Position numbers and translations under genes: made by a program | In this document: positions 1 to 53,378 of the stretch, in pieces | Layout of the letters: every line of letters starts with the position of its first letter | How positions within the stretch are numbered: the stretch's first letter is position 1 | DNA from: Lachnospiraceae bacterium | GTDB taxonomy: Bacteria > Bacillota > Clostridia > Lachnospirales > Lachnospiraceae | Length of the DNA stretch: 53,378 bases | Direction: 5' to 3' | Assembly: GCA_022800815.1 (NCBI GenBank) | Contig: JAAWRC010000021.1 | Coordinates: 1 to 53,378, forward strand | Notes under the pieces: model-generated | The model's database searches: none | The model's input: the letters and a program-made list of their open reading frames with translations, nothing else | Told to the model about the DNA's origin: nothing

Positions 1-8
1 GTGAGACA

Positions 9-422
9 TTGTATCAGATCGGAGATAAGGTAGTTCACCCCATGCACGGGGCGGGGGTTATCGACTCCATCGTGCAGCGCAAGGTATCCGGGCGTCCGGA
101 TGTTCAGATGGCTGAGGATGGAGATGGAAGGGCTTTGCTGATATTTTCGGTGATTTTGACTCTGGTTATGGGAAATGCCGCTCCCCGGATCCCGGTCAAC
201 CGAGTTATGGGAATCCGTCTGCCCTGGACCCTCAAGGATCCGGATACTTGGCGGGCGGCCCACAGGATGATGGGGTACTGCGCCTTTCCCACGGCGGTTT
301 TTATGCTGGCCGGAGGTCTCATGGTTCATCCGGTCATTTTCTCTGTCGGAGGACTGCTGATGGTCGCAGTGATCCCGTCCGTTTATTCCTATATTTATGA
401 TCGTAGGAAGAGGCGATTTTGA
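9..422 (+). CDS. Chimeric frame: CarD-like N-terminus joined to SdpI-like membrane C-terminus
   Basis: The frame opens with a TTG at 9. Residues 1-28 (MYQIGDKVVHPMHGAGVI...) match the start of CarD/CdnL-type RNA polymerase-binding proteins. From about residue 40 the protein instead has hydrophobic segments and the block NRVMGIRLPWTLKDPDTWRA, typical of SdpI-family membrane proteins (immunity to the SdpC toxin), but without their N-terminal half. Neither domain is complete, so a working CarD or SdpI protein is unlikely. The junction lies at a 13-bp sequence (93-105) that recurs in the terminator arm at 460-472, which suggests deletion by short-homology recombination or an assembly join at the contig end. 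Upstream sequence is missing, so the true start is uncertain. Domain calls are by eye and the functional inference is weak. Confidence 0.5.
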   Translation: MYQIGDKVVHPMHGAGVIDSIVQRKVSGRPDVQMAEDGDGRALLIFSVILTLVMGNAAPRIPVNRVMGIRLPWTLKDPDTWRAAHRMMGYCAFPTAVFMLAGGLMVHPVIFSVGGLLMVAVIPSVYSYIYDRRKRRF

Positions 423-432
423 AACCAGTTAT

Positions 433-482
433 AACGACAAAAGAACATCCGGACCCCATCGTCCGGATGTTCTTTTGTCGTT
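433..482. terminator. Bidirectional terminator, 22-bp perfect stem
   Basis: Positions 433-454 are the exact reverse complement of 461-482, with a 6-nt loop. Each arm carries a TTTT run on its 3' side, so the hairpin can end transcription of the + strand frame ending at 422 and of the - strand activase ending at 576. Confidence 0.85.
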
Positions 483-575
483 ACTTCATATCCAGTTTGC
501 TGGTGACGATGCCGAAGGATTCAAGCTTGGCTCGAACCAGCGTCAGCTGGTAATCCAGATGTCCGTGAAGCCGTT

Positions 576-3500
576 TCAGGCTTCTTTTTTTATCTTCAGG
601 TTTTTCTGGGCGGTGGATAACATCAGCTTGATCCGGTTCAGCTGGTTGACCTCGCTGGCGCCGGGGTCGTAGTCCACAGCGATGATGTTGGAGTCCGGGT
701 ACTGTCTGCGAAGCTCCTTGATGACGCCCTTTCCGACCACGTGGTTGGGCAGGCATCCGAAGGGCTGGGTGCAGACGATGTTGTTGGTCCCCGTGTGGAT
801 GAGCTCCAGCATTTCCCCGGTCAAAAACCAGCCCTCGCCGGTCTGGTTGCCTAGGGAGACGAAGGGGGCGGCGAGCTCTGCCAGGTTTTCGATCCTGGCC
901 TGGGGCAGGAAATGGCGGCTGGCGTTTAATTCCTCTCTGGCCGTTTTCCGGAGCCATTCCAAAAGGGAGATTCCCATGTTGCACAGGCGGGCCGTAGATT
1001 TTTTAAAGCCCAGATGCTCCGCCTTGAAGTTGGTGTTGTAGAAACAGTACAGGAGGAAGTCCGTGAGGTCCGGCATGACGGCCTCGGCACCCTCCGACTC
1101 CAAAAGCTCCACCAGGTTGTTGTTGGCCAGGGGGGAGAATTTCACCAGGATCTCTCCCACGATGCCCACCTTGGGCTTTTTTACGTCCTCGTGGATGGGA
1201 AGGGCGTCAAAATCCCGGATGATGGCCCGGATGTTTTTCTTGAAGCGGCCCATGGAGGGCCGGTGGGTGGTCAGGTCCTGGATGCAGCGGGCCTCCCATT
1301 TTTTGTGAAGCTCGTCTGCGGAGCCGGGAACCTGTTCGTAGGGCCGCATCCGGTAGAGGACCCGCATGAACACGTCGCCGTAGATCACGGCCTGCATGGC
1401 CTTCATGAGGAGCGGCAGGGTGAAGGAGAATCCGGAGTTGGATTCTAAGCCCTGGGCGCTCAGGGAGATCACGGGGATCTGCGGCATCCCGGCCCGCTCC
1501 AGGGCCCGGCGGATGAAGCCGATGTAGTTGGACGCCCGGCAGCCGCCGCCGGTCTGGCTCATGAAGACGGCCGTCTTGTTTAAGTCGTACTTGCCGGAGA
1601 GGAGAGCCTCCATGATCTGTCCCACCACGATCAGGGAGGGATAGCAGGCGTCGTTGTTTACGTATTTTAAGCCCACGTCCACGGCGGCCTTGGTGTGGTT
1701 CTGTAAAACCTCCACGTGGTAGCCGCAGGAGGAGAGGGCGGGCCCCAGGATGTTGAAATGGATGGGGCTCATCTGAGGGCAGAGGATGGTGTAATCCTTC
1801 CGCATCTCCTTGGTGAATTCCACCCGGCTGTAGGCGGAGGAGACCACCTTCCGCTCGATGTGCTTCCCCTCTCGGACCCGGAGGGCCGAGATCAGAGAGC
1901 GGACACGGATCCTGGCGGCGCCCAGGTTGCTCACCTCGTCGATCTTTAACACCGTGTAGATCTTTCCGGACCGGCTCAGGATGTCGTTCACCTGGTCGGT
2001 GGTCACGGCGTCCAGGCCGCATCCGAAGGAATTGAGCTGGATCAGGTCCAGATTTTCCTTCGTCTTGACGAAGTTGGCGGCCCGGTAGAGCCTGGAGTGG
2101 TACATCCACTGATCCATGACGATCAGGGGCCGTTCCACCTGGCCCAGATGGGAGACGGAATCTTCCGTCAGCACGGCAATGCCGTAGGAGGTGATTAACT
2201 CCGGGATGCCGTGGTTGATCTCCGGGTCCACATGGTAAGGGCGGCCGGCCAGCACGATGCCCCGCCGTCCCGTTTCCTCCAGGTAGCGGAGGGTCTCCTC
2301 GCCCTTCTGCTCCATGTCCCTGCGGAATTCTTCCAGTGCGTCCCAGGCGGTCCCTGCGGCCGCCTCCACTTCGCTGGCCGAGAGCTTCCATTTCTCACCG
2401 AACTGCTCCGTCATGTAGGCAGTCAGGGCTTTTGTCAGGGTTTCCCTGCCGGCAAAGGACAAAAACGGATTCAGGAAGGGGATGCCGGAATCCCTGAGCT
2501 CCTCCACGTTGTTTTTGATGTTCTCCGCATAGGAGGTGACGATGGGGCAGTTGTAATGGTTCTGGGCGTCGGGGGTCTCCTTCCGCTCGTAGGGGATGCA
2601 GGGGTAGAAGATAAAATCCACATCCTGCTTGAGGAGCCAGCTCACGTGGCCGTGGACCAGCTTGGCCGGATAGCATTCTGACTCACTGGGAATGGATTCG
2701 ATGCCCAGCTCGTAAATCTTCTTGGAGGAAGGAGGGGACAAGACCACCCGCACCCGCAGAGTCTCGAAAAATTTCGCCCAGAAGGGGAAATTTTCATAGA
2801 GGTTTAATACCCGGGGGATGCCCACCGTGCCCCGGATGGCCTCGTGCTGGGGAACGGGCTCATAGGCAAACACCCGCTTGTATTTGTATTCAAACAGGTT
2901 GGGAATGTTTTCTTTATTCTTCTCCTTGCCAAGGCCCCGCTCGCAGCGGTTGCCGGAGATAAACTGGCGGCCGCCGGAGAATCGGTTGATGGTGAGGAGG
3001 CAGCTGTTGGTGCAGCCCTTGCAGCGGGCCATCCTGGTGTCGAAGCTTAAGGAGAGGATCTTTTCCATGGGAAGCATGGAGGTCACTTTCTCCGGAGAAT
3101 ACCGCTCCCTGGCTACCAGGGCGGCCCCGAAGGCGCCCATGATCCCGGCGATATCCGGCCGGACCGCCTCGCAGCCGGCGATCCGCTCAAAGCTCCGGAG
3201 GACGGCGTCATTGTAGAAGGTGCCGCCCTGTACCACCACCCGCTTCCCCAGGTCGGAGGCGTTGGTGATCTTGATCACCTTGAAGAGGGCGTTCTTGATG
3301 ACCGAGTAGGCCAGCCCGGCGGAGATGTCGGAGACCTCGGCCCCCTCCTTCTGGGCCTGCTTCACGTTGGAGTTCATGAACACGGTGCAGCGGGTGCCCA
3401 GGTCGATGGGGTTTTTGGCAAACAAAGCCTCCCTGGCAAAGTCCTGGACGCTGTAGTTCAGGGACTTGGCAAAGGTTTCGATAAAGGAGCCGCAGCCGGA

Positions 3501-4835
3501 GGAGCAGGCCTCGTTGAGCTGGACGCTGTCCACCGTCTGATTCTTGATCTTGATGCATTTCATGTCCTGGCCGCCGATATCCAGGATGCAGTCCACCTCC
3601 GGATCGAAGAAGGAGGCCGCATAATAGTGGGACACGGTCTCCACCTCGCCCTCGTCCAGCATCAGGGCCGCCTTGATGAGGGCCTCCCCGTAGCCGGTGG
3701 AGCAGGAGTATTTGATGGCGGCGCTGGGGGGAAGGAGTTCACTGATCTCCTTCATGGCCCGGATGGTGGTCTTTAAAGGGCTTCCGTTGTTGTTGGAGTA
3801 GAAGGAGTAGAGAAGGGAGCCGTCCTCGCCCACCAGGGCCACCTTGGTGGTGGTGGAGCCTGCGTCGATCCCCAGAAAGCAGTCGCCCTCGTATGTATCC
3901 AGCTCGGCGGTGGCCACGCTGTGGCGGCCGTGCCGTTCTAAAAATTCATCGTATTCCGCCTGATCCTTAAAAAGGGGCTCCAGACGCTTGACTTCAAATT
4001 CCATGCGGACGCCGTCCCTCAGCTTTTCACATAAAGCCTCCAGGGACGTATGGATCTCCTCTTTGGGATTCATGGCGGCGCCGATGGCGGCAAAGAGGTG
4101 GGAATGCTCCGGTGCAATGATGGCATCCCCCGTCAGATGCAGGGTGCGGATAAAGGCGGCCTTCAGCTCCGAGAGGAAATGGAGGGGGCCGCCCAGGAAG
4201 GCCACGTTGCCCCGGATGGGCTTTCCGCAGGCCAGGCCGGAGATGGTCTGGTTGACCACCGCCTGGAAAATGGAGGCCGACAGATCCTCCTTGGTGGCGC
4301 CCTCGTTGATCAGGGGCTGAATGTCCGACTTGGCAAAAACCCCGCAGCGGGCCGCAATGGGATAGATGGCCTTGTACTGCTTGGCATATTCATTTAAGCC
4401 TGCTGCGTCCGTCTGGAGCAGGGAGGCCATCTGGTCGATGAAGGATCCGGTGCCGCCGGCGCAGATGCCGTTCATCCGCTGGTCGATGCCGTTTGTAAAA
4501 TAAATGATCTTCGCATCCTCGCCGCCCAGCTCGATGGCCACGTCCGTGTGTGGGGCGTAGTCCTGCAGGGAGGTGGCCACGGCGACCACCTCCTGCACGA
4601 AGGGAACCTCCAGATGCCTGGAGATGGTGAGGCCGCCGGAGCCGGTGATCACCGGACAGACCTCCATGGATCCAAGCGTACCAAATGCCTGGGATAGAAG
4701 GTCCGCAAGAGTCTCCTGTATGTTCGCATAGTGCCGCTCGTAGGCGGAGAAAAGTACGTGCTTATCCGGGTCGAGAATGGCCACCTTGACCGTGGTGGAG
4801 CCGATGTCGATCCCGAGAGTATTCAGTCCTGTCAT
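576..4835 (-). CDS. Giant acyl-CoA dehydratase activase-like protein (HgdC/BcrAD-BadFG family, DUF2229)
   Basis: About 1419 residues. Two ASKHA ATPase domains of the 2-hydroxyacyl-CoA dehydratase activator type lie in tandem: [15 protein letters not shown] near residue 10 with [14 protein letters not shown] near 130, and [15 protein letters not shown] near 325 with [13 protein letters not shown] near 445. These Cys-containing loops resemble those that hold the bridging [4Fe-4S] cluster in HgdC. The second half has cysteine motifs ([13 protein letters not shown]) and a DUF2229/dehydratase-like part. Family members use ATP to drive one-electron transfer onto a dehydratase, but the substrate of this large stand-alone form is not established and no dehydratase subunits lie nearby. 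A GTG three codons upstream is possible, but the ATG at 4835 is better placed from the AAGGTG ribosome site. It is a single-gene unit with its own promoter. Confidence 0.85.
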
Positions 4836-4987
4836 AAAACACACCTTTTTCTTCTATAAATAAGTACTAAGTCGACGTTTGCTGCCGTTTACAGGAACGG
4901 CCAGATCTCCTGCCGTTTCCTGCGGATTTCCGCCCACATCTGCCGAAGAAGGCAGAAAATGAAACAGGAGCGGCGAAATCACATGTT

Positions 4988-5016
4988 ATTATAGTATGTT
5001 CCTCCCGGAAAAGCAA
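4988..5016 (-). promoter_or_regulatory. Sigma-A promoter for the activase gene
   Basis: On the - strand, TTGCTT (5016-5011) and TATAAT (4993-4988) are 17 bp apart. The roughly 150-nt leader that follows contains small inverted repeats (for example CTGCC/GGCAG near 4940-4956) that I could not assign to a known class. Confidence 0.65.
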
Positions 5017-5088
5017 GAACGGGAGGCAGTAAAAAAATGTTAAAAAATGCTGAAAATTGTAAAAAAACAAGAACCGGCTTTAAGAGGT

Positions 5089-5117
5089 TTGACAAATGAG
5101 GGGTTTCTTCCTATAAT
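5089..5117 (+). promoter_or_regulatory. Sigma-A promoter for the rhomboid-like gene
   Basis: TTGACA at 5089-5094 and TATAAT at 5112-5117, 17 bp spacing, both exact consensus. It is divergent from the activase promoter. Confidence 0.85.
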
Positions 5118-5168
5118 AAAAAGGTCATCGTTGTTTGTGCGGCAATCCGATAGAATGGAGTTTGTTTT

Positions 5169-6005
5169 ATGAACTGGATAAATAAGCTGGAGCGGAAATT
5201 CGGCCGGTATGCGATCCGCAACCTGATGTTTTACATTATGATCCTCTACGGCGTGGGATTTGTTCTGATCAATGCGAATCCGCTGTTCTATATTCAGTAT
5301 CTATCCCTGGATGCCAGCAGGATCCTTAAGGGGGAGGTCTGGAGGATCTTTACCTTTTTGATCTATCCTCCGGCGGGAGATATCCTGTACTTTGTCATCG
5401 CCATGTTTTTATACTATTCCCTGGGCAGCACCCTGGAGCGGGTGTGGGGAAGCTTCCGCTTCAATCTGTATTTTTTCCTCGGCATACTGGGACATATCCT
5501 GGCGGCGATTTTGATCTACCTGATCTTTGGCGAGGTCTTTCTTCTGGGGACTTCTTATCTGAACCTGTCCCTGTTTTTCGCCTTTGCGGCCACCTTTCCG
5601 GATATGCAGTTCCTGCTGTTTTTCATTATCCCGGTCAAGGCGAAATGGCTGGGGATCCTGAACGGTGTCTATTTCGTCTATGAACTGATCGTGGGAAGCT
5701 GGGCCACCAGGACGGCCATCATCCTGTCGGTCCTCAATTTCCTGATCTTCTTCCTGGGAAGCCGGAACATGAGCCGGGTGAACCCCAAGGAGATCAAGAG
5801 AAAGACCGTCTACGCCAGGCAGGTGAAGGCGGCGAAGACCGACGAGAAACATCCCAGGCATCGTTGCGCCGTTTGCGGAAGGACGGAGTTTGACGGGGAG
5901 AATCTGGAGTTCCGTTTCTGCTCCAAATGTGAGGGCACCTATGAGTACTGCCAGGACCACCTCTACACCCACAAGCACGTGACGGCGGGGAAGAAGGAGG
6001 AGTGA
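5169..6005 (+). CDS. Rhomboid-fold membrane protein with C-terminal zinc-ribbon-like tail, probably not a protease
   Basis: 278 residues. Hydrophobic segments between about residues 18 and 200 and the pattern WRIFTFLIYPP...GSTLERVWGSFRFNLYF resemble rhomboid-family proteins. Active rhomboids need GxSG on TM4 and a His on TM6. Here the TM4-like segment reads LLGTSYLNLSLFF, without the serine-glycine pair, and I see no matching His, so catalysis is doubtful. The soluble tail (about 225-278) has CAVCG...CSKC followed by CQDHLYTHKH, a likely Zn-binding unit. The start is supported by GGAG 8 nt upstream. It is monocistronic. A role in membrane protein recognition is inference. Confidence 0.7.
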   Translation: MNWINKLERKFGRYAIRNLMFYIMILYGVGFVLINANPLFYIQYLSLDASRILKGEVWRIFTFLIYPPAGDILYFVIAMFLYYSLGSTLERVWGSFRFNLYFFLGILGHILAAILIYLIFGEVFLLGTSYLNLSLFFAFAATFPDMQFLLFFIIPVKAKWLGILNGVYFVYELIVGSWATRTAIILSVLNFLIFFLGSRNMSRVNPKEIKRKTVYARQVKAAKTDEKHPRHRCAVCGRTEFDGENLEFRFCSKCEGTYEYCQDHLYTHKHVTAGKKEE

Positions 6006-6059
6006 AGCCTTCCTTTTGGCAGGGAATGGCGGAGATGCTTTCATAAAGAGAATATGACA

Positions 6060-6098
6060 TAAAAAACCGGCCCCTTCCTTTCACGGGAAGGGGCCGGT
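6060..6098 (-). terminator. Terminator of the flavodiiron gene
   Basis: A 13-bp GC-rich stem (6066-6078 with 6086-6098, 7-nt loop) is followed on the - strand by a T run (complement of 6061-6066). Confidence 0.85.
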
Positions 6099-6129
6099 AA
6101 ACATGTTAACGGCTTGATCCGTATATGGT

Positions 6130-7920
6130 TTATCCGATGGGTTCGAAGTCAGCCGCGCCGTGCTTGCAGAGCGGGCAGATGAAGTCGTCGGGGAGCTCGT
6201 CCCCTTCGTAGATGTAGCCGCAGACCTTGCACACGAAGCCCTTCTTTCCCTCTGTCTGGGGCTTGGGCTTCACGTTCTTCTGGTAGTAGGTGTAGGTCAT
6301 GGTCTCCACGTTGGTGATGACTCTGGCTTCGGTGACGCTGCAGATGAACATTCCGTGGGTGTCCAGGTCGATGTACTGCTCCACCTTTAAGGACATGAAG
6401 GAATTGATGTATTTGGGCAGGAACACAAGGCCGTTGTCGGAGCGCAGCGGCGTGATGCCGGCGAACTTGTCCGCAGTGCGGCCGCTCTGGAAGCCGTAGG
6501 TCTGGAACACGGAGAAGGGTGCGTCCGTGGACAGGCAGTTTAAGTTCATGACACCCGTCTGCTTGATCACGTGGTGGGAATAATTGGCCTTGTTGATGGT
6601 GACGGCGATCCGGTTGGGGGTGTTGGTCACCTGGGAAACCGTGTTGACGATGAGGCCGTTGTCCTTCTTTCCGTCGTTGGAGGTCACCACGTAGAGGCCG
6701 TATCCGATGTTGAAGAGGGCCGTCAGGTCGTTCTTGTCGGCCGTGTCACTGTGCTGCGCCAGGTAGTCCTTGCAGAGCTCGTCGGCCAGGGCGTCGATCT
6801 GGGCGCTGCTCTCGTCGCTCAAGGCGGACTTGATATGCACCGTGGTGTCCGTGAAGGTCAGCTTCTTGCAGCCGGAGAGCATGTTCTTCATGACCTTGGC
6901 GGCCATGGGCGCCCAGCTTCCGTTCTCCACGAGGGCGACGGTGCGGTTCTGGTAATTCCGCTCGGTGAGATGCTCGATGAAGTCCCGCATGAAGGGGAAG
7001 ATCCCTGCGTTGTAGGTGGTGGTGGCGAGCACCAGCTTGCCGTAACGGAAAGCGTCCTCCACGGCTTCCGCCATGTCGCAGCGGGCCAGGTCGTGGACGA
7101 CCACCTGCGGACAGCCCTTGGCACGGAATTTGTCGGCCAGGACCTCCACGGCTTTCTTCGTATGGCCGTAGATGGAGGTGTAGGCGATCACGATGCCGTC
7201 GGTCTCCACCTCGTAGGAGGACCAGATGTTGTAAAGGTTCAGGTAATAGCCCAGGTTCTCCTTGAGGACGGGGCCGTGGGTGGGGCAGATGATCTGGATG
7301 TCCAGGCCGGCGGCTTTCTTGAGCAGGTTCTGGACCTGTGCGCCGTATTTGCCCACGATGCCGATGTAGTAGCGGCGGGCTTCGCATGCCCAGTCCTCCT
7401 CCACGTCCAGGGCGCCGAATTTCCCGAAGCCGTCTGCGGAGAAGAGGACCTTGTCGTGGGTGTCATAGGTGACGAGGACCTCGGGCCAGTGGACCATGGG
7501 CGCTTCCACGAAGGCCAGGGTGTGGGCACCCAGGGAGAGGGAATCGCCCTCCTTCACGACCACCTGCCTGTCCTCGTAATCGGTGCCGAAGAACTGCTTC
7601 ATCATGACGAAGGCCTTGGCGGAGGAGACGATGGTGGTGTCCCCGTAGGTCTGCATGAAGCTGGCGATGCTGCCCGCATGGTCCGGCTCCATGTGCTGGA
7701 TGATCAGGTAATCCGGCGCTTTGGACCCGAGCACGTTCTGGATGTTGTCCAGCCACTCGTGGGTGAAATGGGCGTCCACCGTGTCGAAGACGGCCGTCTT
7801 GTCGTCCAGCACCACGTAGGAATTGTAGGCCATGCCGTTCTCGACCACGTACTGGCCCTCGAACAGGTCCACCTCATGGTCATTGACGCCTACATATTTA
7901 ATGTCCTTTGTAATTTCCAT
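6130..7920 (-). CDS. Flavodiiron protein fused to flavin reductase and rubredoxin domains
   Basis: 596 residues. The N-terminal metallo-beta-lactamase-like diiron domain carries H76-x-E78-x-D80-H81, H144 (62 residues after H81), D163 (18 after H144) and H215, the spacing expected for flavodiiron proteins. The flavodoxin domain begins near residue 243 (IAYTSIYGHTKKA, the FMN phosphate loop). A flavin-reductase-like domain spans about 400-555 (FNIGYGLYVVTSND). The C-terminus is a rubredoxin (CKVCGYIYEG...CPLC). The family reduces O2 to water or NO to N2O in the cytoplasm. The fused domains should let one chain take electrons from NAD(P)H through flavin and rubredoxin to the diiron site, which is inference. 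GGAGTG 8 nt upstream supports the ATG. It is monocistronic with its own promoter and terminator. Confidence 0.93.
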   Translation of the reverse strand: MEITKDIKYVGVNDHEVDLFEGQYVVENGMAYNSYVVLDDKTAVFDTVDAHFTHEWLDNIQNVLGSKAPDYLIIQHMEPDHAGSIASFMQTYGDTTIVSSAKAFVMMKQFFGTDYEDRQVVVKEGDSLSLGAHTLAFVEAPMVHWPEVLVTYDTHDKVLFSADGFGKFGALDVEEDWACEARRYYIGIVGKYGAQVQNLLKKAAGLDIQIICPTHGPVLKENLGYYLNLYNIWSSYEVETDGIVIAYTSIYGHTKKAVEVLADKFRAKGCPQVVVHDLARCDMAEAVEDAFRYGKLVLATTTYNAGIFPFMRDFIEHLTERNYQNRTVALVENGSWAPMAAKVMKNMLSGCKKLTFTDTTVHIKSALSDESSAQIDALADELCKDYLAQHSDTADKNDLTALFNIGYGLYVVTSNDGKKDNGLIVNTVSQVTNTPNRIAVTINKANYSHHVIKQTGVMNLNCLSTDAPFSVFQTYGFQSGRTADKFAGITPLRSDNGLVFLPKYINSFMSLKVEQYIDLDTHGMFICSVTEARVITNVETMTYTYYQKNVKPKPQTEGKKGFVCKVCGYIYEGDELPDDFICPLCKHGAADFEPIG

Positions 7921-7972
7921 GGATAATCACTCCTTTATAGAATTTTGTTTTTGACAGTCCGCATCAGTCGTT

Positions 7973-7981
7973 ATTATAGCA
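7973..7981 (-). promoter_or_regulatory. Extended -10 promoter of the flavodiiron gene
   Basis: On the - strand TGCTATAAT is an extended -10 element. The -35 region is poor, as is common with TGn promoters. Confidence 0.6.
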
Positions 7982-8054
7982 TAGGGCTCTCGCCGAAGGA
8001 AAGGGTTATTTCTATTATTTTCCGAAAAATGCAGAAAAATACTCGAAAAAACAC

Positions 8055-8084
8055 TTGCGCTTTATCATGATAATGTGCTACTAT
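8055..8084 (+). promoter_or_regulatory. Likely promoter of the amino acid ABC operon
   Basis: TTGCGC (8055-8060) and TACTAT (8079-8084), 18 bp apart, about 65 bp before the lipoprotein start. Confidence 0.5.
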
Positions 8085-8148
8085 AGCATAGTCGGCGAAA
8101 ATGCCGGCAAAAGGAAGAGTATTGTCGAGACGAGGAGGAAATGAAGTT

Positions 8149-9072
8149 ATGAAGAAACTGGCAGCGTTGCTGATGGCGGCCGTGGTGGCCGTGGGAGTCC
8201 TTGCAGGCTGCGGCGGCAAGGATGCGAAGGAAGAGACGGAGGCGGTGACGACCGCGGCGGAGACGGACGCACAGGCGGACACGGAAGCGAAGACGACGGA
8301 GAGTGCGGCTGAGACGGAGAGCGCAGAGGGAACGGAAGCGGCGGCCGGGACGGAGAGCGCTTCTGACGGCGACATGGCCTATGTGAAGGAGAAGGGAACC
8401 CTGGTGGTCGGCATCACCGAGTTTGAACCCATGGATTACCAGAACGAGAGCGGCGAGTGGATCGGCTTTGATGCGGACATGGCAAAGGCTTTTGCGGAGA
8501 GTCTGGGCGTGGAAGCGGAATTTATCATCATTGATTGGGATAACAAGATTTTGGAACTGGACGGCAAGAGCATCGACTGCGTCTGGAACGGCATGACCCT
8601 GACGGACGATGTGAAGAGCGCCATGGAGTGTTCCAAGCCCTATTGCCAGAATGCTCAGACCGTGATCCTGCCTGTGGACAAGGCGGACCAGTATCCCGAC
8701 GAGGCAAGCCTTGCGGACCTGAGCTTTGCCGTGGAGGCGGGAAGCGCCGGGAAAGCGGAGGCGGAGACGAGAAGCTGGAATTACACGGAAGTGGCCCAGC
8801 AGGCGGACGCACTGATGGAAGTGGCGGCCGGAACCTCTGATGCGGCGATCATTGACTCTCTGATGGCGGGCGCCATGGTGGGAGAGGGAACCGGTTACGG
8901 GGACCTGACCTACACCCTCATGCTGAACGGCGAGGAGTACGGCGTCGGATTCCGCAAGGGTTCCGATCTGGCGGAGGCCTTGAACCAGTTCTTTGCAGAC
9001 AGCTATGGGGATGGGTCCATGATGAAGTGCGCCGAGACCTACGGCGTGCAGGCGGCGCTCATTGAGCAGTGA
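8149..9072 (+). CDS. Amino acid ABC transporter substrate-binding lipoprotein
   Basis: 307 residues from the ATG at 8149, preceded by GAGGAGG. The N-terminus MKKLAALLMAAVVAVGVLAG-C is a lipoprotein signal with lipobox LAGC. A Glu/Thr/Ala-rich linker (about 25-80) follows, then a solute-binding domain of the type 3 family (KEKGTLVVGITEFEPMDYQN, IGFDADMAKAFAESLGVE). It would be anchored outside the membrane and deliver a polar amino acid to the permease encoded downstream. The exact amino acid cannot be read from the sequence. A codon-sense start at 8101 is ignored because the signal peptide begins at 8149. A terminator-like hairpin after the gene would keep binding protein expression above that of permease and ATPase. 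Confidence 0.92.
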   Translation: MKKLAALLMAAVVAVGVLAGCGGKDAKEETEAVTTAAETDAQADTEAKTTESAAETESAEGTEAAAGTESASDGDMAYVKEKGTLVVGITEFEPMDYQNESGEWIGFDADMAKAFAESLGVEAEFIIIDWDNKILELDGKSIDCVWNGMTLTDDVKSAMECSKPYCQNAQTVILPVDKADQYPDEASLADLSFAVEAGSAGKAEAETRSWNYTEVAQQADALMEVAAGTSDAAIIDSLMAGAMVGEGTGYGDLTYTLMLNGEEYGVGFRKGSDLAEALNQFFADSYGDGSMMKCAETYGVQAALIEQ

Positions 9073-9101
9073 GCCCTGCCGTCATAAGGAGCGTTTGTGA
9101 G

Positions 9102-9128
9102 GGAGAGCGGGACTTCCGCTCTCCTTTT
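9102..9128 (+). terminator. Intra-operon terminator or mRNA-stabilising hairpin
   Basis: GGAGAGCGG (9102-9110) pairs with CCGCTCTCC (9116-9124) around a 5-nt loop, then TTTT. It lies between the lipoprotein and permease genes. Confidence 0.75.
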
Positions 9129-9137
9129 GCCCCGCCC

Positions 9138-9207
9138 GGGCTGCAGGCTTTGGATGGATGTAATCGTCAGAATCCGCTCTGCAATTCCTGGTTTCGCAGG
9201 TTACCTG
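9138..9207 (+). repeat. Half copy of the dispersed palindromic element (copy D)
   Basis: The sequence from CTGCAGGCTTTGGATGGAT onward matches the right-hand end of the full copy at 28743-28805, through GTCAGAATCC to the terminal repeat. Core and left end are missing. It lies between the lipoprotein and permease genes. Confidence 0.65.
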
Positions 9208-9245
9208 CGTCCGGACAGGGTAAATTTTGAAAGCGGGAGAGGATT

Positions 9246-9932
9246 ATGGAACTGATTATGGAACAGATGCCGATCGTTCTGCGGGCGCTCAACGTCGGCT
9301 TTTTGCAGACTTTGAAGCTCTTTTTCGTGACGCTCGTCGGTGCGCTGCCCCTGGGACTGGTGATCGCCTTCGGCTCCATGTCCCGGTTTAAGCCTTTGAG
9401 TTTTCTGACCAAGGTCATCGTCTGGATCATCCGGGGAACGCCCCTCATGATCCAGCTTCTGATCGTCTATTATTTTCCGGGACTGGTGTTAAAGAACAAC
9501 ATCTGGGGCGGAGGGGAGTCCGGCCGCTTCCTGGCGGCCGCCATCGGCTTCATCATCAACTACGCCTGTTATTTTTCGGAGATCTACCGGGGCGGCATCC
9601 AGAGCATTCCCGTAGGACAGGACGAGGCGGGGATGGTCCTCGGCATGACGAAGAGCCAGATCTTCTTCCGGGTAAAGCTCCTGCAGATGGTGAAGCGGAT
9701 CGTGCCCCCAGTGTCCAACGAGATCATTACCCTGGTGAAGGACACCTCCCTGGCGAGGATCATCGCCCTGCAGGAGATCATCTGGGCCGGACAGGCGTTC
9801 ATGAAAGGCTCCCAGGGGATTTCCGGGGCCATCTGGCCCCTGTTCTTCACGGCGTTTTATTATCTGGTCTGGAACGGTCTGGTGACGGTGCTTCTCGGCA
9901 GGCTGGAGAAGAAGCTGGATTATTTCAGGTAA
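9246..9932 (+). CDS. Amino acid ABC transporter permease (HisM/GlnP type)
   Basis: 228 residues with about five membrane segments. The central block ([20 protein letters not shown]) is the EAA loop that contacts the ATPase in polar amino acid permeases. [14 protein letters not shown] near residue 60 is also typical of the family. It follows the binding protein by 173 bp and precedes the ATPase by 13 bp, so the three form one importer. One permease gene implies a homodimeric channel. Start ATG 9246 has GGGAGAGG upstream. Confidence 0.92.
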
Positions 9933-9945
9933 GGAGGGAGAGGCC

Positions 9946-10731
9946 ATGGCGATCTTAGAGGTAGAACATATCAGCAAGTCTTTTGACCGCACGGAGGTGC
10001 TAAAGGACATCAGCTTTTCCATGGAAAAGGGGCAGGCGCTTTCTCTGATCGGTTCCTCCGGGAGCGGGAAGACGACGCTCCTTCGGTGCCTGAATTTCCT
10101 GGAGCAGCCGGACGGCGGCATCATCCGGGTGAACGGGGAGACGCTTTTTGACGGGGCGGACTCTTTTTCCAGGAGCGAGGCGGTGATCCGGAAGAAACGG
10201 CTCCATTTCGGCCTGGTGTTCCAGTCCTTCAACCTGTTTCCCCAATATACGGCCCTGGGGAACGTGATGCTGGCGAAGGAGCTCTTGGCGAGGGAACGGC
10301 CGGATTACAAGGCGAAAAAGAAGGAGATCCACGGCGAGATCGAGGCGCAGGCGGTGGAACTGTTAACGCAGATGGGGCTTAAGGACCGGATGAAGAATTA
10401 TCCCCACCAGCTTTCCGGCGGCCAGTGCCAGCGGGTGGCCATCGCCAGGGCGCTGGCCTTGAATCCGGACATCCTCTGTTTCGACGAGCCCACCTCGGCC
10501 CTGGACCCGGAGCTCACGGGCGAGGTCCTCCGGGTCATGAGGGAGCTGGCCGAGAGGAATATGACCATGGTCATCGTGACCCACGAGATGGCCTTCGCAA
10601 GGGATGTCTCCGACCAGGTGATCTTCATGGACGAGGGGCAGATTTTGGAGCAGGGATCGCCGGAGCAGGTCTTCGGGGACCCGAAGGAGGAGCGCACAAG
10701 GCGCTTCCTGGCGAGGTATACGGAGGAATAG
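9946..10731 (+). CDS. Amino acid ABC transporter ATP-binding protein (GlnQ/HisP type)
   Basis: 261 residues. Walker [10 protein letters not shown] (about 36-44), signature [15 protein letters not shown] (about 150), Walker [14 protein letters not shown] with catalytic Glu, and switch His in [12 protein letters not shown]. It energises uptake by the permease encoded 13 bp upstream. AAGGAGGG lies just before the ATG. No clear terminator follows. The next gene is convergent and starts its own leftward unit. Confidence 0.94.
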
Positions 10732-10791
10732 GAGAACCGCAAGGGACAATGGCCGGATCCATGGCGGTATTTGTAATGCCGACATGGAGGG

Positions 10792-10971
10792 TTACTTGAC
10801 GGGCGTGACAACCGGCTTGCCATCCGGATCGACCAGTACGGTCAGTCCGGTGCCATTGGCCTTATTATGGGAAGCCATCAGGTAATTCACGCCGGTTTCC
10901 GTATCCACGATGACCCTGGTCACGTTTACAATGCCCTGGTTATAAACCTCCACAAAACGATCTTTTGCCAT
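10792..10971 (-). CDS. Small DUF6440-like protein, putative LytTR target
   Basis: 59 residues: MAKDRFVEVYNQGIVNVTRV, then IVDTETGVNYLMAS and TGLTVLVDPDGKPVVTPVK. The pattern (basic start, VIVDxETGVNYL, GLTVLVDxDGKP) matches the DUF6440 family as I recall it; its function is unknown. There is no signal peptide or membrane segment. AGGAGGTG lies 5 nt before the ATG, a very strong ribosome site. It lies 114 bp downstream of the LytTR response regulator on the same strand, and the gap holds a direct repeat of the kind LytTR domains bind. It may be the output gene of that system, which is inference. Confidence 0.75.
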   Translation of the reverse strand: MAKDRFVEVYNQGIVNVTRVIVDTETGVNYLMASHNKANGTGLTVLVDPDGKPVVTPVK

Positions 10972-11041
10972 ATGCTCACCTCCTTTTCTCTTGTGGTCTG
11001 ACCCTATGACGATACCACATAAGCGGAAGGGTATGGCTCAG

Positions 11042-11072
11042 ATTTCCTGAATCAACAGAAATATTTCCTAAA
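11042..11072 (-). promoter_or_regulatory. Direct-repeat operator candidate for the LytTR regulator
   Basis: On the - strand TTTAGGAAAT (11072-11063) and TTCAGGAAAT (11051-11042) are direct repeats 21 bp apart start to start, two helical turns. LytTR proteins such as AgrA bind paired 9-10-bp direct repeats with this spacing. The site lies upstream of the DUF6440-like gene, whose -10/-35 region is poor (TATCGT), as expected for an activated promoter. Confidence 0.5.
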
Positions 11073-11078
11073 TGGAAC

Positions 11079-11109
11079 GGGGGCCTCATTGGCCCCCTCC
11101 CATTTTTTT
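11079..11109. terminator. Hairpin at the 3' end of the LytTR regulator gene
   Basis: GGGGGCC (11079-11085) pairs with GGCCCCC (11091-11097). On the + strand a T7 run follows at 11103-11109; on the - strand no T run follows. It overlaps the regulator stop codon, so it could stop rightward read-through or protect the leftward mRNA end. Confidence 0.4.
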
Positions 11110-11823
11110 GCGAAGCGCTGCTTTCCCTGTGCGGGAGAGCAGGCACTCGTATCCGCCGGCCCACAGTCTATTGTGTTTCAGATCTACCGTTTCAATCTTA
11201 TCCGCTGCCACCAGATAGGACCGGTGTGTGCGGATAAAGCGATCTCCCAGACGGATTTCCAATTCATTGAGACTGCCTAAAAAATCCATTTGGCTGCAGG
11301 AGGTATGGAGTAAGACATGGTGGGGAATGGGGGCGGTCTCAAAAAAGAGGATATCGCTCAGGGGGACATGGCGCACCGCATCCCCTGTCCGCAGCGTGAA
11401 CAGTTCTGCCGGGTTTTGGCGTTCTGCCAGCAGGCGCAGATGGATCTCGCTCAGACATTGTGACACGGACGGCCCGATCTGCTCCGGTGCTTTGATGATA
11501 TAGTCGAATGCTTCCAGGTGGTACTGAAAGGTGCGCCAGGCCAGGTCGCCATAAGCGGTGATATAGACCAATGTGCCGTGCGGGTCACGCCGCCGTAACT
11601 CCTGGCCCAGCCGAAAGCCGTCCCATTCGCTGTCTTTTAATTCCACGTCCAAAAAGTAGATTCCGCATTTTTCCCCTTCCGATGCGGCCAGTAATTCCTG
11701 GGCGGTGGCGGCACTGCACACGATTTTCATGTCATAGTCTTCCACAGCGATCCTCCACTCCAGGGCCGTCCGGATCTGGTGACGGACGACTTCCTCGTCA
11801 TCGCACAGATAAATTCCGATCAT
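11086..11823 (-). CDS. LytTR-family response regulator (AgrA/VirR-like)
   Basis: 245 residues. The receiver domain occupies 1-120: acidic pair CDDEE at 8-12, phosphoacceptor Asp in GIYFLDVEL near 56, and YITAYGD near 86. The LytTR DNA-binding domain is at about 145-240 (FTLRTGDAVRHVPLSDILFFE; FIRTHRSYLVA, the characteristic loop). Its start overlaps the kinase stop in ATGA, so the two are translationally coupled. Such regulators bind tandem direct repeats, and a matching pair lies 14 bp beyond the end of this gene. The start follows MIGIYLCDDEE; longer in-frame extensions lie inside the kinase gene. Confidence 0.9.
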   Translation of the reverse strand: MIGIYLCDDEEVVRHQIRTALEWRIAVEDYDMKIVCSAATAQELLAASEGEKCGIYFLDVELKDSEWDGFRLGQELRRRDPHGTLVYITAYGDLAWRTFQYHLEAFDYIIKAPEQIGPSVSQCLSEIHLRLLAERQNPAELFTLRTGDAVRHVPLSDILFFETAPIPHHVLLHTSCSQMDFLGSLNELEIRLGDRFIRTHRSYLVAADKIETVDLKHNRLWAGGYECLLSRTGKAALRKKMGGGQ

Positions 11824-13160
11824 AGCCTGCCCTCCACCGTCATCTCCTGTACAAATACGCCGTTCTCCCAGCCGGTGCCGGTGGAGACATTGGGATAGCC
11901 CTCCAAAATGTGACGATAACCGGACAGGCCTATTCCCCGGCCCGCTCCCTTTGTAGACCAGCCCTCGTCCCACATTTTTCCCGGTTCCATGACATTTATG
12001 TAGGGATTTGACACCCGGAGAGACATCTGCCCCTTCTGGGCCAGCAGGACGATCTCCACCCAGGGGTTTTCCGTATCCAGTGCGGCCTCCATGGCATTGT
12101 CGATCAGAATGCCCAGGCAGCGGACAAAATCCCATAGGTCCATATCCACCGCCGTGACAGGGTAAAGCACCTCCAGATGACAATCGATCCCCTTCTCCCG
12201 CATGAGCGTGAGTTTGCCGAGTAGGAGGCTTCTCACCTCCGGAAGCTGTAAATTTCCGATTTGGGCAGATTGCCGGATCTTTTTTCCAAGCTGCCGGTCA
12301 AACCCAGCATCCAATTCGGACAATGTGTGGCGCAGTTCCTCCAGATCTCCCTCCCCTGCCTGTCGGGAAAGGCCCGCCAGCAGATTTTTATAGTCGTGAC
12401 GAAAGGAGCGCATCTCACGGCGGATGAGCTCCAGGTCTTGCTCATAGAGCCGCTGTTGGACGATGATATCCTGCTGAGCCTGCATTTTCCGGGCGTTGTC
12501 GAACCTCTGGGCCAAATGGACGATCAGCACAGCCATCAGGATTACCATGGCCGCCGCCATCGGGTAGTAGAATACCAGGAATGAGGCCTGAACGCCGTTT
12601 ACCAATCGGAGCAGCACCTCTGTGACGGCCTCCAGGGCAAACAGGAGCAGGGCCGTCTGCTTCGGGGCGGGTCCCCTCTCCAGCAGCAGGCGGAACCATT
12701 TTCCGAATCCCAGCCTGTATAGCAGCAGAGCCGCTGCCGCACTGATGCACAGATAGAGTCCCAGCACCGCCGCATAGGGAGTGACATCGCCAAGGGGCGT
12801 CCCCCCAAAGGGCATCCTGGACAGGGTGGATTCGGCCACCTGGAAAATACCCGCCATGCAGACGGCGGCGAAGGCCCGCCAAAATTCGAGCCGCCACGCC
12901 CATTGCACCCAAAAGCAGCACATGAGCAGAATGGCCAGGGAGACGATATAATACTGGGCCGTCCGCAATGCCGGGACAGCGTACAGTCCGAGGGACAGCA
13001 GGGTGGCAATGAGCGGAGAGGGGAGCAGGAGCGGCAGTTTTTTTAACCGCCTCCAGACCGCACGCTCATCTGTCACGGCCAGCAGATAGGCCGTCAGGAC
13101 CAAATGCCCTGTCAGGGTGTCCAAAAATCCGTCTAAAAAAACGCTCAATAAAGGCATCAT
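11820..13160 (-). CDS. AgrC-like sensor histidine kinase (HPK10 type)
   Basis: 446 residues. About six membrane segments fill residues 1-215, with no large extracellular domain, as in peptide-sensing AgrC proteins. A short coiled coil leads to RSFRHDYKNLLAG (H box with phosphoacceptor His, near 255), LGILIDNAMEAAL (N box) and GAGRGIGLSGYRHIL (G box). This layout is HPK10/GHKL. The ligand is unknown; no AgrB or AgrD gene lies in the window, so this is an orphan receptor as far as can be seen. It is co-transcribed with the LytTR regulator through a 4-bp overlap. Confidence 0.9.
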   Translation of the reverse strand: MMPLLSVFLDGFLDTLTGHLVLTAYLLAVTDERAVWRRLKKLPLLLPSPLIATLLSLGLYAVPALRTAQYYIVSLAILLMCCFWVQWAWRLEFWRAFAAVCMAGIFQVAESTLSRMPFGGTPLGDVTPYAAVLGLYLCISAAAALLLYRLGFGKWFRLLLERGPAPKQTALLLFALEAVTEVLLRLVNGVQASFLVFYYPMAAAMVILMAVLIVHLAQRFDNARKMQAQQDIIVQQRLYEQDLELIRREMRSFRHDYKNLLAGLSRQAGEGDLEELRHTLSELDAGFDRQLGKKIRQSAQIGNLQLPEVRSLLLGKLTLMREKGIDCHLEVLYPVTAVDMDLWDFVRCLGILIDNAMEAALDTENPWVEIVLLAQKGQMSLRVSNPYINVMEPGKMWDEGWSTKGAGRGIGLSGYRHILEGYPNVSTGTGWENGVFVQEMTVEGRL

Positions 13161-13201
13161 GTCATCAATCTCTTTCTGCGCAGTTTCGCTTTGGTGCAGT
13201 T

Positions 13202-13230
13202 ATTATAGCATTGCCGTATGACGATGGCAA
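13202..13230 (-). promoter_or_regulatory. Promoter of the kinase-regulator operon
   Basis: On the - strand TTGCCA (13230-13225) and TATAAT (13207-13202) are 17 bp apart, with TG upstream of the -10. Confidence 0.7.
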
Positions 13231-13288
13231 GGATGGAACAATCCTTTTGTCGGCCGCTCTGCAGGCTCTGTGGCTATCCGTGACCGCA

Positions 13289-13327
13289 GGTTCCCGCATT
13301 TCCTGCGAAAATTAAAATGCGGAAACC
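13289..13327. repeat. Small hairpin repeat, family 2, copy 1
   Basis: GGTTCCCGCATTT (13289-13301) pairs with AAATGCGGAAACC (13315-13327) with one mismatch. Loop and stem closely resemble the hairpin at 33811-33858 (shared pattern TTTCYTGCGAMAAT in the loop). It sits between the divergent kinase and infC promoters. Confidence 0.55.
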
Positions 13328-13339
13328 CGTGAAAAACAG

Positions 13340-13369
13340 TTGACAAAACCACCGCTTTGGTGGTATCAT
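13340..13369 (+). promoter_or_regulatory. Promoter of the infC-rpmI-rplT operon
   Basis: TTGACA (13340-13345) and TATCAT (13364-13369), 18 bp apart. The spacer holds the palindrome ACCACC-GCTTT-GGTGGT (13349-13365), which could be an operator or coincidence. Confidence 0.7.
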
Positions 13370-13375
13370 GAAGAA

Positions 13376-13521
13376 GCTGTATTGAGAAAAGAAGAGTATC
13401 CGCTCTCACCTTAGCGCCTCCGGGCGACTCGGGTTCCTATATCTTTCTTCTTCCGGTGCAGGAGATTTCCTGTGACGGTGAATTTGGGATGTCAGGTGGA
13501 TAGTTCTTCTATCCACTTTTT
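13376..13521 (+). ncRNA. L20-leader-like attenuator upstream of infC
   Basis: The untranslated region between promoter and infC contains the block TCTCACCTTAGCGC...GACTCGGGTTCC at about 13403-13438 and ends in a terminator: GTGGATAG (13496-13503), 5-nt loop, CTATCCAC (13509-13516), then T5. Position before infC-rpmI-rplT and this layout match the L20 leader of Firmicutes, where ribosomal protein L20 represses its own operon. The match is from memory of the class; a covariance search is needed to be sure. Confidence 0.65.
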
Positions 13522-13580
13522 CTATTATTAAGAGGAGTTTCTTTTTTACGGCCGAATTTTAGCGATGGGGGTGTCGAGTT

Positions 13581-14087
13581 ATTAGCGATTTAATGGTGAA
13601 TGAACAGATCAGGGACAAGGAAGTCCGCCTGATTGGGGCAAACGGCGAGCAGCTGGGAATTGTATCGGCGAGGGAAGCGCAGAAGCTTGCCCGTGAGGCG
13701 GAGATGGATCTAGTGAAGGTCGCTCCGATGGCGAAGCCGCCGGTGTGCAAGATCATTGATTACGGCAAATTCCGTTATGAACAGGCCAGAAAAGAAAAAG
13801 AGGCCAGGAAAAAGCAGAAGATCATCGAGATCAAGGAAGTGCGTCTTTCTCCCAACATTGATTCCAATGATCTGAATACAAAGATTTCCGCCGCCAGGAA
13901 GTTCATTCAGAAGGGGAACAAGGTCAAGGTGACCCTCAGGTTCCGCGGCAGGGAAATGAGCCATATGAATAACTCCAGACACATCCTGGAAGATTTTGCG
14001 GGACAGCTTTCCGACATTGCGGTGGTTGACAAGCCGTCGAAGGTGGAGGGAAGGAGCCTCGTGATGTTTTTATCAGAAAAGCGCTGA
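13581..14087 (+). CDS. infC: Translation initiation factor IF-3
   Basis: 168 residues if translation begins at the ATT at 13581. I chose ATT because ISDLMVNEQIRDKEVRLIG lines up with the start of other Firmicutes IF-3 proteins and because GGGGGTG lies 7 nt upstream, whereas the internal ATG at 13593 has no good ribosome site. AUU starts in infC are the basis of IF-3 autoregulation, since IF-3 rejects non-canonical start codons. The N-domain is followed by YGKFRYEQARKEKEARKKQ (linker) and the C-domain with EVRLSPNIDSNDLNTK. IF-3 keeps 30S subunits free and proofreads initiation. Confidence 0.9.
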   Translation: MSDLMVNEQIRDKEVRLIGANGEQLGIVSAREAQKLAREAEMDLVKVAPMAKPPVCKIIDYGKFRYEQARKEKEARKKQKIIEIKEVRLSPNIDSNDLNTKISAARKFIQKGNKVKVTLRFRGREMSHMNNSRHILEDFAGQLSDIAVVDKPSKVEGRSLVMFLSEKR

Positions 14088-14179
14088 CAACAGGGCCATG
14101 CCCGGGGACAATCGCAAGGCGCACGCATTGCGGCGCATCCGCAGGGGATGCCTGAGACAAAGAATAAGGAGGAAGAATC

Positions 14180-14374
14180 ATGCCTAAAGTAAAGACCAGC
14201 AGAGCAGCAGCAAAGCGTTTTAAAAAGACCGGTACCGGCAAATTAAAGAGAATGAAGGCCTATAAGAGCCATATCCTGACCAAGAAGTCTCAGAAGAGGA
14301 AGAGAAATCTCAGAAAAGCGACCGTGGCAGTTCCTTCGAACGCCAAGGTGATGAAGAAGATTTTACCCTACTGA
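14180..14374 (+). CDS. rpmI: 50S ribosomal protein L35
   Basis: 64 residues, very basic. [20 protein letters not shown] is the standard start of bL35 and the length matches the family. AAGGAGGAAG lies 7 nt before the ATG. It is second gene of the infC operon; the 92-bp gap after infC holds a GC-rich hairpin (about 14116-14152) that could affect processing. Confidence 0.97.
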
Positions 14375-14405
14375 TTAGCGAGAAAGAGAAGGAGGACGAC
14401 TTAAA

Positions 14406-14762
14406 ATGGCAAGAATCAAAGGCGGTTTAGGCGCAAAGAAGAGACATAACAGAGTGTTGAAGCTGGCGAAGGGCTACAGAGGAGCCCGTTCCAAGCAGTA
14501 TAGAGTGGCAAAGCAGTCCGTGATGAGAGCCCTTACCAGCTCCTATGCGGGCAGGAAGCAGAGAAAGAGACAGTTCCGGCAGCTCTGGATCGCCCGGATC
14601 AATGCGGCGGCCAGGATGAACGGCCTGTCCTACAGCCGTTTCATGTACGGTCTCAAGGAAGCCGGCGTGGAGATGAACCGGAAGATTTTGGCCGACATGG
14701 CGGTCAACGATGCGGCGGGCTTTGCGAAGCTGGCGGAGGTCGCCAAGGAGAAGCTGGCATAA
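14406..14762 (+). CDS. rplT: 50S ribosomal protein L20
   Basis: 118 residues. [20 protein letters not shown] and [20 protein letters not shown] are diagnostic of bL20. It assembles early on 23S rRNA and in Firmicutes also binds its own operon leader, consistent with the leader-like region upstream of infC. It is 31 bp after rpmI. Confidence 0.98.
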
Positions 14763-14813
14763 AAGTCAGAAACATCTGATTGAAAAATCTGTCGGAGAAA
14801 ATGAAAAAAACAC

Positions 14814-14842
14814 TTGCCAGAATGAAAAATTTGTGGTAAGGT
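14814..14842 (+). promoter_or_regulatory. Probable tRNA promoter
   Basis: TTGCCA (14814-14819) and TAAGGT (14837-14842), 17 bp apart, about 45 bp before the tRNA. Confidence 0.45.
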
Positions 14843-14886
14843 ATATGAGGATTTGGTTCTGAAAGCTTTTCAGAGCCAAATCAAAT

Positions 14887-14960
14887 CGGAATGTGGCTCA
14901 GTTTGGTAGAGCGTTCGGTTAGGGACCGAGAGGCCGCAGGTTCGAATCCTGTCATTCCGA
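14887..14960 (+). tRNA. tRNA-Pro, anticodon AGG
   Basis: 74 nt folds as a full cloverleaf: acceptor CGGAATG (14887-14893) with CATTCCG (14953-14959), D stem GCTC/GAGC, anticodon stem TTCGG/CCGAG with loop TTAGGGA (anticodon at 14921-14923), T stem GCAGG/CCTGT with loop TTCGAAT. C1-G72 and discriminator A73 are proline identity features. No CCA is encoded (CTT follows A73). A34 in a bacterial tRNA-Pro is uncommon. Confidence 0.9.
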
Positions 14961-14966
14961 CTTATA

Positions 14967-14993
14967 AGCTCCTGGCGATCAGGAGCTTTTTTT
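14967..14993 (+). terminator. tRNA terminator
   Basis: AGCTCCTG (14967-14974) pairs with CAGGAGCT (14980-14987) around a 5-nt loop, then a T run to 14993. Confidence 0.9.
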
Positions 14994-15000
14994 ATGCACA

Positions 15001-15082
15001 CGCCCGTGCGGAGGAAATATGCCACTGGGGTGGCGCACGGGCGGCGTAGCGAGTGGGGGAAAAGAACTCCCCCCGACTCGCT
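15001..15082. other. Two adjacent strong stem-loops between the tRNA and the toxin-antitoxin pair
   Basis: CGCCCGTGCG (15001-15010) pairs perfectly with CGCACGGGCG (15034-15043), and AGCGAGTGGGGG (15048-15059) with CCCCCCGACTCGCT (15069-15082, one bulge). No reading frame of note. Function unknown. Confidence 0.5.
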
Positions 15083-15108
15083 TTGGAAGGGGGAATGAAT
15101 AAAAAGCA

Positions 15109-15137
15109 TTGATGTACAGAAAATCGTACATTATAAT
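15109..15137 (+). promoter_or_regulatory. Toxin-antitoxin promoter with TGTACA operator
   Basis: TTGATG (15109-15114) and TATAAT (15132-15137), 17 bp apart. TGTACA (15113-15118) overlaps the -35 and GTACA recurs at 15126-15130. TGTACA is the core recognised by YefM in the E. coli yefM-yoeB operator. Confidence 0.65.
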
Positions 15138-15180
15138 GTAAATACAGAAAACGTGTTTATACTCAAGGAGGTATTTCCTT

Positions 15181-15447
15181 ATGCTGGCAGTGAATTATAC
15201 GAACCTTCGTGACAATATGAAAATGTATATGGATAAGGTGACGGATGATTATGAGACGGTAATCGTTACAAGGAAGAACAATAAAAATGTCGTGATGATT
15301 TCTGAGGAGTCTTATAACAATCTTATGGAAAATATTTATGTTATGGGCAATAAAGAAAATTATGATTGGCTGATGAAGGGGAAGGCACAGTTGGAAAGTG
15401 GTCAGTGTGCAGTTCATGAGTTGTTTGAGGTAGAAGAGGATGAATAA
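15181..15447 (+). CDS. yefM: Antitoxin, Phd/YefM family
   Basis: 88 residues. LAVNYTNLRDNMKMYMDKV and VIVTRKNNKNVVMISEESYNNL are the YefM DNA-binding fold. The C-terminus (about 60-88) is acidic and would wrap the toxin. AAGGAGG lies 9 nt before the ATG. The gene overlaps the toxin start by 8 bp. It should neutralise YoeB and repress the promoter at 15109-15137. Base composition is AT-richer than the flanking genes, suggesting acquisition by transfer. Confidence 0.93.
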   Translation: MLAVNYTNLRDNMKMYMDKVTDDYETVIVTRKNNKNVVMISEESYNNLMENIYVMGNKENYDWLMKGKAQLESGQCAVHELFEVEEDE

Positions 15448-15703
15448 GGTTTTTGCAGATGCCGGTTGGGAAGATTACCTGTATTGGCAGACGGAAGATC
15501 GAAAAACTCTCAAAAAGATCAATCAGCTTCTTTGCGATATAGGCCGTAACGGAAATGAAGGCATAGGAAAACCGGAGCCCTTAAGCGGGAATTTATCTGG
15601 ATATTGGAGCAGACGGATCAATGATAAGGACCGACTGATCTATAGGATTGATGAGGATACTATTTATATTTTGGCATGTCGTTATCACTATGGGGATAAA
15701 TGA
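15440..15703 (+). CDS. yoeB: YoeB-type ribosome-dependent mRNA interferase toxin
   Basis: 87 residues, the usual YoeB length. WEDYLYWQTEDRKTLKKIN, GIGKPEPLSGNLSGYWSRRI and the end CRYHYGDK are diagnostic. The catalytic set of the family is present (Glu in GKPEPL, Arg in SRRI/DRLIYRI, terminal His-Tyr). YoeB cleaves mRNA in the ribosomal A site when not bound to YefM. No frameshift or missing catalytic residue is seen, so the module looks intact. Confidence 0.94.
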   Translation: MNKVFADAGWEDYLYWQTEDRKTLKKINQLLCDIGRNGNEGIGKPEPLSGNLSGYWSRRINDKDRLIYRIDEDTIYILACRYHYGDK

Positions 15704-15873
15704 GATTGCTCTATTAATGGAGTTAAGTTTGAAGGCTCCTTTTGAAGGTTCCCATTGAAAGAAAAAGCATTTGAGAAAGCAGTTTCTCATATGGCAAAAG
15801 AGGGGGAATGATGATAAAATAGCCCGAAAAGAGACGATCACAAGAGCCGGCGATCCTGCCGGGGAGGGATACT

Positions 15874-17280
15874 ATGGAGAAGAAGCGGACCGGGGCGGTC
15901 ACGGACCTGACCCGGGGAGTTATTTGGAGGCAGCTTGTTTTGTTTGCACTGCCTTTTTTGTTTTCCAACCTGCTGCAGCAGTTTTACAGTACGGCGGACG
16001 CAGCCATTGTGGGCCAGAGTGTGGGAGCGGGGGCGCTGGCCGCCATCGGCTCCTGTGACAAGCTGGTATTTCTTTTAATCAATCTGTTTGTGGGCGTGTC
16101 CACGGGGGCCAGCATCGCCGTGGCCCAGGCCTTTGGGCGGAGGGATGAGGACGGTCTTTCCCGCACGGTCCATTCTGCGGTGACGCTGGGGCTCCTCTCG
16201 GGGGCTTTCCTGACCGTGATCGGGAGCTGGCTGGCACCGAAGCTTCTGGTGGCCATGAACACGCCGGATGACGTGCTCCCCATGGCGGTGGACTATATCG
16301 AGATTTATTTCATGGGCATGATCCCGGTCATGGTCTACAACATGGGAAGCGGGATTCTCCGGGCCATGGGAAATTCCAAAAGCGCCCTTCTCTATCTGGC
16401 GGTTTCCGGCATCATCAACGTGGGCTTGGACCTCCTTTTTGTCCGGGGCCTTTCCTGGGGCGTGAAGGGAGCCGCGGCGGCCACGGCCATTTCCCAGGTG
16501 CTCCCGGCCGTCCTGGTGTTCCTTAAGCTTACCAGGCTGGAGGAGAGTTACAGACTTCGAGTCCGGGGCCTGCGCCTTTATGGGGAGGAGACGCTTTACA
16601 TCGTGCGGGTGGGCGTCCCGGCGGGGCTTCGGATGGTGCTCATCAACATTTCCAATGTCATCGTCCAGTCCAGGGTCAACGCCTTCGGCATGGAGGCCAT
16701 GGCGGGCTGCACCCTGTTCTTTAAGATCGAAGGATATCTCTACGCCATGATCTCCGCCCTGAGCCTGGCCCTCACCAGTTTTGCGGGGCAGAACATCGGT
16801 GCGGCGGACTACGTGCGGGCGAAGAAGGGGAAGCGGATCTGCATGAACCTTGCGGCGGCCGTGACTGTCGTGTTGGTGGTGGTGCTCTGTGTCTGGGCGG
16901 AGCCCGTCTGCCGGATCTTCACCGGGGAGGAGCCGGCCGTCGCCTACGGGGCGCTCCAGCTTCGCTACCAGTTGCCGCTCTACCTGATTTTTTCCTGGAA
17001 CGAGATCATCAACGGGGCGGTGCTCTCCTCGGGGCACAGCGTGGCGCCCATGGTGATCAGCCTGGTGGGCATGTGCGTGGCCAGGGTCGGGTTCATCTTC
17101 GTGGTGTCGGAGTTCTGGTATGACATCCGGGTGGTGTATCTGGCGTTTCCTTTTAGCTGGCTGATCACCCACGTGGGGATTCAGGTTTACTATTATTTCG
17201 GGAGATGGATCCAGGGAAAGCGGTTTTTGGAGGCGGTGAGGGAACAGGAAGATGGGGCCAGGATGCGGGGGACGGAGTGA
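15874..17280 (+). CDS. MATE-family multidrug/metabolite efflux transporter
   Basis: 468 residues with about twelve membrane segments in two homologous halves. Landmarks are LPFLFSNLLQQFYSTADAAIVGQ (start of half 1), PVMVYNMGSGILRAMGNSKS, and FFKIEGYLYAMISALSLALTSFAGQNIGA in half 2, typical of the NorM/DinF-like group in Clostridia. It would export organic cations or a metabolite using an ion gradient; the substrate cannot be read. GGGAGGG lies 5 nt before the ATG. The next gene starts 2 bp after the stop. Confidence 0.92.
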   Translation: MEKKRTGAVTDLTRGVIWRQLVLFALPFLFSNLLQQFYSTADAAIVGQSVGAGALAAIGSCDKLVFLLINLFVGVSTGASIAVAQAFGRRDEDGLSRTVHSAVTLGLLSGAFLTVIGSWLAPKLLVAMNTPDDVLPMAVDYIEIYFMGMIPVMVYNMGSGILRAMGNSKSALLYLAVSGIINVGLDLLFVRGLSWGVKGAAAATAISQVLPAVLVFLKLTRLEESYRLRVRGLRLYGEETLYIVRVGVPAGLRMVLINISNVIVQSRVNAFGMEAMAGCTLFFKIEGYLYAMISALSLALTSFAGQNIGAADYVRAKKGKRICMNLAAAVTVVLVVVLCVWAEPVCRIFTGEEPAVAYGALQLRYQLPLYLIFSWNEIINGAVLSSGHSVAPMVISLVGMCVARVGFIFVVSEFWYDIRVVYLAFPFSWLITHVGIQVYYYFGRWIQGKRFLEAVREQEDGARMRGTE

Positions 17281-17282
17281 GG

Positions 17283-18296
17283 ATGACGATGGATGGCGGA
17301 GAACAGAAGAACATAGAACGGAAAAGCACAGGACGGAAGAACACAGGACGGAAGAACACAGAACAGAGGGGCATAGAACAGAAGAAGAGAGGACAAAAGA
17401 GCACAGAAGGGAAGCGTGCGAATTCGAATTCTTATATGATCTATGCGGGGATCACCACGGTGATCTGGGCGACGGCGGTGGTCTTTACCCAGGAAGCGCA
17501 GGAGAGTTTTTCCAGCCAGAGCATCGGGGTGATCCGCTATCTCTTTGCCACGGCGGCCATCCTGGCGGTCATGGCCGTGAAGCGGATCGGGCCGCCGAAG
17601 CTTAAGGACGTGCCGAAGTTCCTGCTTTCCGGGTTTCTGGGCTTCGCCTGCTATGTGACGGCCTTCAACTTGGCGGTGGAGACCATCACCGGGGCGACCT
17701 GCAGCATCATTGCCCAAATCATCCCGATCCTGACGGCGGTCCTCTCCTGTGTGTTTCTCGGCGAGAAAATTCCCCTCCGGGGCTGGGCCGCCATCGTCAT
17801 GGCCTTTGGGGGGATTCTGGTGATGGCCCTCTGGAACGGCGCTTTTTCGGTCAATCCCGGGATCTTGTGGATGCTCCTGGCGGCCATTTCTTTAAGTGTC
17901 TATAATCTGACGCAGCGGTTGTTTATCAGGGATTACACGGCTTTCCAGTCCACGGCCTACAGCATCGTCGGCGGCACGCTGTTCCTTTTGGCGTTCTTGC
18001 CGGGAGCCGTTCCGGAGATGGAGACGGCCACGGCTGTCTCCTGGGGGGCCGTGGCTTATCTTGGCGTGTTCGGCGGGGCCGTCGCCTACGTGTTTTGGAC
18101 TAAGGCGTTTTCTCTGGCAAGGCGGACCAGCGACGTGTCCAATTTCATGTTCGCCCAGCCCCTCATCGCCAGCCTGGCCGGGTTCGTGTTCCGGGGCGAG
18201 GTGCCGGGGATGGAGACGGTCCTCGGCGGAATCCTGGTCCTCGGGGGTATGTTCCTGTTTCAGACGGGCCGAAATCCCCGGTCTGAGGTTCCGTAG
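17283..18296 (+). CDS. EamA/DMT-superfamily transporter with basic repetitive N-terminus
   Basis: 337 residues from the ATG at 17283, which has GGAG upstream and follows the MATE stop by 2 bp. Residues about 50-337 carry ten membrane segments as two EamA repeats (YAGITTVIWATAVVFTQEA; AIVMAFGGILVMAL; GAVAYVFWTKAFSLARRTS). The first 45 residues are unusual: a run of short direct repeats rich in Lys, Arg, Thr and Asn (RKSTGRKNT, GRKNTEQR), encoded by a 15-bp repeat at about 17318-17365. That tail may be translated or the true start may be the Met before IYAGITT. Exporter of small metabolites, substrate unknown. Confidence 0.85.
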   Translation: MTMDGGEQKNIERKSTGRKNTGRKNTEQRGIEQKKRGQKSTEGKRANSNSYMIYAGITTVIWATAVVFTQEAQESFSSQSIGVIRYLFATAAILAVMAVKRIGPPKLKDVPKFLLSGFLGFACYVTAFNLAVETITGATCSIIAQIIPILTAVLSCVFLGEKIPLRGWAAIVMAFGGILVMALWNGAFSVNPGILWMLLAAISLSVYNLTQRLFIRDYTAFQSTAYSIVGGTLFLLAFLPGAVPEMETATAVSWGAVAYLGVFGGAVAYVFWTKAFSLARRTSDVSNFMFAQPLIASLAGFVFRGEVPGMETVLGGILVLGGMFLFQTGRNPRSEVP

Positions 18297-18450
18297 AGCC
18301 TGGCGATGAACTCTTGGCGGTTGGAGACCTCCATTTTTTGTACATGTTGGCGATGTGTTTGTAGGCGGTGGTCACGCTGATGCAGAGGCACCCGGCGATG
18401 GAAGCCGCTTGCGATGGCGCCGCAGAAGCGGTACGGGTCATGTTCTCTCC
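18260..18450 (-). pseudogene. Remnant of a LuxR-type HTH regulator, frameshifted
   Basis: On the - strand the pieces GAIASGF, then (second frame) SIAGCLCISVTTAYKHIANMYKK, then (first frame again) MEVSNRQEFIARLYG together make a LuxR/GerE helix-turn-helix. The last switch is at an A6 run (about 18336-18341, T on the + strand) one base short of the A7 needed to restore frame; the first implies a loss of about 13 nt at the NREI stretch. Two lesions make a sequencing error unlikely. The remnant overlaps the EamA 3' end convergently. No sensor part is recognisable upstream. Confidence 0.7.
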
Positions 18451-18583
18451 CGCACTGGAAAGGGAACTGGTATAAAGAGTCTTTTGGTTCTTTTTGCATG
18501 CAAGGCCTTCGTGGACTTCGACAAAGAGGTGAAGGAGCGTTTTTCGTTTTTCATCCTGAACATATGTTGACCATACCCAAGGG

Positions 18584-18616
18584 GCGCTCGCCATCTCTCT
18601 CTGGCGGGCGCTTTTT
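18584..18616 (+). terminator. Rho-independent terminator
   Basis: GCGCTCGCC (18584-18592) pairs with GGCGGGCGC (18603-18611, one wobble) and T5 follows. It ends rightward transcription before the nucleoside operon. Confidence 0.75.
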
Positions 18617-18703
18617 GTCGATTGCATGTTTGGCCATTTCTCACAAAGAGGACGGAATAAAATAGACAAAATGACGAAAAAAATCGAAAAAGTCGGATTG
18701 TTC

Positions 18704-18732
18704 TTGACAAGAATGATGAAGCATGATATGTT
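18704..18732 (+). promoter_or_regulatory. Nucleoside operon promoter
   Basis: TTGACA (18704-18709) and TATGTT (18727-18732), 17 bp apart, 155 bp before the lipoprotein gene. Confidence 0.75.
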
Positions 18733-18746
18733 TAAACGGACATATA

Positions 18747-18777
18747 GTTTATCAGATAGACTGTTTATCTAATAAAC
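18747..18777 (+). promoter_or_regulatory. Two tandem palindromic operators downstream of the promoter
   Basis: GTTTATCAGATAGAC (18747-18761) and GTTTATCTAATAAAC (18763-18777) are near-perfect 15-bp palindromes of consensus GTTTATCWGATAAAC, centres 16 bp apart. They begin 15 bp after the -10, a position suited to repression. Confidence 0.7.
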
Positions 18778-18812
18778 AAGAGAGGAGAAGAGAATATTTT
18801 TTTAAGCATATA

Positions 18813-18843
18813 ATTTATCAGATAAACTATATAGGGGATAAAC
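18813..18843 (+). promoter_or_regulatory. Third operator palindrome plus half site
   Basis: ATTTATCAGATAAAC (18813-18827) is the best palindrome of the set; a half site GATAAAC follows at 18837-18843. The leader between promoter and gene therefore holds three to four copies of the motif. Confidence 0.7.
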
Positions 18844-18887
18844 AGTGGCATGGAACTTTATAATCAGGAGTCCGAAGGAGGAAAAGA

Positions 18888-20078
18888 ATGAAAAAGATGT
18901 TAGCGGTTTTGTTGATGCTTGCCATGGCGATGGGAGTTTTTGCCGGCTGTGGAAAGAAGGAGACGTCCGGGGAAGACGGCGGGGCGGAGACAAAGAAAGA
19001 GAGCGGCCAGGAGGAGCAAACGGCGACGGAAGACGACAAAAAGGAAGATGGGGCCGGAGTGGATTATTCGGTGGCGATGGTGGTTGCCGGAGCATTGGGG
19101 GACAAAGGCTTTAACGACAACGCAAAGAAGGGACTTGATTCTGCCGAGGAGGCCTTTGGGATCAAGACCCAGGTGGTGGAGCTTTCCACGGCGGACAAGA
19201 CGAAGTATGAACCGACGCTTTTGGATCTGGCCGATTCCGGCAAGTATGACGTGATCATGGTTGCCGGGAACGCCATGCGGGAGGTGTTGGAAAAGGTGGC
19301 GGTGGACTACCCGGAGCAGAAATTTTATCTGTATGACGCCAGCGTCAATTACGACAACGGGGACTTCCCCAATGTGTACTGTAACACCTTCCTGCAGAAC
19401 GAGGCGAGTTTTCTGGCGGGAGTGGTGGCCGCTTCCATGACCTCTTCCGATCTGCCGGATGCCAATGAGGACAAGATCGTGGGCAACGTGATCCTCATGG
19501 ACATGGCCGTGATGAATGATTTCATGGTGGGATACATTGAGGGCTGTCAGTATGCGGACCCGGAGGTTCGGGTGAACACGGCCTACGTGGGCGCCTCCGA
19601 TGCGGCCAAGGCCAAGGACATGGCGATCTCCATGTACCAGCAAAAGGCGGACATCGTCTTCCAGGTGGCGGCCAGCTCCGGTCTGGGCGTGATCGAGGCT
19701 GGTAAGGAATCCGGGAAATATGTGATCGGCGTGGACCAGGATCAGGCCATGGTGCTGATGGATGGGGATCCGGAGGCGGCAAAGAGGATTTTGACCTCCG
19801 TGCTGAAGCGGACCGACGTGGCCGTTTACCGGGCTCTTGACATGATGATCAACGATCCGGATTCCGTGCCCTGGGGGACCTGCGAGGCTCTGGGCATGGA
19901 AGAGGAGTGTGTCGGGATCGCCAAGAGCGACGTGTATCAGGAGCTGGTCTCCGAGGAAGTGAAGGCGGCCGTGGAGGAAGCGGAGTCAAAGATCATAAGC
20001 GGGGAGATCAAGGTGGGTTCCGCTTACGGAATGGAGACGGAGGAGATCACCAAGCTTAGGGACAGCGTGAAGCCATAA
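18888..20078 (+). CDS. Nucleoside-binding lipoprotein, BMP/PnrA family
   Basis: 396 residues. MKKMLAVLLMLAMAMGVFAG-C is a lipoprotein signal (lipobox FAGC), followed by a charged linker and the BMP domain (VAMVVAGALGDKGFNDNAKKG, DVIMVAGNAMREVLEKVA, FQVAASSGLGVIEAGKESGKYVIGVDQDQ). PnrA-type proteins bind purine nucleosides. It is encoded first in an operon with an RbsA-like ATPase and two permeases, the NupNOPQ arrangement. AAGGAGG precedes the ATG. The operator array upstream suggests substrate-controlled expression. Confidence 0.93.
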   Translation: MKKMLAVLLMLAMAMGVFAGCGKKETSGEDGGAETKKESGQEEQTATEDDKKEDGAGVDYSVAMVVAGALGDKGFNDNAKKGLDSAEEAFGIKTQVVELSTADKTKYEPTLLDLADSGKYDVIMVAGNAMREVLEKVAVDYPEQKFYLYDASVNYDNGDFPNVYCNTFLQNEASFLAGVVAASMTSSDLPDANEDKIVGNVILMDMAVMNDFMVGYIEGCQYADPEVRVNTAYVGASDAAKAKDMAISMYQQKADIVFQVAASSGLGVIEAGKESGKYVIGVDQDQAMVLMDGDPEAAKRILTSVLKRTDVAVYRALDMMINDPDSVPWGTCEALGMEEECVGIAKSDVYQELVSEEVKAAVEEAESKIISGEIKVGSAYGMETEEITKLRDSVKP

Positions 20079-20091
20079 AGGAGGAAGGGAC

Positions 20092-21666
20092 GTGTCGGAG
20101 CAAGATTATATCCTGGAAATGCGTGGGATCACCAAGATATACCCGAACGGGTTCGTGGCCAACAAGGACGTGAATCTGGCGGTCCGGGAGGGGGAGATCC
20201 ATGCGCTGGTGGGAGAGAACGGTGCGGGAAAGAGCACCCTGATGAAGGTGCTGTTCGGAGTGGAATCCCATGAGGAGGGAGAAATCCGGCTGAAGGGACA
20301 GCCGGTCAGGATTTCGGACCCCATCTCGGCCATCGACATGGGGATTGGCATGGTACATCAGCATTTCATGCTGGTTCCTTCCCTGACCGTGGCGGAGAAC
20401 ATTGTGCTGGGGCGGGAGCCAAAACGGTACAAAACTCTGCTTGACATGGAAAAGGCGGTGAAGGACACGGAAGAACTCTGCGGGAAATACAATCTAAGCG
20501 TGGACGCCAGGGCCCGCATTGACAGCCTTCCCGTGGGACAGAAGCAGAAGGTGGAGATTTTAAAAGCCCTTTACCGGAAGGCGAAGATCCTGATTTTGGA
20601 CGAGCCGACGGCGGTGCTGACGCCTCAGGAGACGGCGGAGCTCTTTGTGGAATTGAAGCGGATGCGGGAGGCGGGCCATACGATTATCTTCATTTCCCAT
20701 AAGCTCAACGAGGTGAAGGAGCTCTGTGACCGGGTGACCGTGCTCCGCCTGGGACGCACCGTGGGGACTGCGGATCTGAAAAGCTTAAGCGAGCAGGCCA
20801 TCAGCCGCATGATGGTGGGACGGGACGTGATTTTAAAAATTGAGAAGGAGAAGGCGTCGCCCGGGCAGGAGGTGCTCTCCGTGCGGGAGCTGAGCCTGAA
20901 TTCCAACGACGGCAGGCCCATTATCCGGAACGTGAATTTTTCCGTCCGCTCCGGAGAGATTCTGGGGGTGGCCGGGGTGGAAGGGAATGGCCAGCGGGAA
21001 CTCTCTGAGATCATTACCGGACTCAGGCCTTTCAGCAGAGGAGAGATCCGGATTGAGGGCAATTCCATCGAAAAAAAGACGGTGAAGGAGATCCGCAGGA
21101 TGGGCGTCTCCCATATTTCCGAGGACCGGATGACCTACGGCGTGGCGGCCGGGGCGGGGATCCGTGAGAACGTGATCTCGGACCGGTTTGACCAGCCGGA
21201 GTACTGCAGGCGGGGATTTCTGCAAAGGGGAGCCATCGACCGGCTGACAAAACGGCTGATCGAAGAGTTCCACATCAAGTGTGACGACGGGAACCAGCCG
21301 GTGCGCATGCTTTCCGGCGGCAATATGCAGAAGGTGGTGGCGGCCAGGGAGTTTTCCCTCGCCCCCCGTCTCTCCATCGTGAATCAGCCCACGAGGGGTA
21401 TTGACGTGGGAGCGACGGAGTTTGTGCGGAACAAAATTGTGGAGCTGCGGGACGGGGGTACGGCGGTACTCTTAATTTCTGCGGACTTGAACGAGATTCT
21501 GGAACTGAGCGATTCTCTGATTGTCATGCACGGAGGGGAGATCGTGGCGTATCTTGGGGACAGCAGCCAGGTGACGGAGGAGGAGCTTGGGGAATATATG
21601 CTGGGGATCCGCAGACAGAATCCGGAGGAGATCAGGAGGGCCTGTCATGAATGTGAAGCAAATTGA
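20092..21666 (+). CDS. Nucleoside ABC transporter ATPase with two nucleotide-binding domains
   Basis: 524 residues from a GTG start with AAGGAGGAAGG upstream. NBD1 has Walker A GENGAGKSTL (near 43) and Walker B ILILDEPTAVLTP. NBD2 has the degenerate Walker A GVEGNGQREL and signature LSGGNMQKVVAAREF, with Walker B altered to RLSIVNQPTRGID. This asymmetry is normal for the RbsA/NupO group, in which one site is catalytic. It overlaps the next gene by 20 bp, so ATPase and permease are translationally coupled. Confidence 0.93.
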   Translation: MSEQDYILEMRGITKIYPNGFVANKDVNLAVREGEIHALVGENGAGKSTLMKVLFGVESHEEGEIRLKGQPVRISDPISAIDMGIGMVHQHFMLVPSLTVAENIVLGREPKRYKTLLDMEKAVKDTEELCGKYNLSVDARARIDSLPVGQKQKVEILKALYRKAKILILDEPTAVLTPQETAELFVELKRMREAGHTIIFISHKLNEVKELCDRVTVLRLGRTVGTADLKSLSEQAISRMMVGRDVILKIEKEKASPGQEVLSVRELSLNSNDGRPIIRNVNFSVRSGEILGVAGVEGNGQRELSEIITGLRPFSRGEIRIEGNSIEKKTVKEIRRMGVSHISEDRMTYGVAAGAGIRENVISDRFDQPEYCRRGFLQRGAIDRLTKRLIEEFHIKCDDGNQPVRMLSGGNMQKVVAAREFSLAPRLSIVNQPTRGIDVGATEFVRNKIVELRDGGTAVLLISADLNEILELSDSLIVMHGGEIVAYLGDSSQVTEEELGEYMLGIRRQNPEEIRRACHECEAN

Positions 21667-22720
21667 AAAACTGATGGACATTGCCAAGACGGTCGCCGCC
21701 ATCCTGGTGTCCTTTGGGGCGACGATCATCCTCATCGCCCTGGTGAGCAGTACTCCCATGGAGACGATCAAGGATTTTTTCCTGGGGCCCTTTGCCACGG
21801 TGAGACGGATGGGCAACATCGTTGAGATGGCCATTCCCATTGTCTTTACCAGCTGCGGCATCTGCATCATGTATGCCACGGGACATATCAACATGGGCTC
21901 TTCGGGCTGCTTTTACATCGGCGGCCTGGCGGCCTCCGCCGTCGCTTTCCGGCTTCAAATGGCGGCGGGGCTTCACCCGGCGGCGGCCCTGCTTTTCGGC
22001 GGCCTGACCGGTGCCTTCGTGGCGGCGATTCCGGCGGTGCTTCGGATCCGCTGGGAGATCAACGAGGTGGTTTCCTCGCTGATGATCAACTACATCGTCG
22101 TTTTTTTCGGAACCTGGATTCTCAGGACCTTCATGCTGGATCCGACGGCGGGCTTCAACGCCAGTGAGGCTTACAGGGACACGGCCATGCTCCCGGCGAT
22201 GATTCCGGGAACGAGGATCCACGTGGGGCTCCTCATTGCGGCGGCGGTGGTAATTTTTTCCTGGCTGTTTCTGAAAAAGACCAAATGGGGCTATCAGATT
22301 CGCATGATGGGAAACAACAGCAGCTTTGCCGTATATTCCGGCATGGGGATCACGGGGATCCTTTTGGCGTCCCAGCTCATCGGCGGATTCCTGGCAGGGC
22401 TTGGCGGGGCGACGGAGTGCATGGGCATGTATACCAGGTTTGAGTGGGCGGCGGCACCCCAGACCGGGTTTGACGGGATCATGGTGGCGGCCATCAGCAG
22501 GAGGAATCCGGCCATGGTTCCGGTGGCGGCCCTGTTTTTGGCCTATGTGCGGGTGGGAGCCGACGTGATTTCCCGCACCAGCGACGTTCCTGCCGAGATC
22601 GTGAGCATTATCCAGGCATTGATCATCATGCTGGTGGGAGCGCAGATGTTCCTGAACCGGTTCAGGCACAGGCAGATTGTGAAGGCTTCGGAGCGCCAGC
22701 TTGCAAAGGAGGGGAATTGA
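21647..22720 (+). CDS. Nucleoside ABC transporter permease 1 (NupP-like)
   Basis: 357 residues from MNVKQIEKL at 21647, preceded by AGGAGG inside the ATPase gene. About nine membrane segments; GICIMYATGHINMGSSGCFYIGG near 75-95 and INEVVSSLMINYI near 140 match the BPD-transp-2 permeases of purine nucleoside systems. It pairs with the next gene's product to form the membrane channel. An upstream in-frame start at 21587 would lie deep in the ATPase gene and is rejected. Confidence 0.92.
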   Translation: MNVKQIEKLMDIAKTVAAILVSFGATIILIALVSSTPMETIKDFFLGPFATVRRMGNIVEMAIPIVFTSCGICIMYATGHINMGSSGCFYIGGLAASAVAFRLQMAAGLHPAAALLFGGLTGAFVAAIPAVLRIRWEINEVVSSLMINYIVVFFGTWILRTFMLDPTAGFNASEAYRDTAMLPAMIPGTRIHVGLLIAAAVVIFSWLFLKKTKWGYQIRMMGNNSSFAVYSGMGITGILLASQLIGGFLAGLGGATECMGMYTRFEWAAAPQTGFDGIMVAAISRRNPAMVPVAALFLAYVRVGADVISRTSDVPAEIVSIIQALIIMLVGAQMFLNRFRHRQIVKASERQLAKEGN

Positions 22721-23647
22721 ATGAACGTCTGGGACATCATCTTTACGACGGAGTTCGGCTACATGATCTTCCGGGTGACCACGCCGATTCTTTTTACGGC
22801 GCTGGGGGCCATGATCAGCCGCAGGGCGGGGATCATGAACATCAGCCTGGAGGGGCTTATGCTGGTCGGCGCTTTGTTTGGCGTAATCGGGAGCGCTTAC
22901 AGCCAGAGCGTGGTGGTCGGCGTTTTGTCCGCCGTGGCGGCAAGCCTTGTCATGTCGCTGTTGTTTGCCTGGTTTGTGCTCAAATTAAAATCGGACCTGA
23001 TTCTGACGGGAATCGCCCTGAATCTGATGGCTTCCGGGGGCACCGTGTTCCTCCTTTCGGTGCTCTGCGGGGACAAGGGAGTATCGACTTCCATGAACAG
23101 CCTGGTGGTGCCGGCGGTGGAACTGCCGCTGATCAGGCATATCCCGGTGCTGGGGGAGATTCTCTCGGGCCATAACCTGCTGACGTATGCGGCCCTCGTC
23201 TGCGTGGTCCTGGTCTACCTCCTGATCAACAAGAGTCCTTTGGGTCTGCGGATCCGCTCGGTGGGCGAGAATCCGTCGGCGGCGGAGTCGGTGGGGATCA
23301 GCGTGGTGAAAACCAGGTTTACGGCCCTCGTCTTTACCGGAATCTTAAGCGGACTGGGAGGGGCTTACATGTCCATGGGTTATGTCTCCTGGTTTGCCAG
23401 AGACATGGCGGCCGGGCGGGGCTATATGGCGCTGGCGGCCCAGAATCTGGGGAATGCGACACCCATCGGAACTTTTTTGTCCAGCTTCCTGTTCGGCATT
23501 GCGGACGCCATGTCCAGCAGCCTTCAGGTTTTAAGCGTCCCGGCGGAATTTATCCAGATGCTTCCCTATGTGACGACCATCGTCGGCCTGATCCTTTTTG
23601 CCGTCAACAGGAAGCGGAAGTCTGCGAAGGCCAGGATGAAGTTGTAG
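22721..23647 (+). CDS. Nucleoside ABC transporter permease 2 (NupQ-like)
   Basis: 308 residues. It begins at the base after the stop of permease 1, with AAAGGAGGGG upstream. Membrane segments carry TPILFTALGAMISRRAGIMNISLEGLML and GLRIRSVGENPSAAESVGI, typical of the second permease of BMP-family transporters. Two different permeases imply a heterodimeric pore. Confidence 0.93.
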   Translation: MNVWDIIFTTEFGYMIFRVTTPILFTALGAMISRRAGIMNISLEGLMLVGALFGVIGSAYSQSVVVGVLSAVAASLVMSLLFAWFVLKLKSDLILTGIALNLMASGGTVFLLSVLCGDKGVSTSMNSLVVPAVELPLIRHIPVLGEILSGHNLLTYAALVCVVLVYLLINKSPLGLRIRSVGENPSAAESVGISVVKTRFTALVFTGILSGLGGAYMSMGYVSWFARDMAAGRGYMALAAQNLGNATPIGTFLSSFLFGIADAMSSSLQVLSVPAEFIQMLPYVTTIVGLILFAVNRKRKSAKARMKL

Positions 23648-23681
23648 AAAAAATCTATTTAAGGAAGGAATGAGAAGAAGC

Positions 23682-24635
23682 ATGAAAAAAATACCTGTTA
23701 TCATGGACTGTGATCCGGGGCATGACGACGCCATCGCCCTGGTGCTGGCTCTCTCTTCGGAAAAATTGAAAGTGCTGGGGGTCACGAGCTGTTCCGGGAA
23801 TCAGACCATTGAAAAGACCACGTACAATGCCAGGAGGATCCTGGAGCTTCTTGGAAAACGGGAGGTGCCCGTGGCAAGGGGGCGGAGCTGTCCTCTGTTA
23901 AACGACGGCAGGACGGCGGCGGGGGCCCACGGAGAGACCGGACTGGACGGCCCGGTTCTGCCGGAACCGGTGGCTCCCTTAAGGGAGGAGACGGCGGTGG
24001 AGTTCATGGCGAAGCTTCTGGAAGAGAGTGAGGAGAAGGTGACTTTGGTGCCCACGGGCCCCTTGACCAATATCGGAACGCTGATCCTCTCTTATCCCCA
24101 TCTGCTTCCGAAGATTGAGCGGATCTGCATGATGGGCGGCTCCGTGGTCAGCGGCTGCAGTGACAAGGGAGCCTCGGAGTTCAACATTTTGGTGGACGCT
24201 TATGCGGCGGACATTGTGTTCACCTCGGGGATTCCCATCACCATGATGGGGCTCGACGTGACAAATTTTTCAACCATCGGATATGGGGAGGAGAAGGAAG
24301 CTTTCCGAAACAGCGGCCACGTGGGGAAATTTGTGGCGGAGCTGGTGGATTTTTTCGGACGCCTGTTCCAGATGATCGGCTGGCCGGGGGCGCCCATTCA
24401 CGATGCCTGTGCCGTGGCCTGGCTGATCAAACCGGAGATTTTCGAGTCGAGGGACCTCCATGTGGAGATCGACTTGAACGGGGAAAATACCTATGCCAGC
24501 ACGGTGGCGGATTTCCACGGGCTGTCCGGCAAGGCCCCCAATGCGACGGTGTGCCTGAAATCGGACCAGAAACAGTTCGTGGAGCTGCTTTTGGATGCCT
24601 GTAAAAGCTATGAGAGGGAGGGAGCAGTGCGATGA
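23682..24635 (+). CDS. Nucleoside hydrolase (IUNH family), probably active
   Basis: 317 residues. DCDPGHDDA near the N-terminus gives the Ca2+-binding Asp cluster, PTGPLTNIGTLI and MMGG follow, and PIHDACAVAWL supplies the late His-Asp pair. All metal and catalytic positions of inosine-uridine hydrolases are kept. It should split imported ribonucleosides to base and ribose in the cytoplasm. A start four codons earlier (23670) is possible, but the ribosome site AAGGAAGG is too close to it. It overlaps the next gene by 4 bp (ATGA). Confidence 0.9.
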   Translation: MKKIPVIMDCDPGHDDAIALVLALSSEKLKVLGVTSCSGNQTIEKTTYNARRILELLGKREVPVARGRSCPLLNDGRTAAGAHGETGLDGPVLPEPVAPLREETAVEFMAKLLEESEEKVTLVPTGPLTNIGTLILSYPHLLPKIERICMMGGSVVSGCSDKGASEFNILVDAYAADIVFTSGIPITMMGLDVTNFSTIGYGEEKEAFRNSGHVGKFVAELVDFFGRLFQMIGWPGAPIHDACAVAWLIKPEIFESRDLHVEIDLNGENTYASTVADFHGLSGKAPNATVCLKSDQKQFVELLLDACKSYEREGAVR

Positions 24636-25570
24636 GTGAGAGAATTCCTGTTGTGATTGACCTGGACGGGGGAGCCGACGGGCTGTGGGGGCTGGCCGTG
24701 GCCGCCGCCCATGGGGACCGGATGGAGCTTAAGGCGGTGACCGTCTGCGGGGGAAGGCAGGGGGCAGCGCAGGCCTTTTCCAACAGCGCATCCTACGGGG
24801 CGCTCTTGAAGCTTTCCTGTCCCTTGTACAGGGGGAGCGAGAGATCGGTGCTCTTAAAGGAGAGGTCGCAGTGGAAAGGGGACGGCCCGGATGGAAAGCT
24901 TGGCATGTCTCTTCCGGAGCCTCTTGCCTATGGGGAGGGCTATGCCTGGGATGCGATTTACCGGGAGGCCGTGGCGGCAGAAGGGGAACTGCAGGTGGTC
25001 TGTTTCGGCCCCATGACGAACCTGGCCATCGCCTTATTCAAGTATGAGGAGCTGGCTCCGCTCATCAAACGGGTGATTTTTGTGGGGGGAAGCTATGATT
25101 ATGGGAATATCTCTGCCGCGGCGGAGGTGAACATGGCCACGGACCCGGAGGCGGCCAGGGCGGTCTTTCGCAGCGGGATTCCCAAGACCATGGTCGGCTT
25201 CAACGCCATCCGGGAGAGCGCCCTCTCCGACGAACAGATCCGAAGGGTCATGGGAGAGCGGCTTTCCGGGGAGCTGTTTTTGCAGTGTGCGGCAGGGCGG
25301 GAGAAGCTTCTGTCCCGGGTTTGCTTCGGGGCGCCCCTGGGGATGGCGGCCCTCCTGGAAGGGGACCTGCTGTCCTGGGTGAGGTATCACCTGACGATTG
25401 AGACGAAGAGCAGCCTCTGCAGGGGACGCACGACGCCTCTCAACATGTATTCCCCCAGGGGCTTTGAGAAGGATACGGATATCGCCATGGGTGTGGACAT
25501 GGAGCGGTATGTGGAATTCCTGAAGGCGGCGGTCGAGAGAATGGATGTGAAGGATATTACATGGATTTAA
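24632..25570 (+). CDS. Degenerate nucleoside hydrolase paralogue lacking metal ligands
   Basis: 312 residues, clearly IUNH-fold (FGPMTNLAIALFKYEELAPLIKRVIFVGG; VNMATDPEAARAVFRSGIPKTMVGFN), tandem with the intact enzyme. The signature DxDPGxDD reads DLDGGADG, so the last Asp is Gly, and the late HDAC motif reads LGMA, removing the catalytic His and the third metal ligand. Standard hydrolase chemistry is therefore unlikely. Possible roles are a regulatory or structural partner of the first hydrolase, a binding protein, or a changed reaction. Reading frame is intact and tightly coupled (4-bp and 10-bp overlaps), which argues for selection rather than decay. Confidence 0.8.
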   Translation: MSERIPVVIDLDGGADGLWGLAVAAAHGDRMELKAVTVCGGRQGAAQAFSNSASYGALLKLSCPLYRGSERSVLLKERSQWKGDGPDGKLGMSLPEPLAYGEGYAWDAIYREAVAAEGELQVVCFGPMTNLAIALFKYEELAPLIKRVIFVGGSYDYGNISAAAEVNMATDPEAARAVFRSGIPKTMVGFNAIRESALSDEQIRRVMGERLSGELFLQCAAGREKLLSRVCFGAPLGMAALLEGDLLSWVRYHLTIETKSSLCRGRTTPLNMYSPRGFEKDTDIAMGVDMERYVEFLKAAVERMDVKDITWI

Positions 25571-26733
25571 AGACACAAAAACGGCAGTATTTTTATATCT
25601 GCATGGTTTACCTGTTTTACTATGCAGGGTACACCGCATATTTTTCTTTTTTGACGGTGTTTCTCAAGGGGGAAGGGTATGGCACCAGCGACATCGGCCT
25701 GGTGATGACCTGCATCTCCCTGGCGAATCTGGTGTCCCAGCCCCTCCTGGGGCAGCTGGGGGACACCAGGTTCTCCATCAAACGGATTGTGGCTGTAGGG
25801 ATGTGCGTGACCATTCCCGGAGCCTTCCTCCTGGGGGCTTCGGTGGGAGTGTTCCTCCTGGCCCTGGGGAGCATTCTCCTGGTGGCGTTTTTTGATTATT
25901 CCATGATCGGGCTTCTGGACACCTGGACGAACCTGTCGAAGGAGGAGAATCCCCGGATCAATTACAGCGTGGCCAGGGGGATGGGGAGCTTTTCCAGCGC
26001 CGTCGCCGCCCTTCTGATCGGGGACGCCCTGGCCCGGTTTGGAAATGACAAGATTTTTCTGTTTCACGGAGTGTTTATGGCGGCGGCCTTTGTTTTCGTT
26101 CTCTTGTTCCGGGAAGTACCCTGTGCGGGAAAGGCACGGTCCGGGGAGCGGCGGGAATCCATGGGGGAGGCGCTGCGGTCTCTTTTTCGGAATCGAAAGT
26201 ACCGCTGTTATATCATTGCCATCTTCATGGTCAACATGGGATGGCGGTCGATCATCACCTATCTCCCGGTGATCCTCCTGGACTTCGGCGGGAACAGCAG
26301 CCATCAGGGCATTGCGATGGCCGTCTGCACCATCGGGATTGCCCCGGTCATGTTTGTGTATCCCAGGCTGTTAAAGCGGTTTGGGATCGAGCGGATGATA
26401 CAGGCCGGCTATCTCCTGACCATCGTGCGGGTGTTTAGTATCTGTCTTGTGCAGAATCTCTGGATGATGGTCTGGTTTCAGGCATTTGAGGCGGTCTCTT
26501 TCGGAATTTTGCAGCCGTCCATGATTGAGTATGTGACGAAGGCCACGCCCGCAAAAAACCGGGCCCTGGCGGTGACCGTGGCGGCGGCCGTCCAGATGGC
26601 TCTCTGCGGGACGGTGGGCAATTACCTGGCCGGGATTTTCCTGGAGTACTTCAATTTCCACCTCCTGTTCTTCGCCTTTGGCTGTATTGGAACCGCCGGC
26701 TTCCTGGTGTTGCGCCGGAGTGTGAAGGCGTGA
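25561..26733 (+). CDS. MFS transporter
   Basis: 390 residues with about twelve membrane segments. The loop after TM2 reads GQLGDTRFSIKR, the MFS motif A region, and the N-terminus YFYICMVYLFYYAGYTAYFSF resembles sugar/nucleoside symporters. The start overlaps the previous stop by 10 bp, so it belongs to the nucleoside operon. It may import a second nucleoside class or export the released base. The substrate is inference from context only. Confidence 0.82.
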   Translation: MDLKTQKRQYFYICMVYLFYYAGYTAYFSFLTVFLKGEGYGTSDIGLVMTCISLANLVSQPLLGQLGDTRFSIKRIVAVGMCVTIPGAFLLGASVGVFLLALGSILLVAFFDYSMIGLLDTWTNLSKEENPRINYSVARGMGSFSSAVAALLIGDALARFGNDKIFLFHGVFMAAAFVFVLLFREVPCAGKARSGERRESMGEALRSLFRNRKYRCYIIAIFMVNMGWRSIITYLPVILLDFGGNSSHQGIAMAVCTIGIAPVMFVYPRLLKRFGIERMIQAGYLLTIVRVFSICLVQNLWMMVWFQAFEAVSFGILQPSMIEYVTKATPAKNRALAVTVAAAVQMALCGTVGNYLAGIFLEYFNFHLLFFAFGCIGTAGFLVLRRSVKA

Positions 26734-26871
26734 CGGGAATATGCTGGGGAAAATTGGAAACTTAAGGGCGGGACGGTTGAAAAACCTTTGGAAAAGGAGT
26801 AAAATAGGGTGAAAAAATAGCAGAAGACGATAGCGGAAAACGACTGTGGGCGGACTTTGGAGGAGAGAGGC

Positions 26872-27363
26872 ATGGATGAGGAGCGCAGGGAAAAGCTGAT
26901 GAATTTGTCGGACATGGTGGATAATCTGTACAAGCGGGGGCGGCAGAGCCGTTCTATGGAGAACAGCCCCCGCTATTACGGGAGCGACATTCTTTTGTAT
27001 CCCAACGAGGTCTACACTCTGAAGGCCATTGCACAGAATGAGGGGATCAACCAGACGGAGCTGACGAAGGTGATGTTCCGGACCAAGGGAGCCACCTCGG
27101 TGGTGGTCCGTAAGCTGGTGAATAAAAAGCTGGTGGAGCAGCGGTCCGAGGAGGAGGATCTGCGGGTCAGCCGTCTGTATCCGACCCAGAAGGGCCTGGA
27201 AGTTTACCGGGCCCATCTGGAGTATGATTTAAAATACCTGGATCAGCTTGCGGACCGGCTGAACATCTCCCTGGATGATCTGATCACCGCCAATCGGGTG
27301 CTGCGGATTCTCATCCGCTCCTTTGATGAACGGAGGGAGGCGGAGAAGAAGGAAGAGCGGTAG
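26872..27363 (+). CDS. MarR-family transcriptional regulator
   Basis: 163 residues. Winged-helix core INQTELTKVMFRTKGATSVVVRKLVNKKLVEQRSEEED.LR, with the wing (DLRVSRLYPTQKGLEVY) typical of MarR. GGAGGAGAG lies 5 nt before the ATG. It is the last gene after the nucleoside operon (138-bp gap) and the only DNA-binding regulator in it, so it is the natural candidate to bind the GTTTATCWGATAAAC palindromes at 18747-18843. MarR proteins usually repress and release on ligand binding. That assignment is inference. Confidence 0.85.
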   Translation: MDEERREKLMNLSDMVDNLYKRGRQSRSMENSPRYYGSDILLYPNEVYTLKAIAQNEGINQTELTKVMFRTKGATSVVVRKLVNKKLVEQRSEEEDLRVSRLYPTQKGLEVYRAHLEYDLKYLDQLADRLNISLDDLITANRVLRILIRSFDERREAEKKEER

Positions 27364-27409
27364 GGCTCCCCGCCGTCTGGCCGCTCCGTCCGGCAGGGAA
27401 ATGTGATTT

Positions 27410-28549
27410 TCACGGCTTTCCGGGGAGGTGCTGCAGGAAGCAATCCTTTAGGCTGGCCCTCAGGGGCACGCCGAGCCCTGCGAAGACCTCGTCCAGGGCG
27501 CCGAAGACCTCCGTCATGTCGGGGACGTTGGCGTTCTCTCCCATGTGGCCGATGCGGATGACCTTGCCCGCCAGGCTTCCGAAGGAGCCGGCCAGAAGGA
27601 TGCCGTGGTCTTTTTTCATGGCGGTTAAGACGTCCTTGTCCGTCACGCCCTCCGGCACGAGGAAGACGGTGACGGTATTGGAAAAACCACTCTCCAGATA
27701 GAGGGAAAGCCCGGCTTTCCGGATGGCGCATCTTGCGGCTTCGGCGATGGCGGCGTGGCGTTTTACCATGTCTGTGTCTGCGGCGATGTTGTCGACGGCG
27801 GCCCGCAGGCCGTAAATGTCGCTGATGGGCATGGTGTAGGGGAACCATTTTTCTTCATAATAATGTTCAAAGGTCGTCAGGTTTGCATAGAAGGATGCGA
27901 CGGGCGTCTTTCTTTGCTTCATGGCCGCTTTTGCGTCGGCGCTCAGGGTCACGAAGGTCAGTCCGGGAGGGGCGGACACCACCTTCTGGGAACCGCCGCA
28001 GAGGAGGTCGATCCTGGCCGCATCCACGTCCAATTCCTCGCCGAACATGGCGGAGACGGAGTCCACCACCGTCAGGATCCCGTAGCTTTTTAGGAGAGGA
28101 CAGATGGCGGCGATGTCGTTTAACATGCCGCTGGGCGTGTCGCCGTGGACCACGGTGGCATATTTGTAGTCGTGGCTTTTCTCCAGGAAGTCTTCCAGGG
28201 CCGCCACGTCGATCGCATTTCTGTCATCTACCGTATAGAGATCCGGAATTCCCCCGTACATGGAGACGAAATCGGCAAAGCCTTTTCCATAGATGCCGTT
28301 GTCGAGGACCAGGACTTTGTCGCCGGGTTCCGTCAGGGAGGCGCAGGCGGCTTCCAGGCCGAGTATCCCTTCGCCCCCCAAGATCAGGGTTTCGTTTCCC
28401 GTGTGGAGCAGACGGCTGATCGTCTCACAGGTTTCTTTATAAAATTCCACGAATTCCTCGTCCAGGTCCGGGTTGGTGCAGGGAAGGCTCCTTGCGAGCC
28501 GCACGTTTTCGGCCACCTGGGTGGGGCCGGGCGTCATGATTTTATACAT
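27410..28549 (-). CDS. Class V PLP aminotransferase (alanine-glyoxylate / serine-pyruvate type)
   Basis: 379 residues from MYKIMTPGPTQVAENVRLA at 28549; a much longer open frame to 29476 covers other genes and is not used. Landmarks: LILGGEGILGLEAACASL, VVHGDTPSGMLNDI, VVDSVSAMFGEELD, and the PLP lysine in LLCGGSQKVVSAPPGLTF. Members transfer amino groups between Ala or Ser and glyoxylate or a related oxo acid; exact substrates are not set by sequence alone. It follows the ECF S gene on the same strand, separated by the full repeat element at 28598-28805. Confidence 0.88.
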   Translation of the reverse strand: MYKIMTPGPTQVAENVRLARSLPCTNPDLDEEFVEFYKETCETISRLLHTGNETLILGGEGILGLEAACASLTEPGDKVLVLDNGIYGKGFADFVSMYGGIPDLYTVDDRNAIDVAALEDFLEKSHDYKYATVVHGDTPSGMLNDIAAICPLLKSYGILTVVDSVSAMFGEELDVDAARIDLLCGGSQKVVSAPPGLTFVTLSADAKAAMKQRKTPVASFYANLTTFEHYYEEKWFPYTMPISDIYGLRAAVDNIAADTDMVKRHAAIAEAARCAIRKAGLSLYLESGFSNTVTVFLVPEGVTDKDVLTAMKKDHGILLAGSFGSLAGKVIRIGHMGENANVPDMTEVFGALDEVFAGLGVPLRASLKDCFLQHLPGKP

Positions 28550-28597
28550 GGTCTCTCGTTCCTTTCTTTTTGGAGTCGTTCTTTTTTGGGTCATTCG

Positions 28598-28805
28598 GGC
28601 GATTGCGAAACCGCAAAACGCAGGAGATTCTGACAATTGCATCCAGGAAAAGCCCTCTGCGCCATGGAGATGAGACCATGGAAAACGGGAGGGCCAAGCC
28701 CTCCTGTTTTCTGCGCTTATGGGCTCATTGGAATGTTTGGCGCTGCAGGCTTTGGATGGATCAATTGTCAGAATCCACTCGACAATTTCGGCTTTCGCAA
28801 TCGCC
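28598..28805 (+). repeat. Full copy of dispersed palindromic (MITE-like) element, copy A
   Basis: Imperfect terminal inverted repeats: CGATTGCGAAA (28600-28610) with TTTCGCAATCG (28793-28803), then GATTCTGACAATTG (28626-28639) with CAATTGTCAGAATC (28762-28775). The core has an AAAACGG/CTGTTTT-closed GC hairpin (28682-28710) and a CCATGG pair. It matches 36859-37073 reversed, over most of its length. It contains no transposase. Confidence 0.8.
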
Positions 28806-28815
28806 TGCCTTGGAT

Positions 28816-29358
28816 TTATTTGAGTCCTGCTTTTCTTGCGGCCGTATTGAGGGTGCCGATGACGATGAGGACGATGGCGGCGGCCACGCCGATCTGCACC
28901 AGGTTCCCGGGAACGGAGGTGATGGGGGCGACGAGGCTTCCATAAATGACGGCTTCCGCAAGATAATAACCGGCCACCTTGATGATGCAGGCGGCAATCA
29001 TGGAGGCGGCGTACCAGAAATAGGTTTGATGGGCTTCCGGTTCGGTCATGCGGCCCATGACGTATCCCATGAGACCGACGATCACCAGGGTGAAGGGCGC
29101 CCACAGGGTCCAGCCGGAGAGCAGGTCGAAGAGCCCCATGCCGACACCGCCGGCGATCATTCCGGCTTTCCTGCCGAAGAGGATCGCACCGATAAAAAGA
29201 GGGACGTTGCCCAGATGGATCAGGCCGCCGTTGGCCGCAATGGGAAGGCGGACGTTGACAAAGGCCGTGAAGAGATAGGTCAGCGCCGTGAAGAGGGCGG
29301 TGACGGTGAGAAAATAAACCGTGCTCTGTTCTTTTTTTCTTGTTTTTACGTGTTCCAT
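28816..29358 (-). CDS. ECF transporter S component
   Basis: 180 residues with five to six membrane segments. VYFLTVTALFTALTYLFTAFVNVRLP followed by ANGGLIHLGNVPLFIGAILFG is the hallmark start of ECF S components, small membrane proteins that capture a vitamin or cofactor and dock on a shared EcfAA'T module. No EcfA or EcfT genes are here, so it would be a group II ECF component. The ligand is unknown. AAGGAG lies 10 nt before the ATG. It is first gene of a leftward unit with the aminotransferase, which may relate to the ligand. Confidence 0.85.
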   Translation of the reverse strand: MEHVKTRKKEQSTVYFLTVTALFTALTYLFTAFVNVRLPIAANGGLIHLGNVPLFIGAILFGRKAGMIAGGVGMGLFDLLSGWTLWAPFTLVIVGLMGYVMGRMTEPEAHQTYFWYAASMIAACIIKVAGYYLAEAVIYGSLVAPITSVPGNLVQIGVAAAIVLIVIGTLNTAARKAGLK

Positions 29359-29447
29359 GGTCTGTGCTCCTTTGAATCGTGAGTTTGGATGGTCGTTTGG
29401 CCCGGCCATGTGGCCTGATCCTATGGTAAGGGATGAATGGTATTTTT

Positions 29448-29476
29448 AATATATCCAGTTTTTGAAAATTTAACAA
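29448..29476 (-). promoter_or_regulatory. Promoter of the ECF S / aminotransferase unit
   Basis: On the - strand TTGTTA (29476-29471) and TATATT (29453-29448), 17 bp apart. The roughly 85-nt leader showed no riboswitch I recognise. Confidence 0.65.
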
Positions 29477-29525
29477 GGCCAGTTTGGCGAAAAGGGATTA
29501 GGGGGTAAAGATTGGAAAAAAGGGC

Positions 29526-29556
29526 TTGACTTCGAGTCGGACGAAGGGAGTATCAT
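29526..29556 (+). promoter_or_regulatory. MerR-type promoter with 19-bp spacer
   Basis: TTGACT (29526-29531) and TATCAT (29551-29556) are 19 bp apart, with the inverted repeat CTTCG (29530-29534) / CGAAG (29542-29546) in the spacer. Overlong spacers with a central dyad are characteristic of promoters that MerR-family activators twist into shape. No merR gene is in the window. Confidence 0.5.
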
Positions 29557-29647
29557 AAACATGACTGTGGATGGATCCCGGAGGTTTTGGGAGGATGGTC
29601 CGCAAAGGATTTTTTGTGCCTACGATTCAGAACAGGAGGTTTTGGCA

Positions 29648-30511
29648 ATGAAAGCAAAGGTTTATTTTTCAAAGGTAATTTCCCCGGAAAAGGTCCTGGA
29701 GCTCTATAAGCTGGCCGGGAAGGAGCTTGGCGGGAGGGTGGCCGTGAAGGTCCATTCCGGCGAGAAGGGGAATCAGAACTTTTTGACGCCGGATTTCTGG
29801 AAGCCGGTGGTGGATTACGTGAAGGGGACGGTGGTGGAGTGCAACACCGCCTATGAGGGTGCGAGAAACACCACGGAGCGCCATGTGGCCCTGTTAAAGG
29901 AACATGGCTGGAGCGACCTGTTCCCGGTGGAGATTTTGGACAGCGAGGGACCGGACCTGGAGCTTCCCATCCCGGAGGGGAGGAACATCCAGAAGAACTT
30001 TGTGGGAAAACATCTGGCGGACTATGATTCCATGCTGGTTCTCTCCCATTTCAAGGGACATCCCATGGGCGGCTACGGCGGAGCCTTAAAGCAGCTTTCC
30101 ATCGGCGTGGCGTCCTCCTACGGCAAGGGCTACATCCACGGGCTGGGGGATCCGGCCAACTTCTGGACGGCGGACCATGACAGCTTCCTGGAAGCCATGG
30201 CGGAGTCGGCTTCCTCCGTGGTGGAGTACATGAAGGGGAACCTGGTCTATGTCAACGTGATGAAGAACATGTCCGTGGACTGTGACTGCTGTGCGGTGGC
30301 GGAGGACCCTTGCATTCAGGACATGGGCATCCTGGTATCGTTGGATCCCATCGCCATCGACCAGGCCTGCCTGGACATCGTCTATGCCTGTGACGATCCC
30401 GGAAAGCCCCATTTCCTGGAGCGGGTCGAGTCCAGAAACGGCGTCCACACCATAGAGCGGGCCGCGGAGCTCGGCTTCGGCACCAGGGAGTACGAGCTGA
30501 CCGAAGTTTGA
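29648..30511 (+). CDS. DUF362-family protein
   Basis: 287 residues from MKAKVYFSKVI at 29648 with AGGAGG 8 nt upstream. The DUF362 pattern is present: VAVKVHSGEKGNQNFL, ECNTAYEGARNTTERH, DYDSMLVLSHFKGHPMGGYGGALKQLSIG, and the late SLDPIAIDQACLDIVY. A Cys cluster (DCDCCAVAEDPC, near 215-226) may bind metal or an Fe-S cluster. Function of the family is not settled; members are often annotated as Fe-S or [4Fe-4S] proteins. The preceding promoter suggests induction by a MerR regulator. Confidence 0.85.
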   Translation: MKAKVYFSKVISPEKVLELYKLAGKELGGRVAVKVHSGEKGNQNFLTPDFWKPVVDYVKGTVVECNTAYEGARNTTERHVALLKEHGWSDLFPVEILDSEGPDLELPIPEGRNIQKNFVGKHLADYDSMLVLSHFKGHPMGGYGGALKQLSIGVASSYGKGYIHGLGDPANFWTADHDSFLEAMAESASSVVEYMKGNLVYVNVMKNMSVDCDCCAVAEDPCIQDMGILVSLDPIAIDQACLDIVYACDDPGKPHFLERVESRNGVHTIERAAELGFGTREYELTEV

Positions 30512-30592
30512 GTAAAAGAAAAGAAGGAATGGTTGCGGAGATGTCGCAGGTGGGATGTATGTAAAAATTAAAAAGTGGAAACCCGGAAAGGT

Positions 30593-30664
30593 GTTGAATT
30601 CGGAGATTCTTTTTCGTATAATGGGACTTGTGCAAGGCTGGGGCTTGAGCAGGTCCCGTTTTTT
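30593..30664 (+). promoter_or_regulatory. Promoter immediately followed by hairpin and T run
   Basis: TTGAAT (30593-30598) and TATAAT (30617-30622), 18 bp apart, lead directly into GGGAC (30623-30627)...GTCCC (30653-30657) and T6 (30659-30664). The hairpin may instead terminate DUF362 transcription; both readings are possible. Confidence 0.5.
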
Positions 30665-30738
30665 ATGGTTCATTGTAATTGCATTGGGAAACAACGGGGT
30701 TTTTAAAAGCCTCTGGTTTTTCAAGGAAGGGATCATGT

Positions 30739-31977
30739 ATGGACAGGAGCAGGGAAAGGGAAAGCCGGAAGCGGAAGCTTCGGGCCAGAGTCATTGACAG
30801 CGGGACGGTCCTTCGGGATGAAGGGGAGCAGCAAGCCAATCGGGAGAAAAAACGGAGAAAACGGTTGGCCCGGCTGGCGGCGGCAGCTTTCGTGTTGGTC
30901 CTTGCTGTGGCGGGGGCAGCCGGATATTATATGTACCGGGAGAGCCATCAGTATGAGGAGGCGGCCGTCTTGTGGGAGAAGGAGCAGGCGGCGGATGCGT
31001 CCTCCGGCTATGAGGCGTATGGGGAAAACGTGCTTCGATACACCAGGGACGGGGCTTCCTACCTGAATAAAAAGGGGGAGGAGGTCTGGAGTCAGGCTTT
31101 CGAGATGAAATCTCCCTTTGCTGCGGTGAGGGGTGACTATGCGGCCATTGCCGATCGGAATGGTTATGCGATCTATATCTGTGACAAGGGTGGATGCCTG
31201 GGGACGGTGGCGACGGACCTTCCCATTTCCAGAATTTCCGTCTCCTCCACCGGGGTTACGGCGGCGATTCTGGAAGATGCGAAGAGCAACGTCATAGCTT
31301 TTTATGACAAGACGGGGACGAAGCTTCAGGTTGAAGTGCAGACTACCCTGGCCGGCAACGGTTATCCCATCGACCTGGCCATTTCTCCCAACGGGATGTT
31401 ACTCATGGTTTCCTACGTGTATCTGGATGCGGGCCTGATGCAGAACCAGGTGGTTTTCTATAATTTTGACGACGAGGGGCAGAGCGTAAAGGACCGGCTG
31501 GTGGGCGGGTTCCGAGAATACGGAAGCTCCATCGTGGCCAGAGTCCGTTTTCTGGATAACACCTGCGCCTGTGCCTTTGCCCAGGATCGGCTGTGTTTCT
31601 ATTCCCTGGAACACACGATGAAGCCGGAGCTTACGAGGCAGGTGGACGTGGCCGGGGAGATTGACAGCATCTGTTACTCGGAGGATTACGTGGGCTTGGT
31701 CGTATCGGAGGGAGGCGGGCCGGGGAAGCTGTTCCTCTACGGAGCTTCGGGAAAGGAGATTTTTTCGGAGGAGATTGGCACGGGGTATGAGCATGTGGAG
31801 ATCTCCGGTTCCCATGTCCTGCTTTACAATGAGACGGAATGCCGGATCTACAACGCTTCCGGCAAGCTTAAATATGCGGGCCCCCTCCCCGGGAACACGG
31901 ATAAACTGCTCTGCCTGGGAGAGCGAAGCTATATCCAGATCGGCGGACAATCCATGAGGGGACTGGAACTGAATTAG
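30739..31977 (+). CDS. DUF5711-like membrane-anchored beta-propeller-type protein
   Basis: 412 residues from MDRSRERESRKRK, preceded by AAGGAAGGG. A very basic cytoplasmic segment (1-45) leads to one membrane helix (about 48-68: LARLAAAAFVLVLAVAGAAGYY) and an extracytoplasmic region of short repeated beta motifs (AVRGDYAAIADRNGYAIYI; RISVSSTGVTAAIL; DLAISPNGMLLMVSYV; YVGLVVS). This resembles the DUF5711 family of Clostridia. Function unknown; a surface scaffold is inference. Upstream in-frame Met codons lie before the ribosome site. Confidence 0.7.
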   Translation: MDRSRERESRKRKLRARVIDSGTVLRDEGEQQANREKKRRKRLARLAAAAFVLVLAVAGAAGYYMYRESHQYEEAAVLWEKEQAADASSGYEAYGENVLRYTRDGASYLNKKGEEVWSQAFEMKSPFAAVRGDYAAIADRNGYAIYICDKGGCLGTVATDLPISRISVSSTGVTAAILEDAKSNVIAFYDKTGTKLQVEVQTTLAGNGYPIDLAISPNGMLLMVSYVYLDAGLMQNQVVFYNFDDEGQSVKDRLVGGFREYGSSIVARVRFLDNTCACAFAQDRLCFYSLEHTMKPELTRQVDVAGEIDSICYSEDYVGLVVSEGGGPGKLFLYGASGKEIFSEEIGTGYEHVEISGSHVLLYNETECRIYNASGKLKYAGPLPGNTDKLLCLGERSYIQIGGQSMRGLELN

Positions 31978-32044
31978 GAATGCGGGACCGGTTTTTCAGA
32001 GCCGGGGACAGAGAAGACAGAACGACGAAAGGAATTAAAGAAAG

Positions 32045-32887
32045 ATGGGAAGGGACATCAGGCTGATCGCACTGGATCTGGACGGCACACTTTTGACCAC
32101 GGATAAGAGGCTGACGAAGCGTACCGTTCGGACACTTTCGGAGGCGGCGGGGAGGGGCATCCAGATCGTTCCGGCCACGGGAAGGAGTCTGACGGGGCTT
32201 TCTTCAAAGATACGGGAACTGTCCTTTATCCGTTACGCCATCACGGTGAACGGGGCGGCCGTCTGGGACATGGGGCGGCAGGAGCCCATCGTGAGGCAGG
32301 CGTTTTCGACGGAGCGGGCGGTGGAACTCTGGGAGTTTATCGCCAGGTATCACGCCGTGCGGGACGTCTGTATCGACGGAATCGCCCGGATGGAGCCGGA
32401 GTATTATAATAAGGTAGAGACGTTTATGCCGGACGAGCCCCGGCGCATGCTGATCCGTTCCACCAGGACGCCCACGGAGGGACTCGGGGAGCTGGTGGCC
32501 GACGGGAGCCTGACCGTGGAAAAGTTCAATTTGTTTTTCAGGGAGGATGCGGAGGCCGTGCGGCAGCAGGCCAGGCGGGATCTTGCGCAGTTTGACGGGC
32601 TCTCGGTGACCTCCTCCCTGGGAAACAATCTGGAGATCAACCATGCGGCCGCCACCAAGGGAAGGGGACTTCTCGCACTGGCGGCCCAACTGGGGCTCTC
32701 GCCGGAGCAGACCATGGCCTTCGGGGACGGGGAGAACGACATCTCCATGCTGCGGGCTGCGGGCCTTGGGGTGGCCATGGGGAATGCGGCGGAGGAGGTC
32801 AAGGCGGCCGCCGATCTGGTGACCCTCGGCAACGACGAGGACGGCGTGGCGTATGGGATTGAAAAATATGTGTTGACAGGCAGGTAG
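32045..32887 (+). CDS. Cof-type HAD-IIB phosphatase
   Basis: 280 residues. Motif I DLDGTLLTTDK (nucleophile Asp near 10), motif II in VPATGRS, motif III Lys in HAAATKGRGLLAL, and motif IV FGDGENDISML. The inserted cap of type C2B lies between motifs II and III. These enzymes remove phosphate from sugar phosphates, FMN or PLP; the substrate cannot be told. It is 5 bp before the CvpA-like gene. Confidence 0.9.
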   Translation: MGRDIRLIALDLDGTLLTTDKRLTKRTVRTLSEAAGRGIQIVPATGRSLTGLSSKIRELSFIRYAITVNGAAVWDMGRQEPIVRQAFSTERAVELWEFIARYHAVRDVCIDGIARMEPEYYNKVETFMPDEPRRMLIRSTRTPTEGLGELVADGSLTVEKFNLFFREDAEAVRQQARRDLAQFDGLSVTSSLGNNLEINHAAATKGRGLLALAAQLGLSPEQTMAFGDGENDISMLRAAGLGVAMGNAAEEVKAAADLVTLGNDEDGVAYGIEKYVLTGR

Positions 32888-32892
32888 ACATC

Positions 32893-33807
32893 ATGGGGAT
32901 CAATTTTGTTTTTATTTGTGCGATCGGCATCATCATCGTGAACATTGTGGAGGGGGCGGCCAGGGGCTTTTTGAAGAGCAGTCTCTCTCTGGCGGCGCTC
33001 CTCGTGGCCGGGATCGTGGTTTCGGCGTTAAATCCGTTTGTGACCGGGCTCCTTAAGCGGAACACCGGGCTGGACGAATGGATCGCAGGCAAGGTGGGTT
33101 CGGCCATCGAGGCCCGGTTTGACTCGGCGGTGGCGGAGCGGCTGGGCGGCGGCGTGGTCCGGGAGGAGGGCGGCAGCGTCACCCTGGAGCAGGACGTGAC
33201 TCTTCCCATGGACCTCACCCTTCCCGACGGGACGACGATCCCGGCCGGTACCAGGATTCCGGCGGGTACGACGGTCCCTGCGGAGCTTTTTGGCGGGGAG
33301 CAGGTGAGGGAACAGGTGAAAGAGCATGTGGACACGGGGCTCTCCGCCGCCGATCAGGCGAGGGTCATCGACATGCTTCCGCTGCCGCAGAGCCTTAAGG
33401 ACACCCTTGCGGAGAACAACAACAGCGCCGTTTACGAGCAGTTTGGAGTCGACCGCTTTACGGACTATATAGGAAGCTTCGTGGGGAATGTGTGCCTGAA
33501 CATCATCGGCTATCTCCTCACCTTTATGATCGTGTTCTTCGCCCTCCATATTTTGTTCATGGCCTTTAACGTGGTGGACCGCCTGCCGGTCATTCACGGC
33601 ATCAATCACTTCGCCGGGGCGCTCCTGGGGATTTTTAAGGGTTTTCTGGTGTTGGAGATCCTGTTCCTTCTGCTGGTCCCCTTCTCTGCGACGGAATACG
33701 GCGCAAAGGTGCTGGCCCAGATCGATGCCAACGGCTTCTTAAGGGCCCTCTACCATGGAAATATTTTGATGAAGCTTTTGATGGGCGTTGTGGGGCGAAT
33801 CGTATAG
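32893..33807 (+). CDS. CvpA-family membrane protein with extracytoplasmic insert
   Basis: 304 residues. Two N-terminal membrane segments (about 5-50) and two C-terminal ones (about 190-265; ILFMAFNVVDRLPVIHGINHFAGALLGIFKGFLVL) give the CvpA fold. Between them is an insert of about 130 residues, including a short repeat-like stretch (PDGTTIPAGTRIPAGTTVPAE) of the kind predicted to form beta turns. CvpA proteins are linked to colicin V production and envelope processes, but their biochemical role is unclear. AGGCAGG and GACATC precede the ATG. Confidence 0.8.
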   Translation: MGINFVFICAIGIIIVNIVEGAARGFLKSSLSLAALLVAGIVVSALNPFVTGLLKRNTGLDEWIAGKVGSAIEARFDSAVAERLGGGVVREEGGSVTLEQDVTLPMDLTLPDGTTIPAGTRIPAGTTVPAELFGGEQVREQVKEHVDTGLSAADQARVIDMLPLPQSLKDTLAENNNSAVYEQFGVDRFTDYIGSFVGNVCLNIIGYLLTFMIVFFALHILFMAFNVVDRLPVIHGINHFAGALLGIFKGFLVLEILFLLLVPFSATEYGAKVLAQIDANGFLRALYHGNILMKLLMGVVGRIV

Positions 33808-33866
33808 TATCTTGAGTTTCCGTATTTCTTGCGACAATACAAAATACGGAAACTCAAGTATAGTAT
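33803..33866. repeat. Small hairpin repeat, family 2, copy 2, with 8-bp flanking direct repeat
   Basis: CTTGAGTTTCCGTATTT (33811-33827) pairs perfectly with AAATACGGAAACTCAAG (33842-33858). TATAGTAT lies on both sides (33803-33810 and 33859-33866) like a target-site duplication; the left one includes the cvpA stop codon. Stem and loop resemble 13289-13327. Confidence 0.65.
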
Positions 33867-33869
33867 ACA

Positions 33870-33935
33870 TTGCAAAAGGCGGGAAGGTGTGCTATATTAC
33901 CAGTATATGGGCTTTTCGGAAAGCCTTGGTTTTTT
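33870..33935 (+). promoter_or_regulatory. rml promoter followed by short terminator-like hairpin
   Basis: TTGCAA (33870-33875) and TATATT (33893-33898), 17 bp apart. GGCTTT (33910-33915) pairs with AAAGCC (33920-33925) on a TCGG loop, then T6 (33930-33935). The hairpin lies just after the expected transcription start, about 80 bp before rmlA. Confidence 0.6.
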
Positions 33936-34016
33936 ATGGTTTTCTGCCGAATTCGCCACTGTGTGACTGGGAATACTGAGTGATGAGAAATGAGAATGAA
34001 TTGAAGGAGGTACTCT

Positions 34017-34907
34017 ATGAAGGGTATTATTCTTGCCGGGGGAAGCGGCACGCGCCTGTATCCGCTTACCAAGGTGACATCGAAACAGCTTCTGCCGATC
34101 TATGACAAGCCGATGATCTATTATCCGCTGTCCGTCCTGATGAATGCGGGCATCCGGGAGATCTTGATCATCTCCACGCCGGAGGACACGCCCCGGTTCG
34201 AATCCCTTCTGGGGGACGGCCATCAGTTCGGCATCGAGCTCTCCTATGCGGTGCAGCCGAGCCCCGACGGACTGGCCCAGGCATTTATCATCGGGGAGGG
34301 ATTTATCGGGACGGACTCCGTCGCCATGGTGCTGGGGGACAACATTTTCCACGGCAACGGCCTGACCAGGAGGCTTCGGGAGGCGGCGGCCAAGGAGACC
34401 GGCGCCACGGTCTTCGGGTATTACGTGGACGACCCGGAGCGGTTCGGCATCGTGGAGTTTGACGAGGAGGGGAAGGCCATCTCCCTGGAGGAAAAGCCCG
34501 CCCATCCCAAATCCAATTACTGCGTGACCGGCCTGTATTTTTACGACAACCGGGTGGTGGAGTATGCGAAGAACCTGAAGCCCTCCGCCCGCGGCGAGCT
34601 GGAGATCACGGACCTCAACAAGATTTACCTGGAGAACGGCGAGCTGGAGGTGACGCTGCTTGGGCAGGGCTTTACCTGGCTGGACACGGGCACCCATGAG
34701 TCTTTGGTGGACGCCACCAATTTTGTCAAGACCGTGGAGACCCACCAGCACCGGAAGATCGCCTGCCTGGAGGAGATCGCCTACCTCAGGGGCTGGATCA
34801 GCAGGGAGGAACTGATGGAGACCTATGAGGTTCTCAAAAAAAATCAGTATGGTGCGTATTTAAAAGACGTCATGGACGGAAAATATATAGATAAGAAGTT
34901 TGACTAA
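34017..34907 (+). CDS. rmlA: Glucose-1-phosphate thymidylyltransferase
   Basis: 296 residues, the normal RmlA length. [20 protein letters not shown] is the nucleotide-binding signature and [18 protein letters not shown] follows. [19 protein letters not shown] and [16 protein letters not shown] are further family marks. It makes dTDP-glucose from glucose-1-phosphate and dTTP, the first step to dTDP-L-rhamnose. GAAGGAGG lies 6 nt before the ATG. It is first of three rml genes in a row. Confidence 0.96.
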
Positions 34908-34922
34908 AGCGAGGAATGCGAA

Positions 34923-35948
34923 ATGAAGATTTTAGTGACGGGTGGCGCCGGGTTCATCGGCGGAAATTTTGTGCATTACATGGTGAACAAGTATCCGGAG
35001 GATGTGATCGTCAATCTGGACCTGCTCACCTATGCGGGGAATCTGGAGACCTTAAAGCCGGTGGAGGATGCGCCCAATTATAAGTTTGTGAAGGGCGACA
35101 TTGCGGACCGGCCCTTTATCATGGATTTGTTTGGGAAGGAGCAGTTTGACGTGGTGGTCAATTTTGCGGCGGAGAGCCACGTGGACCGCTCGATCACCAA
35201 TCCGGGCCTGTTCGTGCAGACCAACGTCATGGGGACGCAGACGCTCCTGGACGCTTCCAGGCAGTTTGGCGTGAAGCGCTATCATCAGGTGTCCACCGAC
35301 GAGGTTTACGGGGACCTGCCCCTGGATCGTCCGGACCTGTTTTTCACGGAGGAGACGCCCCTTCATACGTCGAGTCCTTATTCGGCCAGCAAGGCGGGGG
35401 CCGACCTTTTGGTGCTGGCCTATTACCGGACTTTCGGGACGCCGGTGACGGTCTCCCGCTGTTCCAACAACTATGGCCCCTATCATTTTCCGGAGAAGCT
35501 GATCCCGCTTATGATCAGCCGGGCTCTGGCCGACGAGAGCCTCCCCGTCTACGGGAAGGGGGAGAACGTCCGTGACTGGCTCCATGTCTCGGACCACTGC
35601 GCCGCCATCGACCTGATCATCCGGAAGGGAAGGGTCGGGGAGGTTTACAACATCGGCGGCCACAACGAGCGGACCAACCTGGAGGTGGTGAAGACGATCC
35701 TTAAGGCCCTGGACAAGCCGGAGAGCCTGATCCAGTACGTGACGGACCGTCCGGGCCACGACAGGCGCTATGCCATCGACCCGACGAAGATCGAGACGGA
35801 GCTTGGCTGGGAGCCCAGGTACACCTTCGACACCGGTATTGCCATGACCATTCAGTGGTATCTGGACAACCAGGACTGGTGGAAGCATATCCTGAGCGGG
35901 GAGTACAGCAATTATTTTGAGAACATGTATGGAAACCGCCTGCATTAA
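34923..35948 (+). CDS. rmlB: dTDP-glucose 4,6-dehydratase
   Basis: 341 residues. Rossmann signature VTGGAGFIGGNF at the start, catalytic Thr-Asp-Glu in STDEVYGDL, and YSASKAG supplying the Tyr and Lys. RCSNNYGPYHFPEKLIPL is a strong RmlB marker. It converts dTDP-glucose to the 4-keto-6-deoxy sugar with bound NAD. It is 15 bp after rmlA. Confidence 0.97.
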   Translation: MKILVTGGAGFIGGNFVHYMVNKYPEDVIVNLDLLTYAGNLETLKPVEDAPNYKFVKGDIADRPFIMDLFGKEQFDVVVNFAAESHVDRSITNPGLFVQTNVMGTQTLLDASRQFGVKRYHQVSTDEVYGDLPLDRPDLFFTEETPLHTSSPYSASKAGADLLVLAYYRTFGTPVTVSRCSNNYGPYHFPEKLIPLMISRALADESLPVYGKGENVRDWLHVSDHCAAIDLIIRKGRVGEVYNIGGHNERTNLEVVKTILKALDKPESLIQYVTDRPGHDRRYAIDPTKIETELGWEPRYTFDTGIAMTIQWYLDNQDWWKHILSGEYSNYFENMYGNRLH

Positions 35949-35988
35949 GCGGTGCGGTGCGGAATAGAAATAGAGCAGGAGGCAGGGC

Positions 35989-36846
35989 ATGAAGGTATTG
36001 GTGACGGGTGTCAAGGGCCAGCTTGGCTATGACGTGATGAACGAGCTTGCGAAGCGTGGCATCGAGGGCGTCGGCGTGGACATCGAGGAGATGGACATCA
36101 CGGACGACGTGGCGGTCCGGGCGGTGATCACGGAGGCGAAAGTGGACGCAGTGATCCACTGTGCGGCGTTCACGGCGGTGGATGCGGCGGAGGAGAAGCT
36201 GGAACTTTGCAGGAGGATCAACGGCGGCGGCACGGAGAATATTGCGAAGGTCTGTAAGGATCTGGACCTCAAGATGATGTATATCAGTACGGACTACGTG
36301 TTTGACGGCGAGGGCGAGAGACCCTGGGAGCCGGACGACGAGAGGAATCCCTTGAATGCCTACGGCCTGTCCAAGTATGACGGGGAGCTGGCCATTGAGA
36401 AGTACGTGGAGAAGTTCTTCACGGTGCGGATTGCCTGGGTGTTCGGCGTCAACGGCAAGAATTTCATCAAGACCATGCTGCGCCTGGGCGAGGCAAACGG
36501 GGCCGTCAGCGTGGTGGACGACCAGATCGGCTCCCCAACCTACACCTACGACCTGGCGAGACTTCTGGTGGATATGATCCAGACGGAGAAGTACGGAAGG
36601 TATCACGCCACCAACGAGGGTCTCTGCAGCTGGTATGAGTTCGCCTGTGAGATTTTTAAGCAGGCGGGCATGGACGTGAAGGTGACGCCGGTGGACAGCG
36701 AGACCTACGGGAAGATGTTCCCTGCGGCTGCGAAGCGGCCGAAGAACAGCCGCATGGCGAAGGATAAGCTGGAGGCCAACGGATTTGAGCGGCTTCCCGC
36801 ATGGCAGGACGCCCTCTCAAGGTATCTGGAGATCATCAGGAAATAA
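35989..36846 (+). CDS. rmlD: dTDP-4-dehydrorhamnose reductase
   Basis: 285 residues. VTGVKGQLGYDVM (NADPH-binding turn), STDYVFDG, YGLSKYDGE (Tyr/Lys pair) and VRIAWVFGVNGKNF match RmlD. It makes the last reduction to dTDP-L-rhamnose. The 3,5-epimerase gene rmlC that must act between RmlB and RmlD is not in this cluster. It follows rmlB by 40 bp. The repeat element copy B begins 12 bp after the stop. Confidence 0.94.
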   Translation: MKVLVTGVKGQLGYDVMNELAKRGIEGVGVDIEEMDITDDVAVRAVITEAKVDAVIHCAAFTAVDAAEEKLELCRRINGGGTENIAKVCKDLDLKMMYISTDYVFDGEGERPWEPDDERNPLNAYGLSKYDGELAIEKYVEKFFTVRIAWVFGVNGKNFIKTMLRLGEANGAVSVVDDQIGSPTYTYDLARLLVDMIQTEKYGRYHATNEGLCSWYEFACEIFKQAGMDVKVTPVDSETYGKMFPAAAKRPKNSRMAKDKLEANGFERLPAWQDALSRYLEIIRK

Positions 36847-36858
36847 CGTGGGTTATCA

Positions 36859-37073
36859 GGTAATTGTGAAGCTTGAAATTGTGGAGCTGCTTCTAACGAT
36901 TGCGTCCATTCAAAGCCTGCAGCGCCAAACATTCCAATGAGCCCATAAGCACAGAAAACGCTCGGGCATAGGCCCTCCCGTTTTCCATGGTTTCCTTTCC
37001 ATGGCGCAGAGGGCTTTTCCTGGAAGCAATCGTCAGAAGAAGCTTTATCATATTTTGTGGTTCCACAATTACC
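36859..37073 (-). repeat. Full copy of dispersed palindromic (MITE-like) element, copy B
   Basis: Ends GGTAATTGTGAA (36859-36870) and TTCCACAATTACC (37061-37073) are inverted. Its reverse complement matches copy A, including CCAGGAAAAGCCCTCTGCGC, ACCATGGAAAACGGGAGGGC and CTTATGGGCTCATTGGAATG. The core hairpin differs from copy A in both arms yet still pairs. It lies between rmlD and glmM. Confidence 0.8.
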
Positions 37074-37104
37074 TTAGTGGATTATAACCAGACAGGAGCA
37101 GAAG

Positions 37105-38454
37105 ATGGGTAAGTACTTTGGAACGGACGGCTTCCGGGGGGAGGCCAACCGGGTTTTGACGGTGGAGCACGCCTACAAGGTGGGGCGGTTCCTGGGATGG
37201 TATTACGGGGCCAGGACGGGAAGCAAGTGCCGGGTGGTCATCGGCAAGGATACCAGGCGCAGTAGCTACATGTTTGAGTATTCTCTGGTGGCGGGGCTCA
37301 CGGCTTCCGGGGCGGACGCCTGCCTGCTCCATGTGACCACCACGCCCAGCGTGTCCTACGTGGTGCGGACGGAGGATTTTGACTGCGGGATCATGATCTC
37401 TGCCAGCCACAATCCCTTCTATGACAATGGGATCAAGGTGTTGAACGGCAGGGGGGAGAAGCTGGACGAGGAGGTGACGGCCCAGATCGAAGCTTACATC
37501 GACGGGGAATCCGGGGAGATTCCCTTTGCGGTGAAGGAGGGGATCGGCCGGGCTTCGGATTATTCCCAGGGAAGGAACCGGTATATCGGCTATCTGATCT
37601 CTCTGGCGGTTCGTTCGTTCAAGAATATGCGGGTGGGGCTGGACTGCTCCAACGGCAGCGCCTTCTCCATTGCCAAGAGCGTCTTTGACGCCCTGGGTGC
37701 CAAGACCTATGTGATCAACAACGAGCCCGACGGGACCAACATCAACCGGGGATGCGGTTCCACCCACATCGAAGTACTCCAGAAATTCGTGGTGGAGAAC
37801 GGCCTGGACGTGGGCTTTGCCTACGACGGCGACGCAGACCGGTGCATCGCCGTGGACGAGAACGGCCGGGTGGTGGACGGAGACCTGATCCTCTATGTCT
37901 GCGGCCTTTACATGAAGGAGCGGGGGATGCTGGACACCAACACGGTGGTGACCACCGTCATGTCCAACATCGGGCTCTACAAGGCCTTTGACATCGCCGG
38001 CATCCGCTATGAGAAGACAGACGTGGGCGACCGGTTTGTCTACGAGAACATGGTGAACAACGGGCACCGCCTGGGCGGTGAGCAGTCGGGGCATATCATT
38101 TTCAGCAAGTACGCCTCAACGGGAGACGGCATCTTAACTTCCTTAAAACTGATGGAGGTCATGCTAGAGAAAAAAGAAACCTTGGGGAAACTGACCTCCC
38201 CGGTGGAAATCTATCCCCAGCTTCTCAAAAATATCCGGGTGAAGGATAAGCCGGCCGCCAGGGCGGATCAGGACGTGCAGGCGGCGGTGGACGCGGTGGA
38301 GAAGGCTCTCGGAAACGACGGCCGGATCCTGGTCCGGGAGAGCGGCACGGAGCCGGTGATCCGGGTCATGGTGGAGGCGAGGACCGACGAGCTTTGTGAA
38401 AAATATGTATCTCAGGTCCTGGAAGTCATCAGGGCAAAAGGACATGAAGAATAA
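37105..38454 (+). CDS. glmM: Phosphoglucosamine mutase
   Basis: 449 residues, the standard length. GKYFGTDGFRGEAN at the start, phosphoserine loop GIMISASHNPFYDNGIK (near 100), metal loop GFAYDGDADRCIAVDE, sugar loop GGEQSGHIIF and phosphate-binding VRESGTEPVIRVM. It interconverts glucosamine-6-P and glucosamine-1-P for UDP-GlcNAc and peptidoglycan synthesis. ACAGGAGCAG precedes the ATG. The next gene overlaps its end by 11 bp. Confidence 0.95.
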   Translation: MGKYFGTDGFRGEANRVLTVEHAYKVGRFLGWYYGARTGSKCRVVIGKDTRRSSYMFEYSLVAGLTASGADACLLHVTTTPSVSYVVRTEDFDCGIMISASHNPFYDNGIKVLNGRGEKLDEEVTAQIEAYIDGESGEIPFAVKEGIGRASDYSQGRNRYIGYLISLAVRSFKNMRVGLDCSNGSAFSIAKSVFDALGAKTYVINNEPDGTNINRGCGSTHIEVLQKFVVENGLDVGFAYDGDADRCIAVDENGRVVDGDLILYVCGLYMKERGMLDTNTVVTTVMSNIGLYKAFDIAGIRYEKTDVGDRFVYENMVNNGHRLGGEQSGHIIFSKYASTGDGILTSLKLMEVMLEKKETLGKLTSPVEIYPQLLKNIRVKDKPAARADQDVQAAVDAVEKALGNDGRILVRESGTEPVIRVMVEARTDELCEKYVSQVLEVIRAKGHEE

Positions 38455-38872
38455 GAAGAGATTGTGGAGGCGCTGGATTTTTCTGGCGCTCTCCCTTTTG
38501 TGGATGGCGGTGATCTTTTATTTTTCCGGGCAGACCGGCAGCGAGTCCGGGGCTCTCAGCAGTTCTTTTTCCGGTTTTCTCGGCCTGCCGGAGTGGCTGA
38601 TCCGCAAGGGCGCCCACGTGGCCGAATACGGCGCCCTCGGCTTTTTCCTCTTCGGCTTTTTCGATACCGTTCCCCGGAAGGGCATGTGGCTTGCCTCCTG
38701 GGGAACGGCCGTCCTCTATGCCGTCTCCGACGAACTGCACCAGATGTTTTCCTCCGGACGCACTCCCGCCCTCCGGGACGTGTGCATCGATGCCGCCGGA
38801 GCCGCCCTGGGCGTGGCCGTCCTGTACCTGCTCACAGCTTTCCTGCGCCGCCGTGGGCATCTGCCAGAGTAA
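38444..38872 (+). CDS. VanZ-like membrane protein
   Basis: 142 residues with four membrane segments. FYFSGQTGSESGALSSS, RKGAHVAEYGALGFFLF and YAVSDELHQMFSSGRTPALRDVCIDAAGAALG are the conserved VanZ-family stretches. VanZ gives low-level teicoplanin resistance in enterococci, but most homologues have no known role. The start at 38444 overlaps glmM by 11 bp, so expression is probably coupled. Confidence 0.88.
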   Translation: MKNKKRLWRRWIFLALSLLWMAVIFYFSGQTGSESGALSSSFSGFLGLPEWLIRKGAHVAEYGALGFFLFGFFDTVPRKGMWLASWGTAVLYAVSDELHQMFSSGRTPALRDVCIDAAGAALGVAVLYLLTAFLRRRGHLPE

Positions 38873-38964
38873 CCTTCCAGGCGTCCGCTGCCCCCCGCAG
38901 CCGCCGGGAAGGCCCTGCGGATCTTGCAGCCGTGTCGCCGCCCATGGCCCCTAGCGCCAGAACA

Positions 38965-39211
38965 GGAAGAAGATTGGTGCTTTTCTGCATGAAATCTGAT
39001 TGGAAATGTCCGGCGTCTGCTGTTCGCAGACGATAGGAGAGATTTGCCAATTTTACGAGCATAGCGCAGGCAATTTCATCCGACCCGGTTTGATGGAGGT
39101 GAAATTGCCTGCAATGGGCGGCGCAGTAAAATTGGCAAATCCGACGTGTCTGCGGGCATCAGACGCCGGACATTTCGTGAAAAATTCAATAAAAAGCACC
39201 GATTTTCTTCC
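38965..39211. repeat. 247-bp interrupted palindrome of unknown type
   Basis: Nested perfect arms: GAAATGTCCGGCGTCTG (39003-39019) with 39160-39176; CGCAGAC (39025-39031) with 39148-39154; GATTTGCCAATTTTAC (39041-39056) with 39126-39141; GCAGGCAATTTCA (39066-39078) with 39100-39112. Imperfect outer arms run from 38965 and to 39211. It fills the non-coding gap between the VanZ-like gene and hisC and shares no sequence with the other repeat families here. Confidence 0.85.
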
Positions 39212-39247
39212 GTCAACATACCATCACCTCACAGAAAGGAATCTATT

Positions 39248-40306
39248 ATGAAACCCTGGGAAGCAAACATCCGAAAAGTAACCCCCTATGTTCCCGGCGA
39301 GCAGCCGAAACAGACAGACGTAATCAAACTGAATACCAACGAGAATCCCTATGGCCCCTCCCCGGCGGTGAAAAAGGCACTGGAGGACTTTGACACGGAG
39401 CTTCTGCGCCTGTACCCGGACCCTGCGTCCCAGGTGCTGGTGGACGCCCTGGCGAAGCGGTACGGCCTTGGGACGGACCAGGTTTTCGTGGGAGTCGGTT
39501 CCGACGACGTCCTCGCCATGTCCTTTCTGACCTTTTTCAATTCCGGCAAGCCCATTTTGTTTCCGGACATCTCCTACTCTTTCTACAGCGTGTGGGCGGA
39601 GCTTTACGGGATCCCTTATGAGTGTCCGGTCCTGGACGATGGTTTTCAGATCCGGAAGGAGGATTATTATAAAGAAAACGGAGGGGTGATCTTCCCGAAT
39701 CCCAATGCGCCCACCTCCCTGGCCCTGGGCCTTGCGGAGGTGGAGGACATTGTTGCCCACAACCAGAAGTCGGTGGTCATCGTGGACGAGGCGTATATTG
39801 ATTTCGGAGGGGAGTCGGCCCTCGGGCTTTTGTCCAAATATGAAAATCTGCTGGTGGTGCGGACTTTTTCCAAGTCCCGCTCCATGGCGGGCCTTCGAAT
39901 CGGCTACGCCATGGGGGCGCCGGCGCTCATCCGGGCATTGAACGACGTTAAGTATTCCTTTAATTCTTACACCATGAACCAGACTTCCCTGGTCCTCGGG
40001 ACGGCGGCCCTGGAGGACGAGGCATATTTTCAGGAGACAGTCGGAAAGATACGGGCCACCAGGGAGCGGGCGAAGAAGCGGCTTTCGGCCCTGGGCTTTG
40101 TCTGCCCGGAGCCCTCCGCCAACTTCATCTTTGCCAGCCGGCCGGGGACAGATGCGAAGGCACTTTTTGATGCCTTGAGGGAGAAAAACATTTACGTCCG
40201 GCATTTTGACGGGCCGAGAATCGGGGATTATCTTCGCATCACCATCGGCACCGACGAACAGATGGAGCGATTGTTTGAGTTTTTGGAAAATTATTTAAAA
40301 CATTGA
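39248..40306 (+). CDS. hisC: Histidinol-phosphate aminotransferase
   Basis: 352 residues from MKPWEANIRKVTPYVPG with AGAAAGGA upstream. LNTNENPYGPSPAV, FPNPNAPTSLAL, VVDEAYIDFGG and the PLP lysine in RTFSKSRSMAGLRIGYA define HisC. It converts histidinol-phosphate and 2-oxoglutarate to imidazole-acetol-phosphate and Glu in reverse notation of the biosynthetic step. No other his genes are near, so it is an orphan copy. Some HisC proteins also act on aromatic oxo acids. The stretch before it holds the 247-bp palindrome. Confidence 0.9.
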   Translation: MKPWEANIRKVTPYVPGEQPKQTDVIKLNTNENPYGPSPAVKKALEDFDTELLRLYPDPASQVLVDALAKRYGLGTDQVFVGVGSDDVLAMSFLTFFNSGKPILFPDISYSFYSVWAELYGIPYECPVLDDGFQIRKEDYYKENGGVIFPNPNAPTSLALGLAEVEDIVAHNQKSVVIVDEAYIDFGGESALGLLSKYENLLVVRTFSKSRSMAGLRIGYAMGAPALIRALNDVKYSFNSYTMNQTSLVLGTAALEDEAYFQETVGKIRATRERAKKRLSALGFVCPEPSANFIFASRPGTDAKALFDALREKNIYVRHFDGPRIGDYLRITIGTDEQMERLFEFLENYLKH

Positions 40307-40331
40307 CAAAAAAGAAATGCCCTGTTATCAT
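40303..40331 (+). promoter_or_regulatory. glnA promoter
   Basis: TTGACA (40303-40308) and TATCAT (40326-40331), 17 bp apart; the -35 overlaps the hisC stop codon. Confidence 0.75.
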
Positions 40332-40343
40332 CAAATGGAGAAC

Positions 40344-40396
40344 AAGGGCGTTTCTTCGTTGAGAGGATGCGCCCTTTTGGCTTTTATGCGCAAGCC
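40344..40396 (+). promoter_or_regulatory. Two hairpins in the glnA leader, candidate ANTAR-controlled attenuator
   Basis: AGGGCG (40344-40350 region) pairs with CGCCCTT ending near 40376, followed by TTTT. A second small hairpin GGCTT/AAGCC spans 40379-40396. They lie just after the transcription start of glnA, which is followed by a gene for an ANTAR antiterminator. I could not identify the paired six-base loops (A at 1, G at 4) that ANTAR proteins bind. Confidence 0.45.
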
Positions 40397-40416
40397 TTTA
40401 CGGAGGAGATTTATTG

Positions 40417-40478
40417 GGTGATTGCGAAACTCAAAAGCTTGTCGAGTATTGCCGCAGTTTTTACGCTTCGCAATTACT
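40417..40478 (+). repeat. End-only copy of the dispersed palindromic element, copy C
   Basis: GGTGATTGCGAA (40417-40428) and TTCGCAATTACT (40467-40478) are inverted and match the termini of copies A and B; the core is absent. It sits inside the glnA leader 35 bp before the start codon. Confidence 0.6.
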
Positions 40479-40512
40479 TAAAAAGACTTATCATGAAAAG
40501 GAGTTTTGTCAT

Positions 40513-41853
40513 ATGAGTGAAAACAGATACACCAGGGAGGACGTGATCCGGCTGGCGGAGGAGGAGGACGTGGAGTTTGTCCGTCTGCAGTTTCCTGATA
40601 TCTTCGGGGTTCTGAAAAATATGGCCATCACGGTCAGCCAGCTGGAGAAGGCGCTGCACAATGAATGCAGCTTTGACGGCGTATCCGTGAACCGCTACGG
40701 GGAATTTGCCAGGACGGACCTGTTTCTCAGGCCGGACCTGGACACCTTTGAGATTTTTCCCTGGCGGCCCAAGCAGGGAAAGGTGGCCCGCCTGATCTGC
40801 GACGTGTACAATGCGGACGGGACGCCCTACGCCGCCGATACCCGTCTGGCCTTGAAGCGGGTGATGGAGAAGGCGAAGCGGATGGGGTACGTGTTCAAGG
40901 TGGAGCCGGAATGCGAATTTTTTCTGTTCCAGATCGACGACGACGGGAAGCCGACCACGGTCACCTATGAGCAGGCGGGGTATTTCGACGTGGGGCCCGT
41001 GGATTTTGCGGAAAACGTGCGGCGGGACATCGTCCTCAATCTGGAGGACATGGGATTCGAGGTCCGTTCCTCCCACCATGAGAAGGCGCCCGGGCAGCAC
41101 GAGATTGACTTCAAATACAGTGACGCCCTGAAAACGGCGGATAACCTTCTGACCTTCAAGATGACGGTGAAGTCCATCGCCAGGCGTCACGGGCTTCACG
41201 CCACCTTCATGCCCAAGCCCAAGTCGGACGTGGACGGTTCCGGCATGCATGTCAACATGTCCCTCTGGGATGCGGAGGGGCGGGACGTCTTTTATGACGA
41301 GGAGGCCCCCTATAAGCTGAGCGGGACGGCCCGTCAGTTCATGGCGGGGATCCTCAGTCACATCCGGGCGATCACGGCCCTCACGAACCCTCTCGTGAAT
41401 TCTTATAAGCGGCTGGTGCCGGGCTTCGAGGCGCCGGTCTACGCCACCTGGTCGGCGGAGACCGTCTTTGCCCTGCTCAGGGTGCCGGCGGTCATGGGCA
41501 GCCATGCCAAGCTGGAACTGCGCTCCCCGGATCCGACGGCGAACCCCTACCTGGTGTTTGCCGCCTGTCTGGCGGCGGGACTCGAGGGTATCGAGAAGGA
41601 ATTGGAGCTTTGCCCGAGCGTGGACGTGAACGTGTCCGCCTGGACCGACGAACAGAGGAAAAACCTGGATATCGAACGGCTGCCCAGGAACATATGCGAG
41701 GCCGTCGACGCCCTGGAGGCGGACGCCTTCATCACCGGGGTCATGGGAGATGCGCTGGCCAAACAGTATGTCGACGCAAAACGAAAGGAATGGGACGTTT
41801 ACCGCAGGCAGGTGACGGAATGGGAGATCGGGGAGTACCTGAATCGCTACTAG
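40513..41853 (+). CDS. glnA: Type I glutamine synthetase
   Basis: 446 residues from MSENRYTREDVIR, with AAAGGAG 9 nt upstream; an earlier in-frame start would include the repeat. VEFVRLQFPDIFGVLKN, DLFLRPDLDTF, EPECEFFLF, HEKAPGQHEIDFKY, HATFMPKP, GSGMHVNMSL and RSPDPTANPYL are the active-site blocks. The length fits the GSI-alpha type, which lacks the adenylylation site. It makes glutamine from Glu, NH3 and ATP. An ANTAR regulator gene follows by 31 bp. Confidence 0.95.
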   Translation: MSENRYTREDVIRLAEEEDVEFVRLQFPDIFGVLKNMAITVSQLEKALHNECSFDGVSVNRYGEFARTDLFLRPDLDTFEIFPWRPKQGKVARLICDVYNADGTPYAADTRLALKRVMEKAKRMGYVFKVEPECEFFLFQIDDDGKPTTVTYEQAGYFDVGPVDFAENVRRDIVLNLEDMGFEVRSSHHEKAPGQHEIDFKYSDALKTADNLLTFKMTVKSIARRHGLHATFMPKPKSDVDGSGMHVNMSLWDAEGRDVFYDEEAPYKLSGTARQFMAGILSHIRAITALTNPLVNSYKRLVPGFEAPVYATWSAETVFALLRVPAVMGSHAKLELRSPDPTANPYLVFAACLAAGLEGIEKELELCPSVDVNVSAWTDEQRKNLDIERLPRNICEAVDALEADAFITGVMGDALAKQYVDAKRKEWDVYRRQVTEWEIGEYLNRY

Positions 41854-41884
41854 GGTCCTGCCTGGACAGCAGGGAGGTGACAGC

Positions 41885-42433
41885 ATGGCCAATATCATCG
41901 TGGCCTTTCCGAAAGCGGAGGATGCGAAAAACATTCGGAATATCCTGAACCGGAACGGATTTCGCATCATTGCCGTCTGTACCACGGGGGCCCAGGTGTT
42001 AAATTCCATGGAAGGGCTTCATGACGGGATCGTGGTCTGCGGTTATCGGTTTGCGGACATGCGCTACGGAGAGCTGCTGGAATACCTCCCGGAGGGTTCC
42101 CCGATGCTGCTCGTCGCTTCGGAGCGGCACTGGGGAGAGGCGGCGGCTGACAACCTGGTGTGTATCGGCATGCCTCTGAGGCTCCACGACCTCGTTGACA
42201 CCCTGACCATGATGGAGGAAGCGCAGAGCAGAAGGCGGAGAAGACGGAAAGCACAGCCGAGTGTGAGGGACGAAGGGGACCGGGCGGTGATCGTCCGGGC
42301 AAAAGAAGTTTTGATGGAGCGCAACAATATGACGGAGACGGAGGCCCATCGCTATATCCAGAAATGCAGCATGGACAGCGGCACGAACATGGTGGAGACG
42401 GCTCACATGATCCTTGACATCATGAAGCAGTAG
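41885..42433 (+). CDS. ANTAR-domain antiterminator of the response-regulator type
   Basis: 182 residues. Residues 1-110 resemble a receiver fold, but the acidic pocket is poor (NIIVAFPKAEDAKNI, VVCGYRF), so phosphorylation is doubtful. The C-terminal ANTAR domain (about 130-182: AVIVRAKEVLMERNNMTETEAHRYIQKCSMDSGTNMVETAHMIL) binds RNA hairpins to prevent termination. Placement right after glnA is common in Clostridia and suggests it acts on nitrogen genes, perhaps on the glnA leader itself. GGAGGTGA lies 7 nt before the ATG. Confidence 0.88.
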   Translation: MANIIVAFPKAEDAKNIRNILNRNGFRIIAVCTTGAQVLNSMEGLHDGIVVCGYRFADMRYGELLEYLPEGSPMLLVASERHWGEAAADNLVCIGMPLRLHDLVDTLTMMEEAQSRRRRRRKAQPSVRDEGDRAVIVRAKEVLMERNNMTETEAHRYIQKCSMDSGTNMVETAHMILDIMKQ

Positions 42434-42462
42434 GAGCGTCTGGGCCGGAAAGGCGGTTTGAG

Positions 42463-43257
42463 TTGAGATTTACAAAGATGCAGGGTCTTGGAAATGACTA
42501 TGTATACGTGAATTGTTTTGAGGAGAAGGTGGAGGCGCCGACGCTTGCGGCCAAAAAGGTCAGTGACCGGCATTTTGGCGTTGGTTCGGACGGCCTGATT
42601 CTGATCTGCCCCTCCGACCGGGCGGACTGCAGGATGGAAATGTACAATGCGGACGGATCCCGGGGCGCCATGTGCGGGAACGGGATTCGGTGCGTGGCCA
42701 AGTATGCCTATGAGGCGGGGCTCGTAAAACATGCGGACATGTCCGTGGAGACGGACAGCGGGATCCGCCATGTGAAATGCCGGCCGGAAAACGGAAAGGT
42801 CCGTCTGGTGGAGGTGGACATGGGGACTCCCGTGGTGGGAGAGCGGGAGGCATTTTTATGGGGGAAAAGAGAACTTTTCTTCACCCCAGTGGACATGGGG
42901 AATCCCCATGCGGTGTTTTTCGACGAGGGGGAGGAACTTCCCGAGGTCACCTGCTTTGGCCCTGCGGTGGAGAAAAGCTCCCGTTTTCCGGGAGGGGTGA
43001 ACGTGGAAGCGATTCATGTGGAAAACGGGCGGACGTTGTCCATGCGGGTCTGGGAGCGGGGGAGCGGGGAGACCATGGCCTGCGGAACCGGCGCCTGTGC
43101 GTCCTTTGCGGCGGCCAGAACTTTGGGATTTGTGGGAGATACCGGCACGGTGAAGCTTTTGGGAGGGGATCTGGAGATTTTTTGGCCCGGCCCCGGTGAG
43201 CCGCTTCGGATGACCGGTCCGGCCGTGGAGGTATTCCGGGGGGAAATCGCACTGTGA
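42463..43257 (+). CDS. dapF: Diaminopimelate epimerase
   Basis: 264 residues from a TTG at 42463; AAAGGCGG lies 6 nt upstream and no Met fits before MRFTKMQGLGNDY. Both catalytic cysteines are present, in MCGNGIRC (near 70) and MACGTGACA (near 210). It converts LL- to meso-diaminopimelate for peptidoglycan and lysine. It follows the ANTAR gene by 29 bp and precedes dapL, with which it makes two consecutive steps. Confidence 0.94.
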   Translation: MRFTKMQGLGNDYVYVNCFEEKVEAPTLAAKKVSDRHFGVGSDGLILICPSDRADCRMEMYNADGSRGAMCGNGIRCVAKYAYEAGLVKHADMSVETDSGIRHVKCRPENGKVRLVEVDMGTPVVGEREAFLWGKRELFFTPVDMGNPHAVFFDEGEELPEVTCFGPAVEKSSRFPGGVNVEAIHVENGRTLSMRVWERGSGETMACGTGACASFAAARTLGFVGDTGTVKLLGGDLEIFWPGPGEPLRMTGPAVEVFRGEIAL

Positions 43258-43313
43258 GTCCGGACGGATCTGGACATTTTCGACCGTACAGGCAATTTTT
43301 ACGCAGACGGCAC

Positions 43314-43343
43314 TTGACTTTCTCCCGCCTCGGAGTCTAAGAT
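43314..43343 (+). promoter_or_regulatory. dapL promoter
   Basis: TTGACT (43314-43319) and TAAGAT (43338-43343), 18 bp apart, about 30 bp before dapL. Confidence 0.6.
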
Positions 43344-43374
43344 AGACAGGAAAGAAAATTTGGAGGACAGAAGC

Positions 43375-44589
43375 ATGTTTAAGATTAATGACAATTACTT
43401 AAAACTGCCCGGAAGCTATCTTTTTTCCACCATCGGAAAAAAGGTGCGGGAATATTCTGAAGCAAATCCGGAGAAAGAGATCATACGCCTGGGGATCGGG
43501 GACGTGACGCAGCCCCTGGCGCCGGCCATCATTGAGGCCCTGCATAAGGCCGTGGACGAGATGGGCGTCTCCGAAACCTTCCGGGGCTATGCGCCGGATC
43601 TGGGCTATGAGTTTCTGAGAGAGGCCATTGCGGCGGGAGACTACGGAGCGAGGGGGTGCGAGATTTCCGCAGACGAGATCTTCGTCAGCGACGGAGCAAA
43701 GTGTGATTCCGGAAACATTCAGGAGATTTTCAGTCTGGACAATCGGATTGCGGTCTGCGACCCGGTGTACCCGGTGTACGTGGACACCAACGCCATGGCG
43801 GGAAGGACGGGAGTATACGAGGAGGCATCCGGAAAATGGAGCGACGTGATCTACATGCCCTGCACGGCGGAAAACGGATTTGCCCCGGAGCTTCCAAAGG
43901 AGGTTCCCGACATGATCTATCTGTGTTTTCCCAACAATCCCACCGGCGCCGCAATCAAGAAGGACGCCCTCCAGGAATGGGTGGACTATGCCAACCGGGA
44001 GGGGGCGGTCATCATCTACGATGCGGCCTACGAGGCTTATATTTCCGAGGACGACGTTCCCCACAGCATTTATGAGTGCGAGGGCGCCAGAACCTGCGCC
44101 ATTGAGCTCAGGAGTTTTTCCAAGAATGCGGGCTTCACCGGGGTCCGTCTGGGCTACACGGTGATCCCCAAGGAGCTTGAATGCGGCGGTGTGAGCCTCC
44201 ATGGCTTGTGGGCGAGGCGCCACGGCACCAAGTACAATGGGGCGCCCTACATCATCCAGCGGGCGGGGGAAGCCGTTTACTCGGAGGAGGGGAAGGCCCA
44301 GCTGAGGAAACAGGTGGCCTCCTACATGAAAAATGCGAAAGTGATCTATGAGGGCCTGCGGGCGGCGGGCTATACGGTTTCCGGCGGTGTCAATGCGCCT
44401 TACATCTGGCTGAAGACGCCTGGGACCATGACCTCCTGGGAATTTTTCGACTTTCTCCTGGAAAAGGCGAACGTGGTGGGAACGCCCGGCTCCGGCTTCG
44501 GCCCCAGCGGCGAGGGCTATTTCCGGCTGACGGCCTTTGGAACCTATGAGAACACGGTGCGGGCCATCGAGCGGATAAAGGCCCTGTAA
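43375..44589 (+). CDS. dapL: LL-diaminopimelate aminotransferase
   Basis: 404 residues from MFKINDNYLKLPGSYLF with GGAGG 9 nt upstream. RLGIGDVTQPLAPAI, SDGAKCDSGNIQEIF, YPVYVDTNAMAGRTG, CFPNNPTGA, YDAAYEAYI and the PLP lysine in SFSKNAGFTGVRLGY are diagnostic of DapL. It aminates tetrahydrodipicolinate directly to LL-DAP, bypassing the succinyl or acetyl variants. With dapF it supplies meso-DAP. Confidence 0.96.
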   Translation: MFKINDNYLKLPGSYLFSTIGKKVREYSEANPEKEIIRLGIGDVTQPLAPAIIEALHKAVDEMGVSETFRGYAPDLGYEFLREAIAAGDYGARGCEISADEIFVSDGAKCDSGNIQEIFSLDNRIAVCDPVYPVYVDTNAMAGRTGVYEEASGKWSDVIYMPCTAENGFAPELPKEVPDMIYLCFPNNPTGAAIKKDALQEWVDYANREGAVIIYDAAYEAYISEDDVPHSIYECEGARTCAIELRSFSKNAGFTGVRLGYTVIPKELECGGVSLHGLWARRHGTKYNGAPYIIQRAGEAVYSEEGKAQLRKQVASYMKNAKVIYEGLRAAGYTVSGGVNAPYIWLKTPGTMTSWEFFDFLLEKANVVGTPGSGFGPSGEGYFRLTAFGTYENTVRAIERIKAL

Positions 44590-44628
44590 AAGCACTGCCG
44601 TCGGGCGGTGCGGCATGGAATCGGATTG

Positions 44629-44689
44629 AAAAGGCTGTGGGAAGATGCCCTCTCCGGGCGGTGGAAAGTTTCCTATAGCCTTTTATTTT
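44629..44689 (+). terminator. Probable dapL terminator
   Basis: AAAAGGCT (44629-44636) pairs with AGCCTTTT (44677-44684), with an inner GCCC/GGGC stem (44647-44658), and a T-rich tail follows. The stretch from here to 44930 is AT-rich and holds no gene I can support. Confidence 0.5.
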
Positions 44690-44933
44690 AGCCCTTATGA
44701 AAAAGAGACAATTATTGGCTGGAAAAGGAATGAAAATATAGAGAAAGCACACAAAACAAGAGAAAATTGATCAATGGTGCGACAGGTGGATTTTGTGAAG
44801 CTTTATTTTTTCAATATTAGCAAAATGCATAAAAAATAATCGTCTATATTGTAATAAAAGACGAAAACAAAAAAGAAATATGGGAAATAATGAGAAGAAA
44901 TTCGGGCGTACCTGATTTTGCCGCCACTTGTCG

Positions 44934-44962
44934 TTGACAAAGCTGTGCAATTATCCTATAAT
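44934..44962 (+). promoter_or_regulatory. Promoter of the sugar-kinase locus
   Basis: TTGACA (44934-44939) and TATAAT (44957-44962), 17 bp apart, both exact consensus. It drives the RpiR regulator and probably the two kinase genes. Confidence 0.85.
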
Positions 44963-45035
44963 CGTTAATAGAAAATTAATGAAATTGTTCAACGGGCAGC
45001 AAGGGGATGTTTTTGACAACCGGGAGTGGCGTGAC

Positions 45036-45875
45036 ATGAATCAGAAAGACGCATTGGTAATCGATACGATCAGGGAAAATTATCAGCAGATGTTTGCTGC
45101 GGAGAAGAAGGTGGCGGATTATATCCTGGAACATCCGGACCGGGTGGTCTCCTCCAGCGTGTCGGAGCTTGCGGAGCTTTCCGGGGTCAGCGACGCCACG
45201 GTGATCCGCATGTGCAAGCATCTGGGTTACCAGGGCTTTTACCAGATGAAGATCAATCTGGCGAGAGACCTGGGGCAGCATCAGCTGGTGGGATACCGGG
45301 GCGATCAGAACAATCCGGACACGGCGAAGGCGATTCTGCAAGGGATTGCGAGGAATCTGCTGAGTACGGCCTCCAGGCTGGACATGAACGTGATCTTGCA
45401 CTGTGCTAGACTGATCCGGGAGAGCGAAACGGTACATGCGGTGGCGGTGGGCAATACCAGCCCTGTGGCCATCGATCTGGGGTTCCGGCTGGGGCGTCTG
45501 GGAATCCGGACCAGCAGCGCATTGATTCCGGAGTATTTTTTGAGTAATATCAGCCTGGGAAGCAGGCGGGACGTGATCGTGGCGATCTCCCATTCGGGAA
45601 GTTCCAGGCAGGTGATCCAGGCATTGGAGCTGGGGAGGGAGAAGGGAATGAAGAGCATCGCCGTCACGGGGGCGGCCAGGAGTCCGATTTCCCAGCTGGC
45701 GGATTATACCCTGTATATTTCCGTGGACGATCCTCTGTTCAGCGAGTTCGGAGCGATCTCCCACGTGTATGCCATGGCGGTCATCGACGCACTGCTTTAT
45801 TTTGTGGCAAATGCGGAGCGGGAGCCGGAGGACGTGGACCGGCTGGAGATGCTTCTGGCGGAATATAAGCTTTGA
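45036..45875 (+). CDS. RpiR/MurR-family transcriptional regulator
   Basis: 279 residues from MNQKDALVIDTIRENY, with GGAG 9 nt upstream; earlier Met codons lie too near the promoter and lack a ribosome site. The N-terminal HTH_6 domain (about 15-85: AAEKKVADYILEHPDRVVSSSVSELAELSGVSDATVIRMC in pieces) is followed by a SIS sugar-phosphate-binding domain (about 120-255: HAVAVGNTSPVAIDLGFRLGRLG, VIVAISHSGSSRQVI). The ligand is probably a phosphorylated sugar made by the adjoining kinases. Confidence 0.92.
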   Translation: MNQKDALVIDTIRENYQQMFAAEKKVADYILEHPDRVVSSSVSELAELSGVSDATVIRMCKHLGYQGFYQMKINLARDLGQHQLVGYRGDQNNPDTAKAILQGIARNLLSTASRLDMNVILHCARLIRESETVHAVAVGNTSPVAIDLGFRLGRLGIRTSSALIPEYFLSNISLGSRRDVIVAISHSGSSRQVIQALELGREKGMKSIAVTGAARSPISQLADYTLYISVDDPLFSEFGAISHVYAMAVIDALLYFVANAEREPEDVDRLEMLLAEYKL

Positions 45876-45920
45876 CGCTGCCCGGAGGGCAGGACAATAA
45901 AAACGGACAAGGTGGAACGA

Positions 45921-47237
45921 ATGGCATATCAGGACAAATATGAAACGTATCTGAATCAGATCCCGTCGGACATTGAAAGCTGCAGGAGAAGCGGACGGAG
46001 ACACGTGTTCGGATACACGAGCAATTACGACGTGGTTTTCAAGTGGGACGTCGACGCATACAATCAGATTCTGGATGAATTTTTGAAGGAGGAGCCGGCG
46101 GCCCGGGCGGGGGATACCATTGACACCATGGAGGATTTTGCCCGAATCAGCAGCTACTGTCTGATGAGGGGGATCGGGGCTAATTTTGACATTACGAGCC
46201 TTGAGGTGTGCGAGTATCTTAGACGGTGTTTCCAGTCGGAACCGGCCCTCGGAGGAACCTGCGCCCAGGGCGTTGCGGCTTTGGCGGCGCTGGGATTTCC
46301 CGTGGCGGCCCAGCTTACCGACAGATGCGGGGCGGTCTGCAGGATGATGGATGCGCCGGGCGTGGAGGTGGTGAGGGAGGGGCGGCTCGTACCCATCATG
46401 GAAGGGGCTTCCGACGAGGCCCCGGTTTACCACATGATCCTGCAGTTTTCCAAGGACGACAGGATCCGGGTCGGGGGAGAGGAATATGCGGTGCCCCTGT
46501 CCAACCGGTTGATTTTGTTCTACGACACGATTCATAAGACGGTGCCCATCGATCCCGGTTTTTTTGATTACTGGAACAGGCATGCCGGAGATATTGCCTC
46601 CTATCTGGCCTCCGGGTTTGACGCGGTAATTGACACGTCGGTCATGGAGGAACGGCTGGATCAGATTTGCAGTCATTTCGAGATCATGAGGAAAAAAAAT
46701 CCGGATTTCATCGCCTATCTGGAAGGGGCGTATTATATGAATCCGGAGGTGAAGGAGATGCTCTTTCACCGTCTGGCGCCCTATGTCAACATTGTCGGAA
46801 CCAACGAGGAGGAGCTGGTGGCCCAGAACGAGGTGCACGGGCTTACCACGGACATTACGGATATTGAGTCGGTGCTTCGGGGAATCGAGGCGTTGATGTT
46901 TCACTGCGGCATCCGGGGTGTCGTGCTCCATACGAAGGACTATTCACTGTATTACGGGGAGGAGCTTGCGGGGATCGATATTGAAAAGGGACTGACCATG
47001 GGCAATCTCATGTCGGGAACCAGGGCCAGGATCGGAAAATACGGAACCATAGAGGAGTGCAGGGAGAGCCTGGAGCTGGGGTTAAGCCCCGTCGGCCTGG
47101 ATTTTCATGAGAGGCTGGGACGGCTTAAGCTTGACCGGCAGGCGGTGCTGGTGCCCTCCAGATATCTGGAGCATCCAAAGTACACGATCGGTTTGGGAGA
47201 CACCTTCGTGGCGGGAGTGCACACTTGTTTTCAATAG
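45921..47237 (+). CDS. ADP-dependent glucokinase/phosphofructokinase family sugar kinase
   Basis: 438 residues from the ATG at 45921 with AAGGTGG 5 nt upstream. The ribokinase-like fold of the ADP-PFK/GK family is visible: GYTSNYDVVFKWD near the N-terminus (sugar-site Asp), EPALGGTCAQGVAALAALG, YVNIVGTNEEELVA (the NE motif) and the C-terminal GLGDTFVAG with the catalytic Asp. Archaeal and animal relatives phosphorylate glucose or fructose-6-P with ADP rather than ATP. Bacterial members are few and poorly studied. The position between an RpiR regulator and a xylulokinase-type gene suggests a role with the same imported sugar. Confidence 0.82.
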   Translation: MAYQDKYETYLNQIPSDIESCRRSGRRHVFGYTSNYDVVFKWDVDAYNQILDEFLKEEPAARAGDTIDTMEDFARISSYCLMRGIGANFDITSLEVCEYLRRCFQSEPALGGTCAQGVAALAALGFPVAAQLTDRCGAVCRMMDAPGVEVVREGRLVPIMEGASDEAPVYHMILQFSKDDRIRVGGEEYAVPLSNRLILFYDTIHKTVPIDPGFFDYWNRHAGDIASYLASGFDAVIDTSVMEERLDQICSHFEIMRKKNPDFIAYLEGAYYMNPEVKEMLFHRLAPYVNIVGTNEEELVAQNEVHGLTTDITDIESVLRGIEALMFHCGIRGVVLHTKDYSLYYGEELAGIDIEKGLTMGNLMSGTRARIGKYGTIEECRESLELGLSPVGLDFHERLGRLKLDRQAVLVPSRYLEHPKYTIGLGDTFVAGVHTCFQ

Positions 47238-47319
47238 AAATCAATAGAAATCTTGGCGCTGCGGAGGCGACGCCGATTTCGGAGCGTAAAATTCAATCAG
47301 GAAGAGGGGACGGAAGGTT

Positions 47320-48825
47320 ATGGCTTATTTGATGGGAATTGATTTGGGGACTTCCAGCCTTAAGACGATCATCATCGACGAGGCGGGGAAGGTGAAGGCG
47401 CAGAGCGCAAGGCCGTATCAGTTTGCTTCTCCTTCCGGAGGTTATGCGGAGCATGACCCGGAGGAATGGTGGCAGGCGTGCTGCTCGACGGTCAGGGGGG
47501 CTCTTACAGCCTTGGGCGCACCGGCGTCGGAGGTGAAAGGAGTCAGCTTTTCGGGGCAGATGCACGGGGCCGTGCTGTTAGACAAAGACTTCAGGGTGAT
47601 TCGTCCCGCAATCCTTCACTGCGACGCCCGTTCGTCCGAACAGGTGCAGGAGCTTTCGGAGGCGCTGGGGCAGGAGCGGGTGCGGGAGCTGGTCATGAAT
47701 CCCGTCTATACCGGATTCCTGTTGCCCTCCTTATTGTGGGTGAGGAAGAACGAACCGGAAAATTATGAGAGAGTGCGATATGCGTTCCTGCCGAAGGACT
47801 ATTTGAAGTTTAAGCTGACGGGGGAGGTTTCCTCTGATTATTCGGATGCTTCGGCGACGCTGGCCTTTGATATCAGACAGAATTGCTGGTCGGAGGAGAT
47901 CCTTCGAGCCGTGGATGTGCCTATGGACATCTTTCCGAACTGCTATGGGACGGATGAGGCCACGGGAACTGTTTCGGAGGCGGCTTCCAGGGAGACGGGA
48001 CTTGCCGTTTCCACGGTCGTGGTGGCCGGAGGCGGAGACCAGGTGATGCAGGGCATTGGCAACGGCATCGTGAAGGCTGGCCAGGCTTCTTCCAACATCG
48101 GGACCAGCGGCCAGGTTTCTTTCCAAAGTGACGTGCCAATCGTAAATCCGGCACTCTCCACCAATACCTTCTGCGGTTATAAGAAAGGGCGCTGGATCAC
48201 CATGGGCGCCATTATGAACGCAGGCTTATCCCTTAAGTGGTTTAACAGCCTCTTTGAGACGGCTGATTATAACCTGATAAATGAACAAGTTGCAAAGGTA
48301 AAACCGGGAAGCGGGGGAGTCGTTTTCCTTCCGTACCTCAATGGAGAGCGGACCCCCCATGTGAACCCAAATTTAAGCGGAGTGTTCCTGGGCGTGAATC
48401 TGAACACGGGGCGGCCCCAGATGACGAGGGCAGTGATGGAGGGGGTGGCTTTCGCCCTGAATCAGTGCATCGAGGTCTGCGGCGAGCTGGGGCTTGAGGC
48501 AAAGACCATGGTGGCTTCCGGCGGAGGAGCCAGAAGTGCGCCCTGGCTGCAGATTCAGGCGGATGTTTTCGGCATTCCTCTTAAAGTGGCGGACACCGAA
48601 GAGCAGGCGGGCCTTGGCGCCGCCATTGCGGCGGGGGTCGGCGCAGGTGTTTACCGGGACATCGAGGAGGGCTGTGCGGCGGTGGTGAAGTACAAGGATT
48701 TTACCGTGGTTCCCAATGTCCAGAACCATAAGGCCTATGAAGAGTACTATCAACTCTTCAAGGATACTTATGCGGCCGGAAAGGATGTTTTGCAGCGGGT
48801 AACATTGATGGGGCGCAGACCGTGA
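47320..48825 (+). CDS. xylB: FGGY carbohydrate kinase, xylulokinase type
   Basis: 501 residues. MGIDLGTSSLKTIIIDE (phosphate loop), SFSGQMHGAVLLD (the GQMHG of xylulokinases), CDARSSEQ carrying the catalytic Asp, GGGDQVMQGIGNG, and the ATP site GEL...VASGGGARSAPWLQIQADVFG. The expected reaction is ATP-dependent phosphorylation of D-xylulose or a related ketose. No xylose isomerase is nearby. It is 82 bp after the ADP-dependent kinase and 50 bp before the ABC ATPase. Confidence 0.88.
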   Translation: MAYLMGIDLGTSSLKTIIIDEAGKVKAQSARPYQFASPSGGYAEHDPEEWWQACCSTVRGALTALGAPASEVKGVSFSGQMHGAVLLDKDFRVIRPAILHCDARSSEQVQELSEALGQERVRELVMNPVYTGFLLPSLLWVRKNEPENYERVRYAFLPKDYLKFKLTGEVSSDYSDASATLAFDIRQNCWSEEILRAVDVPMDIFPNCYGTDEATGTVSEAASRETGLAVSTVVVAGGGDQVMQGIGNGIVKAGQASSNIGTSGQVSFQSDVPIVNPALSTNTFCGYKKGRWITMGAIMNAGLSLKWFNSLFETADYNLINEQVAKVKPGSGGVVFLPYLNGERTPHVNPNLSGVFLGVNLNTGRPQMTRAVMEGVAFALNQCIEVCGELGLEAKTMVASGGGARSAPWLQIQADVFGIPLKVADTEEQAGLGAAIAAGVGAGVYRDIEEGCAAVVKYKDFTVVPNVQNHKAYEEYYQLFKDTYAAGKDVLQRVTLMGRRP

Positions 48826-48875
48826 GGCCTGGCCTGAAAAAGAAAGCATAGAGGTGAGAAAAGTTGGGAGAAGAA

Positions 48876-50387
48876 ATGAAGAACAAGGATGAGTACATCT
48901 TTGAATGCGAGGGCATTTACAAGGCATTCGGCGGTACTCAGGCGCTGGCGGACGTCCAGCTCCACGTGAAAAAGGGCGAGGTCATTGCGCTGTTAGGTGA
49001 GAACGGCGCAGGAAAATCGACCCTGATGAAAGCGGTCATCGGCCTTCATCAGCCCGATGCGGGAAGCATGACCTTTGAGGGAAAGCCTTATTCTGCCAAG
49101 GGGCCGGTGGACGCCATGAAGGCCGGCATCTCCATGATCCACCAGGAGTTGAATCCGGAGCCCTATCTGACCATTGCCGAGAGCATTTTCCTGAACCGGG
49201 AAGACGTCCACGGCGGTATTTTCCTGGACAAGAAGAAACAGAACCAGAGGGCTCAGGAAATTCTGGATCAGTTCGGATTTGATTATCCGGCGACGACGGT
49301 CATGGGGAAGCTTTCCCTGGCTCAGATGCAGATGGTGGAGATCATCAAGGCCGTGTCCTGTGACGCCCGCATGATCATCATGGATGAGCCCACTTCCTCC
49401 CTGGACAGCGAGGAGACGGAGCATCTGTTCGCAACGATCCGTGATTTAAAATCCAAAGGCGTGGCCATTATCTATATTTCACACCGCATGGACGAGATTT
49501 TTGAAATCTGTGACAGCGTGGCCGTGTTCCGGGACGGCACCTACGTGGGCGCCCGCTCCATGGAGGGCGTTACCAGAGACGAGCTGATCTCCATGATGGT
49601 GGGCCGTCAGGTGAAGAACGTGTTCCCCAAGACGGACTGCGAGATCGGCGACGTGGTGTTCAAGGTGGAGGGCCTGACGGGAAAAGGCTTTGAGGATATC
49701 AGCTTCGAGGTCCGGGCCGGCGAGATTTTGGGGCTGACCGGTCTGGTGGGTTCCGGGCGGAGCGAGACCATGAGGGCGATCTTCGGCCTGGATCCTTTGG
49801 AAAAAGGCAGAATGTGGCTGAATGGCGAGGAGGTCACCATCAAAAATCCCAAGGACGCAATCAAAAAGGGCGTCTGCATGGTGAACGAGGACAGAAAGAA
49901 TTTCGGTCTCTGCCTGTTCCGGTCCATCAGAGAGAATATTTCCCTGCCGAACCTTCCGGCGAAGCAGCCGGGGCTTCTGCTCAATCAGAGCCGGGAGAAG
50001 AAGGAGTGTGCGGAGTATGCGAAGCTTCTGACCGTCAAGGCGGGCAGCATCGAGCACAATGCGTTCTCCCTGTCCGGCGGCAACCAGCAGAAGGTGGTTA
50101 TCGCAAAATGGATCATGGCGGGGCCCAAGGTGCTGATCCTTGACGAGCCCACCAGAGGCGTGGACGTGGGCGCCAAGTCGGAGATCCATACGCTGATGTG
50201 TCAGTTTGCCGCCAAGGGCATGGCGATCATCATGATTTCTTCCGAGCTTCCCGAAGTCATGGGCATGAGCGACCGGATCCTGGTCTACCATGAAGGCAAG
50301 CTCAACGGCGAGGTGAGCCGTGAAGAGGTCTTAAGCGGTGCGGCAACTCAGGAAGTCATCCTGGCAAAAGAATTTGGTGGAAAGTAG
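48876..50387 (+). CDS. Sugar ABC transporter ATPase, two nucleotide-binding domains (RbsA/MglA type)
   Basis: 503 residues from the ATG at 48876 (GGGAG 5 nt upstream); a TTG at 48864 with AGGTG 7 nt upstream is an equal rival. NBD1: GENGAGKSTLMKA, MIIMDEPTSSLDSEE. NBD2: degenerate Walker A GLVGSGRSE, signature LSGGNQQKVVIAKW, LILDEPTRGVDVG. This is the usual layout of ribose/galactose-type importers. Permease follows by 14 bp. Confidence 0.93.
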   Translation: MKNKDEYIFECEGIYKAFGGTQALADVQLHVKKGEVIALLGENGAGKSTLMKAVIGLHQPDAGSMTFEGKPYSAKGPVDAMKAGISMIHQELNPEPYLTIAESIFLNREDVHGGIFLDKKKQNQRAQEILDQFGFDYPATTVMGKLSLAQMQMVEIIKAVSCDARMIIMDEPTSSLDSEETEHLFATIRDLKSKGVAIIYISHRMDEIFEICDSVAVFRDGTYVGARSMEGVTRDELISMMVGRQVKNVFPKTDCEIGDVVFKVEGLTGKGFEDISFEVRAGEILGLTGLVGSGRSETMRAIFGLDPLEKGRMWLNGEEVTIKNPKDAIKKGVCMVNEDRKNFGLCLFRSIRENISLPNLPAKQPGLLLNQSREKKECAEYAKLLTVKAGSIEHNAFSLSGGNQQKVVIAKWIMAGPKVLILDEPTRGVDVGAKSEIHTLMCQFAAKGMAIIMISSELPEVMGMSDRILVYHEGKLNGEVSREEVLSGAATQEVILAKEFGGK

Positions 50388-50401
50388 GAGGAGATAGAAA
50401 A

Positions 50402-51382
50402 ATGGCTCAGAAAAAAGAAGGAAAGATTTTAGGAATGGAGCGGGAGACCTTCCGTCAGTTTATGGGTAAATACGGCGTCAGCGTCGTCATGCTGGTCATG
50501 ATCATCGCCATCGCAATTTACAATCCCCGTTTCCTCAGCGGCGCAAACATGATCAACGTGATCACGCAGATCTCCATCAACGGCATGCTGGCCTTTGGCA
50601 TGTGCCTGTGTATTACCATCGGCGGTATTGATCTGACCGTGGGCGCCCAGCTGGCCCTGGTGGGCGTGATTATGGGGCAGACCATCACGAATGCGGGCAT
50701 GCCGATTTTCGTGGGCATCCTGATCGGCGTCGGCGTTGCGACCCTGTTCGGTTTCATCAATGGATTCTTCATTGCGAAGTTTAACATGTTCCCTTTCGTG
50801 GTGACCCTGTCCATGCAGCTCGTTATCCGCGGCGCCGCCCAGGTTATTTCCGGCGGCAAGGCAATCACCTTTGGCCAAGCGGTAAAGAACATGTATTACG
50901 GGAAATTCATCGGGATTCCCTATCCGATCCTTGCCCTTCTGGTGGTGTTCGTCCTGATGTACATCATGTTCCACTGGACCAAGCTGGGACGTTACATTCT
51001 GGCGGTTGGCGGCAATGCGAACGCGGCCGTTGCCTCCGGTGTCAGCGAGTTCAAGATTCGAGTGATCTGCCACACCCTTTCCGGTTTTCTGGCAGGTATC
51101 GGCGCCGTGATCATGGCGGCGAAGACCGGTTCCGGACAGTCCAACCTGGGCGTTGGTTATGAGACGGACGCCGTTGCCGCCTCCGTCATTGGCGGCACGT
51201 CCTTCGCCGGCGGCATTGCCACCATGCCCGGCGTTCTGATCGGTATCTTCATCGTGGGATTCATCTACAACGGCATCAACATGATCGGTATCGACGCCAA
51301 CTGGCAGTCCATCATCCGGGGCCTCGTCATCATCGGAACGGTTATGCTGGATATGGCCATCAACGGCAAGAGCCGTAAATAA
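50402..51382 (+). CDS. Sugar ABC transporter permease (RbsC type)
   Basis: 326 residues with eight to ten membrane segments. IGGIDLTVGAQLALVGV, NGFFIAKFNMFPFVVTL and GYETDAVAASVIGGTSFAGGIATM are conserved RbsC-type stretches. GTKLGRYILAVGGNANAAVASGV-like text near 190 (KLGRYILAVGGNANAAVASG) is the EAA-like loop. AGGAGGAG precedes the ATG. It would form a homodimeric channel with the ATPase upstream. Confidence 0.94.
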   Translation: MAQKKEGKILGMERETFRQFMGKYGVSVVMLVMIIAIAIYNPRFLSGANMINVITQISINGMLAFGMCLCITIGGIDLTVGAQLALVGVIMGQTITNAGMPIFVGILIGVGVATLFGFINGFFIAKFNMFPFVVTLSMQLVIRGAAQVISGGKAITFGQAVKNMYYGKFIGIPYPILALLVVFVLMYIMFHWTKLGRYILAVGGNANAAVASGVSEFKIRVICHTLSGFLAGIGAVIMAAKTGSGQSNLGVGYETDAVAASVIGGTSFAGGIATMPGVLIGIFIVGFIYNGINMIGIDANWQSIIRGLVIIGTVMLDMAINGKSRK

Positions 51383-51419
51383 GCTCAAACGTCACTTTCA
51401 CGGAAGGAAGACGTGGTTG

Positions 51420-51448
51420 CCCCGGCGGGAAATCCGCCGGGGTATTTT
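51420..51448 (+). terminator. Terminator between permease and binding-protein genes
   Basis: CCCCGGCGG (51420-51428) pairs with CCGCCGGGG (51434-51442), then TATTTT. It separates the kinase/ATPase/permease unit from the binding protein, which has its own promoter. Confidence 0.85.
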
Positions 51449-51608
51449 GACGAAATTTAATTTTTTGAAAAACGAGAAAAAGAGTGAATCTGGCCAAAAC
51501 GACACGAATTTTTTGGGGGTTTTTGGCGTCTATGCCTTTCGGGAAGAAATGAATAACTAATATGGAAGAAAAAAACCCAACTTTTATTAAGAATATGCTA
51601 AAAGCTCA

Positions 51609-51637
51609 TTGACTTCTGGAATCGTCTGTGTTAGTAT
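51609..51637 (+). promoter_or_regulatory. Promoter of the sugar-binding protein gene
   Basis: TTGACT (51609-51614) and TAGTAT (51632-51637), 17 bp apart. The stretch 51450-51600 before it is AT-rich and shows no gene. Confidence 0.75.
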
Positions 51638-51682
51638 TGTATCAGCCTGAAGACAGGCATATAAAAAAAGGAGGAAAAAGAA

Positions 51683-52795
51683 ATGAAAAAAGTGTTGGCA
51701 GTAGTATTGGCATCCATGATGGTGCTCAGTCTGGCGGCATGCGGTGGCGACGACAAAGAAGAAACCAAGGCTCCCGAGACCCAGGCTGAAACGCAGGCGG
51801 AAAAAGACACGGAAGCTCCGGCTGAGACTGATGGTGCGGCTGAGACTGATGGTGCGGCTGAGACTCAGGCTCCCGCAGGTGATGAGGCGAAGGGCGGTGA
51901 CGTGAACGGCGACGGCAAGATCATCGTTGGTTACATCTCCAAGAACCTGACTGACCCCTTCCATGGCCCTATCAATACGCACGCTGAGGAGACTTTTGAC
52001 GCTCTCGTGGCAGACGGAACCATTGACGAGTGGACCAAGATTCTGGATGGCCAGACTCTTCCCGATGTTCAGATCAACTGTGCGAATGACTGCATCACCA
52101 AGGGCTGCGATTACGTGTTCATCGCTCCCGCAGAGGCAGAAGCTTCTGACCCCGCTGTGACCCAGATGGCAGAGGCGGGAATCAAGGTTATCGTATTCAA
52201 CTCCAAGACCACCAGCACTGACGACGTGGCTTGGCTGTTCTCCGGTTCCGATGACGTTGAGGCCGGTAGAATGCTTGCCCGCTGGGTTGTTGAGAAATGC
52301 CCCGATGGTGGTAAGTTCATCCACTGCAACGGTATTCTTGGAAACTCTGCTCAGATTCAGAGAACGCAGGGCATGAAGGAGATCATGGAGAGCGACGAGA
52401 ACAAGGATAAGTTCGAAATGGTTGCCGATGAAGATACCCAGTGGAGTGGTGAGAAGGCTGCTACCGCAGCTGAGAACGCCCTGGCTCAGTACGGTGATGA
52501 GCTGGTAGCCGTTATCTGTGATAACGACGACATGTCTTCTGCGGCTCAGTCTGCCGTGAATGCTGCCGGACGTACCGATATCGTTTGCGTAGGCGTTGAT
52601 GGAAACCGGACTCCTCTGGAGATGGTCAAGGCCGGCGAGCTTGGCGCTACCGTTCTTCAGAATGGCGTAGGACAGCTTCAGGCTGGTATCGATGCCATGG
52701 TTGATGACATCAATGGAAAGGCTCCCGCTTCCAAGAACGTGGATGTTCCCTTCGTTCTGGTGACGGCAGACAACGTTGACGAGTATCTGAAATAA
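51683..52795 (+). CDS. Sugar ABC transporter substrate-binding lipoprotein (RbsB/periplasmic-binding type 1)
   Basis: 370 residues. MKKVLAVVLASMMVLSLAA-C gives a lipoprotein signal (lipobox LAAC). A Glu/Thr/Ala linker contains an 18-bp tandem duplication (about 51822-51857, AETDGA repeated). The binding domain starts near 75 (IIVGYISKNLTDPFHGPINTH) and continues through DYVFIAPAEAEASDPAVTQM and VCVGVDGNRTPLEMVKAGE. Aromatic and Asp/Arg positions suggest a sugar ligand. The gene uses many GCT, GTT, ACC and AAG codons unlike its GCG/GCC-rich neighbours, consistent with very high expression. A strong ribosome site (AAAGGAGG) precedes the ATG. Confidence 0.93.
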   Translation: MKKVLAVVLASMMVLSLAACGGDDKEETKAPETQAETQAEKDTEAPAETDGAAETDGAAETQAPAGDEAKGGDVNGDGKIIVGYISKNLTDPFHGPINTHAEETFDALVADGTIDEWTKILDGQTLPDVQINCANDCITKGCDYVFIAPAEAEASDPAVTQMAEAGIKVIVFNSKTTSTDDVAWLFSGSDDVEAGRMLARWVVEKCPDGGKFIHCNGILGNSAQIQRTQGMKEIMESDENKDKFEMVADEDTQWSGEKAATAAENALAQYGDELVAVICDNDDMSSAAQSAVNAAGRTDIVCVGVDGNRTPLEMVKAGELGATVLQNGVGQLQAGIDAMVDDINGKAPASKNVDVPFVLVTADNVDEYLK

Positions 52796-52848
52796 TCCGT
52801 AAGGATGTTATTTATTACATAGCAGATTCCTGCTAAAGAAAGTGAGAC

Positions 52849-52878
52849 GGGCATGCGTGCAGACGCATGCCCTTTTTT
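52849..52878 (+). terminator. Terminator of the sugar-binding protein gene
   Basis: GGGCATGCGT (52849-52858) pairs perfectly with ACGCATGCCC (52863-52872), then T6. Confidence 0.92.
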
Positions 52879-52951
52879 CGACGGCGCACGGGCCCGAAAG
52901 GAAATCGGCGGCGGCACCAGGTTGATTGTGTAAAATGGAACTGATAGTTGG

Positions 52952-52980
52952 TTTACCTCTCTCTGTTCCCGTGTTATACT
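52952..52980 (+). promoter_or_regulatory. Promoter of the coiled-coil gene
   Basis: TTTACC (52952-52957) and TATACT (52975-52980), 17 bp apart, about 30 bp before the GTG start. Confidence 0.6.
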
Positions 52981-53011
52981 GTCTTCACAACCGGGACGGG
53001 GGGTGATATCC

Positions 53012-53378
53012 GTGGCGTTGACAAGAGAGGATTTACAGGCGATTAAAATACTGTTAGAGGAAAATCTGCTGCCGGTGAAGGAGAGCTTGGAGCGGGTGGA
53101 GGAACGAGTGAGAGCGGTCGAGAGGAGACTGGAGGCCGTGGAGGAACGAGTGGAAGCGGTCGAGAGGAAGCTTGAGGCCGTGGAAGAACGAGTGGAGGCG
53201 GTCGAGAGGAGACTGGAGGCCGTGGAAGAACGAGTGGAGGCGGTCGAGAGGAAGCTTGAGGCCGTGGAAAAACGAGTGGAGGCGGTCGAGAGGAGACTTG
53301 AGGCCGTGGAAAAACGAGTGGAGGCGGTCGAGAGGAGACTTGAGGCCGTGGAAAAACGAGTGGAGGCGGTCGAGAGGA
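53012..53378 (+). CDS. Coiled-coil protein built of 14-residue repeats (partial, runs off the window)
   Basis: The GTG start has GGGGGTGAT upstream. The first 25 residues (MALTREDLQAIKILLEENLL...) are unique; from 53087 the protein is a 42-bp tandem repeat encoding LEAVEERVEAVERR, two heptads with Leu/Val at a and d positions. Six units and most of a seventh are present and the window ends inside the array. Units differ at E/K and R/K positions. The predicted product is a long, highly charged rod. No function is known; similar short coiled-coil proteins occur in Lachnospiraceae. Copy number in the genome may be larger than seen, since arrays like this break assemblies. Confidence 0.8.
   Translation, partial: MALTREDLQAIKILLEENLLPVKESLERVEERVRAVERRLEAVEERVEAVERKLEAVEERVEAVERRLEAVEERVEAVERKLEAVEKRVEAVERRLEAVEKRVEAVERRLEAVEKRVEAVER
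53087..53378 (+). repeat. 42-bp in-frame tandem repeat, about seven units
   Basis: Unit of 42 bp begins at 53087, 53129, 53171, 53213, 53255, 53297 and 53339. The period equals 14 codons, so reading frame is kept whatever the copy number. The later units are nearly identical and the first is most diverged. Confidence 0.92.

Follow-up and report, generated by a model that had tools for sequence, protein, structure and literature searches.

A Lachnospiraceae MITE family and its likely partner insertion sequence lie at a near-fixed spacing from Shine-Dalgarno-like motifs

The window analysed here is a stretch of 53,378 nucleotides from a Lachnospiraceae bacterium (contig JAAWRC010000021.1 of assembly GCA_022800815.1, forward strand), in which a sequence-only reading had described four copies of a dispersed palindromic element: A, B, C and the half-copy D. 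All four are present, with coordinates that agree within a base or two (Table 1). They are intergenic as described; the accompanying claim that two of them sit inside operons needs amending, since by our own gene calls same-strand genes flank all four. The left end of copy A faces the start of an aminotransferase gene (27410-28549, minus strand) whose ATG is ~48 bp off, and copy B has as neighbours an RmlD-type reductase gene and a gene of the phosphoglucomutase/phosphomannomutase family. Past the right end of copy C, AAGGAG starts at the 20th base and the ATG of a glutamine synthetase gene lies at 40513, and copy D is flanked by genes for a solute-binding protein and for an ABC permease (ATG of the latter at 9246, ~40 bp off). 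Target duplications were looked for at the flanks of copies A and C; none was found around copy A, and no clean one around copy C.

Table 1. Element copies in the window and the features that adjoin them
Feature	Position	Strand	Description
Copy D	9138..9206 (about)	+	right half only
Copy A	28597..28806	+	full-length MITE
Copy B target duplication, first	36848..36856	+	GTGGGTTAT
Copy B	36858..37074	-	full-length MITE, inverted
Copy B target duplication, second	37077..37085	+	GTGGATTAT, one mismatch
AGGAG (SD) of gene starting 37105	37094..37098	+	starts 20th base past copy B end
Copy C	40416..40478	+	short form, ends only, 63 bp

A search of the whole genome with copy A on both strands returned 53 matches at E <= 1e-3, some places being counted on both strands; the best match was copy A itself (4.6e-105) and the second had an E-value of 7.1e-79. 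The genome has 186 occurrences of the terminal-repeat (TIR) pattern, AGGYRATTGCGAAAC with 2 mismatches at most, compared with 12 of the reversed control. Fetched loci of this genome hold 32 full-length copies, the length of the MITE is 210-217 bp in 31 model copies, and short forms without the core are numerous. Neither phage and plasmid collections searched with copy A nor viral contigs searched with one exact 27-base core pattern gave a match. Rfam covariance models reported tRNA alone at the gathering score in the window, and no match around copy A up to E = 1. Some candidates were set aside. Lone TIR matches without a near partner had been considered as insertion sequence (IS) copies, many of which are short forms or contig ends within recent MITE copies; an apparent full IS in a same-genus genome (G008:C5) is actually two separate small elements; and C6 and C73, at first considered to end in the two halves of a single copy, have flanks without a clear match.

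The family carries the traces of transposition. Target duplications, mostly of 9-13 bp, flank 33 of the 79 full MITE copies (random pairings: mean 0.46, maximum 3); the other 46 have none under the score used, and copy B was left out of the 33 because its duplication scored 6. The site of copy B is empty in G008, where the flanking blocks overlap by 10 bp, and this copy is missing in all 9 same-genus regions compared. Copies A and C are missing in those same-genus regions that aligned. At the copy C site, the gap in G004 holds ~130 bp of other sequence, G005 aligns on one side only, and no element end was found in G010 with up to 4 mismatches allowed. There is no match in 8 of the 11 same-genus genomes; G008 and G010 carry the MITE. 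Some insertions are common to different species (L028 and L139), so the counts are not all independent.

The copies themselves encode no transposase, as first described, but a probable partner transposase is found elsewhere in the genome. It belongs to a 1.7-kb IS1182-like element that has the same ends (AGGTAATTGCGAAAC on one side, AGACGTTTGCGAAAC on the other) and a transposase of 467 aa. This protein matches the IS1182 model NF033551 (NCBIfam; 2.5e-17) at 62.9 bits, the curated cut-off being 270, and we therefore name the partner IS1182-like rather than filing it as a member of the IS1182 family; it also matches Pfam DUF772 above the cut-off (2.2e-11) and scores 20.7 bits with DDE_Tnp_1 (cut-off 23). 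Relatives with like ends occur on Butyrivibrio proteoclasticus pCY360 (77% amino acid identity) and on a Roseburia plasmid (63%). Among the 11 same-genus genomes searched, own genome included, the transposase was found solely in the latter, and G008 retains at least one IS end at the same site. The flanks of the IS do not match in the assembly, its duplication being inferred from two contigs. Duplications of 10-15 bp were detected in 9 of 20 IS pairs (shuffled mean 0.035, maximum 1); 2 of these 20 pairs have no distal flank. On inspection, no IS sequence was seen within the MITE core. To judge from the matching ends, the IS is likely to be the autonomous partner. With target duplications, empty sites and a same-genome IS of matching ends, the initial label "MITE-like" can be raised to MITE: the family is short, lacks a transposase, has TIRs and is present in many copies.

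The most striking property of the family, which the sequence-only reading lacked along with the partner IS, is its near-fixed position beside Shine-Dalgarno (SD) motifs. An SD motif faces 59 of the 79 full MITE copies (6 for the reverse-complement control), the remaining 20 having none at that offset; the motif-side end is the right one 41 times and the left one 20 times. AGGA lies at 17-20 beyond the MITE end, with 31 ends at 19 compared with ~2 per position further out. A start codon follows 26-38 bp off in 41 of 63 copies (expected 10.6; largest of 20,000 simulations 23) and, where the gap is at least 150 bp, in 14 of 26 (expected 1.44; largest simulated 7), distances that depend on a gene caller which rewards SD motifs; the motif counts are independent of it.

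The IS displays the same spacing, at one end. A motif of the SD-like AAAGGAG type, at positions 14-28 beyond the end, faces the transposase-proximal end in 38 of 44 flanks, whereas none of 24 distal ends has one; almost all of these IS copies come from other genera. An initial count of 34 of 66 distal ends with a motif came from a set contaminated by proximal ends, and fell to 0 of 24 once this was purged. The motif is missing in 6 of the 44 proximal flanks, and the motif plus start codon in 14. Of 397 family genomes, 50 have the exact proximal end, and 42 have it with AGGAG 13-23 nt further out. In L172 one IS sits within the left end of a second IS; it keeps the usual spacing from GTGAGGAG, behind which the usual range contains no start codon. 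In L270 a distant relative lies directly in front of GGAGAGATGG, read by eye as the 5' terminus of a tRNA gene. In other families of the class, sorted by eye, the strict motif is present at 4 of 8 identified proximal ends; AAGGGAG and GGAGAG take its place in L261 and L270, and there is no motif at the proximal ends of L258 and L262 (tandem). In L278, also of another family, the distal end has AAGGA as well.

The MITE folds into a strong hairpin (copy A, -116.1 kcal/mol, z -9.8; copy B, -91.0 kcal/mol, z -6.0, relative to shuffles). Its arms had been described as varying with pairing kept, and this was taken to suggest selection at the RNA level. The paired changes are borne out: there are 58 same-branch double changes from one Watson-Crick pair to another, compared with 0-6 when partners are slid by 1-3 columns. 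Two internal loops, each a 3x3 GGA/GGA loop, stay unpaired, as does an A.G mismatch; all are 95-100% conserved in the 79 copies, with one position at 82%. RNA-level selection on the hairpin is plausible. The step from pairing to selection is no more than suggestive, because the asymmetry between G-U and A-C changes is modest and partly matched by strand mutation bias, because terminal pairs change at least as often as inner ones, and because a comparable pattern would be expected from selection for mobility.

Two alternatives bear on the origin of this pairing. The first, which we regard as possible though doubtful, is an RNA that serves the host (a regulatory leader, or a processing or stability element) and is selected copy by copy after insertion. 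A translation start does adjoin most full copies, and private changes favour G-U over A-C by 71 to 31 in 36 copies whose flanking genes read along the plus strand, compared with 30 to 29 in 17 oppositely oriented copies. However, the arms show no significant difference by orientation (35:13 versus 18:16, Fisher p = 0.10), unpaired columns of the plus copies share an excess of C>T over G>A (24:9), core-less short forms abound, and no Rfam family matches. Alternatively, and with somewhat lower probability still, the pairing could be kept by copying from arm to arm (template switching or conversion in quasi-palindromes) rather than by selection. Double changes do fall on single branches, and per pair they are at least as frequent in the terminal part (22 in 21 pairs) as in the inner part (51 in 59 pairs). 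Such copying would be expected to erase unpaired loops, yet the GGA/GGA loops and the A.G mismatch are conserved, and G-U changes exceed A-C changes in the inner arms (105:66, p = 0.0035) and not terminally (82:66, p = 0.22).

The common ends of the copies, their target duplications, the empty sites and an IS in the same genome with those ends are observations; read together with the spacing, they make it highly probable that the MITE family owes its mobility to a distant IS1182-like IS that acts in trans and chooses its sites by an SD-type motif. The transposase would bind the AGGYRATTGCGAAAC ends, recognise a purine-rich DNA motif on the target and cut in a ~11-bp A/T-rich stretch, the edge of which is about 5-8 bp away on the 5' side of the motif. 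The IS would be oriented with its transposase-proximal end on the motif side, and the near-symmetric MITE could use either end. Because the target motif is usually a Shine-Dalgarno sequence, the element would land ~30-35 bp before the start codon and leave both the SD sequence and the start codon intact. Each full MITE insertion would then add a ~210-nt hairpin to a leader or to the stretch between two cistrons. Both the pairing of this hairpin and its two internal purine loops are maintained, most likely through selection on the structured strand, whether as transcript or during mobilisation. Sites where one IS lies in another suggest that the motif is read as DNA rather than through translation.

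The spacing could also arise if insertion were random and purifying selection spared copies upstream of SD sequences, where harm is smallest, an explanation that we consider improbable. Most full copies do lie between same-strand genes, many in short gaps, with only two overlapping a called gene, and PMC9208149 reports from large surveys that IS frequently lie upstream of genes at a distance of no more than 100 bp, a looser related pattern. Against this, the offset is tight, the start-codon distance persists in gaps of at least 150 bp, the motif faces one IS end only, which damage avoidance does not predict, and the motif occurs without a gene start at the IS-in-IS sites and, by eye, at the tRNA-gene site. 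An immobile, old and vertically inherited leader RNA family would account for the strongly conserved structure and the fixed position before genes, and is hardly credible given the target duplications and empty sites, the lack of a match in 8 of 11 same-genus genomes and the existence of an IS with the same ends.

The bacterial MITEs RUP and Correia are mobilised by IS with matching ends. As in such MITEs (for pneumococcal repeats, see PMC3049150), the elements are transposase-less and mostly intergenic, with TIRs, target duplications, strong pairing and ends-only forms. Unlike these, the family described here keeps a near-fixed spacing to an SD motif, matches at its ends an IS with a transposase score well short of the IS1182 cut-off, and has a core hairpin that covaries and carries two conserved GGA/GGA loops. 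It also differs from REP/RAYT repeats, which by definition have no target duplication. Directed target choice is known from Tn7 (glmS) and from yeast Ty1 and Ty3, which resemble the present elements in landing non-randomly, at a chosen feature, in a way that keeps host genes usable; here, in contrast, the address is a short and very common motif, and the IS shows one transposase gene with no separate targeting gene seen.

Bacterial transposons known to spare their host use a single rare site or have loose preferences. Since the address proposed here is among the commonest translation signals of the genome, such an element could gain access to a great many genes, insert without disrupting them and remodel their leaders. 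If this is correct, target choice by a single-gene IS becomes directly testable, 5' leaders and intercistronic regions have a natural route for gaining hairpins, and the transposase could be used for tagging ribosome-binding sites. It is conceivable, if rather speculative, that a lineage of DDE transposases in Lachnospiraceae and some other Clostridia addresses the SD motif as DNA, with MITE satellites serving as mobile leader cassettes through which a structured RNA under selection comes to lie before ribosome-binding sites genome-wide.

The near-fixed spacing of both the partner IS and the MITE from an SD-like AAAGGAG motif is new here; a literature search, with most subscription papers and all bioRxiv preprints outside its reach, returned no report of SD-addressed insertion. 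The partner transposase matches NF033551 and DUF772 but stays below the curated IS1182 cut-off, and in IS1182 family members proper the SD motif was seen at this offset in 0 of 7 loci, a weak contrast because ends were recognisable, by eye, in only these 7 of the 29 loci examined. At one IS1182 family locus (L233), AAAGGAG lies 3 nt past the right end.

All four copies (A to D) of the palindromic, MITE-like family that the sequence-only reading had reported are present in the window, which is one entire contig (C13) of a genome of 3.40 Mb in 75 contigs. Searching this genome with copy A gave 53 matches at E <= 1e-3, in some cases with both strands of a single place among them, and the end pattern AGGYRATTGCGAAAC, allowing up to two mismatches, occurred 186 times, compared with 12 times when reversed as a control. 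From 31 full copies a profile of length 213 was made, which in fetched loci identified 69 places in this genome, partial ones included and 32 of them full-length, along with further full copies in G008 (17) and G010 (30), both same-genus genomes; these numbers are approximate, as a copy interrupted by a contig end enters the count as pieces. The copies fall into size classes: full copies of ~210 bp (A and B), short forms spanning some 55-140 bp, most often ~62 bp with little besides the ends (C and similar ones), and truncated pieces such as D.

Copy A matched in three of 11 same-genus genomes (its own, G008 and G010) and in 2 of 397 genomes drawn from across the Lachnospiraceae (its own and G008), where at most two candidates were scored per genome and G010 was absent among the matches listed. 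Among named species genomes, a set from which the source genome may be excluded, an exact 27-base pattern returned 52 stretches, all from two metagenome-assembled genomes (uncultured Lachnotalea sp. and uncultured Lachnospiraceae bacterium iMGMC-385). Copy A had no match in phage and plasmid records, and the exact 27-base pattern had none in viral contigs.

The status of the family as a transposable element, a MITE, is well supported. Direct repeats at or above the score threshold, mostly 9-13 bp long (range 8-15), flank 33 of the 79 full copies, while random pairing of left and right flanks gave a mean of 0.46 such copies and a maximum of 3. Empty sites were also recovered. The G008 DNA orthologous to the B site is uninterrupted, its two alignment blocks overlapping by 10 bp; the repeat at B (GTGGGTTAT/GTGGATTAT) carries one mismatch and falls slightly under the threshold, and no part of copy B was detected in any of nine same-genus regions compared. 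Copy A is absent from G004, G005, G006 and G009, where both sides of the region aligned (in G008 and G010 just one side did), and copy C is absent from G008, G006 and G004, the gap in G004 being occupied by other sequence; at the C site of G010 there is no recognisable element end. An identical insertion with nearly identical flanks is found in two species, the source genome (L028) and G008 (L139). Some insertions predate a species split, while other sites remain empty.

The sequence-only reading had noted that the copies encode no transposase. One locus of the source genome (L060, contig C34) contains a 1.7-kb element that has the same end sequence as the MITE and encodes a 467-residue transposase. 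In Pfam this protein scores above the cut-off for DUF772 and slightly under it for DDE_Tnp_1; against the NCBIfam IS1182 model it reaches 62.9 bits (2.5e-17) for a cut-off of 270, and the insertion sequence (IS) is therefore named IS1182-like. Named relatives with similar ends occur in Butyrivibrio proteoclasticus B316 (plasmid pCY360, 77% amino acid identity) and on a Roseburia plasmid (63%), and at E <= 1e-20 a relative was found in 40 of 397 family genomes and 21 of 265 class-drawn genomes, the source genome included in each. The two IS ends are unlike each other, AGGCGTTTGCGAAACGCC proximal and AGGTAATTGCGAAAC distal to the transposase; most MITE copies have distal-type sequence at both ends, and several in G010 have GGCGTTTG-like ends. 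Judged by these ends, the L060-type IS is a well-supported candidate for the partner of the MITE. Among 20 IS copies in which both ends could be recognised, including two that lack the distal flank, 9 have target duplications of 10-15 bp (shuffled mean 0.035, maximum 1).

MITE copies lie at a preferred distance from translation start signals. Outward of 296 distinct end-like sites in the three genomes (up to three mismatches, so that some are chance sites), AGGA peaks at offsets 17-20 (31 ends at 19, compared with ~2 per position at greater offsets) and ATG at 30-34; the complement CTCC is flat. An AAAGGAG-like Shine-Dalgarno (SD) motif stands at positions 14-28 beyond one or both ends of 59 of the 79 full copies, compared with 6 for its reverse complement, and faces the right end in 41, the left in 20 and both in 2. 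For 41 of the 63 copies having a facing gene start, that start is 26-38 bp away. Copies placed uniformly within those gaps would give 10.6 (sd 2.8), and the highest count in 20,000 simulations was 23. When only gaps of at least 150 bp are considered, 14 of 26 copies fall in this interval against 1.44 expected (largest simulation, 7).

Features of the window and one locus outside it that holds a MITE pair
Feature	Position	SD motif	Start codon	Spacing
Copy A	28597-28806		48 bp away	looser
Copy B (inverted)	36858-37074	AGGAG from 20th base beyond end	37105	follows rule
Copy C (ends only)	40416-40478	AAGGAG from 20th base beyond end	40513	follows rule
Copy D (truncated, right half)	~9138-9206		~40 bp away	looser
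Tandem repeat, 42-base unit	~53081-53378
Side-by-side MITE pair (L003/L030)	G000:C25:42037-42475

The strongest test of targeting uses the IS copies and leaves the MITE aside. Among distinct flanks from the source genome and other genera, taken from the retrieved loci and covering part of the IS copies, 38 of 44 next to the proximal end show an SD motif, compared with 0 of 24 next to the distal end; in 30 of the 44 proximal flanks the motif is followed 2-14 nt behind by ATG, GTG or TTG, some of which chance would supply. Of 397 family genomes, 50 contain the exact proximal end and 42 contain it with AGGAG at a distance of 13-23 nt outward. Other families of the class conform less well, with 4 of 8 proximal ends obeying the rule. 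Selection alone predicts neither precise placement in wide gaps nor a fixed orientation of the ends. The counts across genera strongly support the choice of an SD-like DNA motif as the target; the mechanism is inferred. At L172 an IS nested in the left end of another IS stands at its customary distance from GTGAGGAG, and no start codon follows the motif in the range where one normally lies (G180:C88 is similar in appearance). At the more distantly related L270 the flanking sequence GGAGAGATGGCTGAGCTGG reads by eye as the 5' end of a tRNA gene. Such cases suggest that DNA is read, not translation. In the literature searched, with most subscription papers lying outside it, no previous account of SD-addressed insertion came to light.

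Tandem IS copies at L115 (pCY360), L176 and L262 are separated only by a common repeat of 11-15 bp, as if the second copy had inserted at the duplicated site. MITE copies stand side by side at L003/L030, L154 and L051 (G010), those of the L003 pair 13 bp apart in opposite orientations; these pairs represent one target region used repeatedly.

The 79 copies divide into a subfamily of 35 and another of 44, which differ by ~30%; each consensus sequence folds as a long hairpin whichever strand is taken (-95 to -114 kcal/mol). The paired changes earlier taken to suggest RNA-level selection are borne out on a tree, where 58 double changes replace one Watson-Crick pair by a different one on a single branch; shifting the partners by 1-3 columns leaves 0-6. 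Inside the arms, changes to G-U exceed those to A-C (105 versus 66, p = 0.0035), with no clear excess in the terminal part (82 versus 66, p = 0.22). Private changes number 71 G-U and 31 A-C in the 36 copies between genes reading on the + strand, and 30 and 29 in 17 copies of opposite orientation; for arms alone this contrast has p = 0.10, and in unpaired columns of the + copies C>T is also above G>A (24:9). Maintenance of pairing by simple arm-to-arm copying is made less likely by two symmetric GGA/GGA internal loops and an A.G mismatch, which are 95-100% conserved (82% at one loop position). The hairpin structure is maintained, and the likeliest cause is selection on a structured strand; the structure may serve the host or only the mobility of the element.

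Many contig ends of the source genome lie in MITE copies, mostly near the hairpin middle (C2, C6, C29, C32, C48, C50, C62 and C73; loci L054, L018, L083, L084, L065, L066, L023 and L024), and C38 ends and C62 begins with pieces that resemble halves of one copy, the flank repeat GTAAATGAA being common to both. An IS site with AAGAGTATCAAT adjoining AAAGGAG is common to the source genome (L060, C34; L073, C56) and G008 (L228, C54); the source assembly places its two flanks on separate contigs, pointing to recombination or misassembly between copies of the IS. Finally, the 42-base tandem repeat in the window extends to the contig end within an open frame, with a self-match at this period of 91% over the final 300 bases.
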